This document shows, one piece after another, positions 1-64,000 of a stretch of 64,000 bases of DNA (positions are counted from its first letter, which is position 1; the number at the start of each line of letters is the position of its first letter). Source of the stretch: [Bacillus] enclensis (lineage in GTDB: Bacteria; Bacillota; Bacilli; Bacillales; Bacillaceae_B); NCBI RefSeq assembly GCF_001456935.1, contig NZ_KQ758485.1, positions 110,944 through 174,943 of the forward strand, written 5' to 3'. The translations under genes were made by a program, and so were the position numbers. The notes under the pieces are model-generated. The model did not search any database and was not told the origin of the DNA. It saw only the letters and a program-made list of their open reading frames with translations.

Positions 1-173
1 AGAGCAAAAGCACAGTACCGAGCAAGCCTAAAACCACTACCTATAAAGTCAAAAAAGGCGATACACTCTCTGCCATCGCCAAAAAGTACAATACAACCGT
101 AAGCAAACTTAAAAAAGCCAACAAGCTCATCAGCGACCGCATCTACGTCGGGGAAAGCTTGAAAATCCAATAG
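1..173 (+). CDS. LysM-domain protein, C-terminal end (partial)
   Basis: The window opens inside this gene; only about the last 56 residues are visible, read in the frame that begins at base 3 and ends at TAG 171-173. A Ser/Thr/Lys/Pro-rich linker is followed by one LysM repeat (it begins TYKVKKGDTLSAIAKKYN and ends with YVGESLKI). LysM binds N-acetylglucosamine backbones of peptidoglycan, so the protein is probably a secreted cell-wall hydrolase or a spore-coat or cell-wall protein whose catalytic part lies upstream of the window. A C-terminal LysM is common in Bacillus wall proteins. What the upstream domain does cannot be told. Confidence 0.85.
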   Translation, partial: SKSTVPSKPKTTTYKVKKGDTLSAIAKKYNTTVSKLKKANKLISDRIYVGESLKIQ

Positions 174-176
174 AGG

Positions 177-236
177 GGCAAGGGGACAGGTCCGTTGTCC
201 CGCTTTTGAAGCGGGTCACGGTACCTGTCCCCCTGT
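177..236. repeat. REPIN-like element, copy 1
   Basis: Two inverted arms (GGGGACAGGTCCG and CGGTACCTGTCCCC) enclose a smaller CCCGCTT/AAGCGGG hairpin. It fills the gap between the convergent LysM stop (173) and the propeller stop (238). It could fold as a bidirectional terminator-like hairpin. Confidence 0.85.
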
Positions 237-237
237 C

Positions 238-1716
238 TCATTTTTTCTTTTTTATGATAATCAAACTTAAAAGCATGATACATGCCACTATTATAGCGAT
301 TGGAATTCCGTAGACAAGACCATAATATTCAATATCAGAAGCTTCCTTTGTACTTACGTCTCCTTTTACGACATCAAACTTGCCCATAATCGATTCCGTT
401 GGCTTTACAGACACATACCCATCTTGACTGCCGACAATCAGGTGATCATTCATAATTACAGGGCCGGACGGAGCCAACTTCCCTCCAAATAATTTCTTGC
501 CCAGTAGTTTTCCGGATTCTGTGTCAAACGCATAGACCAGCCCTTTTACGTCCGTAAAATAGACAATTCCCTTATCCGCAGCAGGCGGTGCCTTGGTCAC
601 ATTACTGTAATATCCCCAATTTCCATTACCAGTCTTCGCATCCAGCGAGTAAAACTTCTTTGTAATAGGGCTCCCTACATAGACAGAATCTTTGTACACA
701 ACCGGAGCACCTGATTTGTTGTTAGGGACCATCTCTCCCACGCCCAGGCTCTTTTCCCAAACGATTTCGCCACTTTTTGTATTCATGGCATAGATCTTAT
801 GTTCGTATAGCTGTTTATCGGATTGAACTTCTCCTGCTGCCCTTCTCAGCATCTCTTTATACGTTGCTGCCAAGCCATCATGGTCGTATACTTTTCTTAA
901 CTCAATTTTGTTGTCGGTCTCCTCAACGGCCGTGGTGATAACCAAATCCCCGTATATGGCAGGCGGAACATCATCCAGTCCAGACATTACCCCTTTAAGT
1001 TCTGTCTTCCACAAAATTTCTCTTTTTCTTAAATCAACCCCAAAAAAAGTATAAGGCTGAGGCCTCCCACCGCCTACATATAAAATTCCATCTTTAATAT
1101 TCGGCGAAGACATACTCACAACATTTCCAAGGTCCAAGTTCCACTTTTCCTGCCCTGTTTTAGGATCCACACCATATAAATGACGGTCTCCCGTTGTTAT
1201 GTATACTGTATCTTTATAATATGCAGGTGTGGGCATTACTTCCCCTTTTGTGTCAAAATCCCAAAGAATCTCACCAGTCTCAGGATCAAGGCTCAGCAAT
1301 CCGCTCTCCTGAGTGCCCCGGGTTCCATCTTTTTGGAAAAAACGGTTTCCATAACCCACAAATAACTGATCATTCACATATATGATTTCAGAATGGAGCC
1401 AATTAGGAGCCTTAGACTTCCAGTTCAATTTCCCACTTTCTAGATTATAGGAATATATATCTCCACTTTTGTGGTTTCCTATATACACATTGTCTCCTAC
1501 CACTACTGGAGTTGAACGAATTTCATTTTCAGTTTTCAATTTCAGATCATAAGAACCCTTCTTCCCCTCACTATTGAATACAGGGTTGTTTTCTGTGTTG
1601 AGCCTGTATTGTGTCCATTCATCCGGCCCAAATTGTGCTTGAATAGGGAAGCTCAAGCCGAAAAGTAATAATACTGTTATACTTATTCCCTTTAAAAAAA
1701 CACGCCTCAATACCAT
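238..1716 (-). CDS. Membrane-anchored PQQ-like beta-propeller protein
   Basis: A 492-residue protein with an N-terminal signal sequence (hydrophobic segment about 9-27, Ala-Gln-Ala-type end). A series of PQQ-type propeller blades with repeated Y-x-G-x-x-x-G-x-(V/L)-x-A-(L/F)-(D/N)-x-x-(S/T)-G patterns runs from about 55 to 440. A single C-terminal membrane helix (about 467-487) is followed by KKKK. This topology puts the propeller outside the cell, tethered by the C-terminal anchor. Such propellers (BamB/YxaL-like) usually act as scaffolds or in binding; no PQQ-dehydrogenase catalytic residues can be assigned. The start at 1716 has an AGGGAG-type ribosome site. The neighbour on the same strand (sensor kinase) is separated by a repeat, so co-transcription is uncertain. 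Confidence 0.8.
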   Translation of the reverse strand: MVLRRVFLKGISITVLLLFGLSFPIQAQFGPDEWTQYRLNTENNPVFNSEGKKGSYDLKLKTENEIRSTPVVVGDNVYIGNHKSGDIYSYNLESGKLNWKSKAPNWLHSEIIYVNDQLFVGYGNRFFQKDGTRGTQESGLLSLDPETGEILWDFDTKGEVMPTPAYYKDTVYITTGDRHLYGVDPKTGQEKWNLDLGNVVSMSSPNIKDGILYVGGGRPQPYTFFGVDLRKREILWKTELKGVMSGLDDVPPAIYGDLVITTAVEETDNKIELRKVYDHDGLAATYKEMLRRAAGEVQSDKQLYEHKIYAMNTKSGEIVWEKSLGVGEMVPNNKSGAPVVYKDSVYVGSPITKKFYSLDAKTGNGNWGYYSNVTKAPPAADKGIVYFTDVKGLVYAFDTESGKLLGKKLFGGKLAPSGPVIMNDHLIVGSQDGYVSVKPTESIMGKFDVVKGDVSTKEASDIEYYGLVYGIPIAIIVACIMLLSLIIIKKKK

Positions 1717-1760
1717 TCGTCTCCCTTCTTCATACTATAGGATTCCATTATAGCAGAAAA

Positions 1761-1815
1761 GGGGAGGTCCGTTGTAAATCTGCTTCAAGCGGGACACGGT
1801 ACCTGTCCCCTCGTC
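1761..1815. repeat. REPIN-like element, copy 2
   Basis: Arms GGGGAGGTCCGTTGT and ACACGGTACCTGTCCCC around a short spacer. It abuts the stop codon of the sensor kinase gene (1817). The left arm is slightly degenerate. Confidence 0.8.
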
Positions 1816-1816
1816 C

Positions 1817-3013
1817 CTATTTGATAGGAAAGCGTACGGTGACGGTGGTGCCAATTCCTTGTTGACTTTCGAATTTTATGGTCCCGTTATATTTCTCTAC
1901 TATGTTATAACAGATCATCAGTCCCAGCCCCGTCCCCTTGCTTTTTAAAGAGTAGAAAGGGGTACCAAGGCTATTTACTTCTTCTTGGGTCATACCTTTA
2001 CCATTATCAATAATTCTGACTTCTATATGTGCTTTTATTTTTTCTGCCATTACGTAGACGGCTGTTCCGTTTGGAGAGGCTTCAATAGCATTTTTAATTA
2101 CATTTACAAATAACTGTTTGAGTTCAATATGATTAGCATTGACGTAACAACCTGTATCTATTGAAAGCTCTATATTGTTATCACTGGGTAATCCGTAAGT
2201 ATTCAAAAGCTCCGAGACATCATTCAATACCATTTCAATATCCACAGAATTCGTTAACTTTGCCTGATCTGGTTTGGCCATGGAGAGGAATTGCGTAATG
2301 ACATGCTCTGCCGTTTGAAGTTCATCGATCATCAAGGAGAAATTCCTTTTAAAATTTTCGTTAAGCTCAGGATCTTCCTTATAATATTGCAGAAAACCCC
2401 TTACAACAGTAAGCGGGTTCCTTATTTCATGAGCTACGGCTGCCGCCATCTGCCCCGTCGTTTTCAAACGTTCAGCCTGCTGTACTTGTTCAAAATAGAG
2501 ACGCTGCTTCTTCATTCTTTCATTCGACAAATGAAAGACATAATATAGAATGACTTGACTCGCGATAAAATTCACAAGGTTCTCTGCGATGTCAGAAATG
2601 ACATAAGGATAATTGCTCCCCTGATCGATGATGATGATATAGCTGAAAGTAAACGCAATTAACATTGCATTTAGAACCAGCGAAAAGTAAAAAAGCGTTC
2701 GATCGAAAAAGAGGATTGAAAGTGCCGGGATAAAACAAAGCAGCACAAATCCAGACCATACCTCAGGATATAAGTAAAAGAGGCTGTATAAATAGCCCGT
2801 AGAAGCGAACACCGTTGTATATCTCATTATAGTATTTTCATAGCGGGGATATAACAGCAGGCAGCCAGACACGACCGTCACCATCAGTCCATGTGCAATA
2901 AAACGCATATTCACCGTATTATCAATCACTACCCCCAGCACCATCAAGGCGATAATCACTGAAACAATCAAATAATAACTCTTCTTATGCAGCCCATCCT
3001 GAAATTCCTTCAT
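1817..3013 (-). CDS. Membrane sensor histidine kinase, sporulation-kinase-like
   Basis: A 398-residue kinase. About six hydrophobic segments fill residues 12-165, with no obvious extracellular sensor domain (KinB-like architecture). A HisKA dimerisation domain follows, with phospho-acceptor His in AVAHEIRNPLTVVRGF (about 194). The HATPase domain has an N box (NVIKNAIEAS), G1 box (DNGKGM) and G2 box (GTGLGLMICYNIVEKY). The H-box resembles Bacillus sporulation kinases that feed Spo0F; this is family knowledge, not proven here. No response regulator is adjacent, which also fits an orphan phosphorelay kinase. The start at 3013 follows GGGGGAACGCA. REPIN-like repeats lie on both sides. Confidence 0.85.
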   Translation of the reverse strand: MKEFQDGLHKKSYYLIVSVIIALMVLGVVIDNTVNMRFIAHGLMVTVVSGCLLLYPRYENTIMRYTTVFASTGYLYSLFYLYPEVWSGFVLLCFIPALSILFFDRTLFYFSLVLNAMLIAFTFSYIIIIDQGSNYPYVISDIAENLVNFIASQVILYYVFHLSNERMKKQRLYFEQVQQAERLKTTGQMAAAVAHEIRNPLTVVRGFLQYYKEDPELNENFKRNFSLMIDELQTAEHVITQFLSMAKPDQAKLTNSVDIEMVLNDVSELLNTYGLPSDNNIELSIDTGCYVNANHIELKQLFVNVIKNAIEASPNGTAVYVMAEKIKAHIEVRIIDNGKGMTQEEVNSLGTPFYSLKSKGTGLGLMICYNIVEKYNGTIKFESQQGIGTTVTVRFPIK

Positions 3014-3082
3014 TGCGTTCCCCCACCAGCTTTACTATCAATATCAATAGTAACTATCTTACAAAAACCGGAAATAGTCAAT

Positions 3083-3175
3083 GGGACGGGGGGAAATGGG
3101 ACGGGGGGACAGGTCCCTTGTCCCACTCTGTCATTTTCCAGAGTTCTTGGGACACTGTACCTGTCCCCTTGTCCC
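3083..3175. repeat. REPIN-like element, copy 3
   Basis: GGGGGACAGGTCCCTTGTCCC and, inverted, a GGGACACTGTACCTGTCCCC arm, plus an extra GGGACGG at the left edge. It lies between the tRNA-Gly 3' end (3249) and the sensor kinase start (3013), so it could also end the tRNA transcript. Confidence 0.85.
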
Positions 3176-3248
3176 GTCGGCACCTTAACCGTACCGCCAC
3201 AACACAAAAAAGCCAGTTCCCTGGAGAACTGGCCTGTGGATTACGCTT

Positions 3249-3322
3249 TGGAGCGGGTGATGGGAATCGAACCCACGACATCAGCTTGGAAGGCTGAGGT
3301 TTTACCATTAAACTACACCCGC
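3249..3322 (-). tRNA. tRNA-Gly (anticodon TCC)
   Basis: Full cloverleaf on the minus strand: acceptor GCGGGTG pairs with CACCCGC, anticodon loop CTTCCAA, T arm GTGGGTTCGATTCCCAT. The 3' CCA is encoded. Last gene of the five-tRNA operon. Confidence 0.96.
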
Positions 3323-3337
3323 ATATGAAATTTGTAT

Positions 3338-3411
3338 TGGCAGGGGCAGTAGGAATCGAACCCACACCAAAGGTTTTGGAGACCTTCGTTCTACCGTTAA
3401 ACTATGCCCCT
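3338..3411 (-). tRNA. tRNA-Trp (anticodon CCA)
   Basis: Acceptor AGGGGCA pairs with TGCCCCT. The anticodon stem AAGGT/ACCTT encloses loop CTCCAAA. CCA is encoded. It lies 15 bp from tRNA-Gly in the same orientation. Confidence 0.96.
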
Positions 3412-3446
3412 GTGATGTAAATGTGAATTTTGCGCTATTCGCTCTG

Positions 3447-3514
3447 AGCGTATTGCTCCGCTTTCGCTGCGCAAAGATTAAGGATGCTTCTTTTACTCCG
3501 CTCTCGCTACGTAA
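3447..3514. repeat. tRNA-spacer repeat, copy A
   Basis: The spacer between tRNA-Trp and tRNA-Tyr contains GCTCCGC.TTCGC..CGCAA, then TTAAGGA, then TTTTACTC.GCT.TCGCT.CGTA. The same order recurs in the spacer between tRNA-Ser and tRNA-Val (3755-3824). Hence a degenerate 65-70 bp duplication confined to the tRNA operon. Confidence 0.7.
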
Positions 3515-3524
3515 AAAAGTTATA

Positions 3525-3605
3525 TGGAGGGGGGCAGATTCGAACTGCCGAACCCGAAGGAGCGGATTTACAGTCCGCCGCGTTTAGCCACTTCGCTACC
3601 CCTCC
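3525..3605 (-). tRNA. tRNA-Tyr (anticodon GTA)
   Basis: Class II tRNA with a long variable arm. Acceptor GGAGGGG pairs with CCCCTCC, anticodon loop CTGTAAA. The CCA end is not encoded: the gene is followed by TAT after the discriminator A. Confidence 0.95.
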
Positions 3606-3624
3606 ATGATTATGAGAGAAAAAA

Positions 3625-3717
3625 TGGCGGAGGAAGAGGGATTCGAACCCCCGCGGGCTTTAACACCCCTGTCGGTTTTCAAGACCGATCCCTTCAGCCG
3701 GACTTGGGTATTCCTCC
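3625..3717 (-). tRNA. tRNA-Ser (anticodon TGA)
   Basis: 93-nt class II tRNA. Acceptor GGAGGAA pairs with TTCCTCC, anticodon loop CTTGAAA, long variable arm. CCA is encoded. Confidence 0.95.
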
Positions 3718-3754
3718 GTGTGTTATTAACATAATTTAAACTTTCTGGCTATGC

Positions 3755-3824
3755 GTAGTGATGCTCCGCCACGCTTCGCAAGGTTAAGGAAGGATCTTTT
3801 TACTCTGCTGTCGCTCCGTATAAA
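3755..3824. repeat. tRNA-spacer repeat, copy B
   Basis: Second copy of the spacer repeat described at 3447-3514, here between tRNA-Ser and tRNA-Val. Confidence 0.7.
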
Positions 3825-3829
3825 ATCCA

Positions 3830-3905
3830 TGGTGGAGGATGACGGGATCGAACCGCCGACCCTCTGCTTGTAAGGCAGATGCTCTCCCAGCTGAGCTAAT
3901 CCTCC
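3830..3905 (-). tRNA. tRNA-Val (anticodon TAC)
   Basis: Acceptor GGAGGAT pairs with ATCCTCC, anticodon loop CTTACAA, CCA encoded. First gene of the tRNA operon, just downstream of a good promoter. Confidence 0.96.
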
Positions 3906-3943
3906 GTAAGTGAAATCATATAAAATTGGTGAAGACCTTTATT

Positions 3944-3972
3944 AATCTATCAATTCTTTTTGGAGTTGTCAA
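3944..3972 (-). promoter_or_regulatory. Sigma-A promoter of the tRNA operon
   Basis: On the minus strand TTGACA (3967-3972), 17-bp spacer, TAGATT (3944-3949). It is followed about 40 bp later by the tRNA-Val 5' end. A perfect -35 and a fair -10 mark tRNA-Val as the first gene. Confidence 0.7.
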
Positions 3973-4123
3973 CACATAATTGCGAATTGAAGACGTGGGT
4001 GCAATCGCGGGAATAGGTACCTCGCTCCACTTTTCACCTCCAACTCCGCTGGTTCACCATACCATGCCTCCTGCTTTTTTATGATAAAATAGATTACTAA
4101 TCTTGTTTAAAGGGTGTGGCATA

Positions 4124-4562
4124 ATGGAGATTATTCCTTATACTTCTGTGGGCAGTTTGAAATTACATATGACTTCAGAGGAAATTGCAGCACAATTAAA
4201 GGAAGAGCCTAAACGTTTTAGAAAACATGATGATGATATGATGCTTTCCGATCATTATGTAGAAGCAGGTATTCTCGTTTATTACAAAGCAGATGGAAAA
4301 TGTGACTCAATTGAATTGACAGACCAGAGGGATCCAGTGATTGAAGGCATTCACTTTATGAAGATGCCTTCGATAAAGGCAAAAAAGTTATTGCTTCAAT
4401 TAGATGAAGAAATGATTGACCTTGAGGATATGGCCTTCTCAAAAAAAAGCGGGAATTAGTTTATACACTCCTTACAACAAAGTAGAAGCTGTCATGATTT
4501 TTGAAAAAGGCTATTATGATGAAATGCTGGAATTATTAGAAGGAATGGATGAGGAAATTTAA
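4124..4562 (+). pseudogene. Small acidic protein of unknown function, broken by a +1-base shift in an A8 run
   Basis: The ATG at 4124 (after AAAGGGTGTG) starts MEIIPYTSVGSLKLHMTSEE; an upstream TTG at 4103 has no ribosome site. The reading frame stops at TAG 4457-4459, eleven bases after a run of eight A (4441-4448). Skipping one A continues the frame through GISLYTPYNKVEAVMIFEKG and an acidic tail ending in EEI, with TAA at 4560-4562. The restored product is about 145 residues, acidic, with no signal or membrane segment. I do not recognise the family. The coding-like continuation points to one inserted A, a sequencing error, or slippage. The gene is monocistronic and is followed by a REPIN-like element. 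Confidence 0.65.
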
Positions 4563-4648
4563 AATGGTAGAGTTTGTGACTGGTCAAGAAGTAGGCACGC
4601 TGACTCCCAAACCTTTTGTGCTGCCTGATTCATAATAACAATAAGGAG

Positions 4649-4745
4649 AGGGACAGAGGGACAGGAACCCTGTCCCTCTCCCTCCTCAAATAAACACCTT
4701 TCAAGTCTTCTCTCAGTGGGACACCGTCCCTGTCCCCCCCGTCCC
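4649..4745. repeat. REPIN-like element, copy 4
   Basis: GAGGGACAGAGGGACAGG... and the inverse GGGACACCGTCCCTGTCCCC, with a 40-nt centre. It ends 8 bp from the stop codon of the secreted propeller gene (4753). Confidence 0.8.
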
Positions 4746-4752
4746 AACTCAA

Positions 4753-7245
4753 TCAATCAAAAAACAGTTTTTTGACTTCTACCTTGTCGTAGTAGATGGT
4801 TCCTATTGAGTAGGATGTTGTGTAGCAGATGATTCTCATGACGGCGGCGTTTTTTGGTGCTTCTGTTGTGATGGAGATGTTCTGCCATTTGTTCAGGCCG
4901 GTACTCGTATGGACCGGTTTATCTGAGATCGACCTTCCTTCTTCATCGTAAAATCTCACCATGAAGCTTCCCGTTCCTTCTTTGATGAAGAGATTTGCGG
5001 ATGATTCAAAAACCTCACCTGCCTCTACCTTGATGCTGTCACTCATTAAAGCAACCGATTTATTTCTCGCGGTATCCACAAGCTTCAGGCTTTGTCTGCC
5101 ATGAGAATGTTCTTCTCCCGATACGGAATACATCGCATGATCATCCGTGTTGAACATTGAGGTCCACCCCGGGATCCCGCCGTCATCGACCGGCCGTTCG
5201 AATTGATGATTCGTTACCGTCATTTCTTCATTGCCAGATACCTTCTTCACTTCCATTTTATGAAGCATCGTCCTGTTTTCCCTCGAGGAGTAGTATAGAT
5301 TTCCGTCAGGACCCACTGAAAAATCATATACCCTGGCAATCTGCTTGCTTTCCAGCGTCTCGGGATCGATGGCAGTCAGGTTCCCGCTGAAATCAGCATA
5401 GAGAAGTCCATCCGACCACTCTAGTTCAATTTTATTCCACGCTGAAAGCGGAAGGGAATCATACAGCTTCCGGCTTTTAACGATTTCGAGTGTTTCAGGA
5501 TCCATCGCAAAAATCGTATTGATCGAAGCCCCCCATAACAGTCCATCAGGTCCAAAGGACAATTCACCAATGGCTTCCGGCTTTTCAAGGTCTTCAACCG
5601 ACAGGGAAACCTCCCGGATCACTTTTTCCGTCTCTGTATCCCACACGAAAATTTTTGCTTCTTCCGCTGTCGGGTCAGCTCCGAGCCCGCCATTGTTCGT
5701 GGTAGAGCCGTATACTTTTCCATCCTTGTAAACAAGGCTGTTCACACTCTGATCTTCCACCACATCTCGGAAGACCTTCACCTGATCAGCTTCCGCCGCA
5801 TTTGGGTCATAAACCGTCAAAGCGCCTCCCAGCTCCCCATAGAACGGGATGCTTCCGATATACGCTTTGCCGTCCCCTTCTGTGATCGAGCTTATCCTGT
5901 TCTGCTCCTCTCCGATCGTAAATAACTTCTTCGGGTTTGAATCAGATGGCTCGAGCGCAGGATCGAACTCCCTGATATCTCCGTCCGGATACACACCAAA
6001 GAGCAGCTTGTCACCGAAAGTGCCGATGCTGTCGCCCTGGCCCATATTGTAGACTTTTTTCTCCTTAGTAATGGGGTTATAAATAGCTCCCTTGCCTGTC
6101 TGCACACCGGTGATATAGAGATTTCCATCCGGACCCGTCTCTATTTTGTTCATCACATTCGCCGTCCCTTCAGCCAGGACCGGAGTAGTGACCGTCTTCT
6201 TAGTCTCCAGATTCAGGATGGTAACGAACCCGCTGAAATTAATCGTGACAAGACTTTTGCCCGGCAGTTCAGGTGTGCCGAACTCCACCCAGTCAACTCC
6301 GCGGAACCCGCTTTTATACGTAATTCCTGTGTCCGCTACTTCCAATGTACCGAGGTCGAAGGTCTGAAGTTTATTTTCCGTATTCATAAAATAAACCTTC
6401 CCATCCTCCGACTGTTCGGGAACATGAAGTCCGCGTGCTTTCGGGATGACTACATCGAGCCATTCCCCTTTCTGTGTATCATAGACATAGGCATTGCTCG
6501 AAAGCTCGTATCTAGCGAAAAGATAACGGTCATCAACCTTGTCCAAGTCATAAATATGGCCGGGCTCTCCGATGGATGCCGCGATGTCTTCTTTTTCACC
6601 TGTTGATTTATTGTAATGAATGATCTTCCCATGGCCTGTTCCGGAATACACATCGTCCCCTATGACAGCCAGGGACCGAATATATTCTTGTGATGACTCG
6701 CCGATCATGCGGCCGTAATCATCGACAGATCCGTCAGCAGGATCATACTCAAAAACTTTCCCGCTTGGATAGGTCCCCACATAGATCTTTCCTTGTTCTG
6801 ATGTAATGGAAAATGGGAAGGTCTCACCGGAAAACCTCGCTACAACCTCGGCGTTGTCTGCACCCGGAGTGTATTTCCATAGCTTCGCTCCACCGCCGAT
6901 CGTCGCAATGTACAGGTCTCCGTTCGGAAGCACTTCATGTGCCCATGTATTCTCTGCCCCCTCGAGTGGAATGACCCGCAACAGCTTCTCAGAATTGATA
7001 TCAATGACATTCAGCTGTGCCGGCAGTCCCTTGGTGGTGGTATACATCACCGGCTTACCATTTTCAGTCCCGACCGCCCCGTCGAAGATACTGATTGCAT
7101 CCATCAGCGGAGTCAGGAGTTCCTCAGGCGCCCCGAAATAGGTGGAATTCAGTTTGCCGGAGGTCTCCGCCCCAGCCGGTTTTCCATTCAAAGTTCCTGG
7201 CAGCATCAGCAGCAAAACCATGATTGTGATGAAGATTTTCTTCAT
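4753..7245 (-). CDS. Large secreted beta-propeller protein with C-terminal carbohydrate-binding-like domain
   Basis: 830 residues. A signal peptide (MKKIFITIMVLLLMLPGTL, cleavage near AGAE at about 25-28) is followed by many propeller-type blades (repeated G-x-(L/I)-Y-(I/V/A)-x-x-x-x-x-G-x-(I/V)-x-x-(Y/F)-(D/N)-P) from about 60 to 670. Residues about 680-825 form a jelly-roll of the CBM4/9 or galactose-binding type (VTNHQFERP start, GRQSLKLVD, W-Q-N-I-S-I). No LPXTG or membrane anchor is visible, so it is probably released or held by the C-terminal domain. The start is supported by AAGGAGGAAGG. Function is unknown; sugar binding or a lyase-like propeller are possibilities. It stands alone. 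Confidence 0.75.
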   Translation of the reverse strand: MKKIFITIMVLLLMLPGTLNGKPAGAETSGKLNSTYFGAPEELLTPLMDAISIFDGAVGTENGKPVMYTTTKGLPAQLNVIDINSEKLLRVIPLEGAENTWAHEVLPNGDLYIATIGGGAKLWKYTPGADNAEVVARFSGETFPFSITSEQGKIYVGTYPSGKVFEYDPADGSVDDYGRMIGESSQEYIRSLAVIGDDVYSGTGHGKIIHYNKSTGEKEDIAASIGEPGHIYDLDKVDDRYLFARYELSSNAYVYDTQKGEWLDVVIPKARGLHVPEQSEDGKVYFMNTENKLQTFDLGTLEVADTGITYKSGFRGVDWVEFGTPELPGKSLVTINFSGFVTILNLETKKTVTTPVLAEGTANVMNKIETGPDGNLYITGVQTGKGAIYNPITKEKKVYNMGQGDSIGTFGDKLLFGVYPDGDIREFDPALEPSDSNPKKLFTIGEEQNRISSITEGDGKAYIGSIPFYGELGGALTVYDPNAAEADQVKVFRDVVEDQSVNSLVYKDGKVYGSTTNNGGLGADPTAEEAKIFVWDTETEKVIREVSLSVEDLEKPEAIGELSFGPDGLLWGASINTIFAMDPETLEIVKSRKLYDSLPLSAWNKIELEWSDGLLYADFSGNLTAIDPETLESKQIARVYDFSVGPDGNLYYSSRENRTMLHKMEVKKVSGNEEMTVTNHQFERPVDDGGIPGWTSMFNTDDHAMYSVSGEEHSHGRQSLKLVDTARNKSVALMSDSIKVEAGEVFESSANLFIKEGTGSFMVRFYDEEGRSISDKPVHTSTGLNKWQNISITTEAPKNAAVMRIICYTTSYSIGTIYYDKVEVKKLFFD

Positions 7246-7314
7246 TAAATACCTTCCTCCTTATCATTCATAAATGGCTTATCCATTCAACCATAATGAT
7301 ACGTAAGGAGAGGC

Positions 7315-7371
7315 ATGAAACCAATATTATATTTAGAAAATTTTGTAAATTATAAGGTGAACTATAGATGA
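7315..7371 (+). CDS. Possible 18-residue peptide
   Basis: AAGGAGAGGC precedes an ATG that opens an 18-codon frame (MKPILYLENFVNYKVNYR) ending in TGA. The ribosome site is good, but the frame is short and the DNA AT-rich. The peptide has no signal sequence and does not look like a PapR/NprX-type pheromone precursor. It may be chance or a leader peptide. Confidence 0.2.
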   Translation: MKPILYLENFVNYKVNYR

Positions 7372-7623
7372 ACCCTTACCATTAAAAGGGTTAGGAAGCA
7401 TTGACGTAAAAGAGTCTTTAATTCCCATTCCCCTTCCCACCGGTTCAAAAGTGGATAAGCTACGTGGCAACGTTCCTATTTACCTACTAGATAACGAAAA
7501 AACTTCAATTCAAGTGACTCTACTAATCCAAAACTCCCAACCTGCCAAACTCCCCAATCCTATACCACAATACCTTTCCTCCATCACTCCCCCTCCACCA
7601 ACCTCCCAAATACAGACCCAATC

Positions 7624-7715
7624 GGGACAGGGGGACAGGTACGTTGTCCCACCTTCCTTATTGAAGAACCTATTAGTATACTAGAGATGGGACATGGTAC
7701 CTGTCCCCCTGTCCC
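7624..7715. repeat. REPIN-like element, copy 5
   Basis: GGGGGACAGGTACGTTGTCCC and the inverse GGGACATGGTACCTGTCCCC around about 40 bp. It is unusual among the copies in lying upstream of a start codon (7743) rather than behind a stop. Confidence 0.85.
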
Positions 7716-7742
7716 ACTATGATTTTTGTGAGGAGTTTTGAA

Positions 7743-8615
7743 ATGGATTATTCGGCAATTGGGAAGAAGATTAGGGAGTTGAGGAAGGTAGTCGGGCTTA
7801 CTCAGGGTGAGCTGGCGGAAGGGATTTGTACGCAGGCTCTTGTCAGCCGGATGGAGAAGGGTGATATTTATCCAAGTGCTGCAGCCCTGTATCAAATTTC
7901 TGTAAAGCTGGGTGTCGATGTGAATTACTTCTTTGAGATTGGCACCACCCCGCGCCTTGACTACGTTTTAGAGGTTGAAAAGCAACTGAAACATCTGAGG
8001 GTGAACTTCAAGTTCGATGAAATTTTGGAGCTGGTAAAGACAGAAGAAAAGAACCCGCTTTTTTATAATGATCCTGAAAAACTGCAGCTTCTTTACTGGT
8101 ACAAGGGTATCTATGCTTTTGAAGTTGAAAAGGATGAGGAAGCGGCCTTTTCTCTGCTTAACGAGGCTTTTTACCTGACAGCAGGCCAAAAGAAAGCCAG
8201 GACAGAAAGAGAAATGGAAATCCTGCTGAGCATAGGGACAATCCATTCTTCCCTGCACCAACACGACGAGGCCCTTGATTATTATGATCAAATCGAATCC
8301 AGTCTGAAAGCGACTGAACAATTATATGATAAAACCATCAAGCCCCGTTTGTTCTATAATATCGCCCGGGTGCTGACCCGCCTCGAGAAATACGGTGAGT
8401 CGACCGACTATTGTAAAAAAGCCCTCAACTGGTGCATCGAAGAGGAGCTTCTGTGGGGACTCGGAGAATTAAACTATCAAATCGGTTACAACTATGAGCT
8501 GGTTAATGAAATGGAAAAAGCAATACTTTATTTCACTCGTGCCCTTCATATGTTTGAGCTTCGCGGCAATGACAAAAACGTAACTTTCCTCAATGAAAAA
8601 ATGTCCCGTCTCTGA
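7743..8615 (+). CDS. XRE-type regulator with TPR domain (PlcR/NprR-like, RRNPP family)
   Basis: 290 residues from the ATG at 7743 (ribosome site GTGAGGAG); an ATG 24 bp upstream lacks one. An N-terminal helix-turn-helix (about 5-60: IRELRKVVGLTQGELAEGI, ALVSRMEKGDIYPS) is followed by an all-helical TPR region (about 75-285). Proteins of this layout are usually cytoplasmic transcription factors that bind short secreted peptides through the TPRs and act in quorum sensing; this is family knowledge. No obvious cognate propeptide gene lies directly downstream, where a REPIN-like element follows the stop. The target genes are unknown; the divergent secreted propeller gene is one candidate. Confidence 0.8.
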   Translation: MDYSAIGKKIRELRKVVGLTQGELAEGICTQALVSRMEKGDIYPSAAALYQISVKLGVDVNYFFEIGTTPRLDYVLEVEKQLKHLRVNFKFDEILELVKTEEKNPLFYNDPEKLQLLYWYKGIYAFEVEKDEEAAFSLLNEAFYLTAGQKKARTEREMEILLSIGTIHSSLHQHDEALDYYDQIESSLKATEQLYDKTIKPRLFYNIARVLTRLEKYGESTDYCKKALNWCIEEELLWGLGELNYQIGYNYELVNEMEKAILYFTRALHMFELRGNDKNVTFLNEKMSRL

Positions 8616-8619
8616 AGGG

Positions 8620-8719
8620 CGGGACAAGGGGACAGGTACCTTGTCCCTGGTCCAAGAGCCTCTGGATGATACTTTTTCCAATGTTTAAGGATGGGACAGC
8701 TAACATGTCCCCCTGTCCC
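8620..8719. repeat. REPIN-like element, copy 6
   Basis: GGGACAAGGGGACAGGTACC with TTGTCCC, then the inverse GGGACAGCTAACATGTCCCC. It begins within 5 bp of the regulator stop codon. A small GTCCCG/CGGGAC hairpin overlaps that stop. Confidence 0.85.
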
Positions 8720-8721
8720 GC

Positions 8722-8754
8722 AAAAAAAGAAGCACGAGACCCAGCCCGTGCTTC
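8722..8754 (-). terminator. Rho-independent terminator of the dihydroxyacetone kinase gene
   Basis: On the minus strand GAAGCACG, a 10-nt loop, CGTGCTTC, then a run of seven T. It lies 10 bp behind the stop at 8764. Confidence 0.85.
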
Positions 8755-8763
8755 CATTCATCC

Positions 8764-10515
8764 CTATTTCAAACTATCTTTAAGCTCGGTAAAAATAACA
8801 CCAAGAGCATATGCCCCGGCATCCGGATGTCCTAGACTCCGATCACCGACTGTTCCGGCACGCCCCATCCTGGCAACGATGTCCTTCGTCTTCTCTGCCC
8901 CCGAGACGGCGGCTTCGGCTCCTTTTACGAAAGCTGTCTTAAAGTCGCTTCCTGCTTCTGCACTTTCAGTCCACGCATCCGCACACGGCACAAGGGCATC
9001 CACCAGGGTCTTGTCCCCGACTTCCGCGCCTCTTCCAAATGAACGCTCGCCAGTACGCTGGATGCCCTCGACTGCATCTTGAAGCATGGCCGCAAAGTCA
9101 GAAACGGTCATCGTTGATTGATTGCCGACTGATTTACCTGCAGCGCGGAATGCCGAGCCCCATATCGGGCCGGAAGCTCCTCCGCAATACTCCATGATTA
9201 CAATGGAGCATGCATCCAGGAAGCTTCCTATCGTCAGATTATCCTGCTCAAGAATCGAGTGCCATTCATGTTTAAGCTGCCTGAAGCCCTTGGCGACACT
9301 CATTCCAAAATCGCCGTCACCCGCATGGGAATCCAATTCACAGAATGGGACCTCATTCTCTATGATGACTTCGCTCATCTTATCCACCAGGTAAATCATG
9401 TTTTCTAACGTTACCTCATCATCCTTGATCTCTGCATACTCTGCCGTTGTCTCCACTTCAAATGATACTGGTCTTTTCTCTTCAACTTGGTCCGCACTCT
9501 TGTATTCCACCGCTGGCACCGGTCCGTCCACTCTGAACGCAGGTGCCTGAGATTCCTTGGACAACAGCGTTCTCAGTTCATCATCCAGTTTCATCACAGT
9601 CAAGGAAAGCCCGTCCATGTCGATGCTCGTCATATAATTGCCTGCAAATGAACGGTTGATGCGAATCCCTTTTTCAGATAAAATTCTTGCCACCGCATTG
9701 TTGTATAAGTAAAGTTCCTGCAGAGGCGTCCCGCCAAAGCCGTTCACCAGCACAGCCACTTCGGAAGACTCGTCCACCTTCAAATCTTTAAGCACGTCAT
9801 CGACCATCCGCTCCGCCAGTTCATCTGCGGTCGCCATCTTGCCCCGCTTGATGCCAGGCTCACCATGGATTCCGACTCCATATTCAATCTCGTCATCACC
9901 CAATTCGAAAGTAGGCGACCCACTCGCCGGAACAGTACACGAAGTCAGGGCGATACCGATACTCCGCACGTTTGCCGCTGCTTTTTCAGCTACGGCTTTA
10001 ACCTCATTCAGTCCCCTGCCTTCTTCCGCAGCCGCCCCTGCGATCTTATGTACGAGCACGGTTCCGGCAACACCTCGGCGTCCGACTGTATATAGGCTGT
10101 CCTCAACCGCGATGTCATCATCGACCTTCACATAATCAACAGGAATGCCATCTTCTTTAGCCATGTGGGCGGCATTCTTGAAGTTCATGATATCGCCGCT
10201 GTAATTCTTGATGATCAACAGGGTTCCTTTTTCGTTCACCGTTGCTTTGATCGCCTGGTAAACCTGGATCTGTGACGGTGAAGCAAATACGTCTCCGCAT
10301 ACTGCCGCATCGAGCATCCCTTTCCCGATAAGCCCAGCATGTGCCGGCTCGTGACCGCTGCCGCCTCCGCTTATCAAGGTCACTTTGTTTTTATCCAATT
10401 CCTTTTTCTTCATAATCTTATACTTTTCGAGAAACTCCAATTCCGGGTGGGCAATGGCCATACCCCTGCACATTTCGGTGACCAGCGTATCCGGTTCGTT
10501 GATAATTTTTTTCAT
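8764..10515 (-). CDS. Dihydroxyacetone kinase, fused DhaK-DhaL, ATP-dependent type
   Basis: 583 residues from the ATG at 10515 (AGAGGAGGACGTTCAT before it). Reading further upstream only adds non-conserved sequence. The DhaK half (1-335) has GGGSGHEPAHAG (His55), NYSGD (Asp108) and the substrate-binding His217 in GIHGEPG. The DhaL half (about 375-583) has DSHAGDGDFGMSVAKGF and GGASGPIWG, the Asp-rich nucleotide site. A single-chain DhaK-DhaL enzyme uses ATP and phosphorylates dihydroxyacetone to DHAP in the cytoplasm, unlike the PTS-fed three-subunit form; no dhaM is nearby. The gene stands alone with its own terminator and diverges from the TPR/PP2C pair. Confidence 0.9.
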   Translation of the reverse strand: MKKIINEPDTLVTEMCRGMAIAHPELEFLEKYKIMKKKELDKNKVTLISGGGSGHEPAHAGLIGKGMLDAAVCGDVFASPSQIQVYQAIKATVNEKGTLLIIKNYSGDIMNFKNAAHMAKEDGIPVDYVKVDDDIAVEDSLYTVGRRGVAGTVLVHKIAGAAAEEGRGLNEVKAVAEKAAANVRSIGIALTSCTVPASGSPTFELGDDEIEYGVGIHGEPGIKRGKMATADELAERMVDDVLKDLKVDESSEVAVLVNGFGGTPLQELYLYNNAVARILSEKGIRINRSFAGNYMTSIDMDGLSLTVMKLDDELRTLLSKESQAPAFRVDGPVPAVEYKSADQVEEKRPVSFEVETTAEYAEIKDDEVTLENMIYLVDKMSEVIIENEVPFCELDSHAGDGDFGMSVAKGFRQLKHEWHSILEQDNLTIGSFLDACSIVIMEYCGGASGPIWGSAFRAAGKSVGNQSTMTVSDFAAMLQDAVEGIQRTGERSFGRGAEVGDKTLVDALVPCADAWTESAEAGSDFKTAFVKGAEAAVSGAEKTKDIVARMGRAGTVGDRSLGHPDAGAYALGVIFTELKDSLK

Positions 10516-10736
10516 ATGAACGTCCTCCTCTGGTTTGGTTTGAATACTGCAGTTTTTAGTTTTCAAATATAAAAGTAAAAATGTTTTCACTGTCATGTTA
10601 AAGTGAATAAGTTTCAATGTAAAAGGATTATACCTGAGGCAGCAGAAACGGTCCCAAAATATTCTTTTGCCGTGCACTTTTCTACCTTTCCATATGGTAA
10701 AATATTCATTATTAACTAGTAAATAAGGTGAATCCA

Positions 10737-11810
10737 ATGACCGTATTATCATCTCATGAAGTAATTGAAGATTTCATTCAATTCGCTTCCACCCTGCCTA
10801 ACCGCAAGCTGCGAAAATATGAAACTGCTTTGGCTCAGTATGCATCCAACAAATTAACCAAACATGAGTGTGCGATTTTATCAGACTGGTTGAAAAGAAG
10901 TGCAGAACGAAATGAAGACCGCAATGATGCAGAGAATCCTGTTTTGTTCTCCGTATTTTTTGTTTTATGTATATACGCCCGAAGAATGAAAAATCACTCT
11001 ACCCATAAAGATTTGATCAGGGATTACGGAGAATTATTTGAAGGGGAACTTCTTTATCCCCATATTGTGTCATTGTTTCACAAACAATATGATACGCCCG
11101 AGGATATGGAACTGGCGATTCATTATAGCAGGAAAGCGGTAGAAAACCTTCCTAATCAAGTGGGGGTTCTTCACTGCTATGTAGAAGCTGTTGTTACCGC
11201 CGAAGAACGCGGATTAGAAATCGAACAAGAAGTCGTTGAGGATGCCAGGGAAAAGATGGATCAGATTATCAGACTGGATTATCAATATCCCAAATTCCAT
11301 TGTACAAAAGGAAGATTGCTTGCGATATTAAAACAATACCGGGAAGCCAAAACAGCCATCCACAAGGCCATCGACAAGGAAGACTCTTCTAGCACGGACT
11401 ACGCCATCCGGCTGAATGAATACCAGGCTCATCTCAGCAGAATTGAAGCAGCTGAATCTTCTTCATTGATTTTAGCGGAATTAGAAAGAACAAGAACTGA
11501 ATTAGAAGAATCAAAGCGTGAATTAAAAATTTCAATGGATAAGATGCAAAAGGATAACCTGCAATCCCTTGCTTTCTTTGTAGCCATCATCAGCTTGACA
11601 ATAGGCTCATTCAATTTAATCGGAAACAAGCCTTTTCTCGATTCTGCCTTCCTGATTATGATTCTGACAGGCTGCATCCTTGTAGGATACCTTTGCCTCG
11701 GGATGCTCCTGCAGCAAAAGAAATTTCCATGGAAGCACCAGACATTCATTCTCTTAATAGGACTGCTACTAATCGCTGGTCCGCTATACTTTCACTACTT
11801 ATCTCGTTAG
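10737..11810 (+). CDS. TPR-like protein with coiled coil and C-terminal membrane helices
   Basis: About 357 residues from the ATG at 10737 (AAGGTG upstream; a GTG nine bases earlier is less likely). The N-terminal 230 residues are helical and TPR-like (AIHYSRKAVENLPNQVGVLH, KGRLLAILKQYREAKTAIHK). A coiled coil follows (about 245-275, ELERTRTELEESKRELKIS), then three hydrophobic helices (about 278-298, 308-330, 335-353). The bulk would face the cytoplasm. It lies 10 bp ahead of a PP2C gene, clearly as one operon. I do not recognise a named family; a scaffold that recruits a phosphoprotein or the phosphatase to the membrane is an inference. Confidence 0.7.
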   Translation: MTVLSSHEVIEDFIQFASTLPNRKLRKYETALAQYASNKLTKHECAILSDWLKRSAERNEDRNDAENPVLFSVFFVLCIYARRMKNHSTHKDLIRDYGELFEGELLYPHIVSLFHKQYDTPEDMELAIHYSRKAVENLPNQVGVLHCYVEAVVTAEERGLEIEQEVVEDAREKMDQIIRLDYQYPKFHCTKGRLLAILKQYREAKTAIHKAIDKEDSSSTDYAIRLNEYQAHLSRIEAAESSSLILAELERTRTELEESKRELKISMDKMQKDNLQSLAFFVAIISLTIGSFNLIGNKPFLDSAFLIMILTGCILVGYLCLGMLLQQKKFPWKHQTFILLIGLLLIAGPLYFHYLSR

Positions 11811-11820
11811 GAGTGACTAC

Positions 11821-12693
11821 ATGAACTACACCGTTAAATATGTATACAAACAAGGTTCAAATAAAAACAATGAAGATGCTTATGCCATAAACGAAAATCA
11901 CGGCCTGTTTGCCGTGATTGACGGCGCAACAGGTTTGGGCGGATTACCGGGAGACGTAGCGTCCAGGATTGTTAAAGAAACATTCGAAAGCAGTCCTTCA
12001 AGCCCCCTCTTATCCTTAGTTGAAGAGGCAAACCATCACCTCAACAAAGAAACTCAGCAATTAACGGGGACAGAACTCGGAGCAATCCCTAAATACAAAA
12101 GAAGCACCTGCGGATTATCCGTAATTCAAATCAGTAACAACGAAACCATCCGATTCATTTCTGCCGGAGACTGCATGCTTTTCATTGAGCATCATGACCA
12201 TACAATCAGGCAAATGACCTTTGATCATTTAGACCGGCTGGATGCTCAATCCATCGCCGCCTTCCACCAGCTACTGACAGAAAAAGAATCTAAATTGGAG
12301 CAGTCCTTGAACTCACTGCCTTCGCCTGAACTTCAACAGGTGCTGAGCGATTGCCGGGAAAGCATATCCCAGCTGTTAAAAAAGAACCGGAACAAACTCA
12401 ACACAATGGGCGGCTACGGGGTTATCGACGGAAGTCCCGAAGCCCTGCGCTTCCTGGAATCCGGCAGCATTCCCCTCATGAACGTAAAAAGCATATTATT
12501 ACTGACAGACGGTCTGAAAATGAACAAAACCGAGAATGGCTGGGAAGAAAGCGCACAATTCGCCTTCACCCACGGCGTCCAGGCCCTATTGGACGAAATA
12601 CACACCGCCGAACAACAAGACCCGGCATGCATCACCTACCCGCGCCTAAAAAAACACGACGATAAAACAGGAATACTAATACAACTGGATTAA
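11821..12693 (+). CDS. PP2C-family protein phosphatase
   Basis: 290 residues. PP2C metal-site motifs are visible: NNEDA (Asp19), VIDGATG (Asp35), a GDC motif at about 117 and LLTDG (about 222). The C-terminal DDKTGILI stands where DNxTxxVV is usual. It should remove phosphate from Ser/Thr residues with Mn/Mg in the cytoplasm. The start follows TAGGAGTGACTAC directly behind the TPR-membrane gene. No Ser/Thr kinase gene is adjacent, so partner and substrate are unknown. A central insertion (about 150-200) is rich in Glu/Lys helices. The pair resembles a signalling module more than the PrpC/PrkC housekeeping pair. Confidence 0.8.
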   Translation: MNYTVKYVYKQGSNKNNEDAYAINENHGLFAVIDGATGLGGLPGDVASRIVKETFESSPSSPLLSLVEEANHHLNKETQQLTGTELGAIPKYKRSTCGLSVIQISNNETIRFISAGDCMLFIEHHDHTIRQMTFDHLDRLDAQSIAAFHQLLTEKESKLEQSLNSLPSPELQQVLSDCRESISQLLKKNRNKLNTMGGYGVIDGSPEALRFLESGSIPLMNVKSILLLTDGLKMNKTENGWEESAQFAFTHGVQALLDEIHTAEQQDPACITYPRLKKHDDKTGILIQLD

Positions 12694-12696
12694 AAT

Positions 12697-12777
12697 GGGT
12701 CAAGGGGACAGGTACACTGACCCGGTTTCAATCTGGAATGACTGGAGTGGGTCACCGTACCTGTCCCCGCGGCTCAC
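12697..12777. repeat. REPIN-like element, copy 7 (GGGTCA variant)
   Basis: GGGTCAAGGGGACAGG with ACTGACCC, then the inverse GGGTCACCGTACCTGTCCCC. It begins 4 bp behind the PP2C stop. GGGTCA replaces GGGACA in the outer arms, as in copies 1 (one arm) and 11. Confidence 0.85.
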
Positions 12778-12840
12778 TCTTTCAATCCCCTCTCCTATCA
12801 AGTAAAATAAACCCAAGAGAAACCACAAGGAGGACGCTGT

Positions 12841-13830
12841 GTGATTACGATTAAGGAAGTGGCCAGGAGGGCGAATGTTTCCAGTGCGACGGTTTCGCGG
12901 ATGCTGAATGAATCCGGGTATGTGAGCGAGGAAGCGAGAGAAAGGATTCTTAAAGTAATAGAAGAAACGGGGTATGTGCCGAGCGAGAATGCGAAGTCGC
13001 TGAGGACGAAGAAGACGAAGGTAATCGGGGTGATCCTGCCGAAGCTCGGGTCCGAGACGACGAGCCGGATGGTCAACGGCCTCGACCGGGTGCTTGCTGA
13101 GGAAGGCTACCAGATCTTACTGGCAAATTCGAATCTGGACGCCGGCAAGGAAATCGAGTTCCTTAAACTGCTGAAAAGCAGGGACGTCGAAGGAATCGTC
13201 CTGTCTGCCACCAATACGAACGAACAGCTTGTGGAAGAAATCCAGAAGCTGAAGGTCCCTTTCGTGGTCGTCGGTCAGGATATGCCGGGCACCCCGTCGG
13301 TAGTGTTCAATGAAATCATGGCGACTGGAGAGATGATCGATTATCTTATCGAAAAAGGTCATGAAAAAGTGGCGTTCATCGGTGTGAGCGAATCCGACCG
13401 TGCAGTCGGGCTGATGAGGAAAAAAGGATATCTTGCCGCCATGGAAAAACACGGACTTCCGATTGAAGAAAATTGGATCCAGACCGCTGTTTTTGATGTG
13501 GAATCCGGGTATGAGGCAATGAAAAACATCATGGAATCATCCTCCACACTCCCGACCGCAGTGTTCGCGGTGACGGACCGCCTGGCGATTGGAGCAATGA
13601 ATTACCTGAAGGAAAAGGGACTGAAGATCCCTGATGACATCGCACTTGCAGGAGTCGGAGCATCCGAGCTGTCCCAATATGTCACACCTCCCCTCACGAC
13701 CATCGATTTTCAATACAACAAAGCCGGCCGGGAAGCTGCCAACCTGATCCTCTCGATGATCAGTCAAAAGGAAATCCCGACGAGTAAAATTGTATTAGAC
13801 TATGGACTCGTGAAAAAAGATAGTGTATAA
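12841..13830 (+). CDS. scrR: LacI-family regulator of the sucrose operon
   Basis: 329 residues from a GTG start (AAGGAGGACGCT before it). The N-terminal LacI helix-turn-helix (ITIKEVARRANVSSATVSRM, 1-22) and hinge are followed by a periplasmic-binding-protein-like effector domain (about 60-329). It stands directly ahead of the sucrose EIIBC and sucrose-6-phosphate hydrolase genes. The 240-bp gap behind it is filled with palindromes of LacI-family type, so it is very likely the local repressor, released by a sucrose-derived sugar or phosphate. The symbol follows function; similar proteins have other names in Bacillus. Confidence 0.8.
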   Translation: MITIKEVARRANVSSATVSRMLNESGYVSEEARERILKVIEETGYVPSENAKSLRTKKTKVIGVILPKLGSETTSRMVNGLDRVLAEEGYQILLANSNLDAGKEIEFLKLLKSRDVEGIVLSATNTNEQLVEEIQKLKVPFVVVGQDMPGTPSVVFNEIMATGEMIDYLIEKGHEKVAFIGVSESDRAVGLMRKKGYLAAMEKHGLPIEENWIQTAVFDVESGYEAMKNIMESSSTLPTAVFAVTDRLAIGAMNYLKEKGLKIPDDIALAGVGASELSQYVTPPLTTIDFQYNKAGREAANLILSMISQKEIPTSKIVLDYGLVKKDSV

Positions 13831-13838
13831 TTTCAGTA

Positions 13839-14050
13839 TGTAATCGATTTCATAACGATATGTCGTATGTGGAATCGATTACACTACTACCTTTAACTAT
13901 GTATTGGAATCCTAGAGACCGGTACTTTTATTTTTAACTGGTGTGAAATCGATTACACACCAGCAATATCTCTTATTCTATTTACTATGTATGGGCATCC
14001 AATCAGCCGATACATTTATTTTCAACCGATGTGAAATCGATTACACACAT
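13839..14050. promoter_or_regulatory. Cluster of four LacI/CcpA-type operators before the sucrose PTS gene
   Basis: Four palindromes share the ATCGAT core: TGTAATCGATTTCATA (13839), TGTGGAATCGATTACACT (13868), TGGTGTG...CACACCA around AAATCGATTA (13939-13962), and ATGTGAAATCGATTACACAC (14029). Copies 1, 3 and 4 also fit the cre consensus TGWAANCGNTNWCA exactly; copy 2 misses one base. The last copy ends about 5 bp before the ribosome site of the PTS gene. Sites 3 and 4 lie in a 90-bp tandem duplication (about 13890-13960 and 13980-14050). Confidence 0.8.
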
Positions 14051-14069
14051 GAACAAAGGAGGAGAAACA

Positions 14070-15461
14070 ATGTCAGAGAACAGAAAGATTGCAGAAGAAA
14101 TCCTGGCCGGTGTCGGCGGTGAAGAGAACATCCTGTCTGTCGCCCATTGTGCCACCCGCTTACGAATCATGGTGAAAGACAAAGAAAAAATCGACCAAGA
14201 AGCTGTGGAAAACACGGATAAAGTGAAAGGCGCCTTCTTCAACTCCGGCCAATACCAAGTCATCCTTGGAACCGGAACGGTCAACCGCATTTATGAAGAA
14301 GTGAGGAGCCTTGGGATCGCCGGATCGACGAAAGCGGAACAGTCGAAGGAAGCCGTGAAAAGCGGCAGCGCGTTCCAGCGGGCGATCCGCACATTCGGTG
14401 ACGTTTTTGTACCGATCATCCCGGTACTCGTTGCCACAGGTCTCTTCATGGGACTTCGCGGACTCGTCATGCAGGAGCAGATACTAGCACTCTTCGGCAT
14501 GACGCCCGATGATATCTCCGAGAACTTCCTATTATATACTCAGATCCTGACTGACACGGCCTTCATCTTCCTGCCTGCGCTGGTCGCATGGTCGACCTTC
14601 AGGGTGTTCGGCGGGACCCCGATTGTCGGAATGGTCCTTGGATTGATGCTCGTCAGCCCTTCATTGCCGAACGCATGGGGAGTTGCAGGCGGAGACGTAC
14701 AGCCGCTTGAATTCTTCGGATTCATCCCTGTCGTCGGTTATCAAGGTTCCGTCCTCCCTGCTTTCATCGCCGGGATCCTCGGGGCCAAACTGGAAAAACA
14801 AATTCGCAAACGTACGCCTGAAGCGCTCGATTTAATCATCACGCCGTTCCTGACGCTGCTTGTCATGATCACACTGGCACTGTTCGTGATTGGTCCTGTC
14901 TTCCACAGTCTGGAGAACGTCATTTTGAACGGTACAATCGCAGTCCTTGAATGGCCATTCGGCATCAGCGGCTTTCTAATCGGCGGACTCAACCAGATCA
15001 TCGTCGTCACCGGGATCCATCACATTTTTAACATGCTCGAAATTCAGCTGCTCGCGAAATACGGAAACAACCCGTACAACGCCATCATCACCTGCTCGAT
15101 TGCGGCACAGGGCGGCGCGGCACTGGCTGTTGGTTTGAAAACGAAGTCCAAGAAACTGAAAGCACTGGCACTGCCGTCTTCCCTTTCAGCATTCCTCGGT
15201 ATCACCGAACCAGCCATTTTCGGGGTGAACCTGCGCTACGGTAAGCCATTCATCATGGCACTCATCGGTGGCGGAGTCGGAGGATTCCTCGCTTCCATCA
15301 TGGGACTGAAAGCAACTGGCATGGCCATCACTGTCATCCCAGGCACGCTGCTCTACCTGAACGGGCAGATCCTGCAATACATCCTAATCAACTTTGTCGC
15401 GATTGCAGTGGCATTCGTGCTGACTTGGATGTTTGGATACTCAGATAAAAAAGAAGCTTGA
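14070..15461 (+). CDS. scrA: Sucrose-type PTS permease EIIBC
   Basis: 463 residues from the ATG at 14070 (AAAGGAGGAGAAACA before it). EIIB domain (1-85) with the phosphorylated Cys27 in VAHCATRLRIMV; EIIC domain (about 105-460) with about ten membrane segments and the ITEPAIFGV motif. No EIIA domain is fused, so phosphate must come from a separate glucose-type EIIA, as for B. subtilis SacP. It imports sucrose as sucrose-6-phosphate, the substrate of the hydrolase encoded next. Specificity comes from this context; trehalose-type EIIBC is the main alternative. Confidence 0.88.
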   Translation: MSENRKIAEEILAGVGGEENILSVAHCATRLRIMVKDKEKIDQEAVENTDKVKGAFFNSGQYQVILGTGTVNRIYEEVRSLGIAGSTKAEQSKEAVKSGSAFQRAIRTFGDVFVPIIPVLVATGLFMGLRGLVMQEQILALFGMTPDDISENFLLYTQILTDTAFIFLPALVAWSTFRVFGGTPIVGMVLGLMLVSPSLPNAWGVAGGDVQPLEFFGFIPVVGYQGSVLPAFIAGILGAKLEKQIRKRTPEALDLIITPFLTLLVMITLALFVIGPVFHSLENVILNGTIAVLEWPFGISGFLIGGLNQIIVVTGIHHIFNMLEIQLLAKYGNNPYNAIITCSIAAQGGAALAVGLKTKSKKLKALALPSSLSAFLGITEPAIFGVNLRYGKPFIMALIGGGVGGFLASIMGLKATGMAITVIPGTLLYLNGQILQYILINFVAIAVAFVLTWMFGYSDKKEA

Positions 15462-15481
15462 TTTTTATAAAAAGTTGATAG

Positions 15482-15518
15482 AAGCAGGTTAGTGGGGGTT
15501 CACTTGCCTGCTTTTCTT
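15482..15518 (+). terminator. Rho-independent terminator behind the sucrose PTS gene
   Basis: AGCAGG...CCTGCT stem with an inner GTG/CAC, followed by TTTTCTTTT. Expression of the hydrolase gene downstream would need readthrough or its own promoter. Confidence 0.7.
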
Positions 15519-15524
15519 TTATAG

Positions 15525-15800
15525 GGGAGTCGGTTTTGGCGTTATATGGCCGGTTTTTTGAGTTATACGGTAAAAACTTTGTACGAATCAGGCGTTTCGG
15601 TGTGGCCTTAGGGCGTTCCAGCCTGAATTGAGGGACTTCCGGCAGGCACCGAATGACCATCATCCGTTTTATTATCGATAATCGAAACTTTATTATCGAA
15701 ATCAAAAGATTTATTTTCAAAAATCCGGGTTCTTTTATCGAAACCGTTAAACCTTATATCGAAAACCAGTCCTCATTAGCGAAACCAATTTGATATTTTT
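15525..15800. repeat. Array of degenerate repeats with about 21-bp period (TTATCGAAA type)
   Basis: From about 15660 the motif TTATTATCGAAA or variants recurs roughly every 21 bp, about six times, ending near 15790. The stretch before it has two similar-length units (CGGTTTTGGCGTTATATGG, then CGGTTTTTTGAGTTATACGG). No reading frame spans it. It fills most of the 410-bp gap between the PTS and hydrolase genes. Confidence 0.65.
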
Positions 15801-15871
15801 AACTAAATCCACTTATCGTCGATTCTTCCCGCGCAAGGGAAAAACTCTTTCACGAAAGGAATTTGACAAGC

Positions 15872-17362
15872 ATGAATAGATACACCGAACCAAAATACCG
15901 CACCATTAACGATGCTAAAGAAAATGAACTCGATCAACTGCAGGCAAAATCTACGTCTTCAACGTGGAAGCCTGCGTATCATATCCACCCCGGCTACGGC
16001 TTGATGAACGATCCGAACGGCCTTGCATACTTCAACGGCGAATTCCATGTTTTTTACCAATGGTATCCGTTCGGTCCCACTCATGGCATGAAGCACTGGG
16101 CACACGTGAAATCAACAGATCTAATAGATTGGAAGAGGCTTCCCACTGCAATCGTCCCTGTCGAAGACTACGAATCACACGGAGCTTATTCCGGGGCATC
16201 GATTGAAGTCGACGGAGAACTCTATCTTTACTATACCGGCAACATTAAATACAGCGCCGAAGAACGGTCGGCGAACCAGTGCCTTGCCATCATGGACAAG
16301 GATGGCGCGATCCGCAAATATGAGCAGAACCCGATCATCGAGGGTGTTCCCGAAGGATATACGGGACATGTCCGCGATCCGAAGGTATTCAAGAAAAATG
16401 ACACCTATTATATGCTGCTCGGAGCACAGCGTTCCAACCTGACCGGTGCCATCATTGTGTACGAATCAAGCAATGCGCGTGACTGGTCGTTTAAAGGCGA
16501 ACTGGATCTGGATTTGAATTTGCCTGACACCTGCTACATGCTCGAGTGCCCCGACTATTTTGAATTGAACGGGCAGGATGTACTCGTGGTTTCACCCCAG
16601 GGGCTTGAGCCCGAGGAACATGCCTATCAGAACCTCTATAATGTCATCTATGTTCATGGTGAACTGGACATCGAAAACCTCACGTTCAAGGTCGAAAGCC
16701 ACCATGAACTGGACAAAGGCTTCGATTTTTATGCCCCTCAGACCTTTGAAGGAAAAAACAAGGAGCGCCTCCTATTCGGCTGGGCCGGCATGGGCGAGAT
16801 GGATTATCCTTCAGACAAGGAAGGCTGGGCGCACTGCCTGACGATTCCGCGCGAGGTTGATGTCTTGGACGGCAGGCTGATTCAGAAGCCGGCAAAGGAG
16901 CTTAAGAAACTTCGCACGGAGCCAGCGAAAGGCGAGTTCAGCCTGTCTCAAGGAACCACAGAAATCGGTGCAGGCTCTGATCAATATGAGCTTGAACTTT
17001 CCTTGGAATCAATAGAAGCCGAGATTTTCGGTTTGAGGCTTTTCTCTTCTGAAACCGAGGGGCTTGTGCTGGAGTTCAACCGCTCCGAGCAGACCGTCAC
17101 CTTGAACCGGGAGAATTTCGCGGAAACATTCGGCGGAGAGTATGGCTTTGAAAGAAGCTCAAAACTTGAAATCGGCGAATCTGTTGACCTCCAGATCTTT
17201 GTTGACCGCAGCATCGTAGAGATTTTTATCAACGGAGGAGAAACGGTATTCACTTCGCGGGTGTTCCCTCTGGAGAAATCCACCGGGATTGAAGTTTTCG
17301 CTGATAGAAAAATGATGGGAAGTTTTATTAATCATTCGTTAATAGCCGAAAATTTGCTATAA
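15872..17362 (+). CDS. Sucrose-6-phosphate hydrolase (GH32)
   Basis: About 496 residues from the ATG at 15872 (AAAGGA upstream); the TTG at 15863 lies too close to that site. The five-bladed GH32 propeller holds the nucleophile Asp47 in LMNDPNG, the RDPK motif (about 165) and the acid/base Glu in ECPD (about 225). A C-terminal beta-sandwich begins near 350. No signal peptide, so it acts in the cytoplasm on sucrose-6-phosphate, giving glucose-6-phosphate and fructose. Fructose could be phosphorylated by the ROK fructokinase at 57600-58472. Equivalent to ScrB/SacA. Confidence 0.92.
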   Translation: MNRYTEPKYRTINDAKENELDQLQAKSTSSTWKPAYHIHPGYGLMNDPNGLAYFNGEFHVFYQWYPFGPTHGMKHWAHVKSTDLIDWKRLPTAIVPVEDYESHGAYSGASIEVDGELYLYYTGNIKYSAEERSANQCLAIMDKDGAIRKYEQNPIIEGVPEGYTGHVRDPKVFKKNDTYYMLLGAQRSNLTGAIIVYESSNARDWSFKGELDLDLNLPDTCYMLECPDYFELNGQDVLVVSPQGLEPEEHAYQNLYNVIYVHGELDIENLTFKVESHHELDKGFDFYAPQTFEGKNKERLLFGWAGMGEMDYPSDKEGWAHCLTIPREVDVLDGRLIQKPAKELKKLRTEPAKGEFSLSQGTTEIGAGSDQYELELSLESIEAEIFGLRLFSSETEGLVLEFNRSEQTVTLNRENFAETFGGEYGFERSSKLEIGESVDLQIFVDRSIVEIFINGGETVFTSRVFPLEKSTGIEVFADRKMMGSFINHSLIAENLL

Positions 17363-17370
17363 ACTAATAT

Positions 17371-17409
17371 GGGGAGCCGAGTCAGAAAAATTCTGGCCCA
17401 GCTCCCTTT
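17371..17409 (+). terminator. Rho-independent terminator behind the sucrose-6-phosphate hydrolase
   Basis: GGGAGC...TCAGAA loop TTCTG...GCTCCC followed by TTTA. The stem is strong, the T run short. Confidence 0.7.
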
Positions 17410-17496
17410 ATCGCTATTATCTCCCGCCACACAATCCCCTATCCCATTCGGACCGGTCCCTATCACTACTATTCAACGAGAAATATAGAGCCCCGG

Positions 17497-18264
17497 TCAA
17501 TCATGCGGGACATATTCAAGGTCCCCGCTCCCTGGAGTATAATCAAGACATCCTGCTGCCTGGTCGATCATTACGGTAACTGCCGGGTGGTTCTTAAGCA
17601 CGGAAACGGGAAATTGTTCATTCACTTCTTCATGCATCAGCCTGGAAAATGCCTCGCGCTTATTAGGTCCGGAAACGAGCAACAGAATTTCTTTGCTCCT
17701 CATAATGGTGGCGATTCCCATGGTAATCGCTTTTAGAGGAACGTCTTCGATTCGATCGAAAAACCTGGCATTCGCTTCTCTCGTTGAATCTGTCAGCTCG
17801 ACAATATGGGTTTGGGATTGAAAAGAAGTACCAGGTTCATTGAATCCAATATGGCCATTGCTACCTATGCCCAGGATTTGCAAGTCTATGCCTCCATGGC
17901 TGGCAATCAATTGTTCATACTCCTGTGCTTCCCGTTCCATATCCTCCCCATCTCCACGGGGGATAAAGGTATTAGCCTTATTGATATCAATATGATTAAA
18001 TAGGCTTTCATTCATAAAGTAACGATAACTGTGGGGATCGGTTTCATCGCAGCCTGCATACTCATCTAAATTAAAGGTTGTCACGTTTTGATAGGAAGTC
18101 AGGTTATTCCGATGATCTTCAATCAGATGGCGGTAAAGACCCAGCGGGGTTCCCCCGGTTGCAAGACCTAATGTAATGCCGGGAAAGCTGCGTACCTTTT
18201 CAACCACATAATCGGCGGCTCTTTTACTCATTTCTTCATAATTCTTCACTTCAATAATCTTCAT
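17497..18264 (-). CDS. nagB: Glucosamine-6-phosphate deaminase
   Basis: 255 residues. Family motifs are LATGGTPLGLYRHL (about 34-47), NLDEYAG (about 66) and GIGSNGHIGFNEPG (about 137), which hold the Asp/His/Glu catalytic set. Converts glucosamine-6-phosphate to fructose-6-phosphate and ammonia. It is the last gene of the sialic acid operon, 110 bp behind the lyase gene, with GGAGGAGCAGG before its ATG. The preceding step, GlcNAc-6-phosphate deacetylase (NagA), is not in this window and must be encoded elsewhere. Confidence 0.95.
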   Translation of the reverse strand: MKIIEVKNYEEMSKRAADYVVEKVRSFPGITLGLATGGTPLGLYRHLIEDHRNNLTSYQNVTTFNLDEYAGCDETDPHSYRYFMNESLFNHIDINKANTFIPRGDGEDMEREAQEYEQLIASHGGIDLQILGIGSNGHIGFNEPGTSFQSQTHIVELTDSTREANARFFDRIEDVPLKAITMGIATIMRSKEILLLVSGPNKREAFSRLMHEEVNEQFPVSVLKNHPAVTVMIDQAAGCLDYTPGSGDLEYVPHD

Positions 18265-18374
18265 TTCCTGCTCCTCCTAAAACCGTTTCACATACTTCCA
18301 CGCGGAAAGCCGCCTCACTTCATCCTTCAACCGTTCCTCACTTTTTTAGACCAGGTCAATGAAATTTCAACCGC

Positions 18375-19241
18375 TTATAAGTACTTTTTCGAAATATCTT
18401 TAGCGATTGCCACTTTTTCTTCTGATAATCTTTTCATCGGCTGGCGGCAAAAGCCTGCGTTGACCCCTTTATCTTTTAGGATTTCTTTGATCGTCTGATA
18501 GAGACCATTTTCTATGATTTCCGATATCAGGTCATTCGTCACGTGCTGGATCTCTTTTGCCTGCTCTATTTCACCTTGCTTGGCAAGTTCATAGATCTGC
18601 TTGGCTCTTTGTCCGTTTACATTGTAAGTACTTCCGATTGCCCCATCGATTCCGAGCACAGCAGCTGGGAGGAGCATTTCATCAAATCCTGCATAAATGA
18701 GCTTGGATGGGAACTTCTTGCGCATTCTTTCCAATAAATAAAAATCGCCGGCCGTGAATTTAACACCAATGATTTTTTCATTTTCGAACAGCTCGGCAAA
18801 TTGATCCAAACTCATATTGACACCTGTCAGAAACGGGATTGAGTAGATGATCATTTTGTTATCAACTGAGTTGATGATGCTGTTGTAATAATGTTTAATT
18901 TCTTCAAAATCGAATTTATAATAGAAAGGCGTCACGGCAGAGAGTGCGTCATAGCCCAAATCCGTTGCATATTTCGCTAAATCAATTGCTTCGTTTAAAT
19001 TAATGGAACCGACTTGGGCGATTAACTTCACCTGATCCTTCACTTCATCTTTCACGATCCGAAAAACTTCCTTCTTTTCTTCGGTTGACAGCATGAAGTT
19101 TTCTCCGGTACTGCCGTTCACATAGAGCCCGTCTACTTTACACACGTCAATATTGTAGCGGATGATCTCACGCAGTCCTTGTTCATTGATAGTCCCGTCC
19201 TGATCGTACGAAACCATTAATGCTGTAAATATTCCATCCAT
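18375..19241 (-). CDS. nanA: N-acetylneuraminate lyase
   Basis: 288-residue (beta/alpha)8 aldolase of the DapA/NanA family. The Schiff-base Lys161 lies in GVKFTAGDFYLLERM, Tyr133 in IIYSIPFLTGV, and the carboxylate-binding GSTGE at 43-47. It cleaves sialic acid to N-acetylmannosamine and pyruvate. The sequence GEN after GSTGE and the operon with NanE/NanK favour sialic acid over dihydrodipicolinate synthesis. Start at 19241 with GGGAGCGATATTC upstream. Confidence 0.93.
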   Translation of the reverse strand: MDGIFTALMVSYDQDGTINEQGLREIIRYNIDVCKVDGLYVNGSTGENFMLSTEEKKEVFRIVKDEVKDQVKLIAQVGSINLNEAIDLAKYATDLGYDALSAVTPFYYKFDFEEIKHYYNSIINSVDNKMIIYSIPFLTGVNMSLDQFAELFENEKIIGVKFTAGDFYLLERMRKKFPSKLIYAGFDEMLLPAAVLGIDGAIGSTYNVNGQRAKQIYELAKQGEIEQAKEIQHVTNDLISEIIENGLYQTIKEILKDKGVNAGFCRQPMKRLSEEKVAIAKDISKKYL

Positions 19242-19256
19242 GAATATCGCTCCCTC

Positions 19257-19961
19257 TTATTGTTTGATTTCTTCTGTTTGCAAGCAGTCCACATAATGCC
19301 TTGTAATGTCCATCGGTCTGGTAATCGCCGAACCGACGATGCAGCCATATGCCCCTGCCAGAATGGCCCGCTGTAAATCTTCACGTTTCCAGTACCCGCC
19401 TTCTGCCATTACCGGTACATGCACCTTTTCAGCCAGGGATTCAACCAGCTGGATATTCGGGGGCTGTATATCCCTTGTATACTCCGTGTAGCCTGAAAGG
19501 GTGGTGGCAATGAGGTCAAATCCAAGCCCGCTTGCCTTCATCCCTTCCTCGAACGTTGAGATATCGGCCATTAATAAGACATCAGGGTATCTTTTTCTAA
19601 TTTCATGATAAAAATGCTCCAGCGTCTGTTGATTCGGTCTTAGGCGAACTGTTGCGTCCAAAGCTACAATCTCTGCCCCTGCACGGATCACTTCATCAAC
19701 TTCATTCATCGTGGCGGTAATAAATACGGAACTATCTTCATAATCCCGTTTTACAATGCCGATGACTGGAAGGTCGACCTCTTGTTTAATCGCGGCAATG
19801 TCTTCGTAGCTGTTTGCCCGTATTCCTGCTGCGCCTCCCATTTTAGCGGCAAGGGCCATTTTCGACATAATATATGAGCTGTGCAGCGGCTCGTGTTCCA
19901 ACGCTTGGCAAGAAACGACCAGCCCTCCTTTCAAACTTTCTAATATATTTTTTTTATTCAT
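19257..19961 (-). CDS. nanE: N-acetylmannosamine-6-phosphate 2-epimerase
   Basis: 234-residue TIM-barrel epimerase. Motifs GIRANSYEDI, PVIGIVKRDY, IVALDAT and MAEGGYWKREDL match the NanE family. Converts ManNAc-6-phosphate to GlcNAc-6-phosphate. It is 15 bp ahead of nanA in the same operon. The AAGGGGCG site precedes an ATG followed by an A-rich start (MNKKNILES). Confidence 0.93.
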   Translation of the reverse strand: MNKKNILESLKGGLVVSCQALEHEPLHSSYIMSKMALAAKMGGAAGIRANSYEDIAAIKQEVDLPVIGIVKRDYEDSSVFITATMNEVDEVIRAGAEIVALDATVRLRPNQQTLEHFYHEIRKRYPDVLLMADISTFEEGMKASGLGFDLIATTLSGYTEYTRDIQPPNIQLVESLAEKVHVPVMAEGGYWKREDLQRAILAGAYGCIVGSAITRPMDITRHYVDCLQTEEIKQ

Positions 19962-19991
19962 TTTTTTCGCCCCTTAGGTAGGTATTCAAGG

Positions 19992-20840
19992 TTAATAAAG
20001 CTTAATTGATAAGTTATCGGAAATTTTCATTTTAATCGTTTCTGCCTGGTCAGCGTTTTTCATCGACAGCCCCGTACAAATAAGATCGATCAAATACAAT
20101 TGTGAGATTTTAGATATTAATGATCCGCTATCGAGGGGACTTTCTTTCGCCGAAGATAATAACACCACATCCGAATACCTGGTTAACGGTGATTTCACAT
20201 ATGCTGTCAACGCGATGACGGTTGCTTTATTGGTCTTGGCAGTTTCTATCGCATCGACAATATCCTTTGTGCTTCCTGTTAAGCTGATCGCAATCAACAC
20301 GGTATTCTCATTCATTGAAGAAGCCCGCATGATTTGTGTATGGGAGTCTGTGATGACCGTAGTGATCTTACCTATGCGCATCAGTCGATTTTGCATATCC
20401 AGGCCGGCAATCCCGGAAGATCCGATTCCATAAATGACAACATCATCGGATTGATCAATGAGGTCAATCGCTTTTTTCAATTCTTCTACTTGAACCAGTT
20501 CTGAAGAATCGGTGATGGCCTGGATGATATTATTCATGATCTTTTCTTTAAACGTTTCTTCTCCGGTGTGCTGTTTGGTCTGTGAAATTTCTTGCGCCAA
20601 TAAAAATTTGAAATCCTGAAATCCTTTAAAATTCAATTTTCGAAAAAAACGAAGCACCGTGGCTTCAGCTACTTCACAAGCCTCCGAAAGTTCAGTTAAT
20701 GAATGATAAATAACTTTGTCAGTATTTTCGATAATATATTCATATATTTTATTTTCTGATTTAGTAAACGTATGCTTATGTTGTTCTATAAGCATCGTTG
20801 GTTTCATTCCGTTCAATTTATCCGTTTGACCCTGCACCAT
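19992..20840 (-). CDS. RpiR/MurR-family regulator of sialic acid use
   Basis: 282 residues. An N-terminal RpiR helix-turn-helix (about 15-90, with LTELSEACEVAEATVLRFFR) and a C-terminal SIS sugar-isomerase domain (about 125-265, GIGSSGIAGLDMQNRL) that should sense a sugar phosphate such as ManNAc-6-phosphate or GlcNAc-6-phosphate. Its start abuts the kinase stop (20841) and it lies inside the nan operon, so it is probably the local repressor (NanR role). Its operator is not proven; the AT-rich palindromes at 24833-24984 are candidates. Confidence 0.85.
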   Translation of the reverse strand: MVQGQTDKLNGMKPTMLIEQHKHTFTKSENKIYEYIIENTDKVIYHSLTELSEACEVAEATVLRFFRKLNFKGFQDFKFLLAQEISQTKQHTGEETFKEKIMNNIIQAITDSSELVQVEELKKAIDLIDQSDDVVIYGIGSSGIAGLDMQNRLMRIGKITTVITDSHTQIMRASSMNENTVLIAISLTGSTKDIVDAIETAKTNKATVIALTAYVKSPLTRYSDVVLLSSAKESPLDSGSLISKISQLYLIDLICTGLSMKNADQAETIKMKISDNLSIKLY

Positions 20841-21764
20841 TTAACTCTCTCCTCCATGTGTAGAATGCATGTAAAAGTTTTGGGCGGCTCCCAAGAGATT
20901 TGCGCCATTCCCGTTTTCCGCCAGTTTGATTTTCAATGTACGGGCATGATACGGCATTAGTTTCGGTAAGAGTGCATGCTTTATGGCATCCAATAAAAAG
21001 TCTCCCTGTGCGGAAATGCCGCCGCCAAGAACAATAAGCTCAGGATTCAAGAGGTGCACAATTGAGCTCAGGCCGGTTGTTAAATCGTTAAGCCATCTAT
21101 CAAACAGCGCCATAGATTCCGTATCCCCGTTTTTCACTTCTTCAAAGTACTGAATCAACGGAACGATTTCACCTGTTTCCTGAGTGATAAGCTCTGTTAG
21201 TGCTTTACTTGAGGCATAGCTCTCGAAACAGCCGGTCCTTCCACAAGTACACTCTTTCCCTTCGGGATATAACGTGATATGGCCGATTTCTCCTGCACAA
21301 TAACCTTTACCAGTGTACAGTTTTCCATCTAAAAATAATGCCCCGCCAATCCCGGTCCCAATTGTCACACAAACAAAATCATCCATGCCTTTGGCTGCCC
21401 CCAGCCAATATTCGCCCAATGCCGTACAGTTGACATCATTTTCTGCCACTACTGGAAGATGAGTTTCTTCCTTTACAAGATCGACTATATTTAAACCGGT
21501 ATATCGGGGGATATTATCTGTCGCATACACAATCATTCCTGTTTCAGAATTCACTTGCCCCGCCGAACTAATCGAAATACCGGATATTTCCCACCTGTCC
21601 ATTAAATCCTTTGAAACATTTATCACCTTTTCAATGACTGCTTCGCCGCCCAAATGAGCTTCAGTCGCAAGGGAATCATGAAATAAGAGCTGTCCTTCCG
21701 GATTCACAACCCCATATTTAATTGATGTTCCACCAATATCAAAAACACCCAGCAACATCTTCAT
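20841..21764 (-). CDS. nanK: ROK-family N-acetylmannosamine kinase
   Basis: About 307 residues from the ATG at 21764 (GGGGAGGAGA just before it; a second ATG at 21758 is equally good). The N-terminal ATP site GVFDIGGTSIKYGVV, the GTGIGG loop (about 136) and the ROK zinc site GHITLYPEGKECTCGRTGC are present. Phosphorylates N-acetylmannosamine to ManNAc-6-phosphate between the lyase and the epimerase. Glucokinase activity is the alternative for a ROK enzyme, but the operon decides. Directly joined to the RpiR gene. Confidence 0.88.
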   Translation of the reverse strand: MKMLLGVFDIGGTSIKYGVVNPEGQLLFHDSLATEAHLGGEAVIEKVINVSKDLMDRWEISGISISSAGQVNSETGMIVYATDNIPRYTGLNIVDLVKEETHLPVVAENDVNCTALGEYWLGAAKGMDDFVCVTIGTGIGGALFLDGKLYTGKGYCAGEIGHITLYPEGKECTCGRTGCFESYASSKALTELITQETGEIVPLIQYFEEVKNGDTESMALFDRWLNDLTTGLSSIVHLLNPELIVLGGGISAQGDFLLDAIKHALLPKLMPYHARTLKIKLAENGNGANLLGAAQNFYMHSTHGGES

Positions 21765-21829
21765 TCTCCTCCCCTCCCCGGTAAAATACAGAAGAGAAAA
21801 ACCCATTCAGGGCTTTCCTCTTCCTATTT

Positions 21830-23110
21830 TCAAGGACTAAAGAGATTTGGTAAAAATAACGCAATCTCCGGGAAAACCGTTATCAATCCCAATGCTACAA
21901 CAAGCGGGATAATAAACGGAATGACTCCCCTCGTAATCACATGGACCGGTATTTGGCCGACACGCGATACGACGAATAACGCCATCCCCATAGGGGGTGT
22001 TAAAATTCCAATCATCAAGTTGAGAATAACAATGATTCCAAAGTGAACTGGATCGACACCGGCACTTACTGCGACCGGGACAAGTATTGGAACCAATAAA
22101 ATCAATAACGCCAGGGATTCAATAAACATCCCCAAAAAGATAAGCAGTAGATTAATTAAAAACAGTAATAAGATTTGGTTATCTGAGATCGATAAGAAAA
22201 ACTCAGCCACTTTCATCGCGACCTGTTCGTGTGCGATCATTTGTCCAAAGAACTCAACACCCATGATCATCAGAACAGCGACGCCGGTCAATTTCATCGA
22301 ATCTACAACATTTAAGAATAACTTTTTTAATGTAAGTTCTTTATAGACAAAAAATCCTAAGAACATCGCGTACAGCGTTGCAATCACGGCCGCTTCTGTC
22401 GGTGTGAAATAACCCGAAAAGATACCACCAATGATGATGACCGGAGTCAATAAAGCCAGAAATGCTTTCTTGAAATAAGTCCAACGTTCACTTGATGTTG
22501 CCTTTTGAGCCTTCTGATAGCCTCTTTTCTTTGCAAAGAGATACGCAACGACCATTAAGGAAACCGTCATCAAGAGTCCGGGAACAACCCCTGCCAGGAA
22601 CAAGTCTGCAATGGATTGGTCCGAAATCACGCCATAAATGATCAATGGAATACTTGGCGGGATGATTGGGCCGATGATTGCAGACGCCGCTGTTAATCCC
22701 CCTGAGTAATCATCATCATATTTTTCATCGCGCATGGATTTTATTTCCAGCTGACCGAGCCCCCCGGCATCTGCCAGGGCAGATCCGGACATCCCGGAGA
22801 ACATCAGACTCGCCATGATGTTGACGTGTCCAAGCCCCCCGGTGTAGTGTCCGACCAATGATTTGGCAAAGCCGAATATCCGCTGAGTTATGCCCGATGA
22901 ATTCATCAGCGTCCCTGTCAGAATGAAGAAGGGAACAGCCAGCAGGGCAAAGCTGTCAATACTATCAATTAACTTCGCACCGGAGAAATAAACCAACGAC
23001 CAGTCAGTGATGGCAAAATAACTGAATGCCGCAATAATCAACGTGAATCCCACTGGCATCCCCAAAAACAAAAGCAGCAGCCAGCCAACAAAAATTACCA
23101 ATACATCCAA
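21830..23110 (-). CDS. TRAP transporter large permease (DctM/SiaM type)
   Basis: 426 residues and about 12 hydrophobic segments. The family's [12 protein letters not shown] start, [17 protein letters not shown] (about 100-117) and the GILTPPMGM segment (about 373) are present. It forms the sodium-coupled transport channel with the small permease; its start lies one base behind that gene's stop. Together with the sialic acid enzymes it should import N-acetylneuraminate. TRAP systems are typical of Gram-negative bacteria and marine species, less so of Bacillus. Confidence 0.92.
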
Positions 23111-23581
23111 TTATCCCACCTCCTCACCTTTGTTGCGAATTTCTTTTATATTCCGTTCAATCAAACGGTATAACATTAAAACAGATAGCAGCGGCAATGC
23201 CATATACATATAGACATAAGAAATATTCAGTGAAACAATGTCTACCGGCACTTTCCGCATCGCCATTTCATAGCCGATATACCCCATCAATATAATGGCC
23301 GCGCCGATGAGGAACTGAAATACATAATTGATCACCCTTTGAATCTTCACGGGAAACTTGGTTACGAAATAATCGATAAATACATGCCCGTTTTCTTTGA
23401 TCCCAACTGCCACCGCGAGATACCCGACATAGATAAAAATAAATTTAGCCAAGCCTTCGGACCAAGTTAATGGATGATCGAATACTTGCCGGGAAAAAAT
23501 CTGAACAGTCAGGACGGCCAGCATGACTAAAAACAAGGTACCGCCGATTATTTCCTCTACATTATCAAACAGCTTTTTCAT
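23111..23581 (-). CDS. TRAP transporter small permease (DctQ/SiaQ type)
   Basis: About 156 residues with four membrane segments (about 12-32, 47-65, 87-107, 127-146). The DctQ-family pattern HPLTWSEGLAKFIFIYV lies at about 35-52. The ATG at 23581 or a GTG at 23590 may start it; neither has a clear advantage. It lies between the binding protein and large permease genes. Confidence 0.88.
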   Translation of the reverse strand: MKKLFDNVEEIIGGTLFLVMLAVLTVQIFSRQVFDHPLTWSEGLAKFIFIYVGYLAVAVGIKENGHVFIDYFVTKFPVKIQRVINYVFQFLIGAAIILMGYIGYEMAMRKVPVDIVSLNISYVYMYMALPLLSVLMLYRLIERNIKEIRNKGEEVG

Positions 23582-23599
23582 CCTAATCACCCAATTTTT

Positions 23600-24616
23600 T
23601 TACTTATTCGCCTCTTGAATTTGTTTTAGGTAGCCTTCTGCATCTCCGTCAATCTTCTCAAGGTATTTAGGATATGCTTTTTCCAACGCTTCTTTAAATG
23701 GAGCTAAATCAGGTTCTGTTACTTTCATGCCTTCTTTTTTAAACTTTTCAATCAAGCTTGCTTCCTGCTCTTCAAAAAGGGATGTGTGATAATCGGCAGC
23801 TTCCTTGATCCCTTCTTCCAAGACCTTTTGCAAATCTTCAGGTAACTTATCCCAAGTCTGCTTGCTTACCACATACTCATTGTCATTTACCACATGGTTC
23901 GTCAGTGCCAGGTAATCTTGAACTTCGTAGAATTTCTGTGCATCAATCGTTGATAATGGATTTTCCTGTCCATCAACGGCATTTGTCTGCAGCGCTAAAT
24001 ATACTTCCGTGAAAGCCATTGGAGTTGCAGAAGCTTTTGTATATTTTGCATAATCCAATAATGTGTCTGCTTCAGGAACCCGGAGCTTTAAGCCTTTCAT
24101 ATCCTCGAATGACTCAATCGCACGATTAGAAGTGGTTTGGCGGGTTCCATTGTATGCGGTCCCCATCACTTTCCAGTTGTATTCTGATTCCAATTCTTTT
24201 CGCAGATTTTCGCCATATTCTGTATCATTGATTGCTTTTTTAAGATGATCAAAATCATCGACTACATAAGGTAATCCCATCAAGGATGCACGAGGCACCC
24301 AGATACCAAAGCGGCCCATTTCAGCAAGGGTGATGTCTAAAGAACCTTCGCGTGTCTGTTCAAGCATCGCACGGTCATCGCCAAGCTGCGAGCTTGGGTA
24401 GATTTTCACTTTCAAACGACCATCACTTTCTTTTTCTACATAATCAGCGAGTTTTTCGGCAGCCTTATATTCATTTTGCGCGTTACCGGCGACCATGCCG
24501 AACTTCAATTCGAAGCTCTCCCCTTCAGCATTGTTTGACGCTTCATCATTGGAACATGCGATCAAGCCAAAGACTACAACTAAAATAATTCCAAACTTCA
24601 AAAAAGTACTTTTCAT
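23600..24616 (-). CDS. TRAP transporter substrate-binding lipoprotein (SiaP-like)
   Basis: 338 residues. A lipoprotein signal peptide ends in the lipobox LIAC (Cys21), as expected for a Gram-positive cell without a periplasm. The mature DctP-family body has the conserved Arg in GLKLRVPEAD (about 178) that binds the carboxylate, and TPMAFTEVYLALQTNAVDGQ (about 197). Sialic acid is the likely ligand because the operon encodes all the enzymes for it. First gene of the operon, behind a strong promoter and cre site. AAAGGGG precedes the ATG. Confidence 0.9.
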   Translation of the reverse strand: MKSTFLKFGIILVVVFGLIACSNDEASNNAEGESFELKFGMVAGNAQNEYKAAEKLADYVEKESDGRLKVKIYPSSQLGDDRAMLEQTREGSLDITLAEMGRFGIWVPRASLMGLPYVVDDFDHLKKAINDTEYGENLRKELESEYNWKVMGTAYNGTRQTTSNRAIESFEDMKGLKLRVPEADTLLDYAKYTKASATPMAFTEVYLALQTNAVDGQENPLSTIDAQKFYEVQDYLALTNHVVNDNEYVVSKQTWDKLPEDLQKVLEEGIKEAADYHTSLFEEQEASLIEKFKKEGMKVTEPDLAPFKEALEKAYPKYLEKIDGDAEGYLKQIQEANK

Positions 24617-24774
24617 TTCAAGTAACCCCTTTCACTTTTTATTATTTTGAACATGAATGAACTTTCCTCTTTTCTCCCTATCAGCGAATCCCGGCCAGTA
24701 TGACCAAACTCCCCGACGTTTCATTCCCTTTGTTCATTTTCCCTCCCTTTGCGCTTTTCATTTATTTGAATAGA

Positions 24775-24788
24775 AAAAAGCGTTTTCA
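24775..24788 (-). promoter_or_regulatory. cre site of the sialic acid operon
   Basis: TGAAAACGCTTTTT on the minus strand fits the CcpA consensus at 12 of 14 positions. It lies just downstream of the -10 of the operon promoter, a position typical for CcpA repression. Confidence 0.65.
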
Positions 24789-24801
24789 TCGATGTGAGTT
24801 T

Positions 24802-24831
24802 AGTATAAAGTTTTTGAAAGTAAACCGTCAA
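24802..24831 (-). promoter_or_regulatory. Sigma-A promoter of the sialic acid operon
   Basis: TTGACG (24826-24831), 18-bp spacer, TATACT (24802-24807) on the minus strand, about 190 bp ahead of the binding-protein start. The cre site follows at about +7. Confidence 0.7.
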
Positions 24832-24960
24832 TATTTATTTCAAAAATGATTTTTAATTGTCAAAAATAAAACACCTTCCATCTCCCGTATCGGTGGACAT
24901 AAATATCAGCAGAACCCCCGTAAGGCCAGTAATCCTTTCGTCCTTGAACATCGCACACCC

Positions 24961-24984
24961 AAAATGATAGTTTATTATCATTTT
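24961..24984. promoter_or_regulatory. Perfect AT-rich palindrome in the nan/sialidase divergent region
   Basis: AAAATGATA, 6-bp centre, TATCATTTT: a perfect 9-bp inverted repeat with no T run behind it that would make it a terminator. It lies in the 560-bp region between the divergent transport and sialidase genes (24617-25178), so it may be an operator of the RpiR-type regulator. Confidence 0.4.
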
Positions 24985-25111
24985 TTAAAATAATTAGATA
25001 ATTAAGTGTCATTTCTGTTACGATCTTACTTACATTCCGGAATTTTACTATCATGACAACAAATAATCACGACGATGGAGGTGTAAATGACGAGAATCAG
25101 CAGCGAAAAGT

Positions 25112-25125
25112 TGTAAGCGCTCACA
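25112..25125 (+). promoter_or_regulatory. cre site ahead of the sialidase gene
   Basis: TGTAAGCGCTCACA matches the CcpA consensus TGWAANCGNTNWCA at all 14 positions. It lies about 55 bp before the chosen sialidase start, which argues that the reading frame upstream of 25179 is not translated. Confidence 0.75.
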
Positions 25126-25178
25126 CACGAAGTTTTGGGAGAAGGTATCACACAACATTTTTGAAGGGAGTAATATTC

Positions 25179-27560
25179 TTGGTGAAAAAACTTTTAATCG
25201 TCCTATTTTCTTTGGTTCTTACGCTTTCCTCCTTCGGTACGGATCATTTCGTTTCTGCAGACATGCCTGAGCCGGTTGTATCTGTTGAAAACCAAATCAT
25301 CAAAGATGGTTACTACACAGACCTGAATGATCAGGTCGACAAGCTGAAAACACTCGACGAAGGGACCATTATTGTAAGGTTCCAGTATACGGGCTCATCA
25401 ATAATGTCCCTTTTTTCTTTAAGTAACAATCTAGTCCCGGACGGCCATTTTCATCTGTACATTTCGCCTTCTGCCATAGGAAGTGAAAATCGTTATCAGA
25501 AAGCAGGAGAAACGAAGACGAATGTCCACGTGAGTGCACCAGTGAACCTTAAGGAAAATGCCGTTCACACTCTCGCGATGGTGATGGATAAGGAGGAAGG
25601 ATACAAGTACTTTTTAGATGGGGAGTTAATCAAGCAGGATAAACAATCACCTCGAAAGTTCCTAAGTAATATTCATTCACCAAACAGTTCTCAACTGGGA
25701 AGGACGGAAAGAGCAGCAGGCAATCAGTATCCATTCAGCGGGAATATTGATTTCGCTAAGATATACAACGAGCCGCTTTCAAATGAAGTTCTGACAGCCG
25801 TTACAGGGGAAACAAAAGCCAAGTCATTAGAAAATACATTGCCTGATAGCGTCACAGAGCCTTTCCCCGTTTTTTACCCGGGGTTTATGGACTCCAATAA
25901 TTACCGGATCCCTGCATTACTTCAGAGTCAGAAAGGAACACTTATCGCAGGAATTGACCGCCGGGTTGAGCACGGAGGAGATTCACCGAACAATATTGAT
26001 GCTGTCATCCGCCGAAGCTTTGACCAGGGACTGACATGGGAAGAGGACGGGATCGTGATCAACGATTATCCTGACCAAGCGTCGAATATTGATTTGTCCT
26101 TTTTGCAAGATCAAACAAATGGCCGGATCTTTTCACTCGTTGACGGGTTCCCTCATGGGGCCGGCTTGATGGGCGGCTTTGGAAATAACGCCTATAAAGG
26201 CACCGGTTTCAAGAGTGTAGATGGACAGCAATACTTGTATTTGAAAGATGAAAACAACAATGAATATACGATTCGTGAAAACGGCGTCGTCTATGATGAA
26301 CAGGGTAATCCCACCAGTTATTCAGTTGATGAGGATCGAAATTTATATGTAGATGGCGATAAAATTGACAATTACTTCAGTCAAACTTCTCCCCTGAAGC
26401 CTTATAAAACATCCTATCTTGAATTGTATTACAGCGATGATGAGGGAGAAACCTGGGAAGGTCCGATCGATTTGAATGATGAGGTAAAAGAAGAATGGAT
26501 GATCTTCTTGGGAACAGGTCCCGGAAACGGCATTCAGTTAACAGAAGGACGGAATGCCGGTAGATTGGTATTCCCGGTATATTTCCTAAATGAATATAAC
26601 AGACAGGCGAGCGCCGTCATTTATAGTGACGATAACGGAAAAACCTGGAACCGAGGCGAATCTCCGAATGAAGGAAGAGTGGTAGATGGAGAGATTATTA
26701 ATGAACGATATTTCACTGGCTATTCAGAAGAAATCACCGAGTCGCAAGTGGTCGAAATGCCGAATGGTCAGCTGAAGCTATTCATGAGGAATCATTCAGG
26801 CTTTGCGCAAATTGCAACAAGCTTTGACGGCGGCGAAACATGGGATTCAGAAGTTGTTACAGAAGAGGCTTTGACTGCACCATACAGTCAAATGTCTGCT
26901 ATCCGTTATGAGGGACAGGTTGATGGCAAGGAAGCCATCATTTTCTCGAGTGCAAGTGATTCGAGCAGCAGAGTCGATGGAACCGTTAAAGTCGGACTGA
27001 TAGAAGAAGATGGAACCCATGAAAATGGCGAGACCAAGTATTCATTTGACTGGAAATACAGCCAGCTGGTAAAAGAAGGCCACTATGGATATTCCAGTCT
27101 CACAAACTTACAGAACGGGGAAATTGGTCTGTTTTATGAGGGGACGGCCAATACCGTGATGGATTATATGAAATTCAATCTTGATTTCATGAAATGGGAG
27201 AGATATAAACCGGCACCAAAACCAGCCGTCAAATCACTGAATCTGGAAGCTAAAAAACCTGTCCCTTACCGTCCGGGAGAGAGCATTCAAGTAGAAGTCG
27301 AGTTTGATGACTTTGTCATATTAATGGGAGAGCAAGAGATAACCGGAACCATTGACGGGAAGGAAATACCGCTTACCCTCGTTGAGAGCATCGATGATTC
27401 CCATTTCGTTTTCGAAGGAATCGTCCCGGATCTGAAACCAAAAGCCTACACAGCAAAGTTTGAGTTTGATGACAATCTTTCCATCTATAATGTGTACGGA
27501 GAACTATTTGAAGGCTCGCCGGATTTCACAGAAAAAGTCATCATCAGAGCTGATAAATAA
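25179..27560 (+). CDS. Secreted sialidase (GH33)
   Basis: About 793 residues from TTG 25179 or GTG 25182; AAGGGAG lies 8-11 bp before them, and the next residues form a signal peptide (KKLLIVLFSLVLTLSSFG, cleavage near VSAD). A lectin-like beta-sandwich (about 30-210) precedes the six-bladed catalytic propeller. The propeller holds the YRIPALL motif (about 247), an AGIDRRVEHG Arg/Asp stretch, and Asp-boxes SFDQGLTW, SDDEGETW, SDDNGKTW and SFDGGETW, plus an insertion after GFGNNAYKGTGF. It releases sialic acid outside the cell for the TRAP transporter. No anchor is visible, so it is probably secreted. The divergent layout with the nan operon supports a scavenging role. Confidence 0.93.
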   Translation: MVKKLLIVLFSLVLTLSSFGTDHFVSADMPEPVVSVENQIIKDGYYTDLNDQVDKLKTLDEGTIIVRFQYTGSSIMSLFSLSNNLVPDGHFHLYISPSAIGSENRYQKAGETKTNVHVSAPVNLKENAVHTLAMVMDKEEGYKYFLDGELIKQDKQSPRKFLSNIHSPNSSQLGRTERAAGNQYPFSGNIDFAKIYNEPLSNEVLTAVTGETKAKSLENTLPDSVTEPFPVFYPGFMDSNNYRIPALLQSQKGTLIAGIDRRVEHGGDSPNNIDAVIRRSFDQGLTWEEDGIVINDYPDQASNIDLSFLQDQTNGRIFSLVDGFPHGAGLMGGFGNNAYKGTGFKSVDGQQYLYLKDENNNEYTIRENGVVYDEQGNPTSYSVDEDRNLYVDGDKIDNYFSQTSPLKPYKTSYLELYYSDDEGETWEGPIDLNDEVKEEWMIFLGTGPGNGIQLTEGRNAGRLVFPVYFLNEYNRQASAVIYSDDNGKTWNRGESPNEGRVVDGEIINERYFTGYSEEITESQVVEMPNGQLKLFMRNHSGFAQIATSFDGGETWDSEVVTEEALTAPYSQMSAIRYEGQVDGKEAIIFSSASDSSSRVDGTVKVGLIEEDGTHENGETKYSFDWKYSQLVKEGHYGYSSLTNLQNGEIGLFYEGTANTVMDYMKFNLDFMKWERYKPAPKPAVKSLNLEAKKPVPYRPGESIQVEVEFDDFVILMGEQEITGTIDGKEIPLTLVESIDDSHFVFEGIVPDLKPKAYTAKFEFDDNLSIYNVYGELFEGSPDFTEKVIIRADK

Positions 27561-27571
27561 ATGCAGCAACG

Positions 27572-27609
27572 CTGCGGGTGAGGACCTGTTTTTTCAGGTC
27601 TTCCCGCAG
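27572..27609 (+). promoter_or_regulatory. Strong intercistronic hairpin between sialidase and mutarotase
   Basis: CTGCGGG.GAGGACCTG, a TTTTTT loop, CAGGTCTTCCCGCAG. A stem of about 15 bp with the T run in the loop rather than behind the stem, so it is not a normal terminator. It may stabilise or process the mRNA. Confidence 0.5.
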
Positions 27610-27672
27610 TAAACACTATCAAACATGATTCAGTTGGAAGCACTGGAGACGAAAAAAAAGGAGGAATTGATT

Positions 27673-28854
27673 TTGAAAAAATTTCAGATTGCCGCCATCG
27701 CGTCAATATTTATTGTCGGAGGGTTCATGGGCTTGAATGCAAACGCCAACAAAAGTGAAAGTGGAAAAGTCTCAGCAAGTGCTGTCCAGCATGCAAATTC
27801 GATCGAGCGAATTACCTGGGAACATGCAGGGGAGCTGGAAGCACAAAAGGGATTTGAAGAAAATATCGGTACGGCAGGAGTGTTGTCAGGATCGTTCAAA
27901 GATTATTTAATCGTTGGCGGCGGTGCGAACTTCCCCTATGAATCTGTTTTAAATGGAGGCCCCAAAAAACACTACTCCGACATCTACGTCTTGAAAAAAG
28001 AAAACAATCAATTATCGATGGTAGAACACACGAACCTTGATCATGAAATCGGATATGGTTCTTCGATCACTACCAAAAAAGGAGTCTATTATATTGGCGG
28101 GAGTCCAGAAGAAGAATATGCAGACGATATCCTCTTCCTGACGATTGATAAAGATAAAAAATTAAAAGTGGAAAAAATCGGCGACCTTCCCTTCACGATC
28201 AGTAACGGAATCGCCGTGGAGAAAAACGGGAAATTATATATCGGTCTCGGTCAGCAAAATGGAAATGCCAGCAATAAGATTTATGAATATGACCTGAAGA
28301 CCTCTAAAACGAAAGAATTGGCACCGATTCCAGGGGAAAGTGTCCGAAACCAAAGTGTGGCACAACTTTTAAATGGAGATCTCTATATATTCAGCGGAGG
28401 AGGCTCAACCGCTTATACCGATGGATACAAATATGATATCGAAAAAAACTCCTGGTCAAAAGCTGCCTCTGTAGAAGCAGACGGAAAGGAAATCTCATTG
28501 CTTGGGGCGAATTCGGTTCCGTTAAACAAACATGAAATGCTGGTGATCGGCGGATTCAATAAGGCTGTCTATGATGATGCCGTAGAAAAACTTGGTACCC
28601 TGCAAGGAGAAGAATTAGCCGTTTTCAGAACCCAATATTTCAATGCAGACCCGCAAGAGTTCAATTGGAATAAAGAAATCCTCATCTACAATGCCAAAAA
28701 GGATTCATGGAGATCAATCGGAAAGATTCCATTCGATGCTCCTTGTGGCGAAGGCTTGGTTCTAATGAATAAAACGATTTATTCAATCAATGGGGAAATC
28801 AAACCTGGCGTCAGGACGAATGCCATCTATTCGGGAACGCTGCTGCAGCACTAG
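27673..28854 (+). CDS. nanM: Secreted N-acetylneuraminate mutarotase (Kelch propeller, NanM-like)
   Basis: 393 residues from a TTG at 27673, 8 bp behind AAAAGGAGGAA. A signal peptide (KKFQIAAIASIFIVGGFMGL, cleavage near ANA) is followed by Kelch-type blades (LIVGGGANFPYE, GVYYIGG, LYIGLGQQNG, LYIFSGGG, EMLVIGGF, TIYSINGE). The family (E. coli YjhT) converts alpha- to beta-sialic acid after sialidase release. Placement behind the sialidase and export by signal peptide fit action at the cell surface before uptake. Confidence 0.88.
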   Translation: MKKFQIAAIASIFIVGGFMGLNANANKSESGKVSASAVQHANSIERITWEHAGELEAQKGFEENIGTAGVLSGSFKDYLIVGGGANFPYESVLNGGPKKHYSDIYVLKKENNQLSMVEHTNLDHEIGYGSSITTKKGVYYIGGSPEEEYADDILFLTIDKDKKLKVEKIGDLPFTISNGIAVEKNGKLYIGLGQQNGNASNKIYEYDLKTSKTKELAPIPGESVRNQSVAQLLNGDLYIFSGGGSTAYTDGYKYDIEKNSWSKAASVEADGKEISLLGANSVPLNKHEMLVIGGFNKAVYDDAVEKLGTLQGEELAVFRTQYFNADPQEFNWNKEILIYNAKKDSWRSIGKIPFDAPCGEGLVLMNKTIYSINGEIKPGVRTNAIYSGTLLQH

Positions 28855-28891
28855 ATAGCAAAGCACTAACCGTGCCATCAAATTACTGCAC

Positions 28892-28925
28892 AAAGGCCGC
28901 CTCTCTAAACGAGGGACGGCCTTTT
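28892..28925. terminator. Bidirectional terminator between the mutarotase and mannose PTS genes
   Basis: AAAGGCCG...CGGCCTTTT stem with T/A runs on both sides, between the convergent stops at 28854 and 28931. Confidence 0.85.
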
Positions 28926-28930
28926 GTTGT

Positions 28931-30892
28931 TTATTTAATTTCTTCCAACAATCGATAAGCTTCTTCCTTGCTTCCAACCTCTAACAGCTTCTCACGATAC
29001 TCTTCATCCATTAGCTGACGTGACAAGAGCTGAAGAATCTTCAAATGCTCATTCCCTTCACTTTCTTTAGGAACGGCAATCATGAAAATCAGTTTCGCAT
29101 CGGAGCCGTCGAGGCTGTTCCAGTCCACTCCGGCTTTCTTGATTCCGAAGACGACGCTTGGTTTTGTAACGGCATCCGACTTGCCGTGCGGAATGGCGAT
29201 GTTCATGCCGATTCCGGTCGTACTTTCGGCTTCACGATTCAGGATGGCTTCTTTGAATGCTGCGGCAGACGTGATACTGCCGGTCTGATTCAACAGCTGG
29301 ATCATTTCGTCAATGACATCATCTCGTGTCGACCCTTCGAGATCAATGTTGATCAGATCCAGGTTTGTAATGTCTGTCAGTTGATTGATTTCCTTTACTT
29401 CTGTCACTGTCCTATCGATCTCTTCCTCAACCGGTTCAGGTTGAACCCCCTGACTTTCCATACTCTCTTCAGCACTACCTGCTCCAGCCAAAGCCAAAGA
29501 TCCTTCAGCATTAACATCTTTCTTCAACAGATTCACAACTACTGCAGTAACGAGCGAACCAACAATCACAGCAACAAAGAACATCAGCACATTATCGACC
29601 GCTCCAAGAACAGCGACAATCGGTCCCCCATGGGCGACCCTGTCCCCTACATGGCCAAGCATGGCAATGACGGAACCTGTCATCGACCCGACCATGATGC
29701 TTGGGATCACTCGCAGAGGATCCTGGGCGGCAAACGGGATCGCTCCCTCTGTAATGCCGAACAGCCCCATCGTAAACGATGCTTTTCCTGTTTCTCGTTC
29801 AGCGGCCTGGAATTTCTTTTTACCGATGAAGGTCGCTAGTCCAAGACCAATCGGTGGGATACAGATGGCAGCCGCGATCGGCCCCATGATTTCATAGTTT
29901 CCTTCTCCAATCATGGCAGAACCGAATAGGAAGGCTACCTTGTTGACCGGTCCGCCCATGTCAAAGGAGATCATCGCTCCGAGGATGAGCGCGAGCAGAA
30001 TGGAGCTTGTCCCCTGCATACCTGCGAGCCAGTCCGTCAGCACGGTGAAAACGCCCGCTACGGGAGCCCCGATCAGGAATACAAAGGCGAGTCCCACGAT
30101 CAGCGATGCGAGCACCGGGATGATGATGATCGGCATGATCGGCTGGAGCGCCTTCGGTACCTTGATTTTCTTAATATAAAGGGCAACATAACCTGCAAGG
30201 AAACCGGCGATGATCCCGCCGATGAATCCTGCCCCTGCTTCACTATTGTAAAAACTTCCATTCGCTGCGATGTAACCGCCGACTACACCAGGTGCAAGCC
30301 CCGGTCTGTCCGCGATACTGTAGGCAATGAATCCGGCAAGGATAGGCACCATGAAGGTAAAGGAAGCCCCGCCGATCGCTTCGATGCTTTTCCAGAACGA
30401 GTCGTCAGGAATGGCGAGTCCGCCCGGCGTCTTCTCGCCTCCAAGGGTCAACGCCACGGCGATCAGCAATCCGCCGACAACGATGAACGGAACCATATAG
30501 GAAACCCCGTTCATCAAGTGGCGGTAGATCGGGTTCTCCTTCTTCTCACTCTTGTCCGCCGTTTCTGCAGAACTCGAATGATGGACAGGCACATCGCCGC
30601 TCATCACTTTCTTGATCAGCTGCTCGGGCTTGCGGATCCCGTCCTGTACTCCGGCCACGAGCAATTTCTTCCCGTGGAACCGGTCTTTATTGACTGTTTT
30701 ATCGGCGGCAATGATGATACCGTCCGCTTCTTCAATGTCTTTCTTTGAAAATTCGTTCTCCACCCCGATCGAACCCTGGGTTTCGACTTTTAACTGGACG
30801 CCCATCTCTTTTGCTGCTTTCTCAAGGTTTTCAGCAGCCATATAAGTGTGGGCGATACCGTTTGGACATGATGTAATGGCTAAAATTTTCAT
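28931..30892 (-). CDS. manP: Mannose-type PTS permease EIIBCA
   Basis: 653 residues in the order IIB (1-100, phosphorylated Cys9 in SCPNGIAHTY), IIC (about 125-475, roughly nine membrane segments, GGPVNKVAF and GITEGAIPF motifs) and IIA (about 505-650, His in AIPHGKSD). The B-C-A order and size match B. subtilis ManP, which imports mannose as mannose-6-phosphate; fructose is the alternative. The PRD activator gene upstream on the same strand (31373-33307) matches ManR. Mannose-6-phosphate isomerase is encoded at 43582-44529. Confidence 0.88.
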   Translation of the reverse strand: MKILAITSCPNGIAHTYMAAENLEKAAKEMGVQLKVETQGSIGVENEFSKKDIEEADGIIIAADKTVNKDRFHGKKLLVAGVQDGIRKPEQLIKKVMSGDVPVHHSSSAETADKSEKKENPIYRHLMNGVSYMVPFIVVGGLLIAVALTLGGEKTPGGLAIPDDSFWKSIEAIGGASFTFMVPILAGFIAYSIADRPGLAPGVVGGYIAANGSFYNSEAGAGFIGGIIAGFLAGYVALYIKKIKVPKALQPIMPIIIIPVLASLIVGLAFVFLIGAPVAGVFTVLTDWLAGMQGTSSILLALILGAMISFDMGGPVNKVAFLFGSAMIGEGNYEIMGPIAAAICIPPIGLGLATFIGKKKFQAAERETGKASFTMGLFGITEGAIPFAAQDPLRVIPSIMVGSMTGSVIAMLGHVGDRVAHGGPIVAVLGAVDNVLMFFVAVIVGSLVTAVVVNLLKKDVNAEGSLALAGAGSAEESMESQGVQPEPVEEEIDRTVTEVKEINQLTDITNLDLINIDLEGSTRDDVIDEMIQLLNQTGSITSAAAFKEAILNREAESTTGIGMNIAIPHGKSDAVTKPSVVFGIKKAGVDWNSLDGSDAKLIFMIAVPKESEGNEHLKILQLLSRQLMDEEYREKLLEVGSKEEAYRLLEEIK

Positions 30893-30909
30893 CTCTGTCT
30901 CTCCTTTTT

Positions 30910-30923
30910 CGTAATCGCTTACA
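30910..30923 (-). promoter_or_regulatory. cre site ahead of the mannose PTS gene
   Basis: TGTAAGCGATTACG on the minus strand fits the CcpA consensus at 13 of 14 positions and lies directly upstream of the ribosome site of the PTS gene. Confidence 0.65.
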
Positions 30924-31026
30924 TTTACTATAACGCTTGATTATCAGTTAAAAAGGAGTAACTTTTACCGGAGGCTGCGGTAAAATGGCAAAAATAAAAT
31001 AGCTCTCTACACCGCTATTGATTTCC

Positions 31027-31265
31027 GTGCAAGACTTCGCTTTCCGTGGGTAGCCCGTGAGCCTCCTCGGCAAGCCTGCGGGAAGAAAAGCGGAGGGGCT
31101 TTGTTTAGAGGCGGTTGGCATAAGGCGAATCGGCCACGAAGGCGTTCTTTGCCTTCTTGGCCGATTTGACTTATGACATGTGCCTCTAAGCCCCGTAGCT
31201 AGACAAGTCTCACATATGCTACTCTTCCCGCAGGAGTCTCCGTCTTGCACTCCAATCAACCGCTG
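31027..31265. repeat. Long nested palindromic repeat (Bacillus dispersed-repeat type)
   Basis: Outer arms TGCAAGAC/GTCTTGCA, next CCTGCGGGAAGA/TCTTCCCGCAGG, next GGGGCTT...TAGAGGC/GCCTCTAAGCCCC. The core hairpin has 24-bp arms (31120-31143 and 31151-31174, three mismatches, 7-nt loop). The outer sequence (CTTTCCG.GGG.AGCCCGTGAGCCTCC) is familiar from dispersed intergenic repeats of Bacillus genomes. No reading frame encodes a transposase. Confidence 0.8.
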
Positions 31266-31372
31266 GAAAGTGCTAAATATCTGTACATTCATACTAAAAA
31301 TCCGAACTAATTTGCTAGCTTTAAGGCAAATCAGTTCGGGTTTTAGTCTAAAGTACTTTTCTCTCCATCTTT

Positions 31373-33307
31373 TTAAGATCCATTAAATTTTGATAGAAGC
31401 TGCAACCGATCCTTCTCTTTTAAAAGAGCTTGTATGCGGTCCGGGTCTTCACTTAACAGCGAAATCTCCCGAAACAGCTGCTTCACCTTTTCCTGCTTAT
31501 CATCGCGGACGGCCAGCAGGAAGACTAGTGACGCTTTCTCCGCTCCCCATTCAACCGGTTCCGGCAGGGTCGCGATGGCAATGACGGACTGCCTGATATA
31601 CTTGGGATTTCCGTGCGGGATCGCAATCCCGGATCCCACTGTCGTAGCCGCCATTCGTTCCCTAATCATCGCGCTTTCCGTGTACTCTTTTTCCACATAA
31701 CCCTTTTTAAAAAGGTCCAGTGAGAGCTTTTTGATGATTTCATATTTATTTGTTTCCTGAAGGTTTGGGAATACCAAGAATGGATCTGTGTAGCTTAATA
31801 TCATTGAGTTTTCGCTTGATCGCGGCGTTTTCCCGAGCTGACTGATCATTTCAGCAAGTCGTTCCTCATCTCCCTTACCAAATAAGGGAGACACCACAAT
31901 ATGAGGCTTCTCTACAGCTTCCAGCGAGATTGTGCTGATGATAAAATCAACCTCGTCCCGCTTCAAGAAGGCCTGCAATTCAGAATGCGCAATACAGTCT
32001 TCCACCTGCACCGTCTGGAATTTTCGCTCCACCTTCGTCCTCAGCAGTTGTGACATCCCGATTCCCATATGGCAGACGATGACCGCTTTTTTCACGGCGA
32101 GATGTTTATTCTTGAGCCTTTCCAATGACGCCTGAAAATGCAGGGTCAGATAAGCCGCTTCCTCTTCAGGTATCTCCAGAGGCAGTGTTTGGTTCATCTC
32201 ATCGATTGCAAAAAGGATCTGATCAAACAGATAGGGATACATCTTCTTGATTTCCTGCAGCATCACATTCGAAACCGGCAGCCCGTGCTTCAGCCGATTA
32301 AGGGTGGAATGCAGATGAACACGCAGTCCCTCCAACAATTCTTCATCTTTTTTAAAATCAACCTCATGCGTTCGAGATAAAGAAGTGACCATGGCCGTAA
32401 TGACCTTTGAAAGAAGTTCGTCACTGTCGTTTGACTCCACACTATTTCTCTGCAAAAATTTCCCGCCAAGGAAATGCAGCGTCAGATAAGCCCGCTCCGA
32501 ATCCGGAAAACGGATGGAAAAAGCCTGCTCCATTCTCTTCAGTAACTCAACGGCCCAGCGGTATTCTTTATGCCTTTTTAAAAATGCAATCTCTTCCTCC
32601 GGCATCGCAATGAACTGCTGGAGCTTGGTCCGCTTCAACATCAGAAGCGTGTGGATGACAATCCGATCAAAGGAATCATCCGTGAAAGAAAGAGCATATT
32701 TCTTTTGGAGATCCCTCATCCAGGCAGTGATTGAAGTGACTTCATGAGGAGAGAACTGATTTATAATAAAATCATTGCCTGGCATATTTGAGTTCACAAG
32801 CTCATGCAGGCGGGACAAGGCCGAACGCTTATCCCTTTCTGTCCCCTCAAGCGTCAGTCCGATCCTCTGTTTCGTCTCCATAGTCAGATCAAATGAACCC
32901 AGCCAGTTTCCAAGCAGGTCCAGATCTTTTTTTATAACAGACTTGCTGACATAAAACTTAGCTGCAAGTTCCCCAACCGTAACGGCACTGGGGTTCATCA
33001 GCAGTTCAAAGGCCATCTCGATCAGCCTGTCCCCTTCTTCCATGCGGTTTTCTTTTATACCGCTTATATAAAAATCACGATAAATCCAACTTTTATCGTT
33101 TTCATCCACTTCAAGGCAGACACCCAGCCCCGGCTTCCTCACCAGCGCCGCCGAAGAATACCGCTTTAGCTCCGCTTCAATCACTTTCAAATCATTCCTC
33201 ACCGTCTTCTCAGAACAATGCAATTCTTCAGTAATGTCCTTCACAAGCAAAAACCGATTCGAATGACGTAAAAGAATGCCCACCATTTCCTGCTGTCTAT
33301 CGTTCAT
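31373..33307 (-). CDS. manR: PRD-containing transcriptional activator, ManR-like
   Basis: 644 residues from the ATG at 33307 (AGTAGGTGTAATC before it); any longer reading runs into a REPIN-like repeat. The order is a helix-turn-helix (about 1-60), a second helix-turn-helix (about 85-150), PRD1 and PRD2 (about 175-395), an EIIB-like domain (VIVCHMGIGMSQLL, about 410) and a C-terminal EIIA-like domain (His in GIAIPHGNPKY). Such proteins are phosphorylated by HPr and their cognate EII and switch on the PTS operon when sugar is present. The neighbouring EIIBCA gene is the obvious target. Confidence 0.87.
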   Translation of the reverse strand: MNDRQQEMVGILLRHSNRFLLVKDITEELHCSEKTVRNDLKVIEAELKRYSSAALVRKPGLGVCLEVDENDKSWIYRDFYISGIKENRMEEGDRLIEMAFELLMNPSAVTVGELAAKFYVSKSVIKKDLDLLGNWLGSFDLTMETKQRIGLTLEGTERDKRSALSRLHELVNSNMPGNDFIINQFSPHEVTSITAWMRDLQKKYALSFTDDSFDRIVIHTLLMLKRTKLQQFIAMPEEEIAFLKRHKEYRWAVELLKRMEQAFSIRFPDSERAYLTLHFLGGKFLQRNSVESNDSDELLSKVITAMVTSLSRTHEVDFKKDEELLEGLRVHLHSTLNRLKHGLPVSNVMLQEIKKMYPYLFDQILFAIDEMNQTLPLEIPEEEAAYLTLHFQASLERLKNKHLAVKKAVIVCHMGIGMSQLLRTKVERKFQTVQVEDCIAHSELQAFLKRDEVDFIISTISLEAVEKPHIVVSPLFGKGDEERLAEMISQLGKTPRSSENSMILSYTDPFLVFPNLQETNKYEIIKKLSLDLFKKGYVEKEYTESAMIRERMAATTVGSGIAIPHGNPKYIRQSVIAIATLPEPVEWGAEKASLVFLLAVRDDKQEKVKQLFREISLLSEDPDRIQALLKEKDRLQLLSKFNGS

Positions 33308-33326
33308 GATTACACCTACTTTACGA

Positions 33327-33429
33327 GCCGCGGGGACAGGTACCGCGACCCACTTCCACATCTTTTTTCCTTCTGATTGGCCAGAACCTTGGGGACAGGA
33401 ACGGTGGTCCACTTCCCCTCCTTGTCCCC
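33327..33429. repeat. REPIN-like element, copy 8
   Basis: CGGGGACAGGTACCGCGACCC and a second arm GGGGACAGGAACGGTGGTCC in the same orientation, then CTTGTCCCC. It fills the gap between the zinc-ribbon stop (33431) and the manR start (33307). Confidence 0.75.
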
Positions 33430-33430
33430 T

Positions 33431-33628
33431 CTAATCGACCACTCTTGCTACCGAACCATGACATTTCTGACAGGAGCCTTTTAATGTGAACTGGGAATTG
33501 GAGTACTCGACTTCATAGTCCACGATTGTCGTCACTCCGCATTTCCCACAGTAAACATTCGATTCAAGCTTCTTTCTAAGCCCCGGTTCTAATGCTTTCC
33601 ATCTTTTTAAGGCTAGTTCATCAGTCAT
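33431..33628 (-). CDS. Small zinc-ribbon protein
   Basis: 65 residues from the ATG at 33628 (GAGGTGAAAAGC before it). Two Cys pairs (YCGKCG at about 27-32 and CQKCHG at about 53-58) form a zinc ribbon. An N-terminal helix (ALKRWKALEPGLRKKLES) precedes it. Function unknown; it may bind nucleic acid or a protein. REPIN-like elements lie on both sides and it is probably transcribed alone. Confidence 0.7.
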   Translation of the reverse strand: MTDELALKRWKALEPGLRKKLESNVYCGKCGVTTIVDYEVEYSNSQFTLKGSCQKCHGSVARVVD

Positions 33629-33694
33629 GCTTTTCACCTCGAATAGTTCTTTTAAGGAAAGTATATAGAAGTGGGGGTGGCGATTCAATTATTA

Positions 33695-33785
33695 GGGACA
33701 GAAACCATGGGGACAGGCACCGTGGTTCCCGTTCGTTTTACTAAAAAGACAGGTACCGTGGCTAAATGCCGCAATACCTGTCCCT
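33695..33785. repeat. REPIN-like element, copy 9 (degenerate)
   Basis: GGGACAG...CATGGGGACAGGCACCGTGG, then a GACAGGTACCGTGGC arm and a final ACCTGTCCC. It ends 8 bp from the glycerate kinase stop (33793). Confidence 0.75.
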
Positions 33786-33792
33786 CACTCTT

Positions 33793-34917
33793 CTATTTGA
33801 TCAATCTCACAATCTGCTCCACCGTCACCCGTACCTGCTCACTGGAAACCTCTTTTAATAGAGCCTCCTCAAGCATCCGGCACTCGGTCTGAATGGAGAA
33901 CACCGCATCCAGATACTGATTGACTTCTTTCAAATCCGTATCCACACGGCCGGCAATTCCGATCACTTTCTTGCCATGCTTCTTTGCGAGTTTCGCAACC
34001 CCGACAGGGACCTTGCCCATGAGGGACTGGCTGTCTAGGCTGCCTTCCCCGGTGAAGATCACGTCGGCTGCTGAGACCTTTTCTTCCAGGCCGGTCAGTC
34101 CGGCGATGGTTTCCACACCTGATTGAAGCTTGCCTTTCAACCCGGCCACGATAGCACCGCCGAGGCCGCCGGCTGCACCGGAGCCTTCGACTGATTGGAG
34201 GTCAATCCCATATTTGTCTCTAAAAAGAACGGCCAGATTCCGAAGGGCCCTATCCAACTCAACGATATCCCCGTCCGTCGCTCCTTTTTGCCTGGCGAAA
34301 ATATGGGCTGCTCCGTTTTTTCCGAAGAATGGGTTGGTGACATCGCTGGCGATGGTGAAAGAGCACTGTTCCAGCTCTGGGATACGATCCTCATCCGTGA
34401 ATGAAGCCACCTTCAGTAACGGGTTTCCTTCATTACCGAGGAGATTGCCATCATTATCATAAAACTTCCAGCCAAGTCCCTGTAGCATCCCAACCCCGCC
34501 GTCATTCGTGGCGCTTCCACCAAGCGAAATGACAATAGTGCGGTAGCCGTTCTCGACGGCATTCTTGATCTGCTCACCCAGACCGTATGTGTTGGTTTTC
34601 ATTGGATTCCTCAGGTTAAAAGGAACAAGAGGAAGACCGCTGCTCCGTGCACTTTCAATAAAAACAGTATCCTCATCCAGTACCGCATAGCGGGCTTTCA
34701 TCATATTCATGAGCGGATCATGAACTGAAACTTCCCTTTCCTCACCATCCATCCCGGCGAGCAATGCCTCAATCGTCCCTTCCCCGCCGTCCGCCATCGG
34801 GGAATTCTCAACCTGAGCATCCGGCAACGCAGCCAAGATTCCTTCCCGCGCCGCTGCTCCGACCTCAAACGCCGAAAGCGAATCCTTAAACGAATCAGCC
34901 GCAATCAAAAACTTCAT
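33793..34917 (-). CDS. Glycerate kinase (GlxK/GarK family)
   Basis: 374 residues from the ATG at 34917; the in-frame GTG at 34923 is too close to AGGAG. Family motifs are IAADSFKDSLSA (2-15), SPMADGGEGT (about 38), LGGSATNDGGVGMLQGLG (about 120) and FTGEGSLDSQSL (about 285). Phosphorylates D-glycerate with ATP, giving 2-phosphoglycerate in this family. It lies behind the GH13_18 phosphorylase gene on the same strand, and glycerate is a product of both that enzyme and the mannosylglycerate hydrolase nearby. A REPIN-like element separates the two genes. Confidence 0.92.
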   Translation of the reverse strand: MKFLIAADSFKDSLSAFEVGAAAREGILAALPDAQVENSPMADGGEGTIEALLAGMDGEEREVSVHDPLMNMMKARYAVLDEDTVFIESARSSGLPLVPFNLRNPMKTNTYGLGEQIKNAVENGYRTIVISLGGSATNDGGVGMLQGLGWKFYDNDGNLLGNEGNPLLKVASFTDEDRIPELEQCSFTIASDVTNPFFGKNGAAHIFARQKGATDGDIVELDRALRNLAVLFRDKYGIDLQSVEGSGAAGGLGGAIVAGLKGKLQSGVETIAGLTGLEEKVSAADVIFTGEGSLDSQSLMGKVPVGVAKLAKKHGKKVIGIAGRVDTDLKEVNQYLDAVFSIQTECRMLEEALLKEVSSEQVRVTVEQIVRLIK

Positions 34918-34933
34918 CTTCACACACTCCTAA

Positions 34934-35013
34934 GGGACAGAGGGACAGGTACCGTGTCCCAAAATCCGTCTTGAAAATAGGCAGGTGGGACAGTGTACCT
35001 GTCCCCGCGTCCC
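34934..35013. repeat. REPIN-like element, copy 10
   Basis: GGGACAGAGGGACAGGTACCGTGTCCC and the inverse GGGACAGTGTACCTGTCCCC. It lies 6 bp behind the stop of the GH13 gene and ahead of the glycerate kinase gene, so it is inside a likely operon. Confidence 0.88.
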
Positions 35014-35019
35014 ATTTCC

Positions 35020-36708
35020 TTATTTAATCCACACAAACTGGTAAGGTTCCAATTCAACCTTGCCGCTCATTTCTTTTCCGCTCATTAAGTCGGTTCCTTC
35101 TTCCGGAAGTTCGACTTCGCCTTTACGGGAATCAAGGTTTACGACAAATGTAACCTCTTCACCCGTGTCATCATTCATACGCTTCAAGCCGAACACATTA
35201 TCACCAAGTTCCAGCACTTCCTGCCCTGCATAGGGAGAAAACGCAGATTCCTTTTGGCGGATTGCGATCATGTTCTGCAGTCCTCCGAAGATCCCTTTCC
35301 GGCGGGAGTCTGTATCCAGATCTTCCAGAATGGTTCCGAGTTCAAGCTTCTCGCGGTTGATCCGGCGGTTGATGCCCGACTCTTCCACCCCGGCTTCGTA
35401 ATTTTTGGAACCAAGCAAAGAATGATAGTAAATAGCCGGAACACCGACAAAGGATAAAAGAATCGAATGGGCAGCGAGCATTTTTGCCACTTCCATTTCC
35501 TCAGTCGTATCCTCGCCCTTATTCACAAGCGCGTTTGAATAATTGATATTCAGTTCGTAAACGGACTGACTGCCGTCACTATTCGCTTTATACGACACGC
35601 GGCCGCCGTTTTCCTTCACTTTTTCAACAAGCATCTGCTTTTCATCCTCGGTCAGGATGCCTTCCGTCGGACGCATGCCGATTCCGTCATGACTCGCAAG
35701 GAAATTAAAATAAGTCGCCGTATCCGACACAGTATCAATTGTCTTCGCCCATTCCGTCAACTTGGCACCATCATGGGTGGTCAACGAGTGCAATACGAGC
35801 GGAGGAAGCGAGAATTGATACACCATATTCGCTTCCTCGGTGCCGTCGCCAAAGTAGCTGATGTTTTCTTTATGGGGCACATTGGTCTCTGTAATGATTT
35901 GTGTATTCGGCTTGAAAAAGTCGACAACATCTCTCCAAAGCTTGATGATTTCATGCGCCTGCGGAAGGTGGATCGACGTCGTGCCAGACTCCTTCCAGAT
36001 AAATCCGATTGCATCGAGGCGGATGCTTGTCCCGCCTTTGCTCACGTATTCCAAAAGGATGTCCGTCATCTCGACGAGCACCGGGAAATAGCGGAAATTG
36101 ACGTCAACCTGGTCTTCACTGAACGTAGTCCAGGCCGTTTTCACGCCGTCTTTCCCTTCGTACTCATGATGAAGCGGCGACGTCCGCGGACGCACGACTT
36201 CACTTGCATCGAAGGAGTCATCTTTCGGGATAAAATAATTTTGGTACTTTTCATCACCATTCAAATATCCTTGGAACCACTCGCTGGATTTCGAGATATG
36301 ATTGGCCACGAAATCGAACATCAGGCGGTAATCTTCAGAAAGATCCTCGATGTTGGTCCAGTCACCAAGGTTTGAATCCACCTGACGATAATCAACAACT
36401 GAAAAACCATCATCCGATGTAAACGGAAACATCGGAAGCAGGTGGACATCTGTGACCGTGCCCTTCACTTTTTCGCTTAAAAAAGAGCGCAGCGACTCAA
36501 GCGTCGGTTTTCCTTCTTCGTAGATGCTGTCGCCGTAAGTGATCAGGTAGACGTTTTCTTCTGAAACAGGAGCTGTTTTTTCGAAGGAATGGCCGCTCCA
36601 TTTTTCCAGCAGCTCCTTGAAGCTTGTTAGATACTCTTCTTTATACTCTTTGCCGTAAATGGTTTTGAGTCTGGTTTCTATGTTGGTTAGTAGTTCGTTT
36701 TTTGTCAT
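35020..36708 (-). CDS. GH13_18 sugar phosphorylase, probably glucosylglycerate phosphorylase
   Basis: 562 residues, the size of the E. coli YcjM type. The sucrose-phosphorylase-like barrel has the nucleophile Asp232 in SIRLDAIGFIWKE, acid/base Glu274 in ITETNVPH and Asp341 in FLASHDGIG. FDFVANHIS and LPMFPFTSDDGFSV are typical of subfamily 18. Members split sucrose, sucrose-6-phosphate or glucosylglycerate with phosphate. The glycerate kinase gene just downstream favours glucosylglycerate, giving glucose-1-phosphate and glycerate. No signal peptide, so it is cytoplasmic. No dedicated transporter for glucosylglycerate is adjacent. Start at 36708 with AAGGTGAAACG. Confidence 0.75.
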   Translation of the reverse strand: MTKNELLTNIETRLKTIYGKEYKEEYLTSFKELLEKWSGHSFEKTAPVSEENVYLITYGDSIYEEGKPTLESLRSFLSEKVKGTVTDVHLLPMFPFTSDDGFSVVDYRQVDSNLGDWTNIEDLSEDYRLMFDFVANHISKSSEWFQGYLNGDEKYQNYFIPKDDSFDASEVVRPRTSPLHHEYEGKDGVKTAWTTFSEDQVDVNFRYFPVLVEMTDILLEYVSKGGTSIRLDAIGFIWKESGTTSIHLPQAHEIIKLWRDVVDFFKPNTQIITETNVPHKENISYFGDGTEEANMVYQFSLPPLVLHSLTTHDGAKLTEWAKTIDTVSDTATYFNFLASHDGIGMRPTEGILTEDEKQMLVEKVKENGGRVSYKANSDGSQSVYELNINYSNALVNKGEDTTEEMEVAKMLAAHSILLSFVGVPAIYYHSLLGSKNYEAGVEESGINRRINREKLELGTILEDLDTDSRRKGIFGGLQNMIAIRQKESAFSPYAGQEVLELGDNVFGLKRMNDDTGEEVTFVVNLDSRKGEVELPEEGTDLMSGKEMSGKVELEPYQFVWIK

Positions 36709-36727
36709 CGTTTCACCTTCTTTTGAA

Positions 36728-36930
36728 GTTTGTTGGATCGGCTTGGGGTGGGAACCCTTTATTTAGGGACTTGGTTTTCATCAAAAAGCGGTTTTAAAGA
36801 CAATTAGGCCTTTCCAACAGATAATTGGGCCTCTCACCAATTTATTAGGCCGTTAAAAATTTATTTGTGCCTCTCCTCGGACTAATTGCACCCTTCAAAC
36901 TATTATTTGTGCCCTTCATGTCGGATTTTC
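36728..36930. repeat. About 200-bp direct repeat flanking the mannosylglycerate module, copy A, with 21-bp array
   Basis: Begins GTTTGTTGGATCGG, then TTTAGGGACTTGGTT. About six units of AATTnnGCCnnTC at 19-22-bp spacing follow, and it ends GTGCCCTTCATGTCG. The same order is found at 43185-43392, in the same orientation. Confidence 0.75.
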
Positions 36931-36946
36931 TTTTTTCGGTCGATGG

Positions 36947-37092
36947 GACTGTGTCTCCTATTAAGGATGCCATCCCTGGATCCAGCTTTTCTCATTGGAG
37001 ATGCACGGATAACCTCATATTTTAAACATTAATTTGTCAAACCCGCTTTTTAACTCTAAAGAATTGGGTGAAAATCAGCAGGAGACACAGTC
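36947..37092. repeat. 146-bp element bounded by perfect 13-bp inverted repeats
   Basis: GACTGTGTCTCCT at 36947-36959 and its exact complement AGGAGACACAGTC at 37080-37092. No reading frame lies in between. It has the build of a small inverted-repeat element (MITE- or REPIN-like); only this one copy is present in the window. Confidence 0.6.
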
Positions 37093-37103
37093 TCGGCCAC
37101 TGG

Positions 37104-37225
37104 ATTGAGCCACTTTGCAGAATAATTGCTCCAGTTCTGAAATAATTGCGCCTCTTTACGGATAATTGCGCAACTTTCAAATTAATTGCGCCACTTCACT
37201 CTGTAATTGAGCCAATTGTCGAAAA
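37104..37225. repeat. Second array of about 21-bp degenerate repeats (AATTGCGCC type)
   Basis: Six units such as ATTGAGCCACTTTGCAGAAT and AATTGCGCCTCTTTACGGAT follow each other at 19-21-bp spacing. The AATTGnGCC core is kept and the rest varies. Confidence 0.75.
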
Positions 37226-37310
37226 TTCTTTATCTGGCAGGGGTGAGACACGCTGGAACAGGTCCAGCATCCTACTACCTGAAACCTTGTTCATCCCATA
37301 GCTCGTTTTT

Positions 37311-37381
37311 GGGTCACTGTACCTGTCCCCTTGGCTCACCTTATGTCAATCTGGACCACTGTACCTGTCCCCCTGGCTCAC
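37311..37381. repeat. REPIN-like element, copy 11 (two arms in direct orientation)
   Basis: TCACTGTACCTGTCCCCTTGGCTCAC followed 35 bp later by a second CCACTGTACCTGTCCCC with GGCTCAC. Here the halves are direct, not inverted repeats. It abuts the stop codon of the GH38 gene (37383). Confidence 0.8.
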
Positions 37382-37382
37382 T

Positions 37383-40022
37383 TTAAGACAACTTCAACGT
37401 CAAATGTCCCTTAGGCTTAATCTCAAGTTTACTTCCGGCTCCAGCTAGTACTTCCTCGGCTAAATTAACAACGACAATAGAGTCAAACACGCTGTCCAGT
37501 TCAAACGTCTGTACCTCGTCTGTCGGATTGAAGAACCGGACAATTACTGAAGTATCGTCGTATGCACGTTTGCAGCTGCTCATCACGATTGCAGGGTTGT
37601 CTACGATACGAAGCAACGACACCGAATCATCTAGTTCAGCCACAGGATATGGGATTTCAAATCGCTCGAGGCGTTCTTCAAATGTGTTCAAACTCTGCTT
37701 CTGGTACGATACATGGCGGCTGACGAAGTGATCGGTTTCGCCGAACAGCGTCTCAGCCTCCTCAGATCCAACGTATACCCCGTATTCAAACACCATCTTC
37801 TGCTTCATTTGTGCATCCGGTGTGTATACGACTTTGTTGTTGATGCCGGATGCACGGCCCGGGCGCCATGCCAGGTCGTCTCTTCCCAGAAGACCGACGC
37901 TTCTGAACAGGGTCAGTGCCAATGAGCCGCCGACGACTTCGTATTCCTTGATGCCGCGGGTGATGGCTGCAAATGTTACGCCATCTTTGGATACGCCTGC
38001 AAAGTTCTCTAACGAATAAATCGGAACCGGTGCTTCGGCGAAGCCGTTCTCTTTCCAATCCTTCATATAAGGATTTTCAACGCTACGTTCAATTAAACCG
38101 AAGCCTTGATCGGCAAATGACGATGCAGAATTGGCCACTCCAGTATTCAGAAGCACCCTCACGCGGTGGTCCTCGACTGAGTTGTCAATTGTATGCTGGA
38201 CTCGCACGACCTTCTCGTCTTTACGCAGTTCGAGCGTCGTAACGATGACCAATGATTCGGAATTAATCTTGGCCTGGCGATCTTCGAGATTCGCAGGAAC
38301 GAGAGCTTCATGTTTGATCATCATTTTCCCAGACAATGCGCCATTCTCAACAAACAGCAATTCCCCTTGTTCAAGCAATATCGGTTCGTCACCCTCAAGC
38401 GGTGAGAAGTCATAAGAATCGCCGGCATCCGCTACATTTTCAAAACGCAGCAGTCCAGGAATCTCGATACCCGTCTCCTTCTGAGTCAGCGTCACATTCC
38501 CATCCACAAACTCCACTTTCACGTGGTCGTTCTCAATCGAAGTCTTCGCATCATCTTCCGAAAGCTTGCGCAACCCTTCTTCCACTTCCTCGACCACAAA
38601 CGTGCGATAACCAAGTGCCGGAACATCCTTCACATCAGCCATCACCACCGTACGGTAATAGCCCGGCACCTCGACCTGCTTCTCGCCTTCTGCGGTTACG
38701 ACGATTTTCTTCCCGCCGCTGATATATTCCTGGTCGACCGCTTCAACGGACACCTCGGATCCATCCAGACAGCAAACCTTAAAATGACTGGATTTCGTAA
38801 ACAGTACAGCCTCAACCGAACCGGCAAACACGTCAGCATTCGTATTGAAGAAAACAAACACATTATCCTGACCAAGCTTCCGGCTGACGGCTTCCGTCAT
38901 CTGCTTCTTTAAAATATTCAAAAGCCCGTCCGCCATGCGGTTCACTTTCTCGAGGCGGTGGACGATGTCGCGGTTCGTGTCATCGGAGTTGCAGCCGCCG
39001 ATGCTGTCGTGGGCGTGAACATCGAATAGCTGTTTCCACATGCCGTCGAGCCATGCCTGCGGGTAGCGGAATCCGAGTGACTGGCCGATGACCGCCAGCG
39101 GTTCAAGCACGTTCAAGATTTTATGTTCCACTTCGTAATTCAGTTTCTTGATATCATAACGCTGCGAGCGGATCGTGTTGTGGATCCGTGACTTCTGGGT
39201 AGCCGTCATTTCGCCTTCGATTACATTCGAAAACCCGGCATCGTCTTCCCAAGTTTCCTTCATGAACGTTTCATAATCGGACAGCACAAACTCGTACTCA
39301 GAAGAATCTTCGTTCAGTTTCTTGATTGTTTCAGGAAAATGCTCGCGCACAAGGACCTGGTCCCCGCCGGCAGGCAATAACAGATTATCTGTACTCGTAT
39401 TCATTTCAGCCAGTTTCTCCAAAATAGGGAGCAGTCGCTCTTCCTTATACTCTTCCGTTGCTTCAAGGAATTTCCCCGGGCCGTAGCCGAAGTAAATGTT
39501 GTTTGCATCCACGGTTTCGCCGTCAGGGGATTTCCATGTGAAGTTAAGGTCGCCTTTCAGCTGATCCGTATAGATCCCTCGCTGCAGCACGCTGTTGTCG
39601 ATGCCGAATCCTTTGAAAATTGAAGGCAGGTACTGGTTCTGACCGAAAATATCCGGGAGGTAGCCGCAGTTCATGCTGTGGCCGAAGCTGCCGGAAATTT
39701 TTGTTCCGTACAACAGGTTACGGATGATCGATTCTTTATTCACCAATAGCGAGTCGGTCTGGGTGTACCACGGCCCAATGAAAATCCGCTTTGCCTCCAC
39801 CAGCTGCTTCAGACGGTCACGGTTTTCCGGGCGGGCCTTCAGATATTCCTCGACGACACTTGCCTGCGCGTCGAACACGTAGCCTGTGTAGTCTTCATCT
39901 TTTTCAAGGACGTCCAAAAGATGATCGAGGTTTTCCGCGAGCAGGACGTTTGAATCTTCTATTGTAAAATACCATTCGCGATCCCAGTGGGAGTGCGGTA
40001 CGACGTAGACACGTTTCTTCAT
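37383..40022 (-). CDS. mngB: GH38 alpha-mannosidase, mannosylglycerate hydrolase type
   Basis: 879 residues from the ATG at 40022 (GGAGGGAACATC before it), close in length to E. coli MngB. N-terminal zinc site PHSHWDREW (His10, His12, Asp14), a nucleophile Asp124 in GYLPDIFGQ, and a third zinc His in DVHAHDSIGGCNSDDTNRD (about 330-345). No signal peptide. MngB hydrolyses 2-O-(6-phospho-mannosyl)-D-glycerate to mannose-6-phosphate and glycerate. The PTS gene of MngA type directly upstream supports this; other phospho-mannosides remain possible. Confidence 0.85.
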   Translation of the reverse strand: MKKRVYVVPHSHWDREWYFTIEDSNVLLAENLDHLLDVLEKDEDYTGYVFDAQASVVEEYLKARPENRDRLKQLVEAKRIFIGPWYTQTDSLLVNKESIIRNLLYGTKISGSFGHSMNCGYLPDIFGQNQYLPSIFKGFGIDNSVLQRGIYTDQLKGDLNFTWKSPDGETVDANNIYFGYGPGKFLEATEEYKEERLLPILEKLAEMNTSTDNLLLPAGGDQVLVREHFPETIKKLNEDSSEYEFVLSDYETFMKETWEDDAGFSNVIEGEMTATQKSRIHNTIRSQRYDIKKLNYEVEHKILNVLEPLAVIGQSLGFRYPQAWLDGMWKQLFDVHAHDSIGGCNSDDTNRDIVHRLEKVNRMADGLLNILKKQMTEAVSRKLGQDNVFVFFNTNADVFAGSVEAVLFTKSSHFKVCCLDGSEVSVEAVDQEYISGGKKIVVTAEGEKQVEVPGYYRTVVMADVKDVPALGYRTFVVEEVEEGLRKLSEDDAKTSIENDHVKVEFVDGNVTLTQKETGIEIPGLLRFENVADAGDSYDFSPLEGDEPILLEQGELLFVENGALSGKMMIKHEALVPANLEDRQAKINSESLVIVTTLELRKDEKVVRVQHTIDNSVEDHRVRVLLNTGVANSASSFADQGFGLIERSVENPYMKDWKENGFAEAPVPIYSLENFAGVSKDGVTFAAITRGIKEYEVVGGSLALTLFRSVGLLGRDDLAWRPGRASGINNKVVYTPDAQMKQKMVFEYGVYVGSEEAETLFGETDHFVSRHVSYQKQSLNTFEERLERFEIPYPVAELDDSVSLLRIVDNPAIVMSSCKRAYDDTSVIVRFFNPTDEVQTFELDSVFDSIVVVNLAEEVLAGAGSKLEIKPKGHLTLKLS

Positions 40023-40166
40023 GATGTTCCCTCCAATAATAGATAAAGGAGTCCAGGTCAAAAACTCGACCCGGGCCCCCTTTTATGTTTTTGCAGTTAT
40101 ATTCGTGACAATGGCCATACGCGGCGGTCGGACCGGAAGTCCGGCCAATTCCCCGCGCAGCCCCTG

Positions 40167-42122
40167 TCATCGTTCATTTTTTTTCAAAATAGCAAATCGG
40201 ATAAAGATGTTCGCAAAGGCGATGAAGCCTGCACCTACGACAAGTCCGATCAGGTATGCCCAGAGATTATCCACGAGCGGCCATCCCCATACAGCCGGAA
40301 GCGGATACCATTGGACGGCACCTAGAAGTACTGCGGTCACTGAGCCGAGGATCGCACCGATGATATTGATCGGGATCGTGATCAGCGGGTTGCGGAGCAT
40401 GAATGGAATCGCCCCTTCACTGATGGCGATGAAGCCAAGCAGCAGTGATGTGTTTCCTGCGACGCGCAGGTTGGCGTCGAATACGCGGCGGCCGACGACG
40501 TATTTGTCGATGACCGTTGCCAGGCCAAGCCCAATCGGCGGGATGACGATGGCCAGTACGCGTGCTGTCAGCGGATAAATCTGGTCTGCAGCCAGGCCGA
40601 TTGCGATGGCTCCTGCTGCTTTGTTGATCGGTCCGCCAAGGTCAAAGGCAGTCGCGGCGGCGATGATGCTTGCCAGTACGACGTTGCCGGCACCCTGTGC
40701 AGCTGTGATCCAATCACTCAGTAATGCATTCAATCCTCCGAAGACAGGATCGACGATATAGAAATTCAAGAAGAATATGGTCAGAACCGAGATCGCCGGG
40801 ATAATCAGCATCGGCTTCATGGCGATCAGGTTTTTGTTGAGCTTGATTTTTTCATTTAAAAATTTCGAAACATAACCGGCCGTGAGACCAAGGATCAATG
40901 CTCCCAGGAAACCTGACGGGATACCGCCTTCCACTCCCCAGAATGTGTAGTGAAGTCCTGCTGCGAACACCCCTCCGATGAAACCCGAAACGAGTCCGAC
41001 GCGGTCGGCGATGGAATACGCGACGAATGCACCGAAGATCGGATACATGAACTTGAAGATCATGCCCCCGAATTTATCGAGGTGATGCAGGATGACGAAC
41101 AGTTCGTTCGAATGGGTCGCATATTTGATGTCATGGATTTGATCGACGAGACCGAACGGCATCGCTGCCAGTTTCGCGATCCCCATCATGAGTCCTGCCG
41201 CAACGAGGACCGGGATCATGTACGAGATACCCGTCATGACGGCCTGCGTCATTTCGGCGAGTAGACCCTGCTTGTTGCCGGAAGATGCTGTCATGTCTTC
41301 TTCGTTTTCGTCACCCGCGACAGTTCCGTCCGGGTTCGTCAATGCGCGGTTCAGGATGTCTTTTGCGTTCTTCAATGGCTCTGCCACACGTGTCTGCACG
41401 TACGGCTTGCCTGCGAAGCGCTCTTTATTCTTCGGCGCGATGTCGGTTGCGAATACGACAGCATCGGCTTCTTTTAAAATTGCTCCCTTGTGGGCATCTT
41501 CAATCCCGTTCGCACCCTGTTTCTCGGTGATGACGCGGATGCCCATTTCGCGGCCTGCTTTTTCAAGCGCCTCGGCGGACATATATGTGTGGGCGATGCC
41601 CGCTGCACATGCCGTGATGGCCAGGACCGTTTTGGTATATTCCTGTGGTTCTTCAACCGCTGTTTCCCTGCGGTCGAGAGCTGCGAGGAATTCCGCCGGT
41701 GTCGCTGCGTTCATTAGGTTGTCGATGTACGCCTTGTCCATTAGCCTTGTGCTCAGTTCGGACAGGACGCTCAGGTGGGTCGAGCCAGCTTCTGCATCCG
41801 GGATCGCCAGCAGGAATACGAGCTGGACCTTGTTATTCGGGTCGATGCTTTCCCACGTATCGATTCCATTTTTGAGCCTTGCTACGGCGAACGCCGCTTT
41901 CTTGACGGAAGGGCTTTTCCCATGTGGGATCGCAAGCCCCGCTTCAAGTCCGGTCGGGGAAATCTGTTCCCTCTCTAAAACTGCTTTCAAAAAATCTTCC
42001 TTGGAAGTAAGTATGTCTTTTTCATGGAGTGCCCCGGCGAGTTTCTCGAGGATCTCGTGTTTTGATGTTGAATCGACGTCAAACATGATAAGCTGTTCAT
42101 CTGTCATTTTTCTTAGTTCCAT
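40167..42122 (-). CDS. mngA: PTS permease EIIABC, 2-O-alpha-mannosyl-D-glycerate type
   Basis: 651 residues in the order IIA (1-150, His67 in AIPHGKSP), IIB (about 163-265, Cys172 in ITACAAGIAHTY) and IIC (about 290-645, nine or so membrane segments, GGPINKAAG and AISEGAIPF motifs). The A-B-C order matches MngA, in contrast to the B-C-A order of the mannose permease at 28931. It shares an operon with the GH38 gene and lies divergent from the RpiR gene. It should import mannosylglycerate with phosphorylation at C6; other mannosides or fructose are the alternatives. GAGGTGAACCTCAC precedes the ATG. Confidence 0.82.
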   Translation of the reverse strand: MELRKMTDEQLIMFDVDSTSKHEILEKLAGALHEKDILTSKEDFLKAVLEREQISPTGLEAGLAIPHGKSPSVKKAAFAVARLKNGIDTWESIDPNNKVQLVFLLAIPDAEAGSTHLSVLSELSTRLMDKAYIDNLMNAATPAEFLAALDRRETAVEEPQEYTKTVLAITACAAGIAHTYMSAEALEKAGREMGIRVITEKQGANGIEDAHKGAILKEADAVVFATDIAPKNKERFAGKPYVQTRVAEPLKNAKDILNRALTNPDGTVAGDENEEDMTASSGNKQGLLAEMTQAVMTGISYMIPVLVAAGLMMGIAKLAAMPFGLVDQIHDIKYATHSNELFVILHHLDKFGGMIFKFMYPIFGAFVAYSIADRVGLVSGFIGGVFAAGLHYTFWGVEGGIPSGFLGALILGLTAGYVSKFLNEKIKLNKNLIAMKPMLIIPAISVLTIFFLNFYIVDPVFGGLNALLSDWITAAQGAGNVVLASIIAAATAFDLGGPINKAAGAIAIGLAADQIYPLTARVLAIVIPPIGLGLATVIDKYVVGRRVFDANLRVAGNTSLLLGFIAISEGAIPFMLRNPLITIPINIIGAILGSVTAVLLGAVQWYPLPAVWGWPLVDNLWAYLIGLVVGAGFIAFANIFIRFAILKKNER

Positions 42123-42313
42123 GTGAGGTTCACCTCTCTATTTTAAAAATGAATGATATTTATGAAATCCCTTACAATCTAGTTATAACATAGCGAATCT
42201 TGTCGAAACGGTACATAAAAAGTATAATTGTACAGAATGAAAGCCTTGTCATGTTTCTGATTGGGTATAATGAATGTAATGACAATGAACGGTTTTATAA
42301 AGGAGCATTTCTT
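42123..42313. promoter_or_regulatory. Divergent control region of the mannosylglycerate operon
   Basis: 191 bp between the EIIABC start and the RpiR-type start. A TGGGTATAAT (extended -10) about 40 bp ahead of the regulator start may be its promoter; GTTATAAC lies near the PTS side. An imperfect GTAC...GTAC repeat at about 42209-42231 could be an operator. No cre consensus is seen. Confidence 0.4.
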
Positions 42314-43057
42314 ATGGGGAAGGTATTGGATCGGTTCGCATCGAGCATCGGGGAACTGACGCATGCGGAAAAGCATGTATTATTTTACGTCGAGGAACAT
42401 CTGGATACGGCAAAAAATCAGTCGCTGACCGCAATGGCCGAGAGCAACAGTGTGAGCACGACCACGATTGTGCGGATGTGCCGGAAGCTCGGGCTTGAAG
42501 GCTTCTCTGAGTTTAAGTTTGTCCTGAAAAGCATTGATGAAAACGTGGGGCCGGCCGAAAATATGCTCGACCGCTACAGCCAGGACATGGGACGGACGCT
42601 GTCGTCGCTTCGTGTGGAAGAGCTTGAGAAGATCAGCGGGCAGATCGAACGCGCCGGGCGGGTGATGATCGTGTCGGTCGGTTTGACCAAGATGGTCGGG
42701 GAGTACTTCAGCAAGTTGTTCATGCAGGTGAACAAGCCGACTTCGTATGTGTACGAATCGCATATCATCGACCTGCTCCCGAATATGGTGCAGCCGAATG
42801 ACCTGATCGTCTTCATCTCATCCAGCGGCGAAACGAAAACGATCGTCGGTGCGGCCGAGAAAATCCGCTATAAGAACGCAGACTCCCTTGCCATCACCAA
42901 CTCTGCGGACAGCACGCTGGCGAAGATTACCCGTAATTCCATCAGTGCTGACGTGCAAAAAGTGCAGTTTGCAGGGTATGATTTGACACCGCGTTCCACA
43001 CTCGTCGTGCTGATTGATTTAATTTTTGAGTGTTATTTGAAGACGGTGATGAAGTGA
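42314..43057 (+). CDS. RpiR-family regulator of the mannosylglycerate operon
   Basis: 247 residues from the ATG at 42314 (AAAGGAG, 8 bp before it). Helix-turn-helix domain (about 1-75, LTAMAESNSVSTTTIVRMCR) and a SIS domain (about 105-230, VSVGLTKMVGEYFSKLF, FISSSGETKTIVGAAE). It is divergent from the mngAB-like operon and probably controls it, sensing a phosphorylated sugar or phospho-mannosylglycerate. E. coli uses a GntR-type protein for this job, so the control differs here. It is followed at once by a REPIN-like element. Confidence 0.82.
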   Translation: MGKVLDRFASSIGELTHAEKHVLFYVEEHLDTAKNQSLTAMAESNSVSTTTIVRMCRKLGLEGFSEFKFVLKSIDENVGPAENMLDRYSQDMGRTLSSLRVEELEKISGQIERAGRVMIVSVGLTKMVGEYFSKLFMQVNKPTSYVYESHIIDLLPNMVQPNDLIVFISSSGETKTIVGAAEKIRYKNADSLAITNSADSTLAKITRNSISADVQKVQFAGYDLTPRSTLVVLIDLIFECYLKTVMK

Positions 43058-43142
43058 TGGGGACAGGCCTTTAGGATGGGACGGAGGGACAGGTACCTTG
43101 TCCCATTTTTTTAGCGGTGAAACACGGTACCTGTTCCCTCCC
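43058..43142. repeat. REPIN-like element, copy 12
   Basis: GGGGACAGGCC, GGGACGGAGGGACAGG with TACCTTGTCCC, then the inverse ACACGGTACCTGTTCCC. It begins at the base after the RpiR-type stop codon. Confidence 0.85.
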
Positions 43143-43184
43143 TTTGTTTTTGCTCGATTTTATTCATGAATCCACATACTGTTG

Positions 43185-43392
43185 CGGTTTGTTTGATAGG
43201 ATTGAGCTTAGAAACATCTATTTAGGGACGTGGTTATAATAAAAAAGAGGTCTTAAAAGAAAATTGTGCCTTTCCCTTTCGTGATTGTGCCTCTCCGACG
43301 ATTTAATAGGCCCTTTAGAAAATAATTGCGCCTTTCTTCGAACTAATTACGCCCTTCAAATGATTAATTGTGCCCTTCATGTCGAATTTCCA
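43185..43392. repeat. About 200-bp direct repeat, copy B, with 21-bp array
   Basis: Matches copy A (36728-36930) in order: GTTTGTTTGATAGG, TTTAGGGACGTGGTT, six AATTGnGCC units, GTGCCCTTCATGTCG. With copy A it brackets the GH38, EIIABC and RpiR genes. Confidence 0.75.
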
Positions 43393-43430
43393 TTACAGGA
43401 TTAGGTACAGTACCGACCACTGTCCCGCTC

Positions 43431-43507
43431 TAATCAAACGTTTGTTTAACCTGCTCACTCTTTCCAGCTTCAAGGGTTGAGCTATTTAATCAAACGTTTG
43501 TTTAAAT
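43431..43507. promoter_or_regulatory. Two copies of an AATCAAACGTTTGTTTAA palindrome
   Basis: TAATCAAACGTTTGTTTAA at 43431-43449 and again at 43487-43506, with the perfect 10-bp core CAAACGTTTG. They look like operators for a TetR- or LacI-type protein but lie in a gap between convergent genes (stops at 43057 and 43582), where no promoter is expected. Confidence 0.45.
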
Positions 43508-43519
43508 TTAAATACAACA

Positions 43520-43558
43520 AAAAAGAGCAAAGCCCCCTCCACAGGAGGCTTCGCCCTT
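43520..43558 (-). terminator. Rho-independent terminator of manA
   Basis: On the minus strand GCGAAGCCTCC, short loop, GGGGGCTTTGC followed by TCTTTTTT. It lies 24 bp behind the manA stop. Confidence 0.85.
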
Positions 43559-43581
43559 CTCTTATCCAACCGCTCCAAACA

Positions 43582-44529
43582 TCAAACATGCGAAACAATC
43601 AATTCCAAATTCCCTTCAACTTCAAACGTTTCAACATCAGCCGGCAGAATAAAATGGTCGCCTTTCTTCAAAGCATACGATTCTCCTTGCACCCTCAGCG
43701 TCCCTTCTCCATCCAGCACACTCGCCAATTGGAAAGGCTGATCCTGCACAAACGAAGAATATCCATCAACCTGCCACTTATAAACGGAAAAGTACTCCGC
43801 CTCCACAAATTTCGTCACTTCAACCCCGTCGCGCTTCTCGACAGAAGGCTGCACGTCCGCATTGCGGTGGGGAATCGTCGTCACTTCGATCGACTTCTCA
43901 ATATGAAGTTCACGCGTGTTCCCTTCAGCATCGCTGCGGTCATAGTCATACACTCGGTACGTCGTATCAGAGCTTTGCTGTGTCTCGAGAACCAGTGTTC
44001 CCTTGCATAACGCGTGTATCGTCCCGCTCGGCACATAGAAGAAATCTCCCGGCTTCACTGGAACACGGCGGAGCAGATCATTCCACTCGCCCTTTTCGAT
44101 CAGCTTGACAAACTCTTCCTTCGTCCCAGCCGTGTGGCCAAAAATCATCTCGGCATCCTCATCGCAGTCAATGATATACCAGCACTCGGTCTTTCCGAGC
44201 TCACCGTTCTCATGTTCCTTCGCATATGTATCATCCGGATGGACCTGCACAGACAAATCCGCGTTTGCATCGAGGATCTTCGTCAGTAAAGGAAATACCG
44301 GCGATGTGTGTCCGCCGAATAATTCACGGTGCTCATTCCATAGCTCACCAATCGTTTTTCCAGCAAACTCTCCGTTCACAACCGTGCTTTGCCCATTTGG
44401 ATGACCCGAAATCGCCCAGCACTCACCGGTTTTATCTGACGGGATGTCATAGTTGAATTGATCCTTTAACGCCGTACCTCCCCAGATTCGCTCCTGGAAT
44501 ACGGGCTGTAGAAATAGTGGTTGGCTCAT
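43582..44529 (-). CDS. manA: Mannose-6-phosphate isomerase, class I
   Basis: 315 residues, the short form usual in Bacillus. Zinc ligands are in QVHPDD (about 97-102), ECWYII (about 114) and GTIHAL (about 172). Interconverts mannose-6-phosphate and fructose-6-phosphate, so it would complete both the mannose PTS route and the mannosylglycerate route. Monocistronic, with AGGAGGAAATT before the ATG and its own terminator. Confidence 0.94.
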   Translation of the reverse strand: MSQPLFLQPVFQERIWGGTALKDQFNYDIPSDKTGECWAISGHPNGQSTVVNGEFAGKTIGELWNEHRELFGGHTSPVFPLLTKILDANADLSVQVHPDDTYAKEHENGELGKTECWYIIDCDEDAEMIFGHTAGTKEEFVKLIEKGEWNDLLRRVPVKPGDFFYVPSGTIHALCKGTLVLETQQSSDTTYRVYDYDRSDAEGNTRELHIEKSIEVTTIPHRNADVQPSVEKRDGVEVTKFVEAEYFSVYKWQVDGYSSFVQDQPFQLASVLDGEGTLRVQGESYALKKGDHFILPADVETFEVEGNLELIVSHV

Positions 44530-44739
44530 AATTTCCTCCTGAATCCTCCCTCGCGAAAGGGACGTAAAAATTGATTACTGATGATTGTACTACTATCTTT
44601 CATAGTTTAAAAGGGGTAATGCTCGAGATCCATTTAACAAAACAGACTCAAAATCATGGAATCTCGCTTTCCCCCAACGAATATCCCTGTCCACCACAAC
44701 GTATACATATATAAATATACCTAAAGGTGGTGAAAAAAA

Positions 44740-45219
44740 TTGCCCCCGAATTGGACAATTCTCCAAGAAGATTTAGTCGCCATTAATTTGGCAGCTGAAT
44801 CGAAAAAAGAGGCAATCTGCGAACTCTCTAAACTCTTACAGAAAAAAGGCTATGTAAGGGAATCTTTCCCGCAAGCGGTGGCCGATCGTGAGGAACACTT
44901 CCCTACAGGACTTCCCACCAGCCTTTATGGAGTGGCTATTCCCCATACCGATTCTCATCATGTTCTCCGCACCGGAATCGCGGTCGGCATCCTCAAGAAT
45001 CCGACGGAGTTCACCGTCATGGGGACGACCGATCAAATCGTACAAGTCGAGGTCGTCCTCCTGCTTGCGATCCAAGACCCATCCGGCCATATACAGGTCC
45101 TGCAGCAATTAATGGAGGTTTTCCAGTTACCAGAAGCCCTCCGGCAACTGAAAAGCGCAAAGAGTAAAAAGGAAGTAGTCCAGGCGCTAACCGAACATCT
45201 TTCACTTGAACGTCCTTAA
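44740..45219 (+). CDS. PTS EIIA, galactitol/fructose family
   Basis: 159 residues from a TTG start (AAAGGTGGTG seven bases before it). A PTS_EIIA_2-type domain with the phosphorylated His in GVAIPHTDSHH (about 68). First gene of a three-gene operon with EIIB and EIIC of galactitol (GatABC) type. The real substrate is uncertain because no galactitol-1-phosphate dehydrogenase or tagatose pathway gene is nearby. Confidence 0.85.
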   Translation: MPPNWTILQEDLVAINLAAESKKEAICELSKLLQKKGYVRESFPQAVADREEHFPTGLPTSLYGVAIPHTDSHHVLRTGIAVGILKNPTEFTVMGTTDQIVQVEVVLLLAIQDPSGHIQVLQQLMEVFQLPEALRQLKSAKSKKEVVQALTEHLSLERP

Positions 45220-45248
45220 TACAGAAGAGAAGAAAGGAGGATGACTTT

Positions 45249-45533
45249 ATGAAGAAAAAAGTTCTGGTCATATGCGGTACAGGGGTGGCCACCTCTACCG
45301 TGATTATGGGCAAGCTTCAGCAATTTTTAAAAGAGAAAGGAATCGCTGCAGAATTGAAGCAGTCAAAGGTCACCGACGTGCTGAATATCGCTTCACAGTA
45401 CGATGTCGTCATTTCCACTACGATTGTCCCCCCTTCCATCACATCCCAGGTGAGGGTGATCAATGCGGTACCGATCTTGACGGGTGTCGGGAAGGATGAA
45501 GTATTCGCTGAAATTGAAAATGCTTTAACATAA
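45249..45533 (+). CDS. PTS EIIB, galactitol family
   Basis: 94 residues, a single EIIB domain with the phosphorylated Cys in VICGTGVATST (Cys9). AAAGGAGG precedes the ATG. It passes phosphate from EIIA to the incoming polyol at EIIC. It lies 29 bp behind the EIIA gene. Confidence 0.88.
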   Translation: MKKKVLVICGTGVATSTVIMGKLQQFLKEKGIAAELKQSKVTDVLNIASQYDVVISTTIVPPSITSQVRVINAVPILTGVGKDEVFAEIENALT

Positions 45534-45549
45534 TGGAATTGGAGGGGTT

Positions 45550-46881
45550 ATGATGGAATGGTTGCAAAGTGTGGTTGATTTAGGTCCTTCCGTTTTGCTT
45601 CCGATTTTAATTTTTCTATTCGGTCTATTGCTCCGGATGAAAGCGGGGTCCGCTTTCCGGGCAGGCCTCATTGTGGGGATCGGATTCATCGGCGTGAACC
45701 TGATCATTGGTTTATTGATGGAAAACCTCGGACCTGCCGCACAGGATATGGTCGCGAGGATCGGAGTCGACCTTAGCATCATCGATGTCGGATGGCCCGC
45801 TACTTCAGCAATTGCGTTCGGGTCGACGGTGGGGGCATTGGCAATTCCAATAGGATTGGCCGTAAACCTTGTCCTCTTGTTAGTAGGCCTGACACGGACA
45901 TTAAACATCGACCTGTGGAATTTATGGCACATAGCGTTTACAGGAGCACTGGTAAGCATCATGACCGGCAGCTTTACAATGGGAATCGTAACGTCGATCG
46001 TCCACTGTATTGTCCTGCTGCTGCTTGCCGATCTGTCTGCGAAACACGTACAAGATTATTATGGCTATCAAAATATCACGTTTGCACACGGCACTTCTTC
46101 CCCTTACTATCTGATCGCCATCCCATTGAACAAGCTTTTTGATAAAATCCCGGGGCTGCGAAGCTGGGAAGCAGATCCGGAAAGTATCCAGAAACGCCTG
46201 GGTGTCTTGGGTGAGTCGACAGTTATCGGTCTTATCCTGGGTGTGATCATCGGGTTACTCGCAGGATGGGGTGTAAGTGACGTTCTTAACCTTGGAGTTA
46301 CGACGGCAGCCGTCATGCTTCTTCTGCCAAGGATGGTTGCCATCCTGATGGAAGGTCTTTCACCTGTGTCTGAAGCAGCCAGCGATTTTGTTAAAAAGAA
46401 GATCCCGGGACGGGACGTTTATATTGGAATGGACTCTGCATTAGCCATCGGACATCCTGCCGCGATTGCGTCATCCTTGATCCTGATCCCAATCGTCCTC
46501 GGGCTGGCCGTACTGGTACCGGGAAACAACGTCCTTCCATTCGGCGATCTGGCCACCATCCCGTTCATCGTCTGTATGATGGTGCCGATCTTCAGGGGAA
46601 ATGTGATCCGGACAGTCCTTGCCAGTACCATCGCGCTTGGACTGGGTCTACTGTTAGCGACCTACATTTCCCCGCTGTTCACGGAGGCGGCACGCTCGGC
46701 AAACTTCAATTTCCCTGAAGGCACCAGAGCCATCTCTTCCCTCGTGGACGGGGCCGTCCCTACGACTGCCATCTTTATATGGGGAGCTAAACTTGGCTAT
46801 GCCGGATTAATCGCCATTGGGGTCATTTCGCTGGTCATTGCTTATTTTCATCAAAAAAGACAGCGTACGCTGACAAAATAG
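45550..46881 (+). CDS. PTS EIIC, galactitol family
   Basis: 443 residues with about ten to twelve hydrophobic segments. GatC-family features include FGLLLRMKAGSAFRAGLIVGIGF (residues 18-40) and the GMDSALAIGHPA stretch (about 298). It starts with two consecutive ATG codons behind GGAGGGG. It forms the membrane channel for a polyol. A terminator follows, then the convergent SorC-type regulator. Confidence 0.87.
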   Translation: MMEWLQSVVDLGPSVLLPILIFLFGLLLRMKAGSAFRAGLIVGIGFIGVNLIIGLLMENLGPAAQDMVARIGVDLSIIDVGWPATSAIAFGSTVGALAIPIGLAVNLVLLLVGLTRTLNIDLWNLWHIAFTGALVSIMTGSFTMGIVTSIVHCIVLLLLADLSAKHVQDYYGYQNITFAHGTSSPYYLIAIPLNKLFDKIPGLRSWEADPESIQKRLGVLGESTVIGLILGVIIGLLAGWGVSDVLNLGVTTAAVMLLLPRMVAILMEGLSPVSEAASDFVKKKIPGRDVYIGMDSALAIGHPAAIASSLILIPIVLGLAVLVPGNNVLPFGDLATIPFIVCMMVPIFRGNVIRTVLASTIALGLGLLLATYISPLFTEAARSANFNFPEGTRAISSLVDGAVPTTAIFIWGAKLGYAGLIAIGVISLVIAYFHQKRQRTLTK

Positions 46882-46888
46882 AACCAAT

Positions 46889-46926
46889 AAAGAACGGCAA
46901 GAAGGAGTTTCCCTATTGCCGTTCTT
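46889..46926. terminator. Bidirectional terminator between the galactitol-type PTS and the SorC-type gene
   Basis: AAGAACGGCAA...TTGCCGTTCTTT, 11-bp perfect stem with A/T runs on both sides, between stops at 46881 and 46932. Confidence 0.88.
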
Positions 46927-46931
46927 TCATT

Positions 46932-47885
46932 TCAATTGATTGTCCCCGTCAGCAGCGCATGGGCCGTTGAATCGTCAATGACCAGAACGTCTAAATATTC
47001 ACCCTTCAAAGCCGCTTCAATACTGTCTACTTTGTGACAACCTTCAACCACTCCGACAACTTCCGGTATGTTCTTCAAGTCTTCCAAATCCAATCCGATG
47101 ACCAGTTCATTCAGTTCATGGTCAATCTGCTTTCCTAATGCATCGTAGAAACGGGAACTGATATCTCCTACAGCCCCTGCTTTCTTCAATGACACCAAAG
47201 CTTCCTCCTTCAAGTAATTCAGTGTTGTCATCGTTGAATTTTTGAAGGGGTTCCCGATCCCGACCACGGCCATCTGGACATTCCGGCCTTCTTCGAGTAC
47301 CGAGGCGATGTCTTCGGACTGGATGAGCCTTTCTTTTAACTCATTCGAGTCTACCATGGCAGGTGCGTATAAGTAAGAACAAGAACTGTTCATTTTCTGC
47401 GCCAGCTGGTAGGCAAGGAGATTGGAGTGGATTTCGACAAGCTCACGGCCCATCCCCCCTACCAGCGGAACGATCTTAAGACCGCGATTCTGCTCATATG
47501 GATATTCCTGAACGAAGTTTGACAGCGTACTCCCCCACGAAATCCCGAGGGATTGAATGCCTTCGATATGCTTCGATACGTACGAGGATGCTGCTTTTCC
47601 TATGGAACGCTTGACCATCTCACTTGTCAAACCGGCAGTCGGGGTGACAATCACCTCTTTTAATCCGTACTTCTTCTCCAATTTTTGTTCAAGCTCGACT
47701 GTATGGGCATTCTCATCTTTTATATAAATTTCAACAATTCCCTGTTCTCTCGCTTTATTCAGAAGCTTTGAAATGACCGGACGGGACACGCCGATTTTCT
47801 TGGCGATCTGGGCCTGTGTCCATCCTTCAAAGTAGTAGAGGTTCGCCACTTTGACAATCAATCTCCGCTCTTCCCAATTAACCAT
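46932..47885 (-). CDS. SorC/DeoR-family sugar-binding transcriptional regulator
   Basis: 317 residues. N-terminal helix-turn-helix (about 8-55, GWTQAQIAKKIGVSRPVISK) and a C-terminal sugar-phosphate isomerase-like effector domain (about 60-315). It is convergent with the galactitol-type PTS and lies downstream of the dehydrogenase operon on the same strand, so either could be its target. Two direct repeats of TACTCACACAA lie just upstream of its start, a probable autoregulatory operator. AGGTGTAAAG precedes the ATG. Confidence 0.85.
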   Translation of the reverse strand: MVNWEERRLIVKVANLYYFEGWTQAQIAKKIGVSRPVISKLLNKAREQGIVEIYIKDENAHTVELEQKLEKKYGLKEVIVTPTAGLTSEMVKRSIGKAASSYVSKHIEGIQSLGISWGSTLSNFVQEYPYEQNRGLKIVPLVGGMGRELVEIHSNLLAYQLAQKMNSSCSYLYAPAMVDSNELKERLIQSEDIASVLEEGRNVQMAVVGIGNPFKNSTMTTLNYLKEEALVSLKKAGAVGDISSRFYDALGKQIDHELNELVIGLDLEDLKNIPEVVGVVEGCHKVDSIEAALKGEYLDVLVIDDSTAHALLTGTIN

Positions 47886-47894
47886 CTTTACACC

Positions 47895-47965
47895 TACTCA
47901 CACAAAATAAAATCCTCTTTCATTATATCAATGTTAACGCATTACATCATTATGTACTCACACAA
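47895..47965. promoter_or_regulatory. Two direct repeats TACTCACACAA, exactly 60 bp apart
   Basis: TACTCACACAA at 47895-47905 and 47955-47965, each followed by an AAAT-rich stretch. They lie upstream of the SorC-type start, spacing near six helical turns. Probably the operator pair of that regulator; no copy is seen ahead of the galactitol-type PTS. Confidence 0.5.
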
Positions 47966-47979
47966 TTTAAAATAAGCAA

Positions 47980-48005
47980 AAGACCCAAATGCTTTTCATT
48001 TGAGC
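47980..48005 (-). terminator. Terminator of the dehydrogenase operon
   Basis: On the minus strand CTCAAATG, AAAAG loop, CATTTGGG, then TCTTTTGC. It lies just behind the dihydrolipoyl dehydrogenase stop (48014). Confidence 0.65.
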
Positions 48006-48013
48006 CTGTCACC

Positions 48014-49396
48014 TTACTGATGAATTCCTTTCCCCAGCCAGGAAGCAGCCGCTTCGTAAAGAGTCTCCGATACGGTCGGATGGGGATGGATCATTGAAGC
48101 CATCTCTTCCACTGTTCCTTCTAAATGCATAAAAGCTGCAGGTTCTGTAATCATTTCCGTAACATGAGGACCGACCATCGTGACCCCGAGTATCTCCCCA
48201 TACTTCGTGTCAGCAATCAGCTTCACAAAACCTTCTTTTTCATCTGAAGCAAGGGCCTTTCCATTACTTGAATGATCGACTCTCGTTACTTTATAGGAGA
48301 GCCCCTGTTTTTCAGCCTCTTCCTCAGTGATGCCGACACTGGCGATTTCAGGGCTTGTATAAACACAGCGGGGCACAACCTTATAATCCACTTCTCCTTT
48401 TTCACCGGAAGCATTTGCCGCCGCGATCAACCCTTCCGCACTGGCGACGTGTGCCAGCTGCCAGCCTCCGACTACATCCCCCACTGCATAGACAGAGGGA
48501 TGACTGGTCCGCATTTTCCGGTCCACTTTTACGAAAGGTCCGTTCATTTCCAGTTTTAATTGGGAGAAGGCTGACGTATTCGGATTCCGGCCAACAGATA
48601 ATAATAGGGCTTCACCCTCTACCATCTCTACCTTCCCACTCTCTGATTCTACTTTGACAGACTGTTTGCCCCCACTCGTCACAACCTCCTGCACTTTCGA
48701 ATTTGTCATGACGGTGACACCCTTCTTTCTAAGAGACTGCGCGAGAGCCCTTGCGGCATCCTTATCCTCACCGGGCACAATCCTATCCCCCATTTCCACA
48801 ATCGTCACGGGTACCTTCAGGCCCGAGAAGATGCAGGCAAACTCGACACCGATGATCCCTCCGCCTACGATGACAATCGACTCTGGAATCCTTTCTATTT
48901 CAAAAATGGTATCACTTGTATAATAAGAGGCCTGGTCCAATCCGGGAATAGCCGGTATAACGGGGCTTGAGCCGGTGGCAAGAATGATTTTCCCTGCCGT
49001 AATCGTTTCTTCCTGTTCCCCCGCCCTCACGATGATACTGCCATCCTGCATGACCTCTCCGTACCCGTTAAGTACATCAATCTTTCCTTTCTTTAATAAA
49101 AAAGAAATCCCGTTACGGAGTTTTTGAATAACTTGATCTTTTCGCTCGAGCATTTTCGTTAAGGATAACGTGACGGGGCCTGTTTCGATCCCCCAGCTTT
49201 TCGCTTTTTCTATACTTTCGATGACCTCGGAGTGACGAAGCAGGGTCTTAGAAGGTATGCACCCTCTGTTCAGACAGGTTCCGCCCAGATCGCGCGCTTC
49301 AACCAACCCCACTTTCTTCCCGTACTGAGCAGCCCTGATTGCTGCCACATAACCGCCAGGTCCTCCTCCAATGACGACAATGTCATACTTTTTCAC
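48014..49396 (-). CDS. Dihydrolipoyl dehydrogenase (E3)
   Basis: 460 residues. N-terminal FAD site GGGPGGYVAAIRAA (10-23), redox pair Cys41 and Cys46 in GGTCLNRGCIPSK, NAD site IVGGGIIGVEFA (about 176), and the C-terminal catalytic His in HPHPTVSE. It reoxidises the lipoyl arm of E2 and reduces NAD. Last gene of a four-gene E1alpha-E1beta-E2-E3 operon, 13 bp behind E2. Corresponds to AcoL if the complex is acetoin dehydrogenase. Confidence 0.94.
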   Translation of the reverse strand: MKKYDIVVIGGGPGGYVAAIRAAQYGKKVGLVEARDLGGTCLNRGCIPSKTLLRHSEVIESIEKAKSWGIETGPVTLSLTKMLERKDQVIQKLRNGISFLLKKGKIDVLNGYGEVMQDGSIIVRAGEQEETITAGKIILATGSSPVIPAIPGLDQASYYTSDTIFEIERIPESIVIVGGGIIGVEFACIFSGLKVPVTIVEMGDRIVPGEDKDAARALAQSLRKKGVTVMTNSKVQEVVTSGGKQSVKVESESGKVEMVEGEALLLSVGRNPNTSAFSQLKLEMNGPFVKVDRKMRTSHPSVYAVGDVVGGWQLAHVASAEGLIAAANASGEKGEVDYKVVPRCVYTSPEIASVGITEEEAEKQGLSYKVTRVDHSSNGKALASDEKEGFVKLIADTKYGEILGVTMVGPHVTEMITEPAAFMHLEGTVEEMASMIHPHPTVSETLYEAAASWLGKGIHQ

Positions 49397-49409
49397 TGAT
49401 ATCGACTCC

Positions 49410-50753
49410 TTAGACTAAAAGTTCAAATGGCTGTTCGAGAATGGATTTCAAGTCAGTAAGGAACGCTGCAGCAGGTGCCCCGTCTATGACGCGGTGATCG
49501 AATGACAAACTGACACTCATCATCGGACGGAGGGCAATTTGACCGTTCACTCCCACCGGCTTTTCTTGAATTCTGCCCACTCCCAAAATCGCGGACTCCG
49601 GCTGGTTGATGACAGGTGTGAAGGCATCGACGGCATACATGCCTAAATTACTTATCGTAAACGTGCCACCCTTCATTTCGTCAGGCTTCAGCTTGTTCTC
49701 CCGCGCCGCTTTGCCAAGCGTTTTGCAATTCTCCGTCAGTGCAGCCAATCCTTTTCCATCGGCATTCTTCACCACAGGAACAAGCAGGCCGTTTTCAACA
49801 GCCACGGCTAACCCTACATTCACTTCATCATGGTAGACGATATACTCCCCGTCCAGGGATGCATTTACACCAGGATGCTCCTTTAAGGCATGAGCAGCAG
49901 CTTTCATGATGATTTCTGTATAGGAGAGGCGGAAGCCCGTTTTCTTCTCGATACTCCCCAACAGCTGCTCTCGCATCTTTATGGCTTCAGTCATATCCAC
50001 TTCGCTCGTGAGCGTTACATGCGGGGCCGTCGTTTTGCTTTCGACCATCCGTTTGGCAACGATTTTACGGATCCCTTCCATCTTCACCCGGGCTGCAGCT
50101 GGTCCTGAATTCTCTCCTGAACCTCGAAGGCTGCTCTCTACATCTCTGCGATACACTTTTCCATTAGGACCTGTTCCTTGAACATCCCCGGGTTCAACGC
50201 CTTCTGCTTCAGCCACTTTTCTGGCAAGAGGGGTAATGGATGGCCGAGAGGTTTTACCAGATTGAGAGAATCCCTTCACATCCGCTTCATGGACACGTCC
50301 CTTGGGTCCGGAACCTGTCACTTCCTGAAGAACTACGCCTTCTTCCTTTGCAGCCCTTCTTGCCGCAGGGGTTGCCCGTACTTTATCGCTCTTATGAATC
50401 TCTGACTCTTCGTTCAGTTGAGCTGATGGCTCACTGGCAGCAGCAGCTTCTGACTGATTCACTCCCGAACCTTCCCCTCCGGATTCACCAGGCGGCTCAT
50501 CTGCCACTTCTTCTCCTTTTTCACCTATATAACCGATCACGTGATTTACGGGAACTTCATCATCTTCTTTAAAATAACGCTTTAACAGAGTTCCTTCTTC
50601 ATATGCTTCGACCTCGATGTTAATCTTGTCGGTCATGATTTCAAATAAAGGATCGCCGACCTCAACCGAATCCCCCTCTTCCTTGAACCATTGAAGAAGT
50701 GTTCCGGCTTCCATCGTCGAGCTGAGCTTTGGCATAAAGACTTCCTTCGCCAT
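49410..50753 (-). CDS. Dihydrolipoamide acyltransferase (E2) with two peripheral-subunit-binding domains
   Basis: 447 residues. Lipoyl domain (1-78) with the lipoylated Lys43 in EIMTDKINIEVEA. A Glu/Ser-rich linker is followed by a first subunit-binding domain (about 126-161, ATPAARRAAKEEG, GSGPKGRVHEADV) and a second one (about 172-208, ITPLARKVAEAEG, GTGPNGKVYRRDV). The catalytic domain (about 220-447) carries DHRVIDG. E2 enzymes usually have one subunit-binding domain; two in tandem is unusual. Within the operon it matches AcoC. Confidence 0.9.
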   Translation of the reverse strand: MAKEVFMPKLSSTMEAGTLLQWFKEEGDSVEVGDPLFEIMTDKINIEVEAYEEGTLLKRYFKEDDEVPVNHVIGYIGEKGEEVADEPPGESGGEGSGVNQSEAAAASEPSAQLNEESEIHKSDKVRATPAARRAAKEEGVVLQEVTGSGPKGRVHEADVKGFSQSGKTSRPSITPLARKVAEAEGVEPGDVQGTGPNGKVYRRDVESSLRGSGENSGPAAARVKMEGIRKIVAKRMVESKTTAPHVTLTSEVDMTEAIKMREQLLGSIEKKTGFRLSYTEIIMKAAAHALKEHPGVNASLDGEYIVYHDEVNVGLAVAVENGLLVPVVKNADGKGLAALTENCKTLGKAARENKLKPDEMKGGTFTISNLGMYAVDAFTPVINQPESAILGVGRIQEKPVGVNGQIALRPMMSVSLSFDHRVIDGAPAAAFLTDLKSILEQPFELLV

Positions 50754-50766
50754 TCACTATCCCTCC

Positions 50767-51750
50767 TTACACACGGTTTAATGTTTCTTTCACTGCCTGG
50801 ATGATATCGTCAACTTGCGGAATCGCTGCTTTTTCAAGCTCCGGATTATAAGGGATCGGCACCGGTTTTCCGCCTAAGCGTTTGATCGGGGCATCAAGGT
50901 AATCAAAGGCTTCACTTTCAGCAATCATACCGGCAATTTCCCCGCCAAATCCTCCTCTTTTCACCGCTTCATGAACAACCACGACCCGCCCTGTCTTCCG
51001 CACCGACCCGACAATGGTTTCTTCGTCCAGCGGCACAAGTGTACGCGGATCGATGATTTCTGCAGAAATCCCTTCTTTTGAGAGTGTGTCAGCTGCTTCA
51101 AGCGCTTTATGGACCATAATGGCCGTAGCCACAATCGTCACATCTGTCCCTTCACGCTTTACATCGGCTTTCCCTAAAGGGATGCTGTATTGTTCTTCCG
51201 GTACATCCCCTTTTGTTTTATAGCATAATTTATGCTCATAAAAGATGACCGGGTTGTCGTCATCGATCGCAGCCTTTAACAATCCCTTTGCGTCATAGGC
51301 AGTCGATGGCTGAACAACCTTCAAACCCGGAATATGGGTCATCCATGCTTCAAGGCTCTGGGAATGCTGGGCCGCTGCACCGGTTCCTGATCCCGCCGGG
51401 GTACGCAGCACCATCGGCACCCTTCCTTTACCTCCGTACATATACCGGATCTTCGCTGCCTGGTTCACCATATTGTCCATGGCAATCGTGATGAAATCTG
51501 AGAATTGCAGTTCAAGGATCGGTCTCATCCCGGTCAAAGCCGCTCCGACGGCCGTCCCTGAAATCGCCGCTTCAGAGATCGGGGTATTCCTGACTCTCTC
51601 TGTCCCAAACTCCTCAATCATGCCGCGTGTCACGCCAAAGGCTCCTCCATAGACCCCTATGTCTTCTCCTAAAATAAATACATCCTCATTCCGCCGCATC
51701 TCCTGGCTCATCGCTTCCCGTACTGCTTCTAAATAGGTAATCTCTCTCAT
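50767..51750 (-). CDS. TPP-dependent dehydrogenase E1, beta subunit
   Basis: 327 residues with the transketolase pyrimidine-binding fold. Motifs are [19 protein letters not shown] (about 25-43), the E-x-Q in ILELQFSDF (about 78-86) and the RTPAGSG stretch. With the alpha subunit it decarboxylates a 2-oxo acid or splits acetoin on thiamine diphosphate. It is 17 bp ahead of E2 and 21 bp behind E1alpha. The AcoB type is most similar by eye. Confidence 0.9.
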
Positions 51751-51771
51751 GCTTCGTCTCTCCCCCTCTTC

Positions 51772-52755
51772 CTACGCGTAGATATCTTCCAATAAGGTAT
51801 CAAGTGATGGCATCGGACTGTTTTTGGCAAACTCCACTGATTCTTCAATCGCCTGTTTCGCCTCTTGTTTCAATTGATCTGCTTTTTCTTCTGTCAAAAT
51901 CCCTTCTTCTATCAACACGGAACGAAAACGTGCAATCGGATCTTTCTGTCTCCATTCCTGCTCTTCTTCACGGGTCCGGTATTTTTTTGCATCACTCTTT
52001 GAGTGGCCTTTCCACCGGTACGTTTTTGCTTCGATGATGGATGGGCCTTTACCGTTCCGTGCGTACTGTACCGCTTCATTGACGTGGTTCATCACATCGA
52101 AGATATCGTTTCCGTCCACTACTTTCCCGGGAATCCCATAGCTCTTTGCACGATCGGCTATATGTTCAATATTCACCATATCTTTCACGGGTCCGGACAT
52201 TCCGTACTGATTATTTTCACAAATAAAGACGACCGGCAGCTTCCAGATTGACGCAAGATTCACGGCTTCATGAAAGCTTCCTTCATTCGAGGCACCGTCC
52301 CCAAAGAAACAAAGAACCACATAGCCGAGCTTTTTCATATGAGAGGTAAGCGCAGCACCCGCCGCGATCGCAAATCCCCCGCCTACGATTCCGTTCGCCC
52401 CCAGGTTGCCTTTATCAAGATCGGCAATATGCATGGAGCCTCCCTTTCCTTTACAATAGCCGGTCGTCCTTCCAAACAATTCGGCCATCATCCCATTGAC
52501 CTCTGCCCCCTTAGCAATGCAATGTCCGTGTCCCCGGTGAGTACTCGTTATTTTATCTTTATCTTCAAGGACCGCTATTGATCCGGCTGCCGAAGCTTCC
52601 TGGCCAACCGCCAGATGCGTAGTCCCATGAATCATTCCCTTTGCAAAAAATTCATCCACCTTTTCCTCAAAATAGCGAATCAGCCACATTTGCTGATAGA
52701 GACCCACGAGTTTTTCCTCTGTGATCTGTTTAGGAACATCAACCGTTTTCAACAT
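51772..52755 (-). CDS. acoA: TPP-dependent dehydrogenase E1, alpha subunit (acetoin dehydrogenase-like)
   Basis: About 327 residues from the ATG at 52755, seven bases behind AGGAGG; an ATG six bases upstream sits too near that site. TPP motif GDGASNEGSFHEAVNLASIW...NN, and STHRGHGHCIAKG, CKGKGGSMHIAD and LGANGIVGGG, which are typical of AcoA. It starts the operon for an acetoin-cleaving complex giving acetaldehyde and acetyl-CoA. No AcoR-type activator and no -24/-12 promoter are seen, so control differs from B. subtilis aco. A branched-chain or pyruvate complex is the alternative. Confidence 0.8.
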   Translation of the reverse strand: MLKTVDVPKQITEEKLVGLYQQMWLIRYFEEKVDEFFAKGMIHGTTHLAVGQEASAAGSIAVLEDKDKITSTHRGHGHCIAKGAEVNGMMAELFGRTTGYCKGKGGSMHIADLDKGNLGANGIVGGGFAIAAGAALTSHMKKLGYVVLCFFGDGASNEGSFHEAVNLASIWKLPVVFICENNQYGMSGPVKDMVNIEHIADRAKSYGIPGKVVDGNDIFDVMNHVNEAVQYARNGKGPSIIEAKTYRWKGHSKSDAKKYRTREEEQEWRQKDPIARFRSVLIEEGILTEEKADQLKQEAKQAIEESVEFAKNSPMPSLDTLLEDIYA

Positions 52756-52769
52756 CTCCATTCCTCCTT

Positions 52770-52804
52770 GTTTACATTTGTTCGTATTTAGTACATTTGT
52801 AAAC
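52770..52804. promoter_or_regulatory. Inverted repeat GTTTACA/TGTAAAC ahead of acoA
   Basis: GTTTACA (52770-52776) and TGTAAAC (52798-52804); the unit TACATTTG also occurs twice in direct order. It lies just upstream of the ribosome site of the dehydrogenase operon. Operator candidate for an unknown regulator. Confidence 0.4.
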
Positions 52805-52894
52805 ATCATAAAATCATTCCGGCGCTTCGTCAAGTTTATTTACAGAATCTTTTAATAAATCACTTATATTAAATGTTCCGATAAGGTGTTAAAT

Positions 52895-53035
52895 ACAGCT
52901 GGTCACTTTCGAGCTTTCCGCGGGGAGCCTGTGAGCCTCCCCGGTCGCTCCTCCCTGCGTAACGTCTAGTTGTTTACTCTTCCAGAAGGATTGTCCTTCT
53001 TCCCCTCCAAACATCAGCTCGAAGCAGGAAAATTA
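52895..53035. repeat. Degenerate copy of the long palindromic repeat
   Basis: GAGCTTTCCGCGGGGAGCC, TGTGAGCCTCCCCGG and CTCTTCCAGAAGGA follow the order of the element at 31027-31265 (CTTCGCTTTCCGTGGG, CGTGAGCCTCCTCGG, CTCTTCCCGCAGGA). The inner core hairpin is missing. Confidence 0.6.
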
Positions 53036-53168
53036 TTTTATAACGCTCATTAAAATAGATCCTTCCAATGATTTTTCGGCATTTGTCTTAAGTTTTTCTG
53101 TTCCAATTCCCTTATTCATTAAATTACCTAAAAATTTTTAAAATTATAAAATTACTATTGATTTATAC

Positions 53169-53182
53169 TGAAAGCGCTTTTA
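53169..53182 (+). promoter_or_regulatory. cre site of the glucitol-type operon
   Basis: TGAAAGCGCTTTTA fits the CcpA consensus at 13 of 14 positions. It overlaps the end of a TATACT (53164-53169) that is a good -10, so it would cover the transcription start. A matching -35 is not clear. Confidence 0.65.
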
Positions 53183-53233
53183 TAATCAAATACAAAGGTC
53201 ACGCAATAGAACATATGTAAAGGAGTTGGGGGA

Positions 53234-53620
53234 ATGAATACTTGGGGATGGTTCATTGCCATCTTTATCGGGATGTGGCTGATACAGTTCTTGCTAACAA
53301 AGCTCCAGATGAAGAACTATCAAGCAACGATCCGTCGAATGAGCAAGCGGCCTTCTGGTTATCTTGGTGTCGGCATACAAAAACAAAAGATCGGCATCGG
53401 GGTGATCGCCATTGTTGTCACGAACGAAAATGGAACCATCGAAGAGTGTGAAGTGATGCAAGGTGTCACGGTTTTCACTAGATTCAAACCATTTACAGCA
53501 TATGAAGGAATGCATATTAACAAACTGAAGCAGCAGTTAAAAGACGAACCAATCGATCAGGCTTTTAAAATGGCACTTGATAAGATTCAAAGTCAAAGAA
53601 AGAAAAAACAAGCAGGATAA
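53234..53620 (+). CDS. GutM-like protein of a glucitol-type PTS operon
   Basis: 128 residues with one N-terminal membrane helix (about 3-22) and a cytoplasmic domain (RPSGYLGVGIQKQKIGIGVI, about 36-55) of the GutM/SrlM family, called glucitol operon activator protein. Members accompany glucitol-type PTS genes; their mode of action is poorly known. It is first in the operon, 15 bp ahead of the EIIC gene, with AAAGGAGTTGGGGGA before the ATG. Confidence 0.85.
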   Translation: MNTWGWFIAIFIGMWLIQFLLTKLQMKNYQATIRRMSKRPSGYLGVGIQKQKIGIGVIAIVVTNENGTIEECEVMQGVTVFTRFKPFTAYEGMHINKLKQQLKDEPIDQAFKMALDKIQSQRKKKQAG

Positions 53621-53635
53621 AGAGGAGGAATTATT

Positions 53636-54187
53636 ATGGATTTCCTGGTCATGATAGCAGAAGGCTTTATCGGGATGTTCCAAAAAGGCGGCGAAACCTT
53701 TATGGGGCTTCTCACCGGCATTATCCCGACCCTTATTTGTTTAATTACCGCAGTCAACGCAATCATCAAAATGGTTGGTGAGGAACGGATCAACCGACTC
53801 GCACAAAAATCCACCAAGAACATCATCTTGCGCTATACTCTCTTCCCCGTTCTGGCGGTATTCTTCTTAACAAACCCAATGGCCTATACTTTCGGTAAAT
53901 TTCTGCCGGAAAAACAAAAACCGGCTTTCTACGATTCAGCCGTTTCCTTTGTTCATCCGATTACTGGATTATTCCCGCATGCGAACCCGGCAGAGCTATT
54001 CGTCTATATGGGGATTGCCGCAGGGATCACAGAACTTGGCCTGTCACTCGGACCGCTCGCAATCCGTTTCTTCATTGTAGGGATCATCGTCATCTTAATC
54101 CGCGGCGTGGTCACTGAATTCCTGACCGTACGGATGATGAAATCTAAAGGCATGGACACGACAAACAATAACTCGATGAGTGCATAG
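53636..54187 (+). CDS. PTS glucitol/sorbitol-type EIIC (SrlA-like)
   Basis: 183 residues, with hydrophobic segments at about 20-40, 62-80, 120-140 and 145-165. The family pattern ALFPHANPAELFVYMGIAAG appears here as GLFPHANPAELFVYMGIAAG (about 112-131). It forms the membrane channel with the EIIBC protein encoded next. The split of EIIC over two genes is normal in this PTS family. AGAGGAGG precedes the ATG. Confidence 0.88.
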   Translation: MDFLVMIAEGFIGMFQKGGETFMGLLTGIIPTLICLITAVNAIIKMVGEERINRLAQKSTKNIILRYTLFPVLAVFFLTNPMAYTFGKFLPEKQKPAFYDSAVSFVHPITGLFPHANPAELFVYMGIAAGITELGLSLGPLAIRFFIVGIIVILIRGVVTEFLTVRMMKSKGMDTTNNNSMSA

Positions 54188-54203
54188 AGAGGGGGAAAAT
54201 GAA

Positions 54204-55238
54204 ATGAGTCAATATCAATCCGTTCAAATTTCAAAAGGTCCGGGAGGCTGGGGCGGTCCCCTGGTCATCCATCCAACTGACACTAAAAAGTACGTCGTTT
54301 CTGTTACAGGCGGAGGCATCCATCCGGTCGCTGAGAAAATCGCCGAGTTAACAGGAGCCGAAGCCGTGGACGGTTTTAAGAAATCCTATGAGAAAGAATC
54401 CATGGCCTGCGTCATTATCGACTGCGGCGGCACAGCGCGCTGCGGTGTTTATCCAAAGATGGGTGTTATGACAATTAACGTCAACGCCACTTCCCCATCC
54501 GGTCCGTTGATGGCGTTCATCAATGAAGAGAATTTCGTTTCGGGTGTAAAGGAATCAACTATTTCTCCGTCAGATCAAGAAGATGCCGCTACAGGAGAAG
54601 CATCAGCTGCAGCCGAACCAATGAACACCCCACTCACCCAGAAAAAAACTCCTCAAGAGTTAAAAGAAGAAGCAAAACGGAAAGCGGCTCATTACCAGCA
54701 GCCTAAGAAAACCAATATCGTTGAAAAAGTAGGACGCGGTGCAGGTAAAGTGGTCGGAGTCTTCTACCAGGCCGGCCGTGAAACGATCGAACAGGTCATC
54801 AAGAACATCCTGCCGTTCATGGCATTTGTCAGTACCCTGATCGGGATCATCCTTTACACAGGGATCGGTGATGTGATTGCGAACGTCGTATCCCCGCTCG
54901 CAGGGAATATCGTTGGGCTTCTCATCATTTCAGTCGTATGTGCGATCCCGATCCTTTCCCCGCTGCTCGGACCGGGTGCCGTCATTGCGCAGGTGGTTGG
55001 GGTCCTCATCGGGGTTGAAATCGGTAGAGGCAACATCCCGCCTGAACTGGCACTGCCGGCATTATTCGCCATCAACCCTCAAGTTGGAGCGGATTTTGTA
55101 CCGGTTGGGTTAACACTCGGAGAAGCAACTCCGGAAACAATTGAAGTCGGGGTACCGGCGGTTCTTATGTCCCGCTTAATCACTGGACCACTGGCAGTCG
55201 TCATCGCATACCTATTCAGTTTCGGACTATACAGCTAA
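54204..55238 (+). CDS. PTS glucitol/sorbitol-type EIIBC (SrlE-like)
   Basis: 344 residues from the ATG at 54204 (GAGGGGGAAAATGAA before it). Glucitol-type EIIB domain (about 1-115, with KGPGGWGGPLVI and the phospho-Cys in VIIDCGGTARCGVYPK). A Gln/Lys-rich linker (about 120-185) is followed by the second part of EIIC (about 195-344, IGTGDV-like IGIGDVIANVVSPLAG). It works with the upstream EIIC and the downstream EIIA. The polyol is not certain; see the SAF oxidoreductase gene. Confidence 0.88.
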   Translation: MSQYQSVQISKGPGGWGGPLVIHPTDTKKYVVSVTGGGIHPVAEKIAELTGAEAVDGFKKSYEKESMACVIIDCGGTARCGVYPKMGVMTINVNATSPSGPLMAFINEENFVSGVKESTISPSDQEDAATGEASAAAEPMNTPLTQKKTPQELKEEAKRKAAHYQQPKKTNIVEKVGRGAGKVVGVFYQAGRETIEQVIKNILPFMAFVSTLIGIILYTGIGDVIANVVSPLAGNIVGLLIISVVCAIPILSPLLGPGAVIAQVVGVLIGVEIGRGNIPPELALPALFAINPQVGADFVPVGLTLGEATPETIEVGVPAVLMSRLITGPLAVVIAYLFSFGLYS

Positions 55239-55270
55239 TACACACAGGAGGTCATCACGTGGAGGGAATT

Positions 55271-55636
55271 ATGATCAACAAATATCAATCAACCGTAACA
55301 GAAGTCGGTGCAGAGGCAGAGATCTTCTTTTCAGAAAATATGATGGTCATCTTCAATGACACCGCACCGGCTGATCTGAGAACGATCGGAGTCATCCATA
55401 AAGAAGCACATCTGCTTGAAGACGTTGAAGCAGGTGATGTTCTGGAAGTAGCCGGGGAAGCCTATGAAATTCTGTTTGTAGGCAGCAAGGTCAATGACAC
55501 ACTGAAGGAGCTCGGTCACTGCACCATCATGTTCAACGGTGAAATCTCGGCTGATCTCCCGGGGACCATGACGGTGGAAAAGAAGCCACTTCCAAACGTA
55601 ACAGTAGATTCAGAGATTCGTATTGTCAAAAAATAA
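55271..55636 (+). CDS. PTS glucitol/sorbitol-type EIIA (SrlB-like)
   Basis: 121 residues from the ATG at 55271 (GGAGGGAATT before it), which matches the usual family start; a GTG at 55259 with AGGAGG seven bases upstream would add four residues. A beta-rich PTSIIA_gutA domain with VIFNDTAPADLRTIGVIHK (about 26-44), where the phosphorylated His is expected. It gives phosphate to the EIIBC. It stands between EIIBC and the oxidoreductase genes. Confidence 0.85.
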   Translation: MINKYQSTVTEVGAEAEIFFSENMMVIFNDTAPADLRTIGVIHKEAHLLEDVEAGDVLEVAGEAYEILFVGSKVNDTLKELGHCTIMFNGEISADLPGTMTVEKKPLPNVTVDSEIRIVKK

Positions 55637-55654
55637 AGGAGCGAGGTGAATCCT

Positions 55655-56980
55655 ATGTTAGGAATCAATCGAAAGCTTGAAGAATTAGAACGCAGTGGAG
55701 AAATAATCAAAGTAGGTCTTGTCGGGGCAGGTCAGATGGGCCGAGGCATGATCTCGCAAATCGAAAGCATGGCAGGGATGAGGGTCGTCATCACCGCAGA
55801 CATCCAAATCGATAACGTCACCAATGCTTATGTAAAAGCAGGCGTCGATGCCAAACAAATCATCGTTACAAGTGAAGAAAGTAAAGCTGCCTCTGCGGTA
55901 AGGGCAGGGAAAGTCGTCGCCACTACGGATGCAGGACTCGTGACCTCCCTTCCCGAAGTAGATGTGGTCGTAGATGCAACAGGCGTTCCAAACATAGGAG
56001 CCAAAATCGCCTGGGACACAATCCTCAATAAAAAGCATATCGTCATGTTAAATGTAGAAGCAGATGTAACCGTCGGCCCGCTGCTCAAGAAAATGGCCGA
56101 TTCATGCGGTGTCGTGTATACCGGCTCTGCAGGTGACGAACCAGGTGCCATCATGGAACTTTACGATTTCGCGGATGCACTCGGTTTTGAAGTAGTTGCG
56201 TTAGGAAAAGGAAAAAACAATCCTCTTAACTTGGCGGCTAATCCTGAGACTGCGGCCGAAGAAGCTGCCAGAAAAGGGGCAAGCCCTAAAATGCTTGCTT
56301 CTTTCCAAGACGGTACCAAAACGATGGTTGAGATGACGGCAGTCGCAAATGCCACCGGATTTCTTCCGGATCAGCCCGGCATGCACGGGTTTACTGGTTC
56401 AGTCGCTGAGCTTCCGGAGATATTCAAGCTGAAGGAAGACGGAGGCCAGGTGAACAATAAAAAGATAGTCGAATACATCAACGGTGTGGCACCGGGCGTA
56501 TTCGCCATCATCTCTTCTGAAAAGGAAGAAGTCAATCATGAAATGAATTACCTGAGCATGGGTGAAGGACCGAACTACGTCCTCTACCGCCCTTATCACC
56601 TGACCAGCTTGGAAACCCCCATCTCAATTGCAAGGGCTCATATCTATAACGAAGCAACGATCGCTCCGTGGGAAGGGCTCCAGGCTGAAACGGTCACAGT
56701 CGCAAAAAAAGACCTGGAAGCAGGAGACTATCTTGACAGCATCGGTGGATTCACCGTCTACGGACATATTTTAACCGCTTCTGATGCAAAAGAGAAAAAC
56801 GCACTCCCACTCGGTTTGGTGGATCAGAACGTACAAGTAAAGCGGAACATCAAAAAAGGGGAAATCGTCACATATGATGATGTCGTTCAAATGAAGGAAT
56901 CAACGATATGGCGGCTGCGCCGTATGCAGGATGAAACGATCTCCTCATCTTCACCAGAAAAGAAAGAAGTACAGGTATAA
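55655..56980 (+). CDS. NAD(P)-dependent oxidoreductase with C-terminal SAF domain (COG4091-like)
   Basis: About 441 residues from the ATG at 55655 (GAGGTGA before it; a GTG at 55646 is possible). Rossmann motif VGLVGAGQMGRGM (about 19-31), DVVVDATGVPNIGA (about 106-119), a homoserine-dehydrogenase-like middle part with YTGSAGDEPGAIMELYDFA (about 155-173), and a SAF domain (about 350-425). It resembles homoserine dehydrogenase-like proteins with SAF domains. Last gene of the glucitol-type PTS operon, where a sorbitol-6-phosphate dehydrogenase would be expected. It probably oxidises the phosphorylated polyol or a branched sugar acid; the substrate is unknown. Confidence 0.8.
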   Translation: MLGINRKLEELERSGEIIKVGLVGAGQMGRGMISQIESMAGMRVVITADIQIDNVTNAYVKAGVDAKQIIVTSEESKAASAVRAGKVVATTDAGLVTSLPEVDVVVDATGVPNIGAKIAWDTILNKKHIVMLNVEADVTVGPLLKKMADSCGVVYTGSAGDEPGAIMELYDFADALGFEVVALGKGKNNPLNLAANPETAAEEAARKGASPKMLASFQDGTKTMVEMTAVANATGFLPDQPGMHGFTGSVAELPEIFKLKEDGGQVNNKKIVEYINGVAPGVFAIISSEKEEVNHEMNYLSMGEGPNYVLYRPYHLTSLETPISIARAHIYNEATIAPWEGLQAETVTVAKKDLEAGDYLDSIGGFTVYGHILTASDAKEKNALPLGLVDQNVQVKRNIKKGEIVTYDDVVQMKESTIWRLRRMQDETISSSSPEKKEVQV

Positions 56981-56986
56981 TGCCAA

Positions 56987-57024
56987 GGATGGATATGAGT
57001 GAAAACTCATGTCCATCTTTTTGA
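56987..57024 (+). terminator. Terminator of the glucitol-type operon
   Basis: GATGGATATGAGT, GAAA loop, ACTCATGTCCATC followed by TTTTTGA: long stem with tetraloop, directly behind the SAF oxidoreductase stop. Confidence 0.88.
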
Positions 57025-57167
57025 TTCAAAATTTCAAAAAGAAGGAAACAAATAATAAAAATAAAGTATAATAAGAGTAACTGTGTATTGCAGAAATTTC
57101 CTCTTTTTGATTTAATGGAATATAATTCTATCCTGTCTTATATTCAAAAAGCGAGAAGGTGGTTAGT

Positions 57168-57506
57168 ATGAAAATAAAACACATGGAAGCAGATTTATTT
57201 TGTGTACATTGTAAAGAAGAGGTCGAGCACAGCATCACTTACGTCAACGAGAAAATCAAATGTGTGGAATGCCTCGAATGCCATCATAAGATGGAAATCA
57301 ACATTGATGTAAACCGGGAATTCTACAAAGAAATCTACAAACGAATCGCCACCAAGCCGGAAAGGATTACGAAAGAATACCAGGCAGACCTCAGCCATTT
57401 TTTATTTTCATTGCCCGTGCGCGTTGTGAGCAAGCCTTATCGGATTTTGAAGGATATAAATGATTCACGGAAAGTTATTAAAGGATTCAAGAAAAACGGT
57501 TCTTAA
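57168..57506 (+). CDS. Small zinc-ribbon protein (Bacillus 'bh protein' type)
   Basis: 112 residues from the ATG at 57168 (AAGGTGG before it). Two Cys pairs (FCVHCKEE at about 11-18 and CVECLECHHK at about 33-42) form a zinc ribbon. A basic, helical C-terminal half follows (about 50-112). It resembles small conserved Bacillus proteins annotated as 'bh protein', with no known function. Monocistronic with its own terminator. Confidence 0.7.
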   Translation: MKIKHMEADLFCVHCKEEVEHSITYVNEKIKCVECLECHHKMEINIDVNREFYKEIYKRIATKPERITKEYQADLSHFLFSLPVRVVSKPYRILKDINDSRKVIKGFKKNGS

Positions 57507-57521
57507 TAATATAGAAAAGCT

Positions 57522-57548
57522 TAGGCCCGTCCATCAAGACGGGCCTTT
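57522..57548. terminator. Terminator between the zinc-ribbon and fructokinase genes
   Basis: AGGCCCGTC, CATCAA loop, GACGGGCCTTTT. It lies between convergent stops at 57506 and 57600; it is strong for the plus strand. Confidence 0.88.
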
Positions 57549-57599
57549 TCAATGAATTAAATTTAAATATGTCTTTCTGCTCAAAAAATCACTCAACAC

Positions 57600-58472
57600 T
57601 CATGTTTGGAGTGTTTTAACCAATCCAATCGCCCCAGCAAGCCCGGCATTATCCCCCAGCCCCGGAGCCACGATATACTCATCCATCCTCTCAAGGATCT
57701 GTTCATGCTGAACATATCCGCCAAGAATCTCCTTCACCTTTTCCCTGACTAGCGGATAGAGCTGCTTCTGCTTCATAACCCCGCCGCCGACGATTACTTT
57801 TTTAGGGGATAAAATAAGAACATAATTCGCTATGGCCTGGGCCAGATAGTGAGCTTCCATTTCCCAAACTTCAGGAGAGCCCTCCAACTCATGACCTTTC
57901 TTCCCCCATCTGTCTTGAATCGCGGGACCTGCAGCCATTCCTTCCAGGCAGTCTACATGGAATGGACAGCGTCCGGCAAAGGTGTCATCCTTGTGACGCC
58001 TTACCATAATATGGCCCATTTCCGGATGAGTCAGACCGTGGACAAGTTTCCCTTCAGCCAACGCCCCGACACCAATACCTGTCCCAACCGTCATATACAA
58101 ACAGCTGTCGAGTCCCTTAGCCGCTCCCCATAAACTCTCACCAAGGGCAGCCGCATTCACGTCTGTATCAAAACCGACCGGCACGTCAAAATGCTTTTTC
58201 AATTCGCCCACGAGGTCAAACTGCGCCCAATGGGGTTTAGGTGTACTCGTGATAAAACCATATGTAGAACTTGACTGATCGAGGTCAACCGGCCCAAATG
58301 AACCGACCCCCAGTGCCTCGATTTCCTTATCCTTAAAAAAAGCCACGACCTCTGCCATCGTTTCCTCCGGCGTTGTCGTCGGGATGGAAACCCTCTCAGA
58401 AATCACCCCGTCTGTATTTCCGATCCCGCAGACAAATTTCGTACCGCCTGCTTCAATTGCACCTATGATCAT
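57600..58472 (-). CDS. ROK-family fructokinase
   Basis: 290 residues. N-terminal ATP site GAIEAGGTKFVCGIG (4-18), YMTVGTGIGVGA (about 127) and the ROK zinc site His/Cys/His/Cys in GHIMVRRH...RCPFHVDCLEG (about 152-176). EAGGTK and HPEMGHI mark the fructokinase branch (ScrK, YdhR/GmuE of B. subtilis). It phosphorylates free fructose to fructose-6-phosphate, useful after sucrose-6-phosphate hydrolysis, though it is 40 kb from those genes. Monocistronic. Confidence 0.9.
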   Translation of the reverse strand: MIIGAIEAGGTKFVCGIGNTDGVISERVSIPTTTPEETMAEVVAFFKDKEIEALGVGSFGPVDLDQSSSTYGFITSTPKPHWAQFDLVGELKKHFDVPVGFDTDVNAAALGESLWGAAKGLDSCLYMTVGTGIGVGALAEGKLVHGLTHPEMGHIMVRRHKDDTFAGRCPFHVDCLEGMAAGPAIQDRWGKKGHELEGSPEVWEMEAHYLAQAIANYVLILSPKKVIVGGGVMKQKQLYPLVREKVKEILGGYVQHEQILERMDEYIVAPGLGDNAGLAGAIGLVKTLQT

Positions 58473-58506
58473 CTATGTATCCTCCCGTCATGAAAAGTCT
58501 ATTCTA

Positions 58507-58620
58507 CTATTTATAGTAATCATAACTCATCTGATTGACAAACCTTGATGGCAAAAAATATGCGAAAAACTCCGTGACCAGCCCTCCTAACAGAGCAAAG
58601 ACAGTTAAAGACAGTTCCAT
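58507..58620 (-). CDS. 37-residue membrane peptide
   Basis: The ATG at 58620 behind GGGGAGGGCAGGT opens a 37-codon frame ending in TAG. The product starts MELSLTVFALLGGLV, has one hydrophobic helix (about 3-24) and a short polar tail (PSRFVNQMSYDYYK). The good ribosome site and amphipathic layout suggest a real small membrane protein. No family recognised. It lies just upstream of the fructokinase gene on the same strand. Confidence 0.45.
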   Translation of the reverse strand: MELSLTVFALLGGLVTEFFAYFLPSRFVNQMSYDYYK

Positions 58621-58835
58621 ACCTGCCCTCCCCTAGATACCTACCTCATATGTACATACATACTATTAAAAATCAGAACAGGAACCGCCCCAATCTGACC
58701 TGACTGGAAAAACCGCTGGACCTGTCTCCGCGGTGTTCATACATGGTCATTGTACCTTTCCCTCGGCCCGCCTGCCCCACACTCCTTCCCTCTATCCTGC
58801 ATAAACTATCAAAAACAGAAAAGGTGATTATACTA

Positions 58836-59741
58836 GTGAAAGCATTTGTAACGGGCGGCGCGGGATTCATAGGCTCCCATTTAACAGATTCGTTGATTGA
58901 GATGGGGGCAGACGTACATGTCATTGATAATCTGAGCAGCGGAGAGCAAGGTTTCCTGAACCCTTCGGCCACCCTCCATCAAATAGACATCACAGACCCC
59001 ACCATCATTGAACTCATCGCTGACCATAAACCGGATTACATCTTTCATTTAGCTGCGCAGGCAGATGTGAAACAGTCCACAGCATTTCCATCTGAAGACT
59101 TGAAAACGAATTTAACCGGTACAGTCAATCTGTTGGAAGGATGCAGAAAATCCCCGGTAAAGAAATTCGTCTTCGCCTCCACATCGGCTGTATATGGAAA
59201 TAATCCGTCCAAAAAATTAACCGAACAGTCTCCTGTGAAGCCCATTTCCTTCTATGGCTCCTCAAAAGCCGCTGCAGAAATGTACATCAAGCTATACAGC
59301 GAATTTTTCTCAATCCCCTACTCCATCCTGCGCTACGGCAATGTCTACGGACCAAGGCAGACAGCGAAGGGGGAAGGCGGGGTCATAGCCGTCTTTTTGG
59401 AAAAATTAATGAAAAATGAGCGCCTGAAAGTCAATGGTGACGGCAGACAAACAAGGGATTTCATCTACGTACAGGACATCGTAGACGCAAATATCGCAGC
59501 AAGTTTGCACAAAGGAAATGATACCTTTCATATCAGCACAGGAGCAACCACCTCCATCCTTGAACTCATTGATTTATTAAAAGAACTCCATCCCTCACCG
59601 ATCGAATACGACCACTCAGAAGACCGGATCGGCGACATCAAACACAGCTGCCTCACCAACACAAAAGCAAAAAAAATCCTCAAATGGAAGCCTGCCCACT
59701 CAATCATGGAGGGATTATCCAAAACCTATACTTCCAGGTAA
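58836..59741 (+). CDS. NAD-dependent sugar-nucleotide epimerase (UDP-glucose 4-epimerase-like)
   Basis: 301 residues from a GTG at 58836 (AAAGGTGAT seven bases before it). Extended SDR enzyme: TGGAGFIGSHL (about 6-16), HLAAQADVKQS (about 73), catalytic Ser/Tyr/Lys in FASTSAVYG (about 111) and FYGSSKAAAEMY (about 138-149). GNVYGPRQ (about 166) is typical of GalE/WbpP-type epimerases. It probably supplies UDP-galactose or an acetylated form for surface polysaccharide. It is convergent with the exopolysaccharide genes to its right. The exact sugar is not known. Confidence 0.85.
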   Translation: MKAFVTGGAGFIGSHLTDSLIEMGADVHVIDNLSSGEQGFLNPSATLHQIDITDPTIIELIADHKPDYIFHLAAQADVKQSTAFPSEDLKTNLTGTVNLLEGCRKSPVKKFVFASTSAVYGNNPSKKLTEQSPVKPISFYGSSKAAAEMYIKLYSEFFSIPYSILRYGNVYGPRQTAKGEGGVIAVFLEKLMKNERLKVNGDGRQTRDFIYVQDIVDANIAASLHKGNDTFHISTGATTSILELIDLLKELHPSPIEYDHSEDRIGDIKHSCLTNTKAKKILKWKPAHSIMEGLSKTYTSR

Positions 59742-59821
59742 GCAAGGAGGAGCCACGGGGCATGGCCCCGTGACCCCCTTTATGCCATTGCCTTTAACCA
59801 GCCGCCACTTTAGACCGGCGG

Positions 59822-60874
59822 CTAGTTAACAGACATATATTGTCTAAGAGTATGCTCCACCATATGATTGGAGGTGAAATCTTTTACAACTTTCTGACGC
59901 GCCGCATCGATGATCGCCTTCCTTAGATCCCGGTCGGATTTTAATATTAAGATTTTTTCACAAAAGGTTTCCAGGCTATGATCGTCGACCATCATTCCCG
60001 TTTCCCCGTCTGCGATGGCTTCTGGGATCCCTCCCCTGTTAATTGTTACCACCGGAGTGCCTGTCGCCATAGCTTCGAGGATGACCATAGGGAATACCTC
60101 CCTTTCTGAAGTAAGCAGGAGTAAATCCATTGATTGGAGAAATTTCTGGGGTTCCTTCACTTCACCCAGTAATGTTACCCGGTCGGAGATTCCCAGCTTT
60201 TGAATGTTTTCTTCGATAAACCCCCGTTCGGGCCCGTCTCCGGCAATATAAAACTGCAGATCTTTTTCCTTTTTCAAGGATGAGGCAATTTCTAAGAATA
60301 AGCCATGATTTTTTTCCGGGGACAACCGTGCCAGGATACCAACATTGAATACATCAGGCTGAGGCTTTCCCATGAAAGGGAATTTTTCTAAGTCAACCCC
60401 GTTATAAACGGTGGTGATCTTTTCTTCTTTGACCCCATATTGAAGGAGCACCCTTTTCTCATACTCACTTACCGTTATGATGCCGGTCACCCAATGATTC
60501 AACAACGATGAAAACAATCCGGGGAATTTTTCAAGAGCCGTGATATTATGCTTCGTATAAACGATTTTTATCTTTTGCTTCCTCGCAAGCTTCCTTAACA
60601 AGACTGCATACAGGACCATCCTCAGGCTGTTGGCATGAATGACGTCAATTTCCTGATGATTGATACAGCGGTAAAGCCGCCAAATATTAAGAATGTGGTT
60701 CTTCCTGGATAATTCTATATAATTAGGCTTATTGACGATTTGCCCGCTAAGTTCTCCCCCGCCCGCAGCGGTATAAAGCTGAAGACCATTAACAGGCATT
60801 TTATTTTCCAGTTTGATGAAATAATTTTCTGCTCCACCCATGGTCAATTTATCCGTCAGCATCAATACGTTCAT
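59822..60874 (-). CDS. GT4-family glycosyltransferase
   Basis: 350 residues with the two-Rossmann GT-B fold. N-terminal acceptor half starts MNVLMLTDKLTMGGAENYF; the C-terminal GT1-type donor half has GILARLSPEKNHG (about 178-190) and the E-x7-E pattern in VILEAMATGTPVVTINRGG (about 267-285). It adds a hexose to a lipid-linked repeat unit at the cytoplasmic side. Its ATG overlaps the stop of the polymerase gene (ATGA), so the two are translated together. Resembles Bacillus EpsF-type enzymes. Confidence 0.88.
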   Translation of the reverse strand: MNVLMLTDKLTMGGAENYFIKLENKMPVNGLQLYTAAGGGELSGQIVNKPNYIELSRKNHILNIWRLYRCINHQEIDVIHANSLRMVLYAVLLRKLARKQKIKIVYTKHNITALEKFPGLFSSLLNHWVTGIITVSEYEKRVLLQYGVKEEKITTVYNGVDLEKFPFMGKPQPDVFNVGILARLSPEKNHGLFLEIASSLKKEKDLQFYIAGDGPERGFIEENIQKLGISDRVTLLGEVKEPQKFLQSMDLLLLTSEREVFPMVILEAMATGTPVVTINRGGIPEAIADGETGMMVDDHSLETFCEKILILKSDRDLRKAIIDAARQKVVKDFTSNHMVEHTLRQYMSVN

Positions 60875-62103
60875 CTCATTTCCGCCTCCTTTACCATATG
60901 TACATTTTGTTGGTTCAAGCTTTCATAAGAAAAATAAGTAGACAAGATTGCGAGAAACAATAAGAACATGTCATTGAAGATTAAGGATAAAAACATCATC
61001 TGAAGAATGAAACCCAGGAAAGTCAAAAAGAGGAATGGGTGCTTTCTATGAAAATCGGCTTTAAAAATTTGAACAAATACGGTAAAGACAAATAAGACAT
61101 AGATAAGCAGTCCGCTAAGCCCCGATTCTGTCAGGATTTCCAGGAATGTATTGTGGACGACAAGTTGATCACCGTATTCAAAAGCGTTGTAATCGGTGAA
61201 GTTGCTTGCCCCAATTCCAAACAAAGGATTGGAGATGAAGAAATCCCACGCCCTTCCCCATAACTCAAACCTCCCGCTCCCCCCATCATCGGAAAAATCC
61301 TGAAACCTGTTCTGAAGGATATCCAGGACACGAAAACCGAGAATATAGCTGATCACCCATCCTATACTCAGAAAAGAACAAGCCGATAGGAATAACCGCC
61401 ATTGGTCAGCAGGTTTGTTCAGGAAAAAATAAACGATGAAGATGATCATTAAAATCAATAATCCGCCTCTGGAAAACGTGAGTACACTCGTTATTAAACA
61501 CAAAAAGAAACCGATATTATTTTTCCACGAGCCTCGTTTGCACAAATAGAAAGTAAAAAAAAGCGTATTGTAAAACACAAAATAGTTTGGGTCCTCAAGC
61601 ATACCGATTAATCTGGGATAATCACGATCAAACCAAGCCCCATAACGTATCACTCCGTCTCCCAACAAGGAAAATCCATTGCTTTTCAACCCCCACACGT
61701 AAAGGAGGAGACTTCCGACGTTAAATAAAAGGCCGGCATTCGCAATCCCATTTTCCAGCTCCCCCTTTTGAAACAGACCAAGGATCCCTTTCATGAGGAT
61801 ATAAAAAACGACATAAAGGATGATTCCAAACATTGCTCTCAGGCTGGAAGAAGCATACAGGGAAAAAGCGCCGGAAAATACATACACCATGTAGAAAAAA
61901 AGGAGCATCACTTCAAAGACCTGCAATTTTTGAAACCGAAAGGAAGCCGCAAGCAGCAGGACAATGATTACTGTATAGATCATATAAGGCTTGAACGCGA
62001 AGCCGACATAGATATGATACTTGCCCAGCATGACTGAAAAAAGTAATAGAAACAGGATCAGATTGCTGCGCGGGACGCTGGATGTATCAGGATGCAGCAT
62101 CAT
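60871..62103 (-). CDS. O-antigen ligase/polymerase-type protein (Wzy-like)
   Basis: About 410 residues from the ATG pair at 62103/62100, behind AAAGGAGG inside the end of the flippase gene (17-bp overlap). About eleven membrane segments and a large outer loop with GSGRFELWGRAWDFF and GIGASNFTDYN (about 280-310), the Wzy/WaaL signature region. It should polymerise repeat units at the outer face of the membrane. It fits the cluster of flippase, kinase and glycosyltransferase. Confidence 0.85.
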   Translation of the reverse strand: MMLHPDTSSVPRSNLILFLLLFSVMLGKYHIYVGFAFKPYMIYTVIIVLLLAASFRFQKLQVFEVMLLFFYMVYVFSGAFSLYASSSLRAMFGIILYVVFYILMKGILGLFQKGELENGIANAGLLFNVGSLLLYVWGLKSNGFSLLGDGVIRYGAWFDRDYPRLIGMLEDPNYFVFYNTLFFTFYLCKRGSWKNNIGFFLCLITSVLTFSRGGLLILMIIFIVYFFLNKPADQWRLFLSACSFLSIGWVISYILGFRVLDILQNRFQDFSDDGGSGRFELWGRAWDFFISNPLFGIGASNFTDYNAFEYGDQLVVHNTFLEILTESGLSGLLIYVLFVFTVFVQIFKADFHRKHPFLFLTFLGFILQMMFLSLIFNDMFLLFLAILSTYFSYESLNQQNVHMVKEAEMR

Positions 62104-63538
62104 GTGCCTCCTTTCCGGATTTCGACTTCCATTTGTGGTACATCTCCAAACTCTTCTCTCTCCATTCCCTATCCATTCCTGCAAGGGATAGAATAAGGAT
62201 CAAATGGATGCTGACAGCAAGAAACGGGTAAGAAGACAAGAATAATCCTACAGTCAAAAGACTGATAAAAAAGAAAGCCAGATAGGGAAGGACTGCTTTT
62301 TTTAATAGGATCCCCCGATCCGGATGCCAGGATACTAATCCGATCAGCAGGATCAATTCTATGAGAACTCCGGCCGCCGCTGCCCCTGTCAACCCGTACA
62401 ACCGGCTGAACAGGGTATAAAAAAGAACTCCAGATGCCACGGCAATACCCTGAATAATCATCCTTCTCGACTGCAGGGCCTTTGTCGTCAACCCATCCCC
62501 AAGAGCGATGCTGACGCCCTGAAAGACCATGACCAGAGACAATATCTTCAATAGAAGCGCTGCCTCGATCCACCTCTCCCCAAACAAAAGCGTAATGACA
62601 AATTCAGAAAGATGATAGAAAGGAATCGCTGCCAGCATACCGACAAGACCCATCAATTTCACTTGAGCGATGCTCTTCTTCACATGCTCCCGATGGTCCC
62701 CGGCCTCGAATAAACGGAATAAAACCGGGTAAAAAGCGCCGGCGATGATAAATGGCACTTGTTGCAAAGCCTGCGGGATCCTGTAGGCTACCGCGAAATA
62801 TCCCACTTCTTTCCAGCTCAGTGTCTGTTCCAGGATAATCGGACCTATCTGCGGCAGGAGGATAAACAATAAACCGGTCACCATAAAGGGAATCCAATTC
62901 CTGCGAAGACCTTTATAAAATGGAGATTTGATGGAAAATTCCAGTTGTCTTGCTATCAGAAATATTCCAAAGCAGCCAGCCAAAAAATAGGCAGATCCAT
63001 ATAAGAAAAAGACGATCATCGGATTTATATTAAACCACTTACCGATCAAAATGACGGAGATAAGCAGGACTGCGGAGACCATTCGTATCAACCCGGAATA
63101 TTGCATCTTTTCCAGCATCTGAAAGTAAGCAGTACTGATGCTTTGCATCGATATCCCGGTGACAAGCGGAAGGATCAGTGAGTAAGAAAGGTAGATCAAT
63201 TCTGTGTCTCCCCGGTAAACCCAATGGATGATCAGGAATCCAATCACCATGGCTGAAAGCGTCAACCCCATGCGCAGCTTAATGAATGAGGCCATGATTT
63301 CAGAAACAGGGGCTTCTTTTTTCGCCCCTTCACGAAGGACAATCTGATTCAGGCCGGCTTCCGACAAATAGGCCATGATCATAGCAAATGCGAGTACCAC
63401 ACTGAATTTCCCATAATCATCAGTACTGATAAACGAGGCAAGAACAATCAATGCGGCTGCATTCATTATGGTTGCAAGTGCGGTACTGTAAAATAAATGA
63501 AAGACATTCTTTACAATTGAATTTCGATTCTCCCTCAT
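62087..63538 (-). CDS. Polysaccharide flippase (Wzx/MATE-type)
   Basis: 483 residues with about 14 hydrophobic segments and the polysaccharide-synthesis family start (KNVFHLFYSTALATIMNAAA, SFISTDDYGKFSVVLAFA). It should move lipid-linked repeat units across the membrane. The gene overlaps the polymerase gene downstream and follows the BY-kinase gene by about 30 bp. Basic Lys/Arg-rich C-terminus in the cytoplasm. Confidence 0.88.
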   Translation of the reverse strand: MRENRNSIVKNVFHLFYSTALATIMNAAALIVLASFISTDDYGKFSVVLAFAMIMAYLSEAGLNQIVLREGAKKEAPVSEIMASFIKLRMGLTLSAMVIGFLIIHWVYRGDTELIYLSYSLILPLVTGISMQSISTAYFQMLEKMQYSGLIRMVSAVLLISVILIGKWFNINPMIVFFLYGSAYFLAGCFGIFLIARQLEFSIKSPFYKGLRRNWIPFMVTGLLFILLPQIGPIILEQTLSWKEVGYFAVAYRIPQALQQVPFIIAGAFYPVLFRLFEAGDHREHVKKSIAQVKLMGLVGMLAAIPFYHLSEFVITLLFGERWIEAALLLKILSLVMVFQGVSIALGDGLTTKALQSRRMIIQGIAVASGVLFYTLFSRLYGLTGAAAAGVLIELILLIGLVSWHPDRGILLKKAVLPYLAFFFISLLTVGLFLSSYPFLAVSIHLILILSLAGMDREWREKSLEMYHKWKSKSGKEAHDAAS

Positions 63539-63569
63539 GATGGGTACCCCTTCGGCCTTTTGACATGAG

Positions 63570-64000
63570 TCATTCTTGATAAACCACCCCGATTACTTTA
63601 CATCCTGCCTTTTCAAGTTTGGCGCGGACCTTTCTTATATCTTCGATTTTATCTCTTTGCTGGAGCACCAGCACTGCTTCCCTGCACCCTTCAGCAAGCA
63701 GTTCCATTTCAACACCGGAATGAAAGGATGGAGCAGAAAAAATAATCCGATCATAGGACTCCTGCCAGGAAGCAACATGGTTCGTGAATGTGGATGAAAG
63801 CCAGACATCAATCGGCTTCCCTGCAGATTTATTGGGCAAAAGGACATCCAGCCCCTGCACAAATGTCGGCAGAATAGTTTTAAAAGGCTCCTGATGGATT
63901 CCGTCAGGCTGCTCAATACGGAACCATTCATGAAGCGACGGTCTCTTCAGATCCCCTTCCACAAGTAGGACTTTTTTTCCTTGCATCGCAATTGCGGCTG
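63570..64000 (-). CDS. CpsD/CapB-like tyrosine-kinase-type ATPase, partial
   Basis: The gene runs off the right edge; about 143 C-terminal residues are seen, and the Walker A motif lies outside the window. AIAMQGKKVLLVEGDLKRPS is the Walker A' region of BY-kinases. YDRIIFSAPSF stands at Walker B, where the usual D-x-P-P is changed. The C-terminus (GCKVIGVVYQE) has a single Tyr near its end instead of a Tyr cluster. So it may be a divergent or regulatory member controlling chain length with a Wzz-type partner. First visible gene of the exopolysaccharide cluster. Confidence 0.8.
   Translation of the reverse strand, partial: AAIAMQGKKVLLVEGDLKRPSLHEWFRIEQPDGIHQEPFKTILPTFVQGLDVLLPNKSAGKPIDVWLSSTFTNHVASWQESYDRIIFSAPSFHSGVEMELLAEGCREAVLVLQQRDKIEDIRKVRAKLEKAGCKVIGVVYQE

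Follow-up and report, generated by a model that had tools for sequence, protein, structure and literature searches.

Which compound is taken apart by an operon that encodes, one after the other, a sugar transporter of the phosphotransferase system (PTS), a GH38 hydrolase, a glucosylglycerate phosphorylase (GGaP) and a glycerate kinase? Such an operon lies in the window, as the whole stretch of 64,000 nucleotides of [Bacillus] enclensis DNA analysed here is called. Its core consists of a divergent gene for an RpiR-type regulator (42314..43057, plus strand; Pfam HTH_6 and SIS) and, on the minus strand, the genes for an EIIABC of the Fru family that is MngA-like but belongs to a separate clade (40167..42122), a GH38 alpha-mannosidase-type hydrolase with predicted release of mannose-6-phosphate (37383..40022; PF01074), a GH13_18 protein with the TETN motif, the loop-A Glu and the subsite -1 residues of GGaPs (35020..36708) and the glycerate kinase GlxK (33793..34917; TIGR00045 and PF02595). 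The mannose-6-phosphate isomerase ManA (43582..44529, minus strand; TIGR00218) is encoded nearby as an accessory neighbour. A sequence-only reading had assembled these six genes into two parallel routes, one for mannosylglycerate and one for glucosylglycerate, with the kinase shared between them, and all six genes are confirmed at their positions. The kinase reaches 420.7 bits with TIGR00045 (cut-off 168.45) and starts at either ATG 34917 or GTG 34923; the longest reading frame of the GH38 gene spans 37383-40061 on the minus strand, with ATG 40022, which is preceded by GGAGGG, as the likelier start, and ATG 42314 was chosen as the likelier start of rpiR by its ribosome-binding site and by comparison with relatives. 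In EIIABC, the motifs PHGK (EIIA) and TAC (EIIB) are presumably the phosphorylation sites. On one side of the operon (28931-33412) there is a fructose-type EIIBCA with a PRD/Mga-type regulator whose own end is an EIIA domain, rejected as a part of the operon because it is found near it in just three of the eight genus relatives examined; on the other side (44740-46881) lies a galactitol-type PTS set, whose EIIC scores 481.5, below the galactitol cut-off of 542.2, and which was likewise rejected, being absent from the examined flanks of the eight genus relatives.

Is this arrangement more than a coincidence of one genome? In a sample of 36 genomes, all of one genus and including the window's own, a close GGaP is encoded in ten, in nine of which a window-type GH38 gene directly precedes it, and the order RpiR / EIIABC-GH38-GGaP-GlxK is identical in all nine loci (eight genus relatives and the window). 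Since the same gene order recurs in 9/36 genomes, the arrangement is not due to chance. ManA (86-100% identity) is nearby in six of these nine loci, with one gene in between in L020. From all sources, 42 distinct loci were picked for having the GH38-GGaP pair (L075 was left out as a duplicate of L022), and both EIIABC and the divergent RpiR accompany the pair in 42 of 42. A glycerate kinase lies within 4.5 kb in 27 of the 42, which, together with the constant order in the genus, bears out the expectation of the sequence-only reading that the gene set is kept together in relatives; ManA, which it had counted as a member, is present in the window but is not part of the conserved core, being near 11 of the 42 operons. 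Among the 15 operons with no kinase near them, 13 were searched (all except L068 and L099), and in every one of these 13 a glycerate kinase is encoded elsewhere in the genome. The gap between the GH38 and GGaP genes, measured on the longest reading frames, so that the precise extent of overlap depends on which starts are really used, has a median of 0, does not exceed 24 bp in 40/42 loci and is zero or negative (touching or overlapping genes) in 23/42; a wide gap occurs in two operons alone, those of the window (674 bp) and of its sister G002 (209 bp). Between the two genes in the window, a repeat island (36796-37391) is made up of units of about 20 bp with TAATTGCGCC, in two blocks, and also holds two copies of a 40-bp repeat.

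The linkage extends well outside the genus. In a scan of named genomes by GH38 alignment, for which the best 80 of 474 confirmed relatives were used, 33 loci carry a GH38 of the window's clade (44-80% identical to the window's), and GGaP is encoded directly downstream in 31 of the 33. The two exceptions are L101, which lies at a contig end, and L095 (Listeria costaricensis), where the GH38 stands without a GGaP although a clade GGaP adjoins another GH38 of that genome. Such a GGaP was found near the GH38 in none of the 47 non-clade loci of the same best 80 (GH38 27-36%), one of which, L124, has a remote GH13 protein (26%) on the opposite strand. An even sample of the class (398 genomes, the window's own included) has clade GH38 and clade GGaP in the same three other genomes, adjacent in 3/3, and a phylum sample of 398 genomes adds one further clade GGaP (G682), likewise next to a GH38. 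On quick trees (LG+G4 model), GGaP adjacency requires one change on the 99-row GH38 tree, against a mean of 32 with shuffled labels, and 44 GH38 rows, L095 among them, form a group with full SH-aLRT support, while the branch that splits L095 from the 43 GGaP-linked rows has a support of 12 only; the GH38s of L101 (contig end) and L128 (broken frame) are left out of this tree and that of L075 is kept. The GGaP tree, in turn, gives three changes in GH38 adjacency, with G018 and L128 included and L128, whose GH38 is not in the tree, scored as lacking it. By these trees, adjacency to GGaP characterises a single GH38 group.

The identity of the phosphorylase can be read from its motifs. The portion of PMC7178133 consulted gives as GGaP signatures a (T/S)ETN motif at strand beta-5 and a Glu in place of Gln in loop A. 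The window protein has both (TETN and SVYELN), as do 44/44 clade rows; it is 44.1% identical to E. coli YcjM and, by these signatures, is a GGaP (EC 2.4.1.352), in agreement with the YcjM-type assignment made earlier. TETN and the loop-A Glu make sucrose an unlikely substrate, so that a sucrose-only GH13 enzyme, raised beforehand as an objection to a glycerate route, was checked and appears improbable; sucrose phosphorylase and sucrose-6-phosphate phosphorylase were rejected as assignments for their motifs, which are wrong, and for TIGR03852, which gives 206.8 bits, below its cut-off of 334.4. With the known GGaPs, those of E. coli (YcjM), Allomeiothermus silvanus and Spirochaeta thermophila, the window protein has TETN, the loop-A Glu and the subsite -1 residues in common, the comparison having been made with YcjM alone. 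As for context, in the consulted text of PMC7178133 GGaP stands beside solute-synthesis genes, and not beside PTS and GH38 genes as in the window. The subsite -1 residues (from an extract of PMC6720575; placed by motif) are identical in 44/44 clade rows and in 17/17 other GGaPs, one Arg position of the subsite being kept in 16/17 of the others (L124 is left out of the count and L075 is kept). The pocket of the clade GGaPs should suit an unphosphorylated glucosyl group and, because that pocket is kept, a glucosyl group phosphorylated by the PTS should not fit into it. This bears on the idea that glucosylglycerate enters through the PTS as the 6-phosphate and is then split by the clade GGaP into glucose-1,6-bisphosphate and glycerate. 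The idea would explain the linkage of PTS and GGaP with no need of a third substrate, but the subsite -1 residues are those of YcjM-type GGaPs in all 44 rows and the strict linkage of GH38 is left unexplained. We know of no enzyme that phosphorolyses 6-phospho-glucosylglycerate to glucose-1,6-bisphosphate, and this use of the operon is very improbable.

How close, then, are EIIABC and GH38 to MngA and MngB, the mannosylglycerate PTS and the 6-phospho-mannosylglycerate hydrolase? As in the window, E. coli mngAB consists of a Fru-family EIIABC gene followed by a GH38 gene, with mannose-6-phosphate as the expected product; unlike the window pair, the E. coli pair does not go together with GGaP, and the two pairs fall in separate clades. 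The window GH38 scores 767 bits against the PRK09819 cut-off of 1138 for MngB, the EIIABC 487.8 bits against the PRK09765 cut-off of 763 for MngA, and their identities to the E. coli proteins are 33.5% and 34.9%, respectively; the GH38 and EII trees separate the window lineage from MngB and MngA with full SH-aLRT support. By scores and trees, the window proteins are not orthologues of MngB and MngA, and plain MngB/MngA was rejected on these grounds. The MngA/MngB-type identity proposed earlier is thus lost, and what stands of the proposed union is an operon in which an MngA/MngB-like pair, rather than the true orthologues, is joined to GGaP and glycerate kinase. Three genomes of the same genus (G005, G009 and G010) do encode MngA and MngB 50-55% identical to those of E. 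coli and above both cut-offs (988-996 and 1218-1267 bits, respectively), and no GGaP match was found in them at E 1e-20. Since the genus has true MngA and MngB, and has them without GGaP, mannosylglycerate, formerly taken as the substrate of PTS and GH38, is not the best guess for the window operon. In two further loci, L033 and L035 (G010 and G011), another GH38 lineage, about 35% identical to MngB, is accompanied by a split fructose-type EII and a PRD-type regulator.

The hydrolase itself retains the PF01074 catalytic domain, and its His/Asp residues, which we take to be the GH38 motif, are invariant in 62 aligned rows. It also keeps residues common to PTS-linked GH38s, such as the Arg and His of SRIH. 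Compared with five MngB rows, many sites differ between the two groups and yet do not vary inside either of them; they include Trp160 of MngB, which is Gln in the window GH38, Ser164, which is Tyr, and His233, which is Gly, and differences are also seen at ORF positions 173 and 358 (L107 and the second GH38 of L090 are left out of this comparison and L075 is kept); such differences are compatible with a wider acceptor site, though not a proof of it. The AF2 model of the protein has a mean pLDDT of 93.2, and its best fold matches are the bacterial GH38 structures 5kbp and 2wyi.

What would a transporter and hydrolase of this kind act upon, next to a GGaP? A sugar that enters through a PTS is phosphorylated on the way, and for MngA this sugar is mannose; GH38 enzymes cut alpha-mannosides. 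Because the PTS phosphorylates and GGaP needs a free glucosyl group, a GH38 that first removes the phosphorylated sugar fits best, and, given what GH38 enzymes cut, the substrate would be an alpha-mannosyl-glucosylglycerate. Mannosylglucosylglycerate (MGG) is a solute that some microbes make against salt stress, and the operon probably degrades MGG, or a close alpha-mannosyl-capped glucosylglycerate, through steps in series. MGG is Man-alpha1,2-Glc-alpha1,2-glycerate and, according to the consulted part of PMC3694870, is known from Petrotoga and from a mesophile, Rhodopirellula baltica. In the order that we infer, EIIABC would import MGG and phosphorylate its outer mannose, presumably at C6; GH38 would hydrolyse the mannosidic bond to mannose-6-phosphate and unphosphorylated glucosylglycerate; GGaP would phosphorolyse the latter to glucose-1-phosphate and D-glycerate; GlxK would turn glycerate into phosphoglycerate, and ManA mannose-6-phosphate into fructose-6-phosphate. 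The cap could also be another alpha-mannoside linkage. Against this series route, PTS uptake of an acidic glycoside this large is not documented in the literature searched, the MGG producers named there are few, and the GH38 of L095 with no adjacent GGaP and the limited linkage of ManA also count against it.

The gene union of the sequence-only reading holds, and the same genes might instead serve its two parallel routes, in which PTS and GH38 use mannosylglycerate and GGaP uses glucosylglycerate brought in by another transporter. The gene content, the glycerate given by both GGaP and MngB chemistry and the kinase near most of the loci agree with it, and so does the distribution of MngB: in the 33 clade genomes searched (30 of the 33 named clade loci, that is, all except L094, L101 and L128, plus G274, G422 and G424), a close MngB, 59-71% identical to the Rossellomorea MngB, is also present in seven and missing from 26, so that in these 26 the operon could also serve mannosylglycerate. 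In G835, the close MngB has an interrupted frame; in L099, the clade operon and an MngB-type operon lie side by side, the MngB-type protein of the latter falling in the MngB tree group and yet scoring 1101.8 bits, just below the cut-off of 1138. However, parallel routes need a non-PTS importer of glucosylglycerate, and none was found in the window operon, for which reason the series route fits better. A system fit for free glucosylglycerate, judging from its genes, sits elsewhere in the same genome, where contig C15 (L019, 2463-8337) carries a second operon with a CdaR-type regulator, a GGaP 47% identical to that of the window, a glycerate kinase and a sodium:solute symporter (SSF); a second, non-clade GGaP is found in three of the 33 clade genomes. 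In the flanks of the 33 clade loci (from the best 80 of 474 relatives), no SSF symporter was found and a YcjP-like permease (29%) occurs in two, L095 and L097. Fifteen GGaP loci from outside the clade were sampled, some on short contigs, and none has an MngA-like EII; 11 have a YcjP-like permease (eight at 48% or more, three near 30%), one has an SSF and three have neither. Together with the position of GH38 and EII outside the MngAB groups and a GGaP adjacency that is specific to the clade, with little or no gap, this makes two parallel routes unlikely, and a single series route the likelier reading.

Another possibility is that the operon runs partly in reverse, GH38 freeing glycerate from imported mannosylglycerate and GGaP joining it to glucose-1-phosphate to build the protective solute glucosylglycerate. 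Cellular phosphate favours phosphorolysis, which counts against such a use, and GlxK, encoded alongside, would use up the glycerate that GGaP needs as acceptor. In its favour, no match to GpgS or MPGP over the cut-off was found in the window's own genome, which makes home-made glucosylglycerate by those routes unlikely, and the GGaP reaction is described as reversible in the text consulted of PMC11009771. The regulatory sites, in turn, point to catabolism. A candidate operator, GTACAATTATAC (42222..42233, minus strand), has one mismatch to GTACAANTGTAC; when up to one mismatch is allowed, this motif is found before EIIABC in 35/44 regions of the clade (shuffle mean 0.1). A candidate catabolite-repression (cre) site lies at 42163..42177 (minus strand), the cre pattern being found with no more than one mismatch in 31/44 of these regions (shuffle mean 2.25), although the shuffles overstate the strength of both motifs because the upstream regions, from which L075 is left out as a duplicate of L022, are related. 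RpiR, through GTACAAnTGTAC sites, and CcpA, through cre, would regulate the operon. A second operator-like site, with two mismatches to the operator stretch of EIIABC, lies before the fructose-type EII gene (31280-31294); two such operator-like matches are found in 1/100 shuffles of the window. With cre-like sites set against it, the reverse use is quite improbable, and breakdown of MGG in series is the reading retained here.

The combination of GGaP with an enzyme for an alpha-1,2 bond has a counterpart in the E. coli ycj cluster (ycjM-ycjU), which, like the window operon, pairs a GGaP with an enzyme able to cut such a bond, the kojibiose phosphorylase YcjT. The E. coli GGaP goes with ABC import, a GH65 phosphorylase and dehydrogenases, and that of the window with PTS and GH38; no ABC importer, YcjQRS or GH65 phosphorylase, which with GGaP would mark a ycj-type operon, is present among the window operon genes. 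The two settings meet in G018, of the same genus, which has no window-type GH38 and in which the genes for GGaP and GlxK come last in an operon of the E. coli ycj type (L024, 6246-19131). This operon also encodes proteins 50-72% identical to YcjO, P, Q, R, S, T and U (YcjN was not identified), among them the relative of the kojibiose phosphorylase (alpha-1,2). The GGaP of this operon falls inside the PTS-linked clade, and the GGaP-kinase pair is, as read from the sequences, a module swap. The ycj-type operon of G018 adjoins an IS91-type transposase and an integrase. According to the part of PMC11543891 consulted, the ligand of the E. coli ycj importer is unknown. It is conceivable, though this is put forward tentatively, that GGaP and glycerate kinase form a common end module for capped glucosylglycerates, preceded in Bacillota by a PTS and a 6-phospho-mannosidase for MGG and in E. 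coli ycj by YcjT, which would uncap a hexosyl-alpha1,2-glucosylglycerate, both operons being ways of eating the osmolytes of other microbes.

No description of MGG breakdown or of this operon was found in the open-licence literature searched, and the consulted portions of PMC8950772 and PMC4561688 describe no route for MGG breakdown. If the series route is true, the operon would be a dedicated pathway for degrading MGG, of which accumulation, and not use, is described in the literature searched. It would also suggest a substrate for the E. coli ycj operon that can be put to the test, and would give a function to a PTS/GH38 lineage that extends across Bacillota genera and that annotation would call mannosylglycerate-specific.
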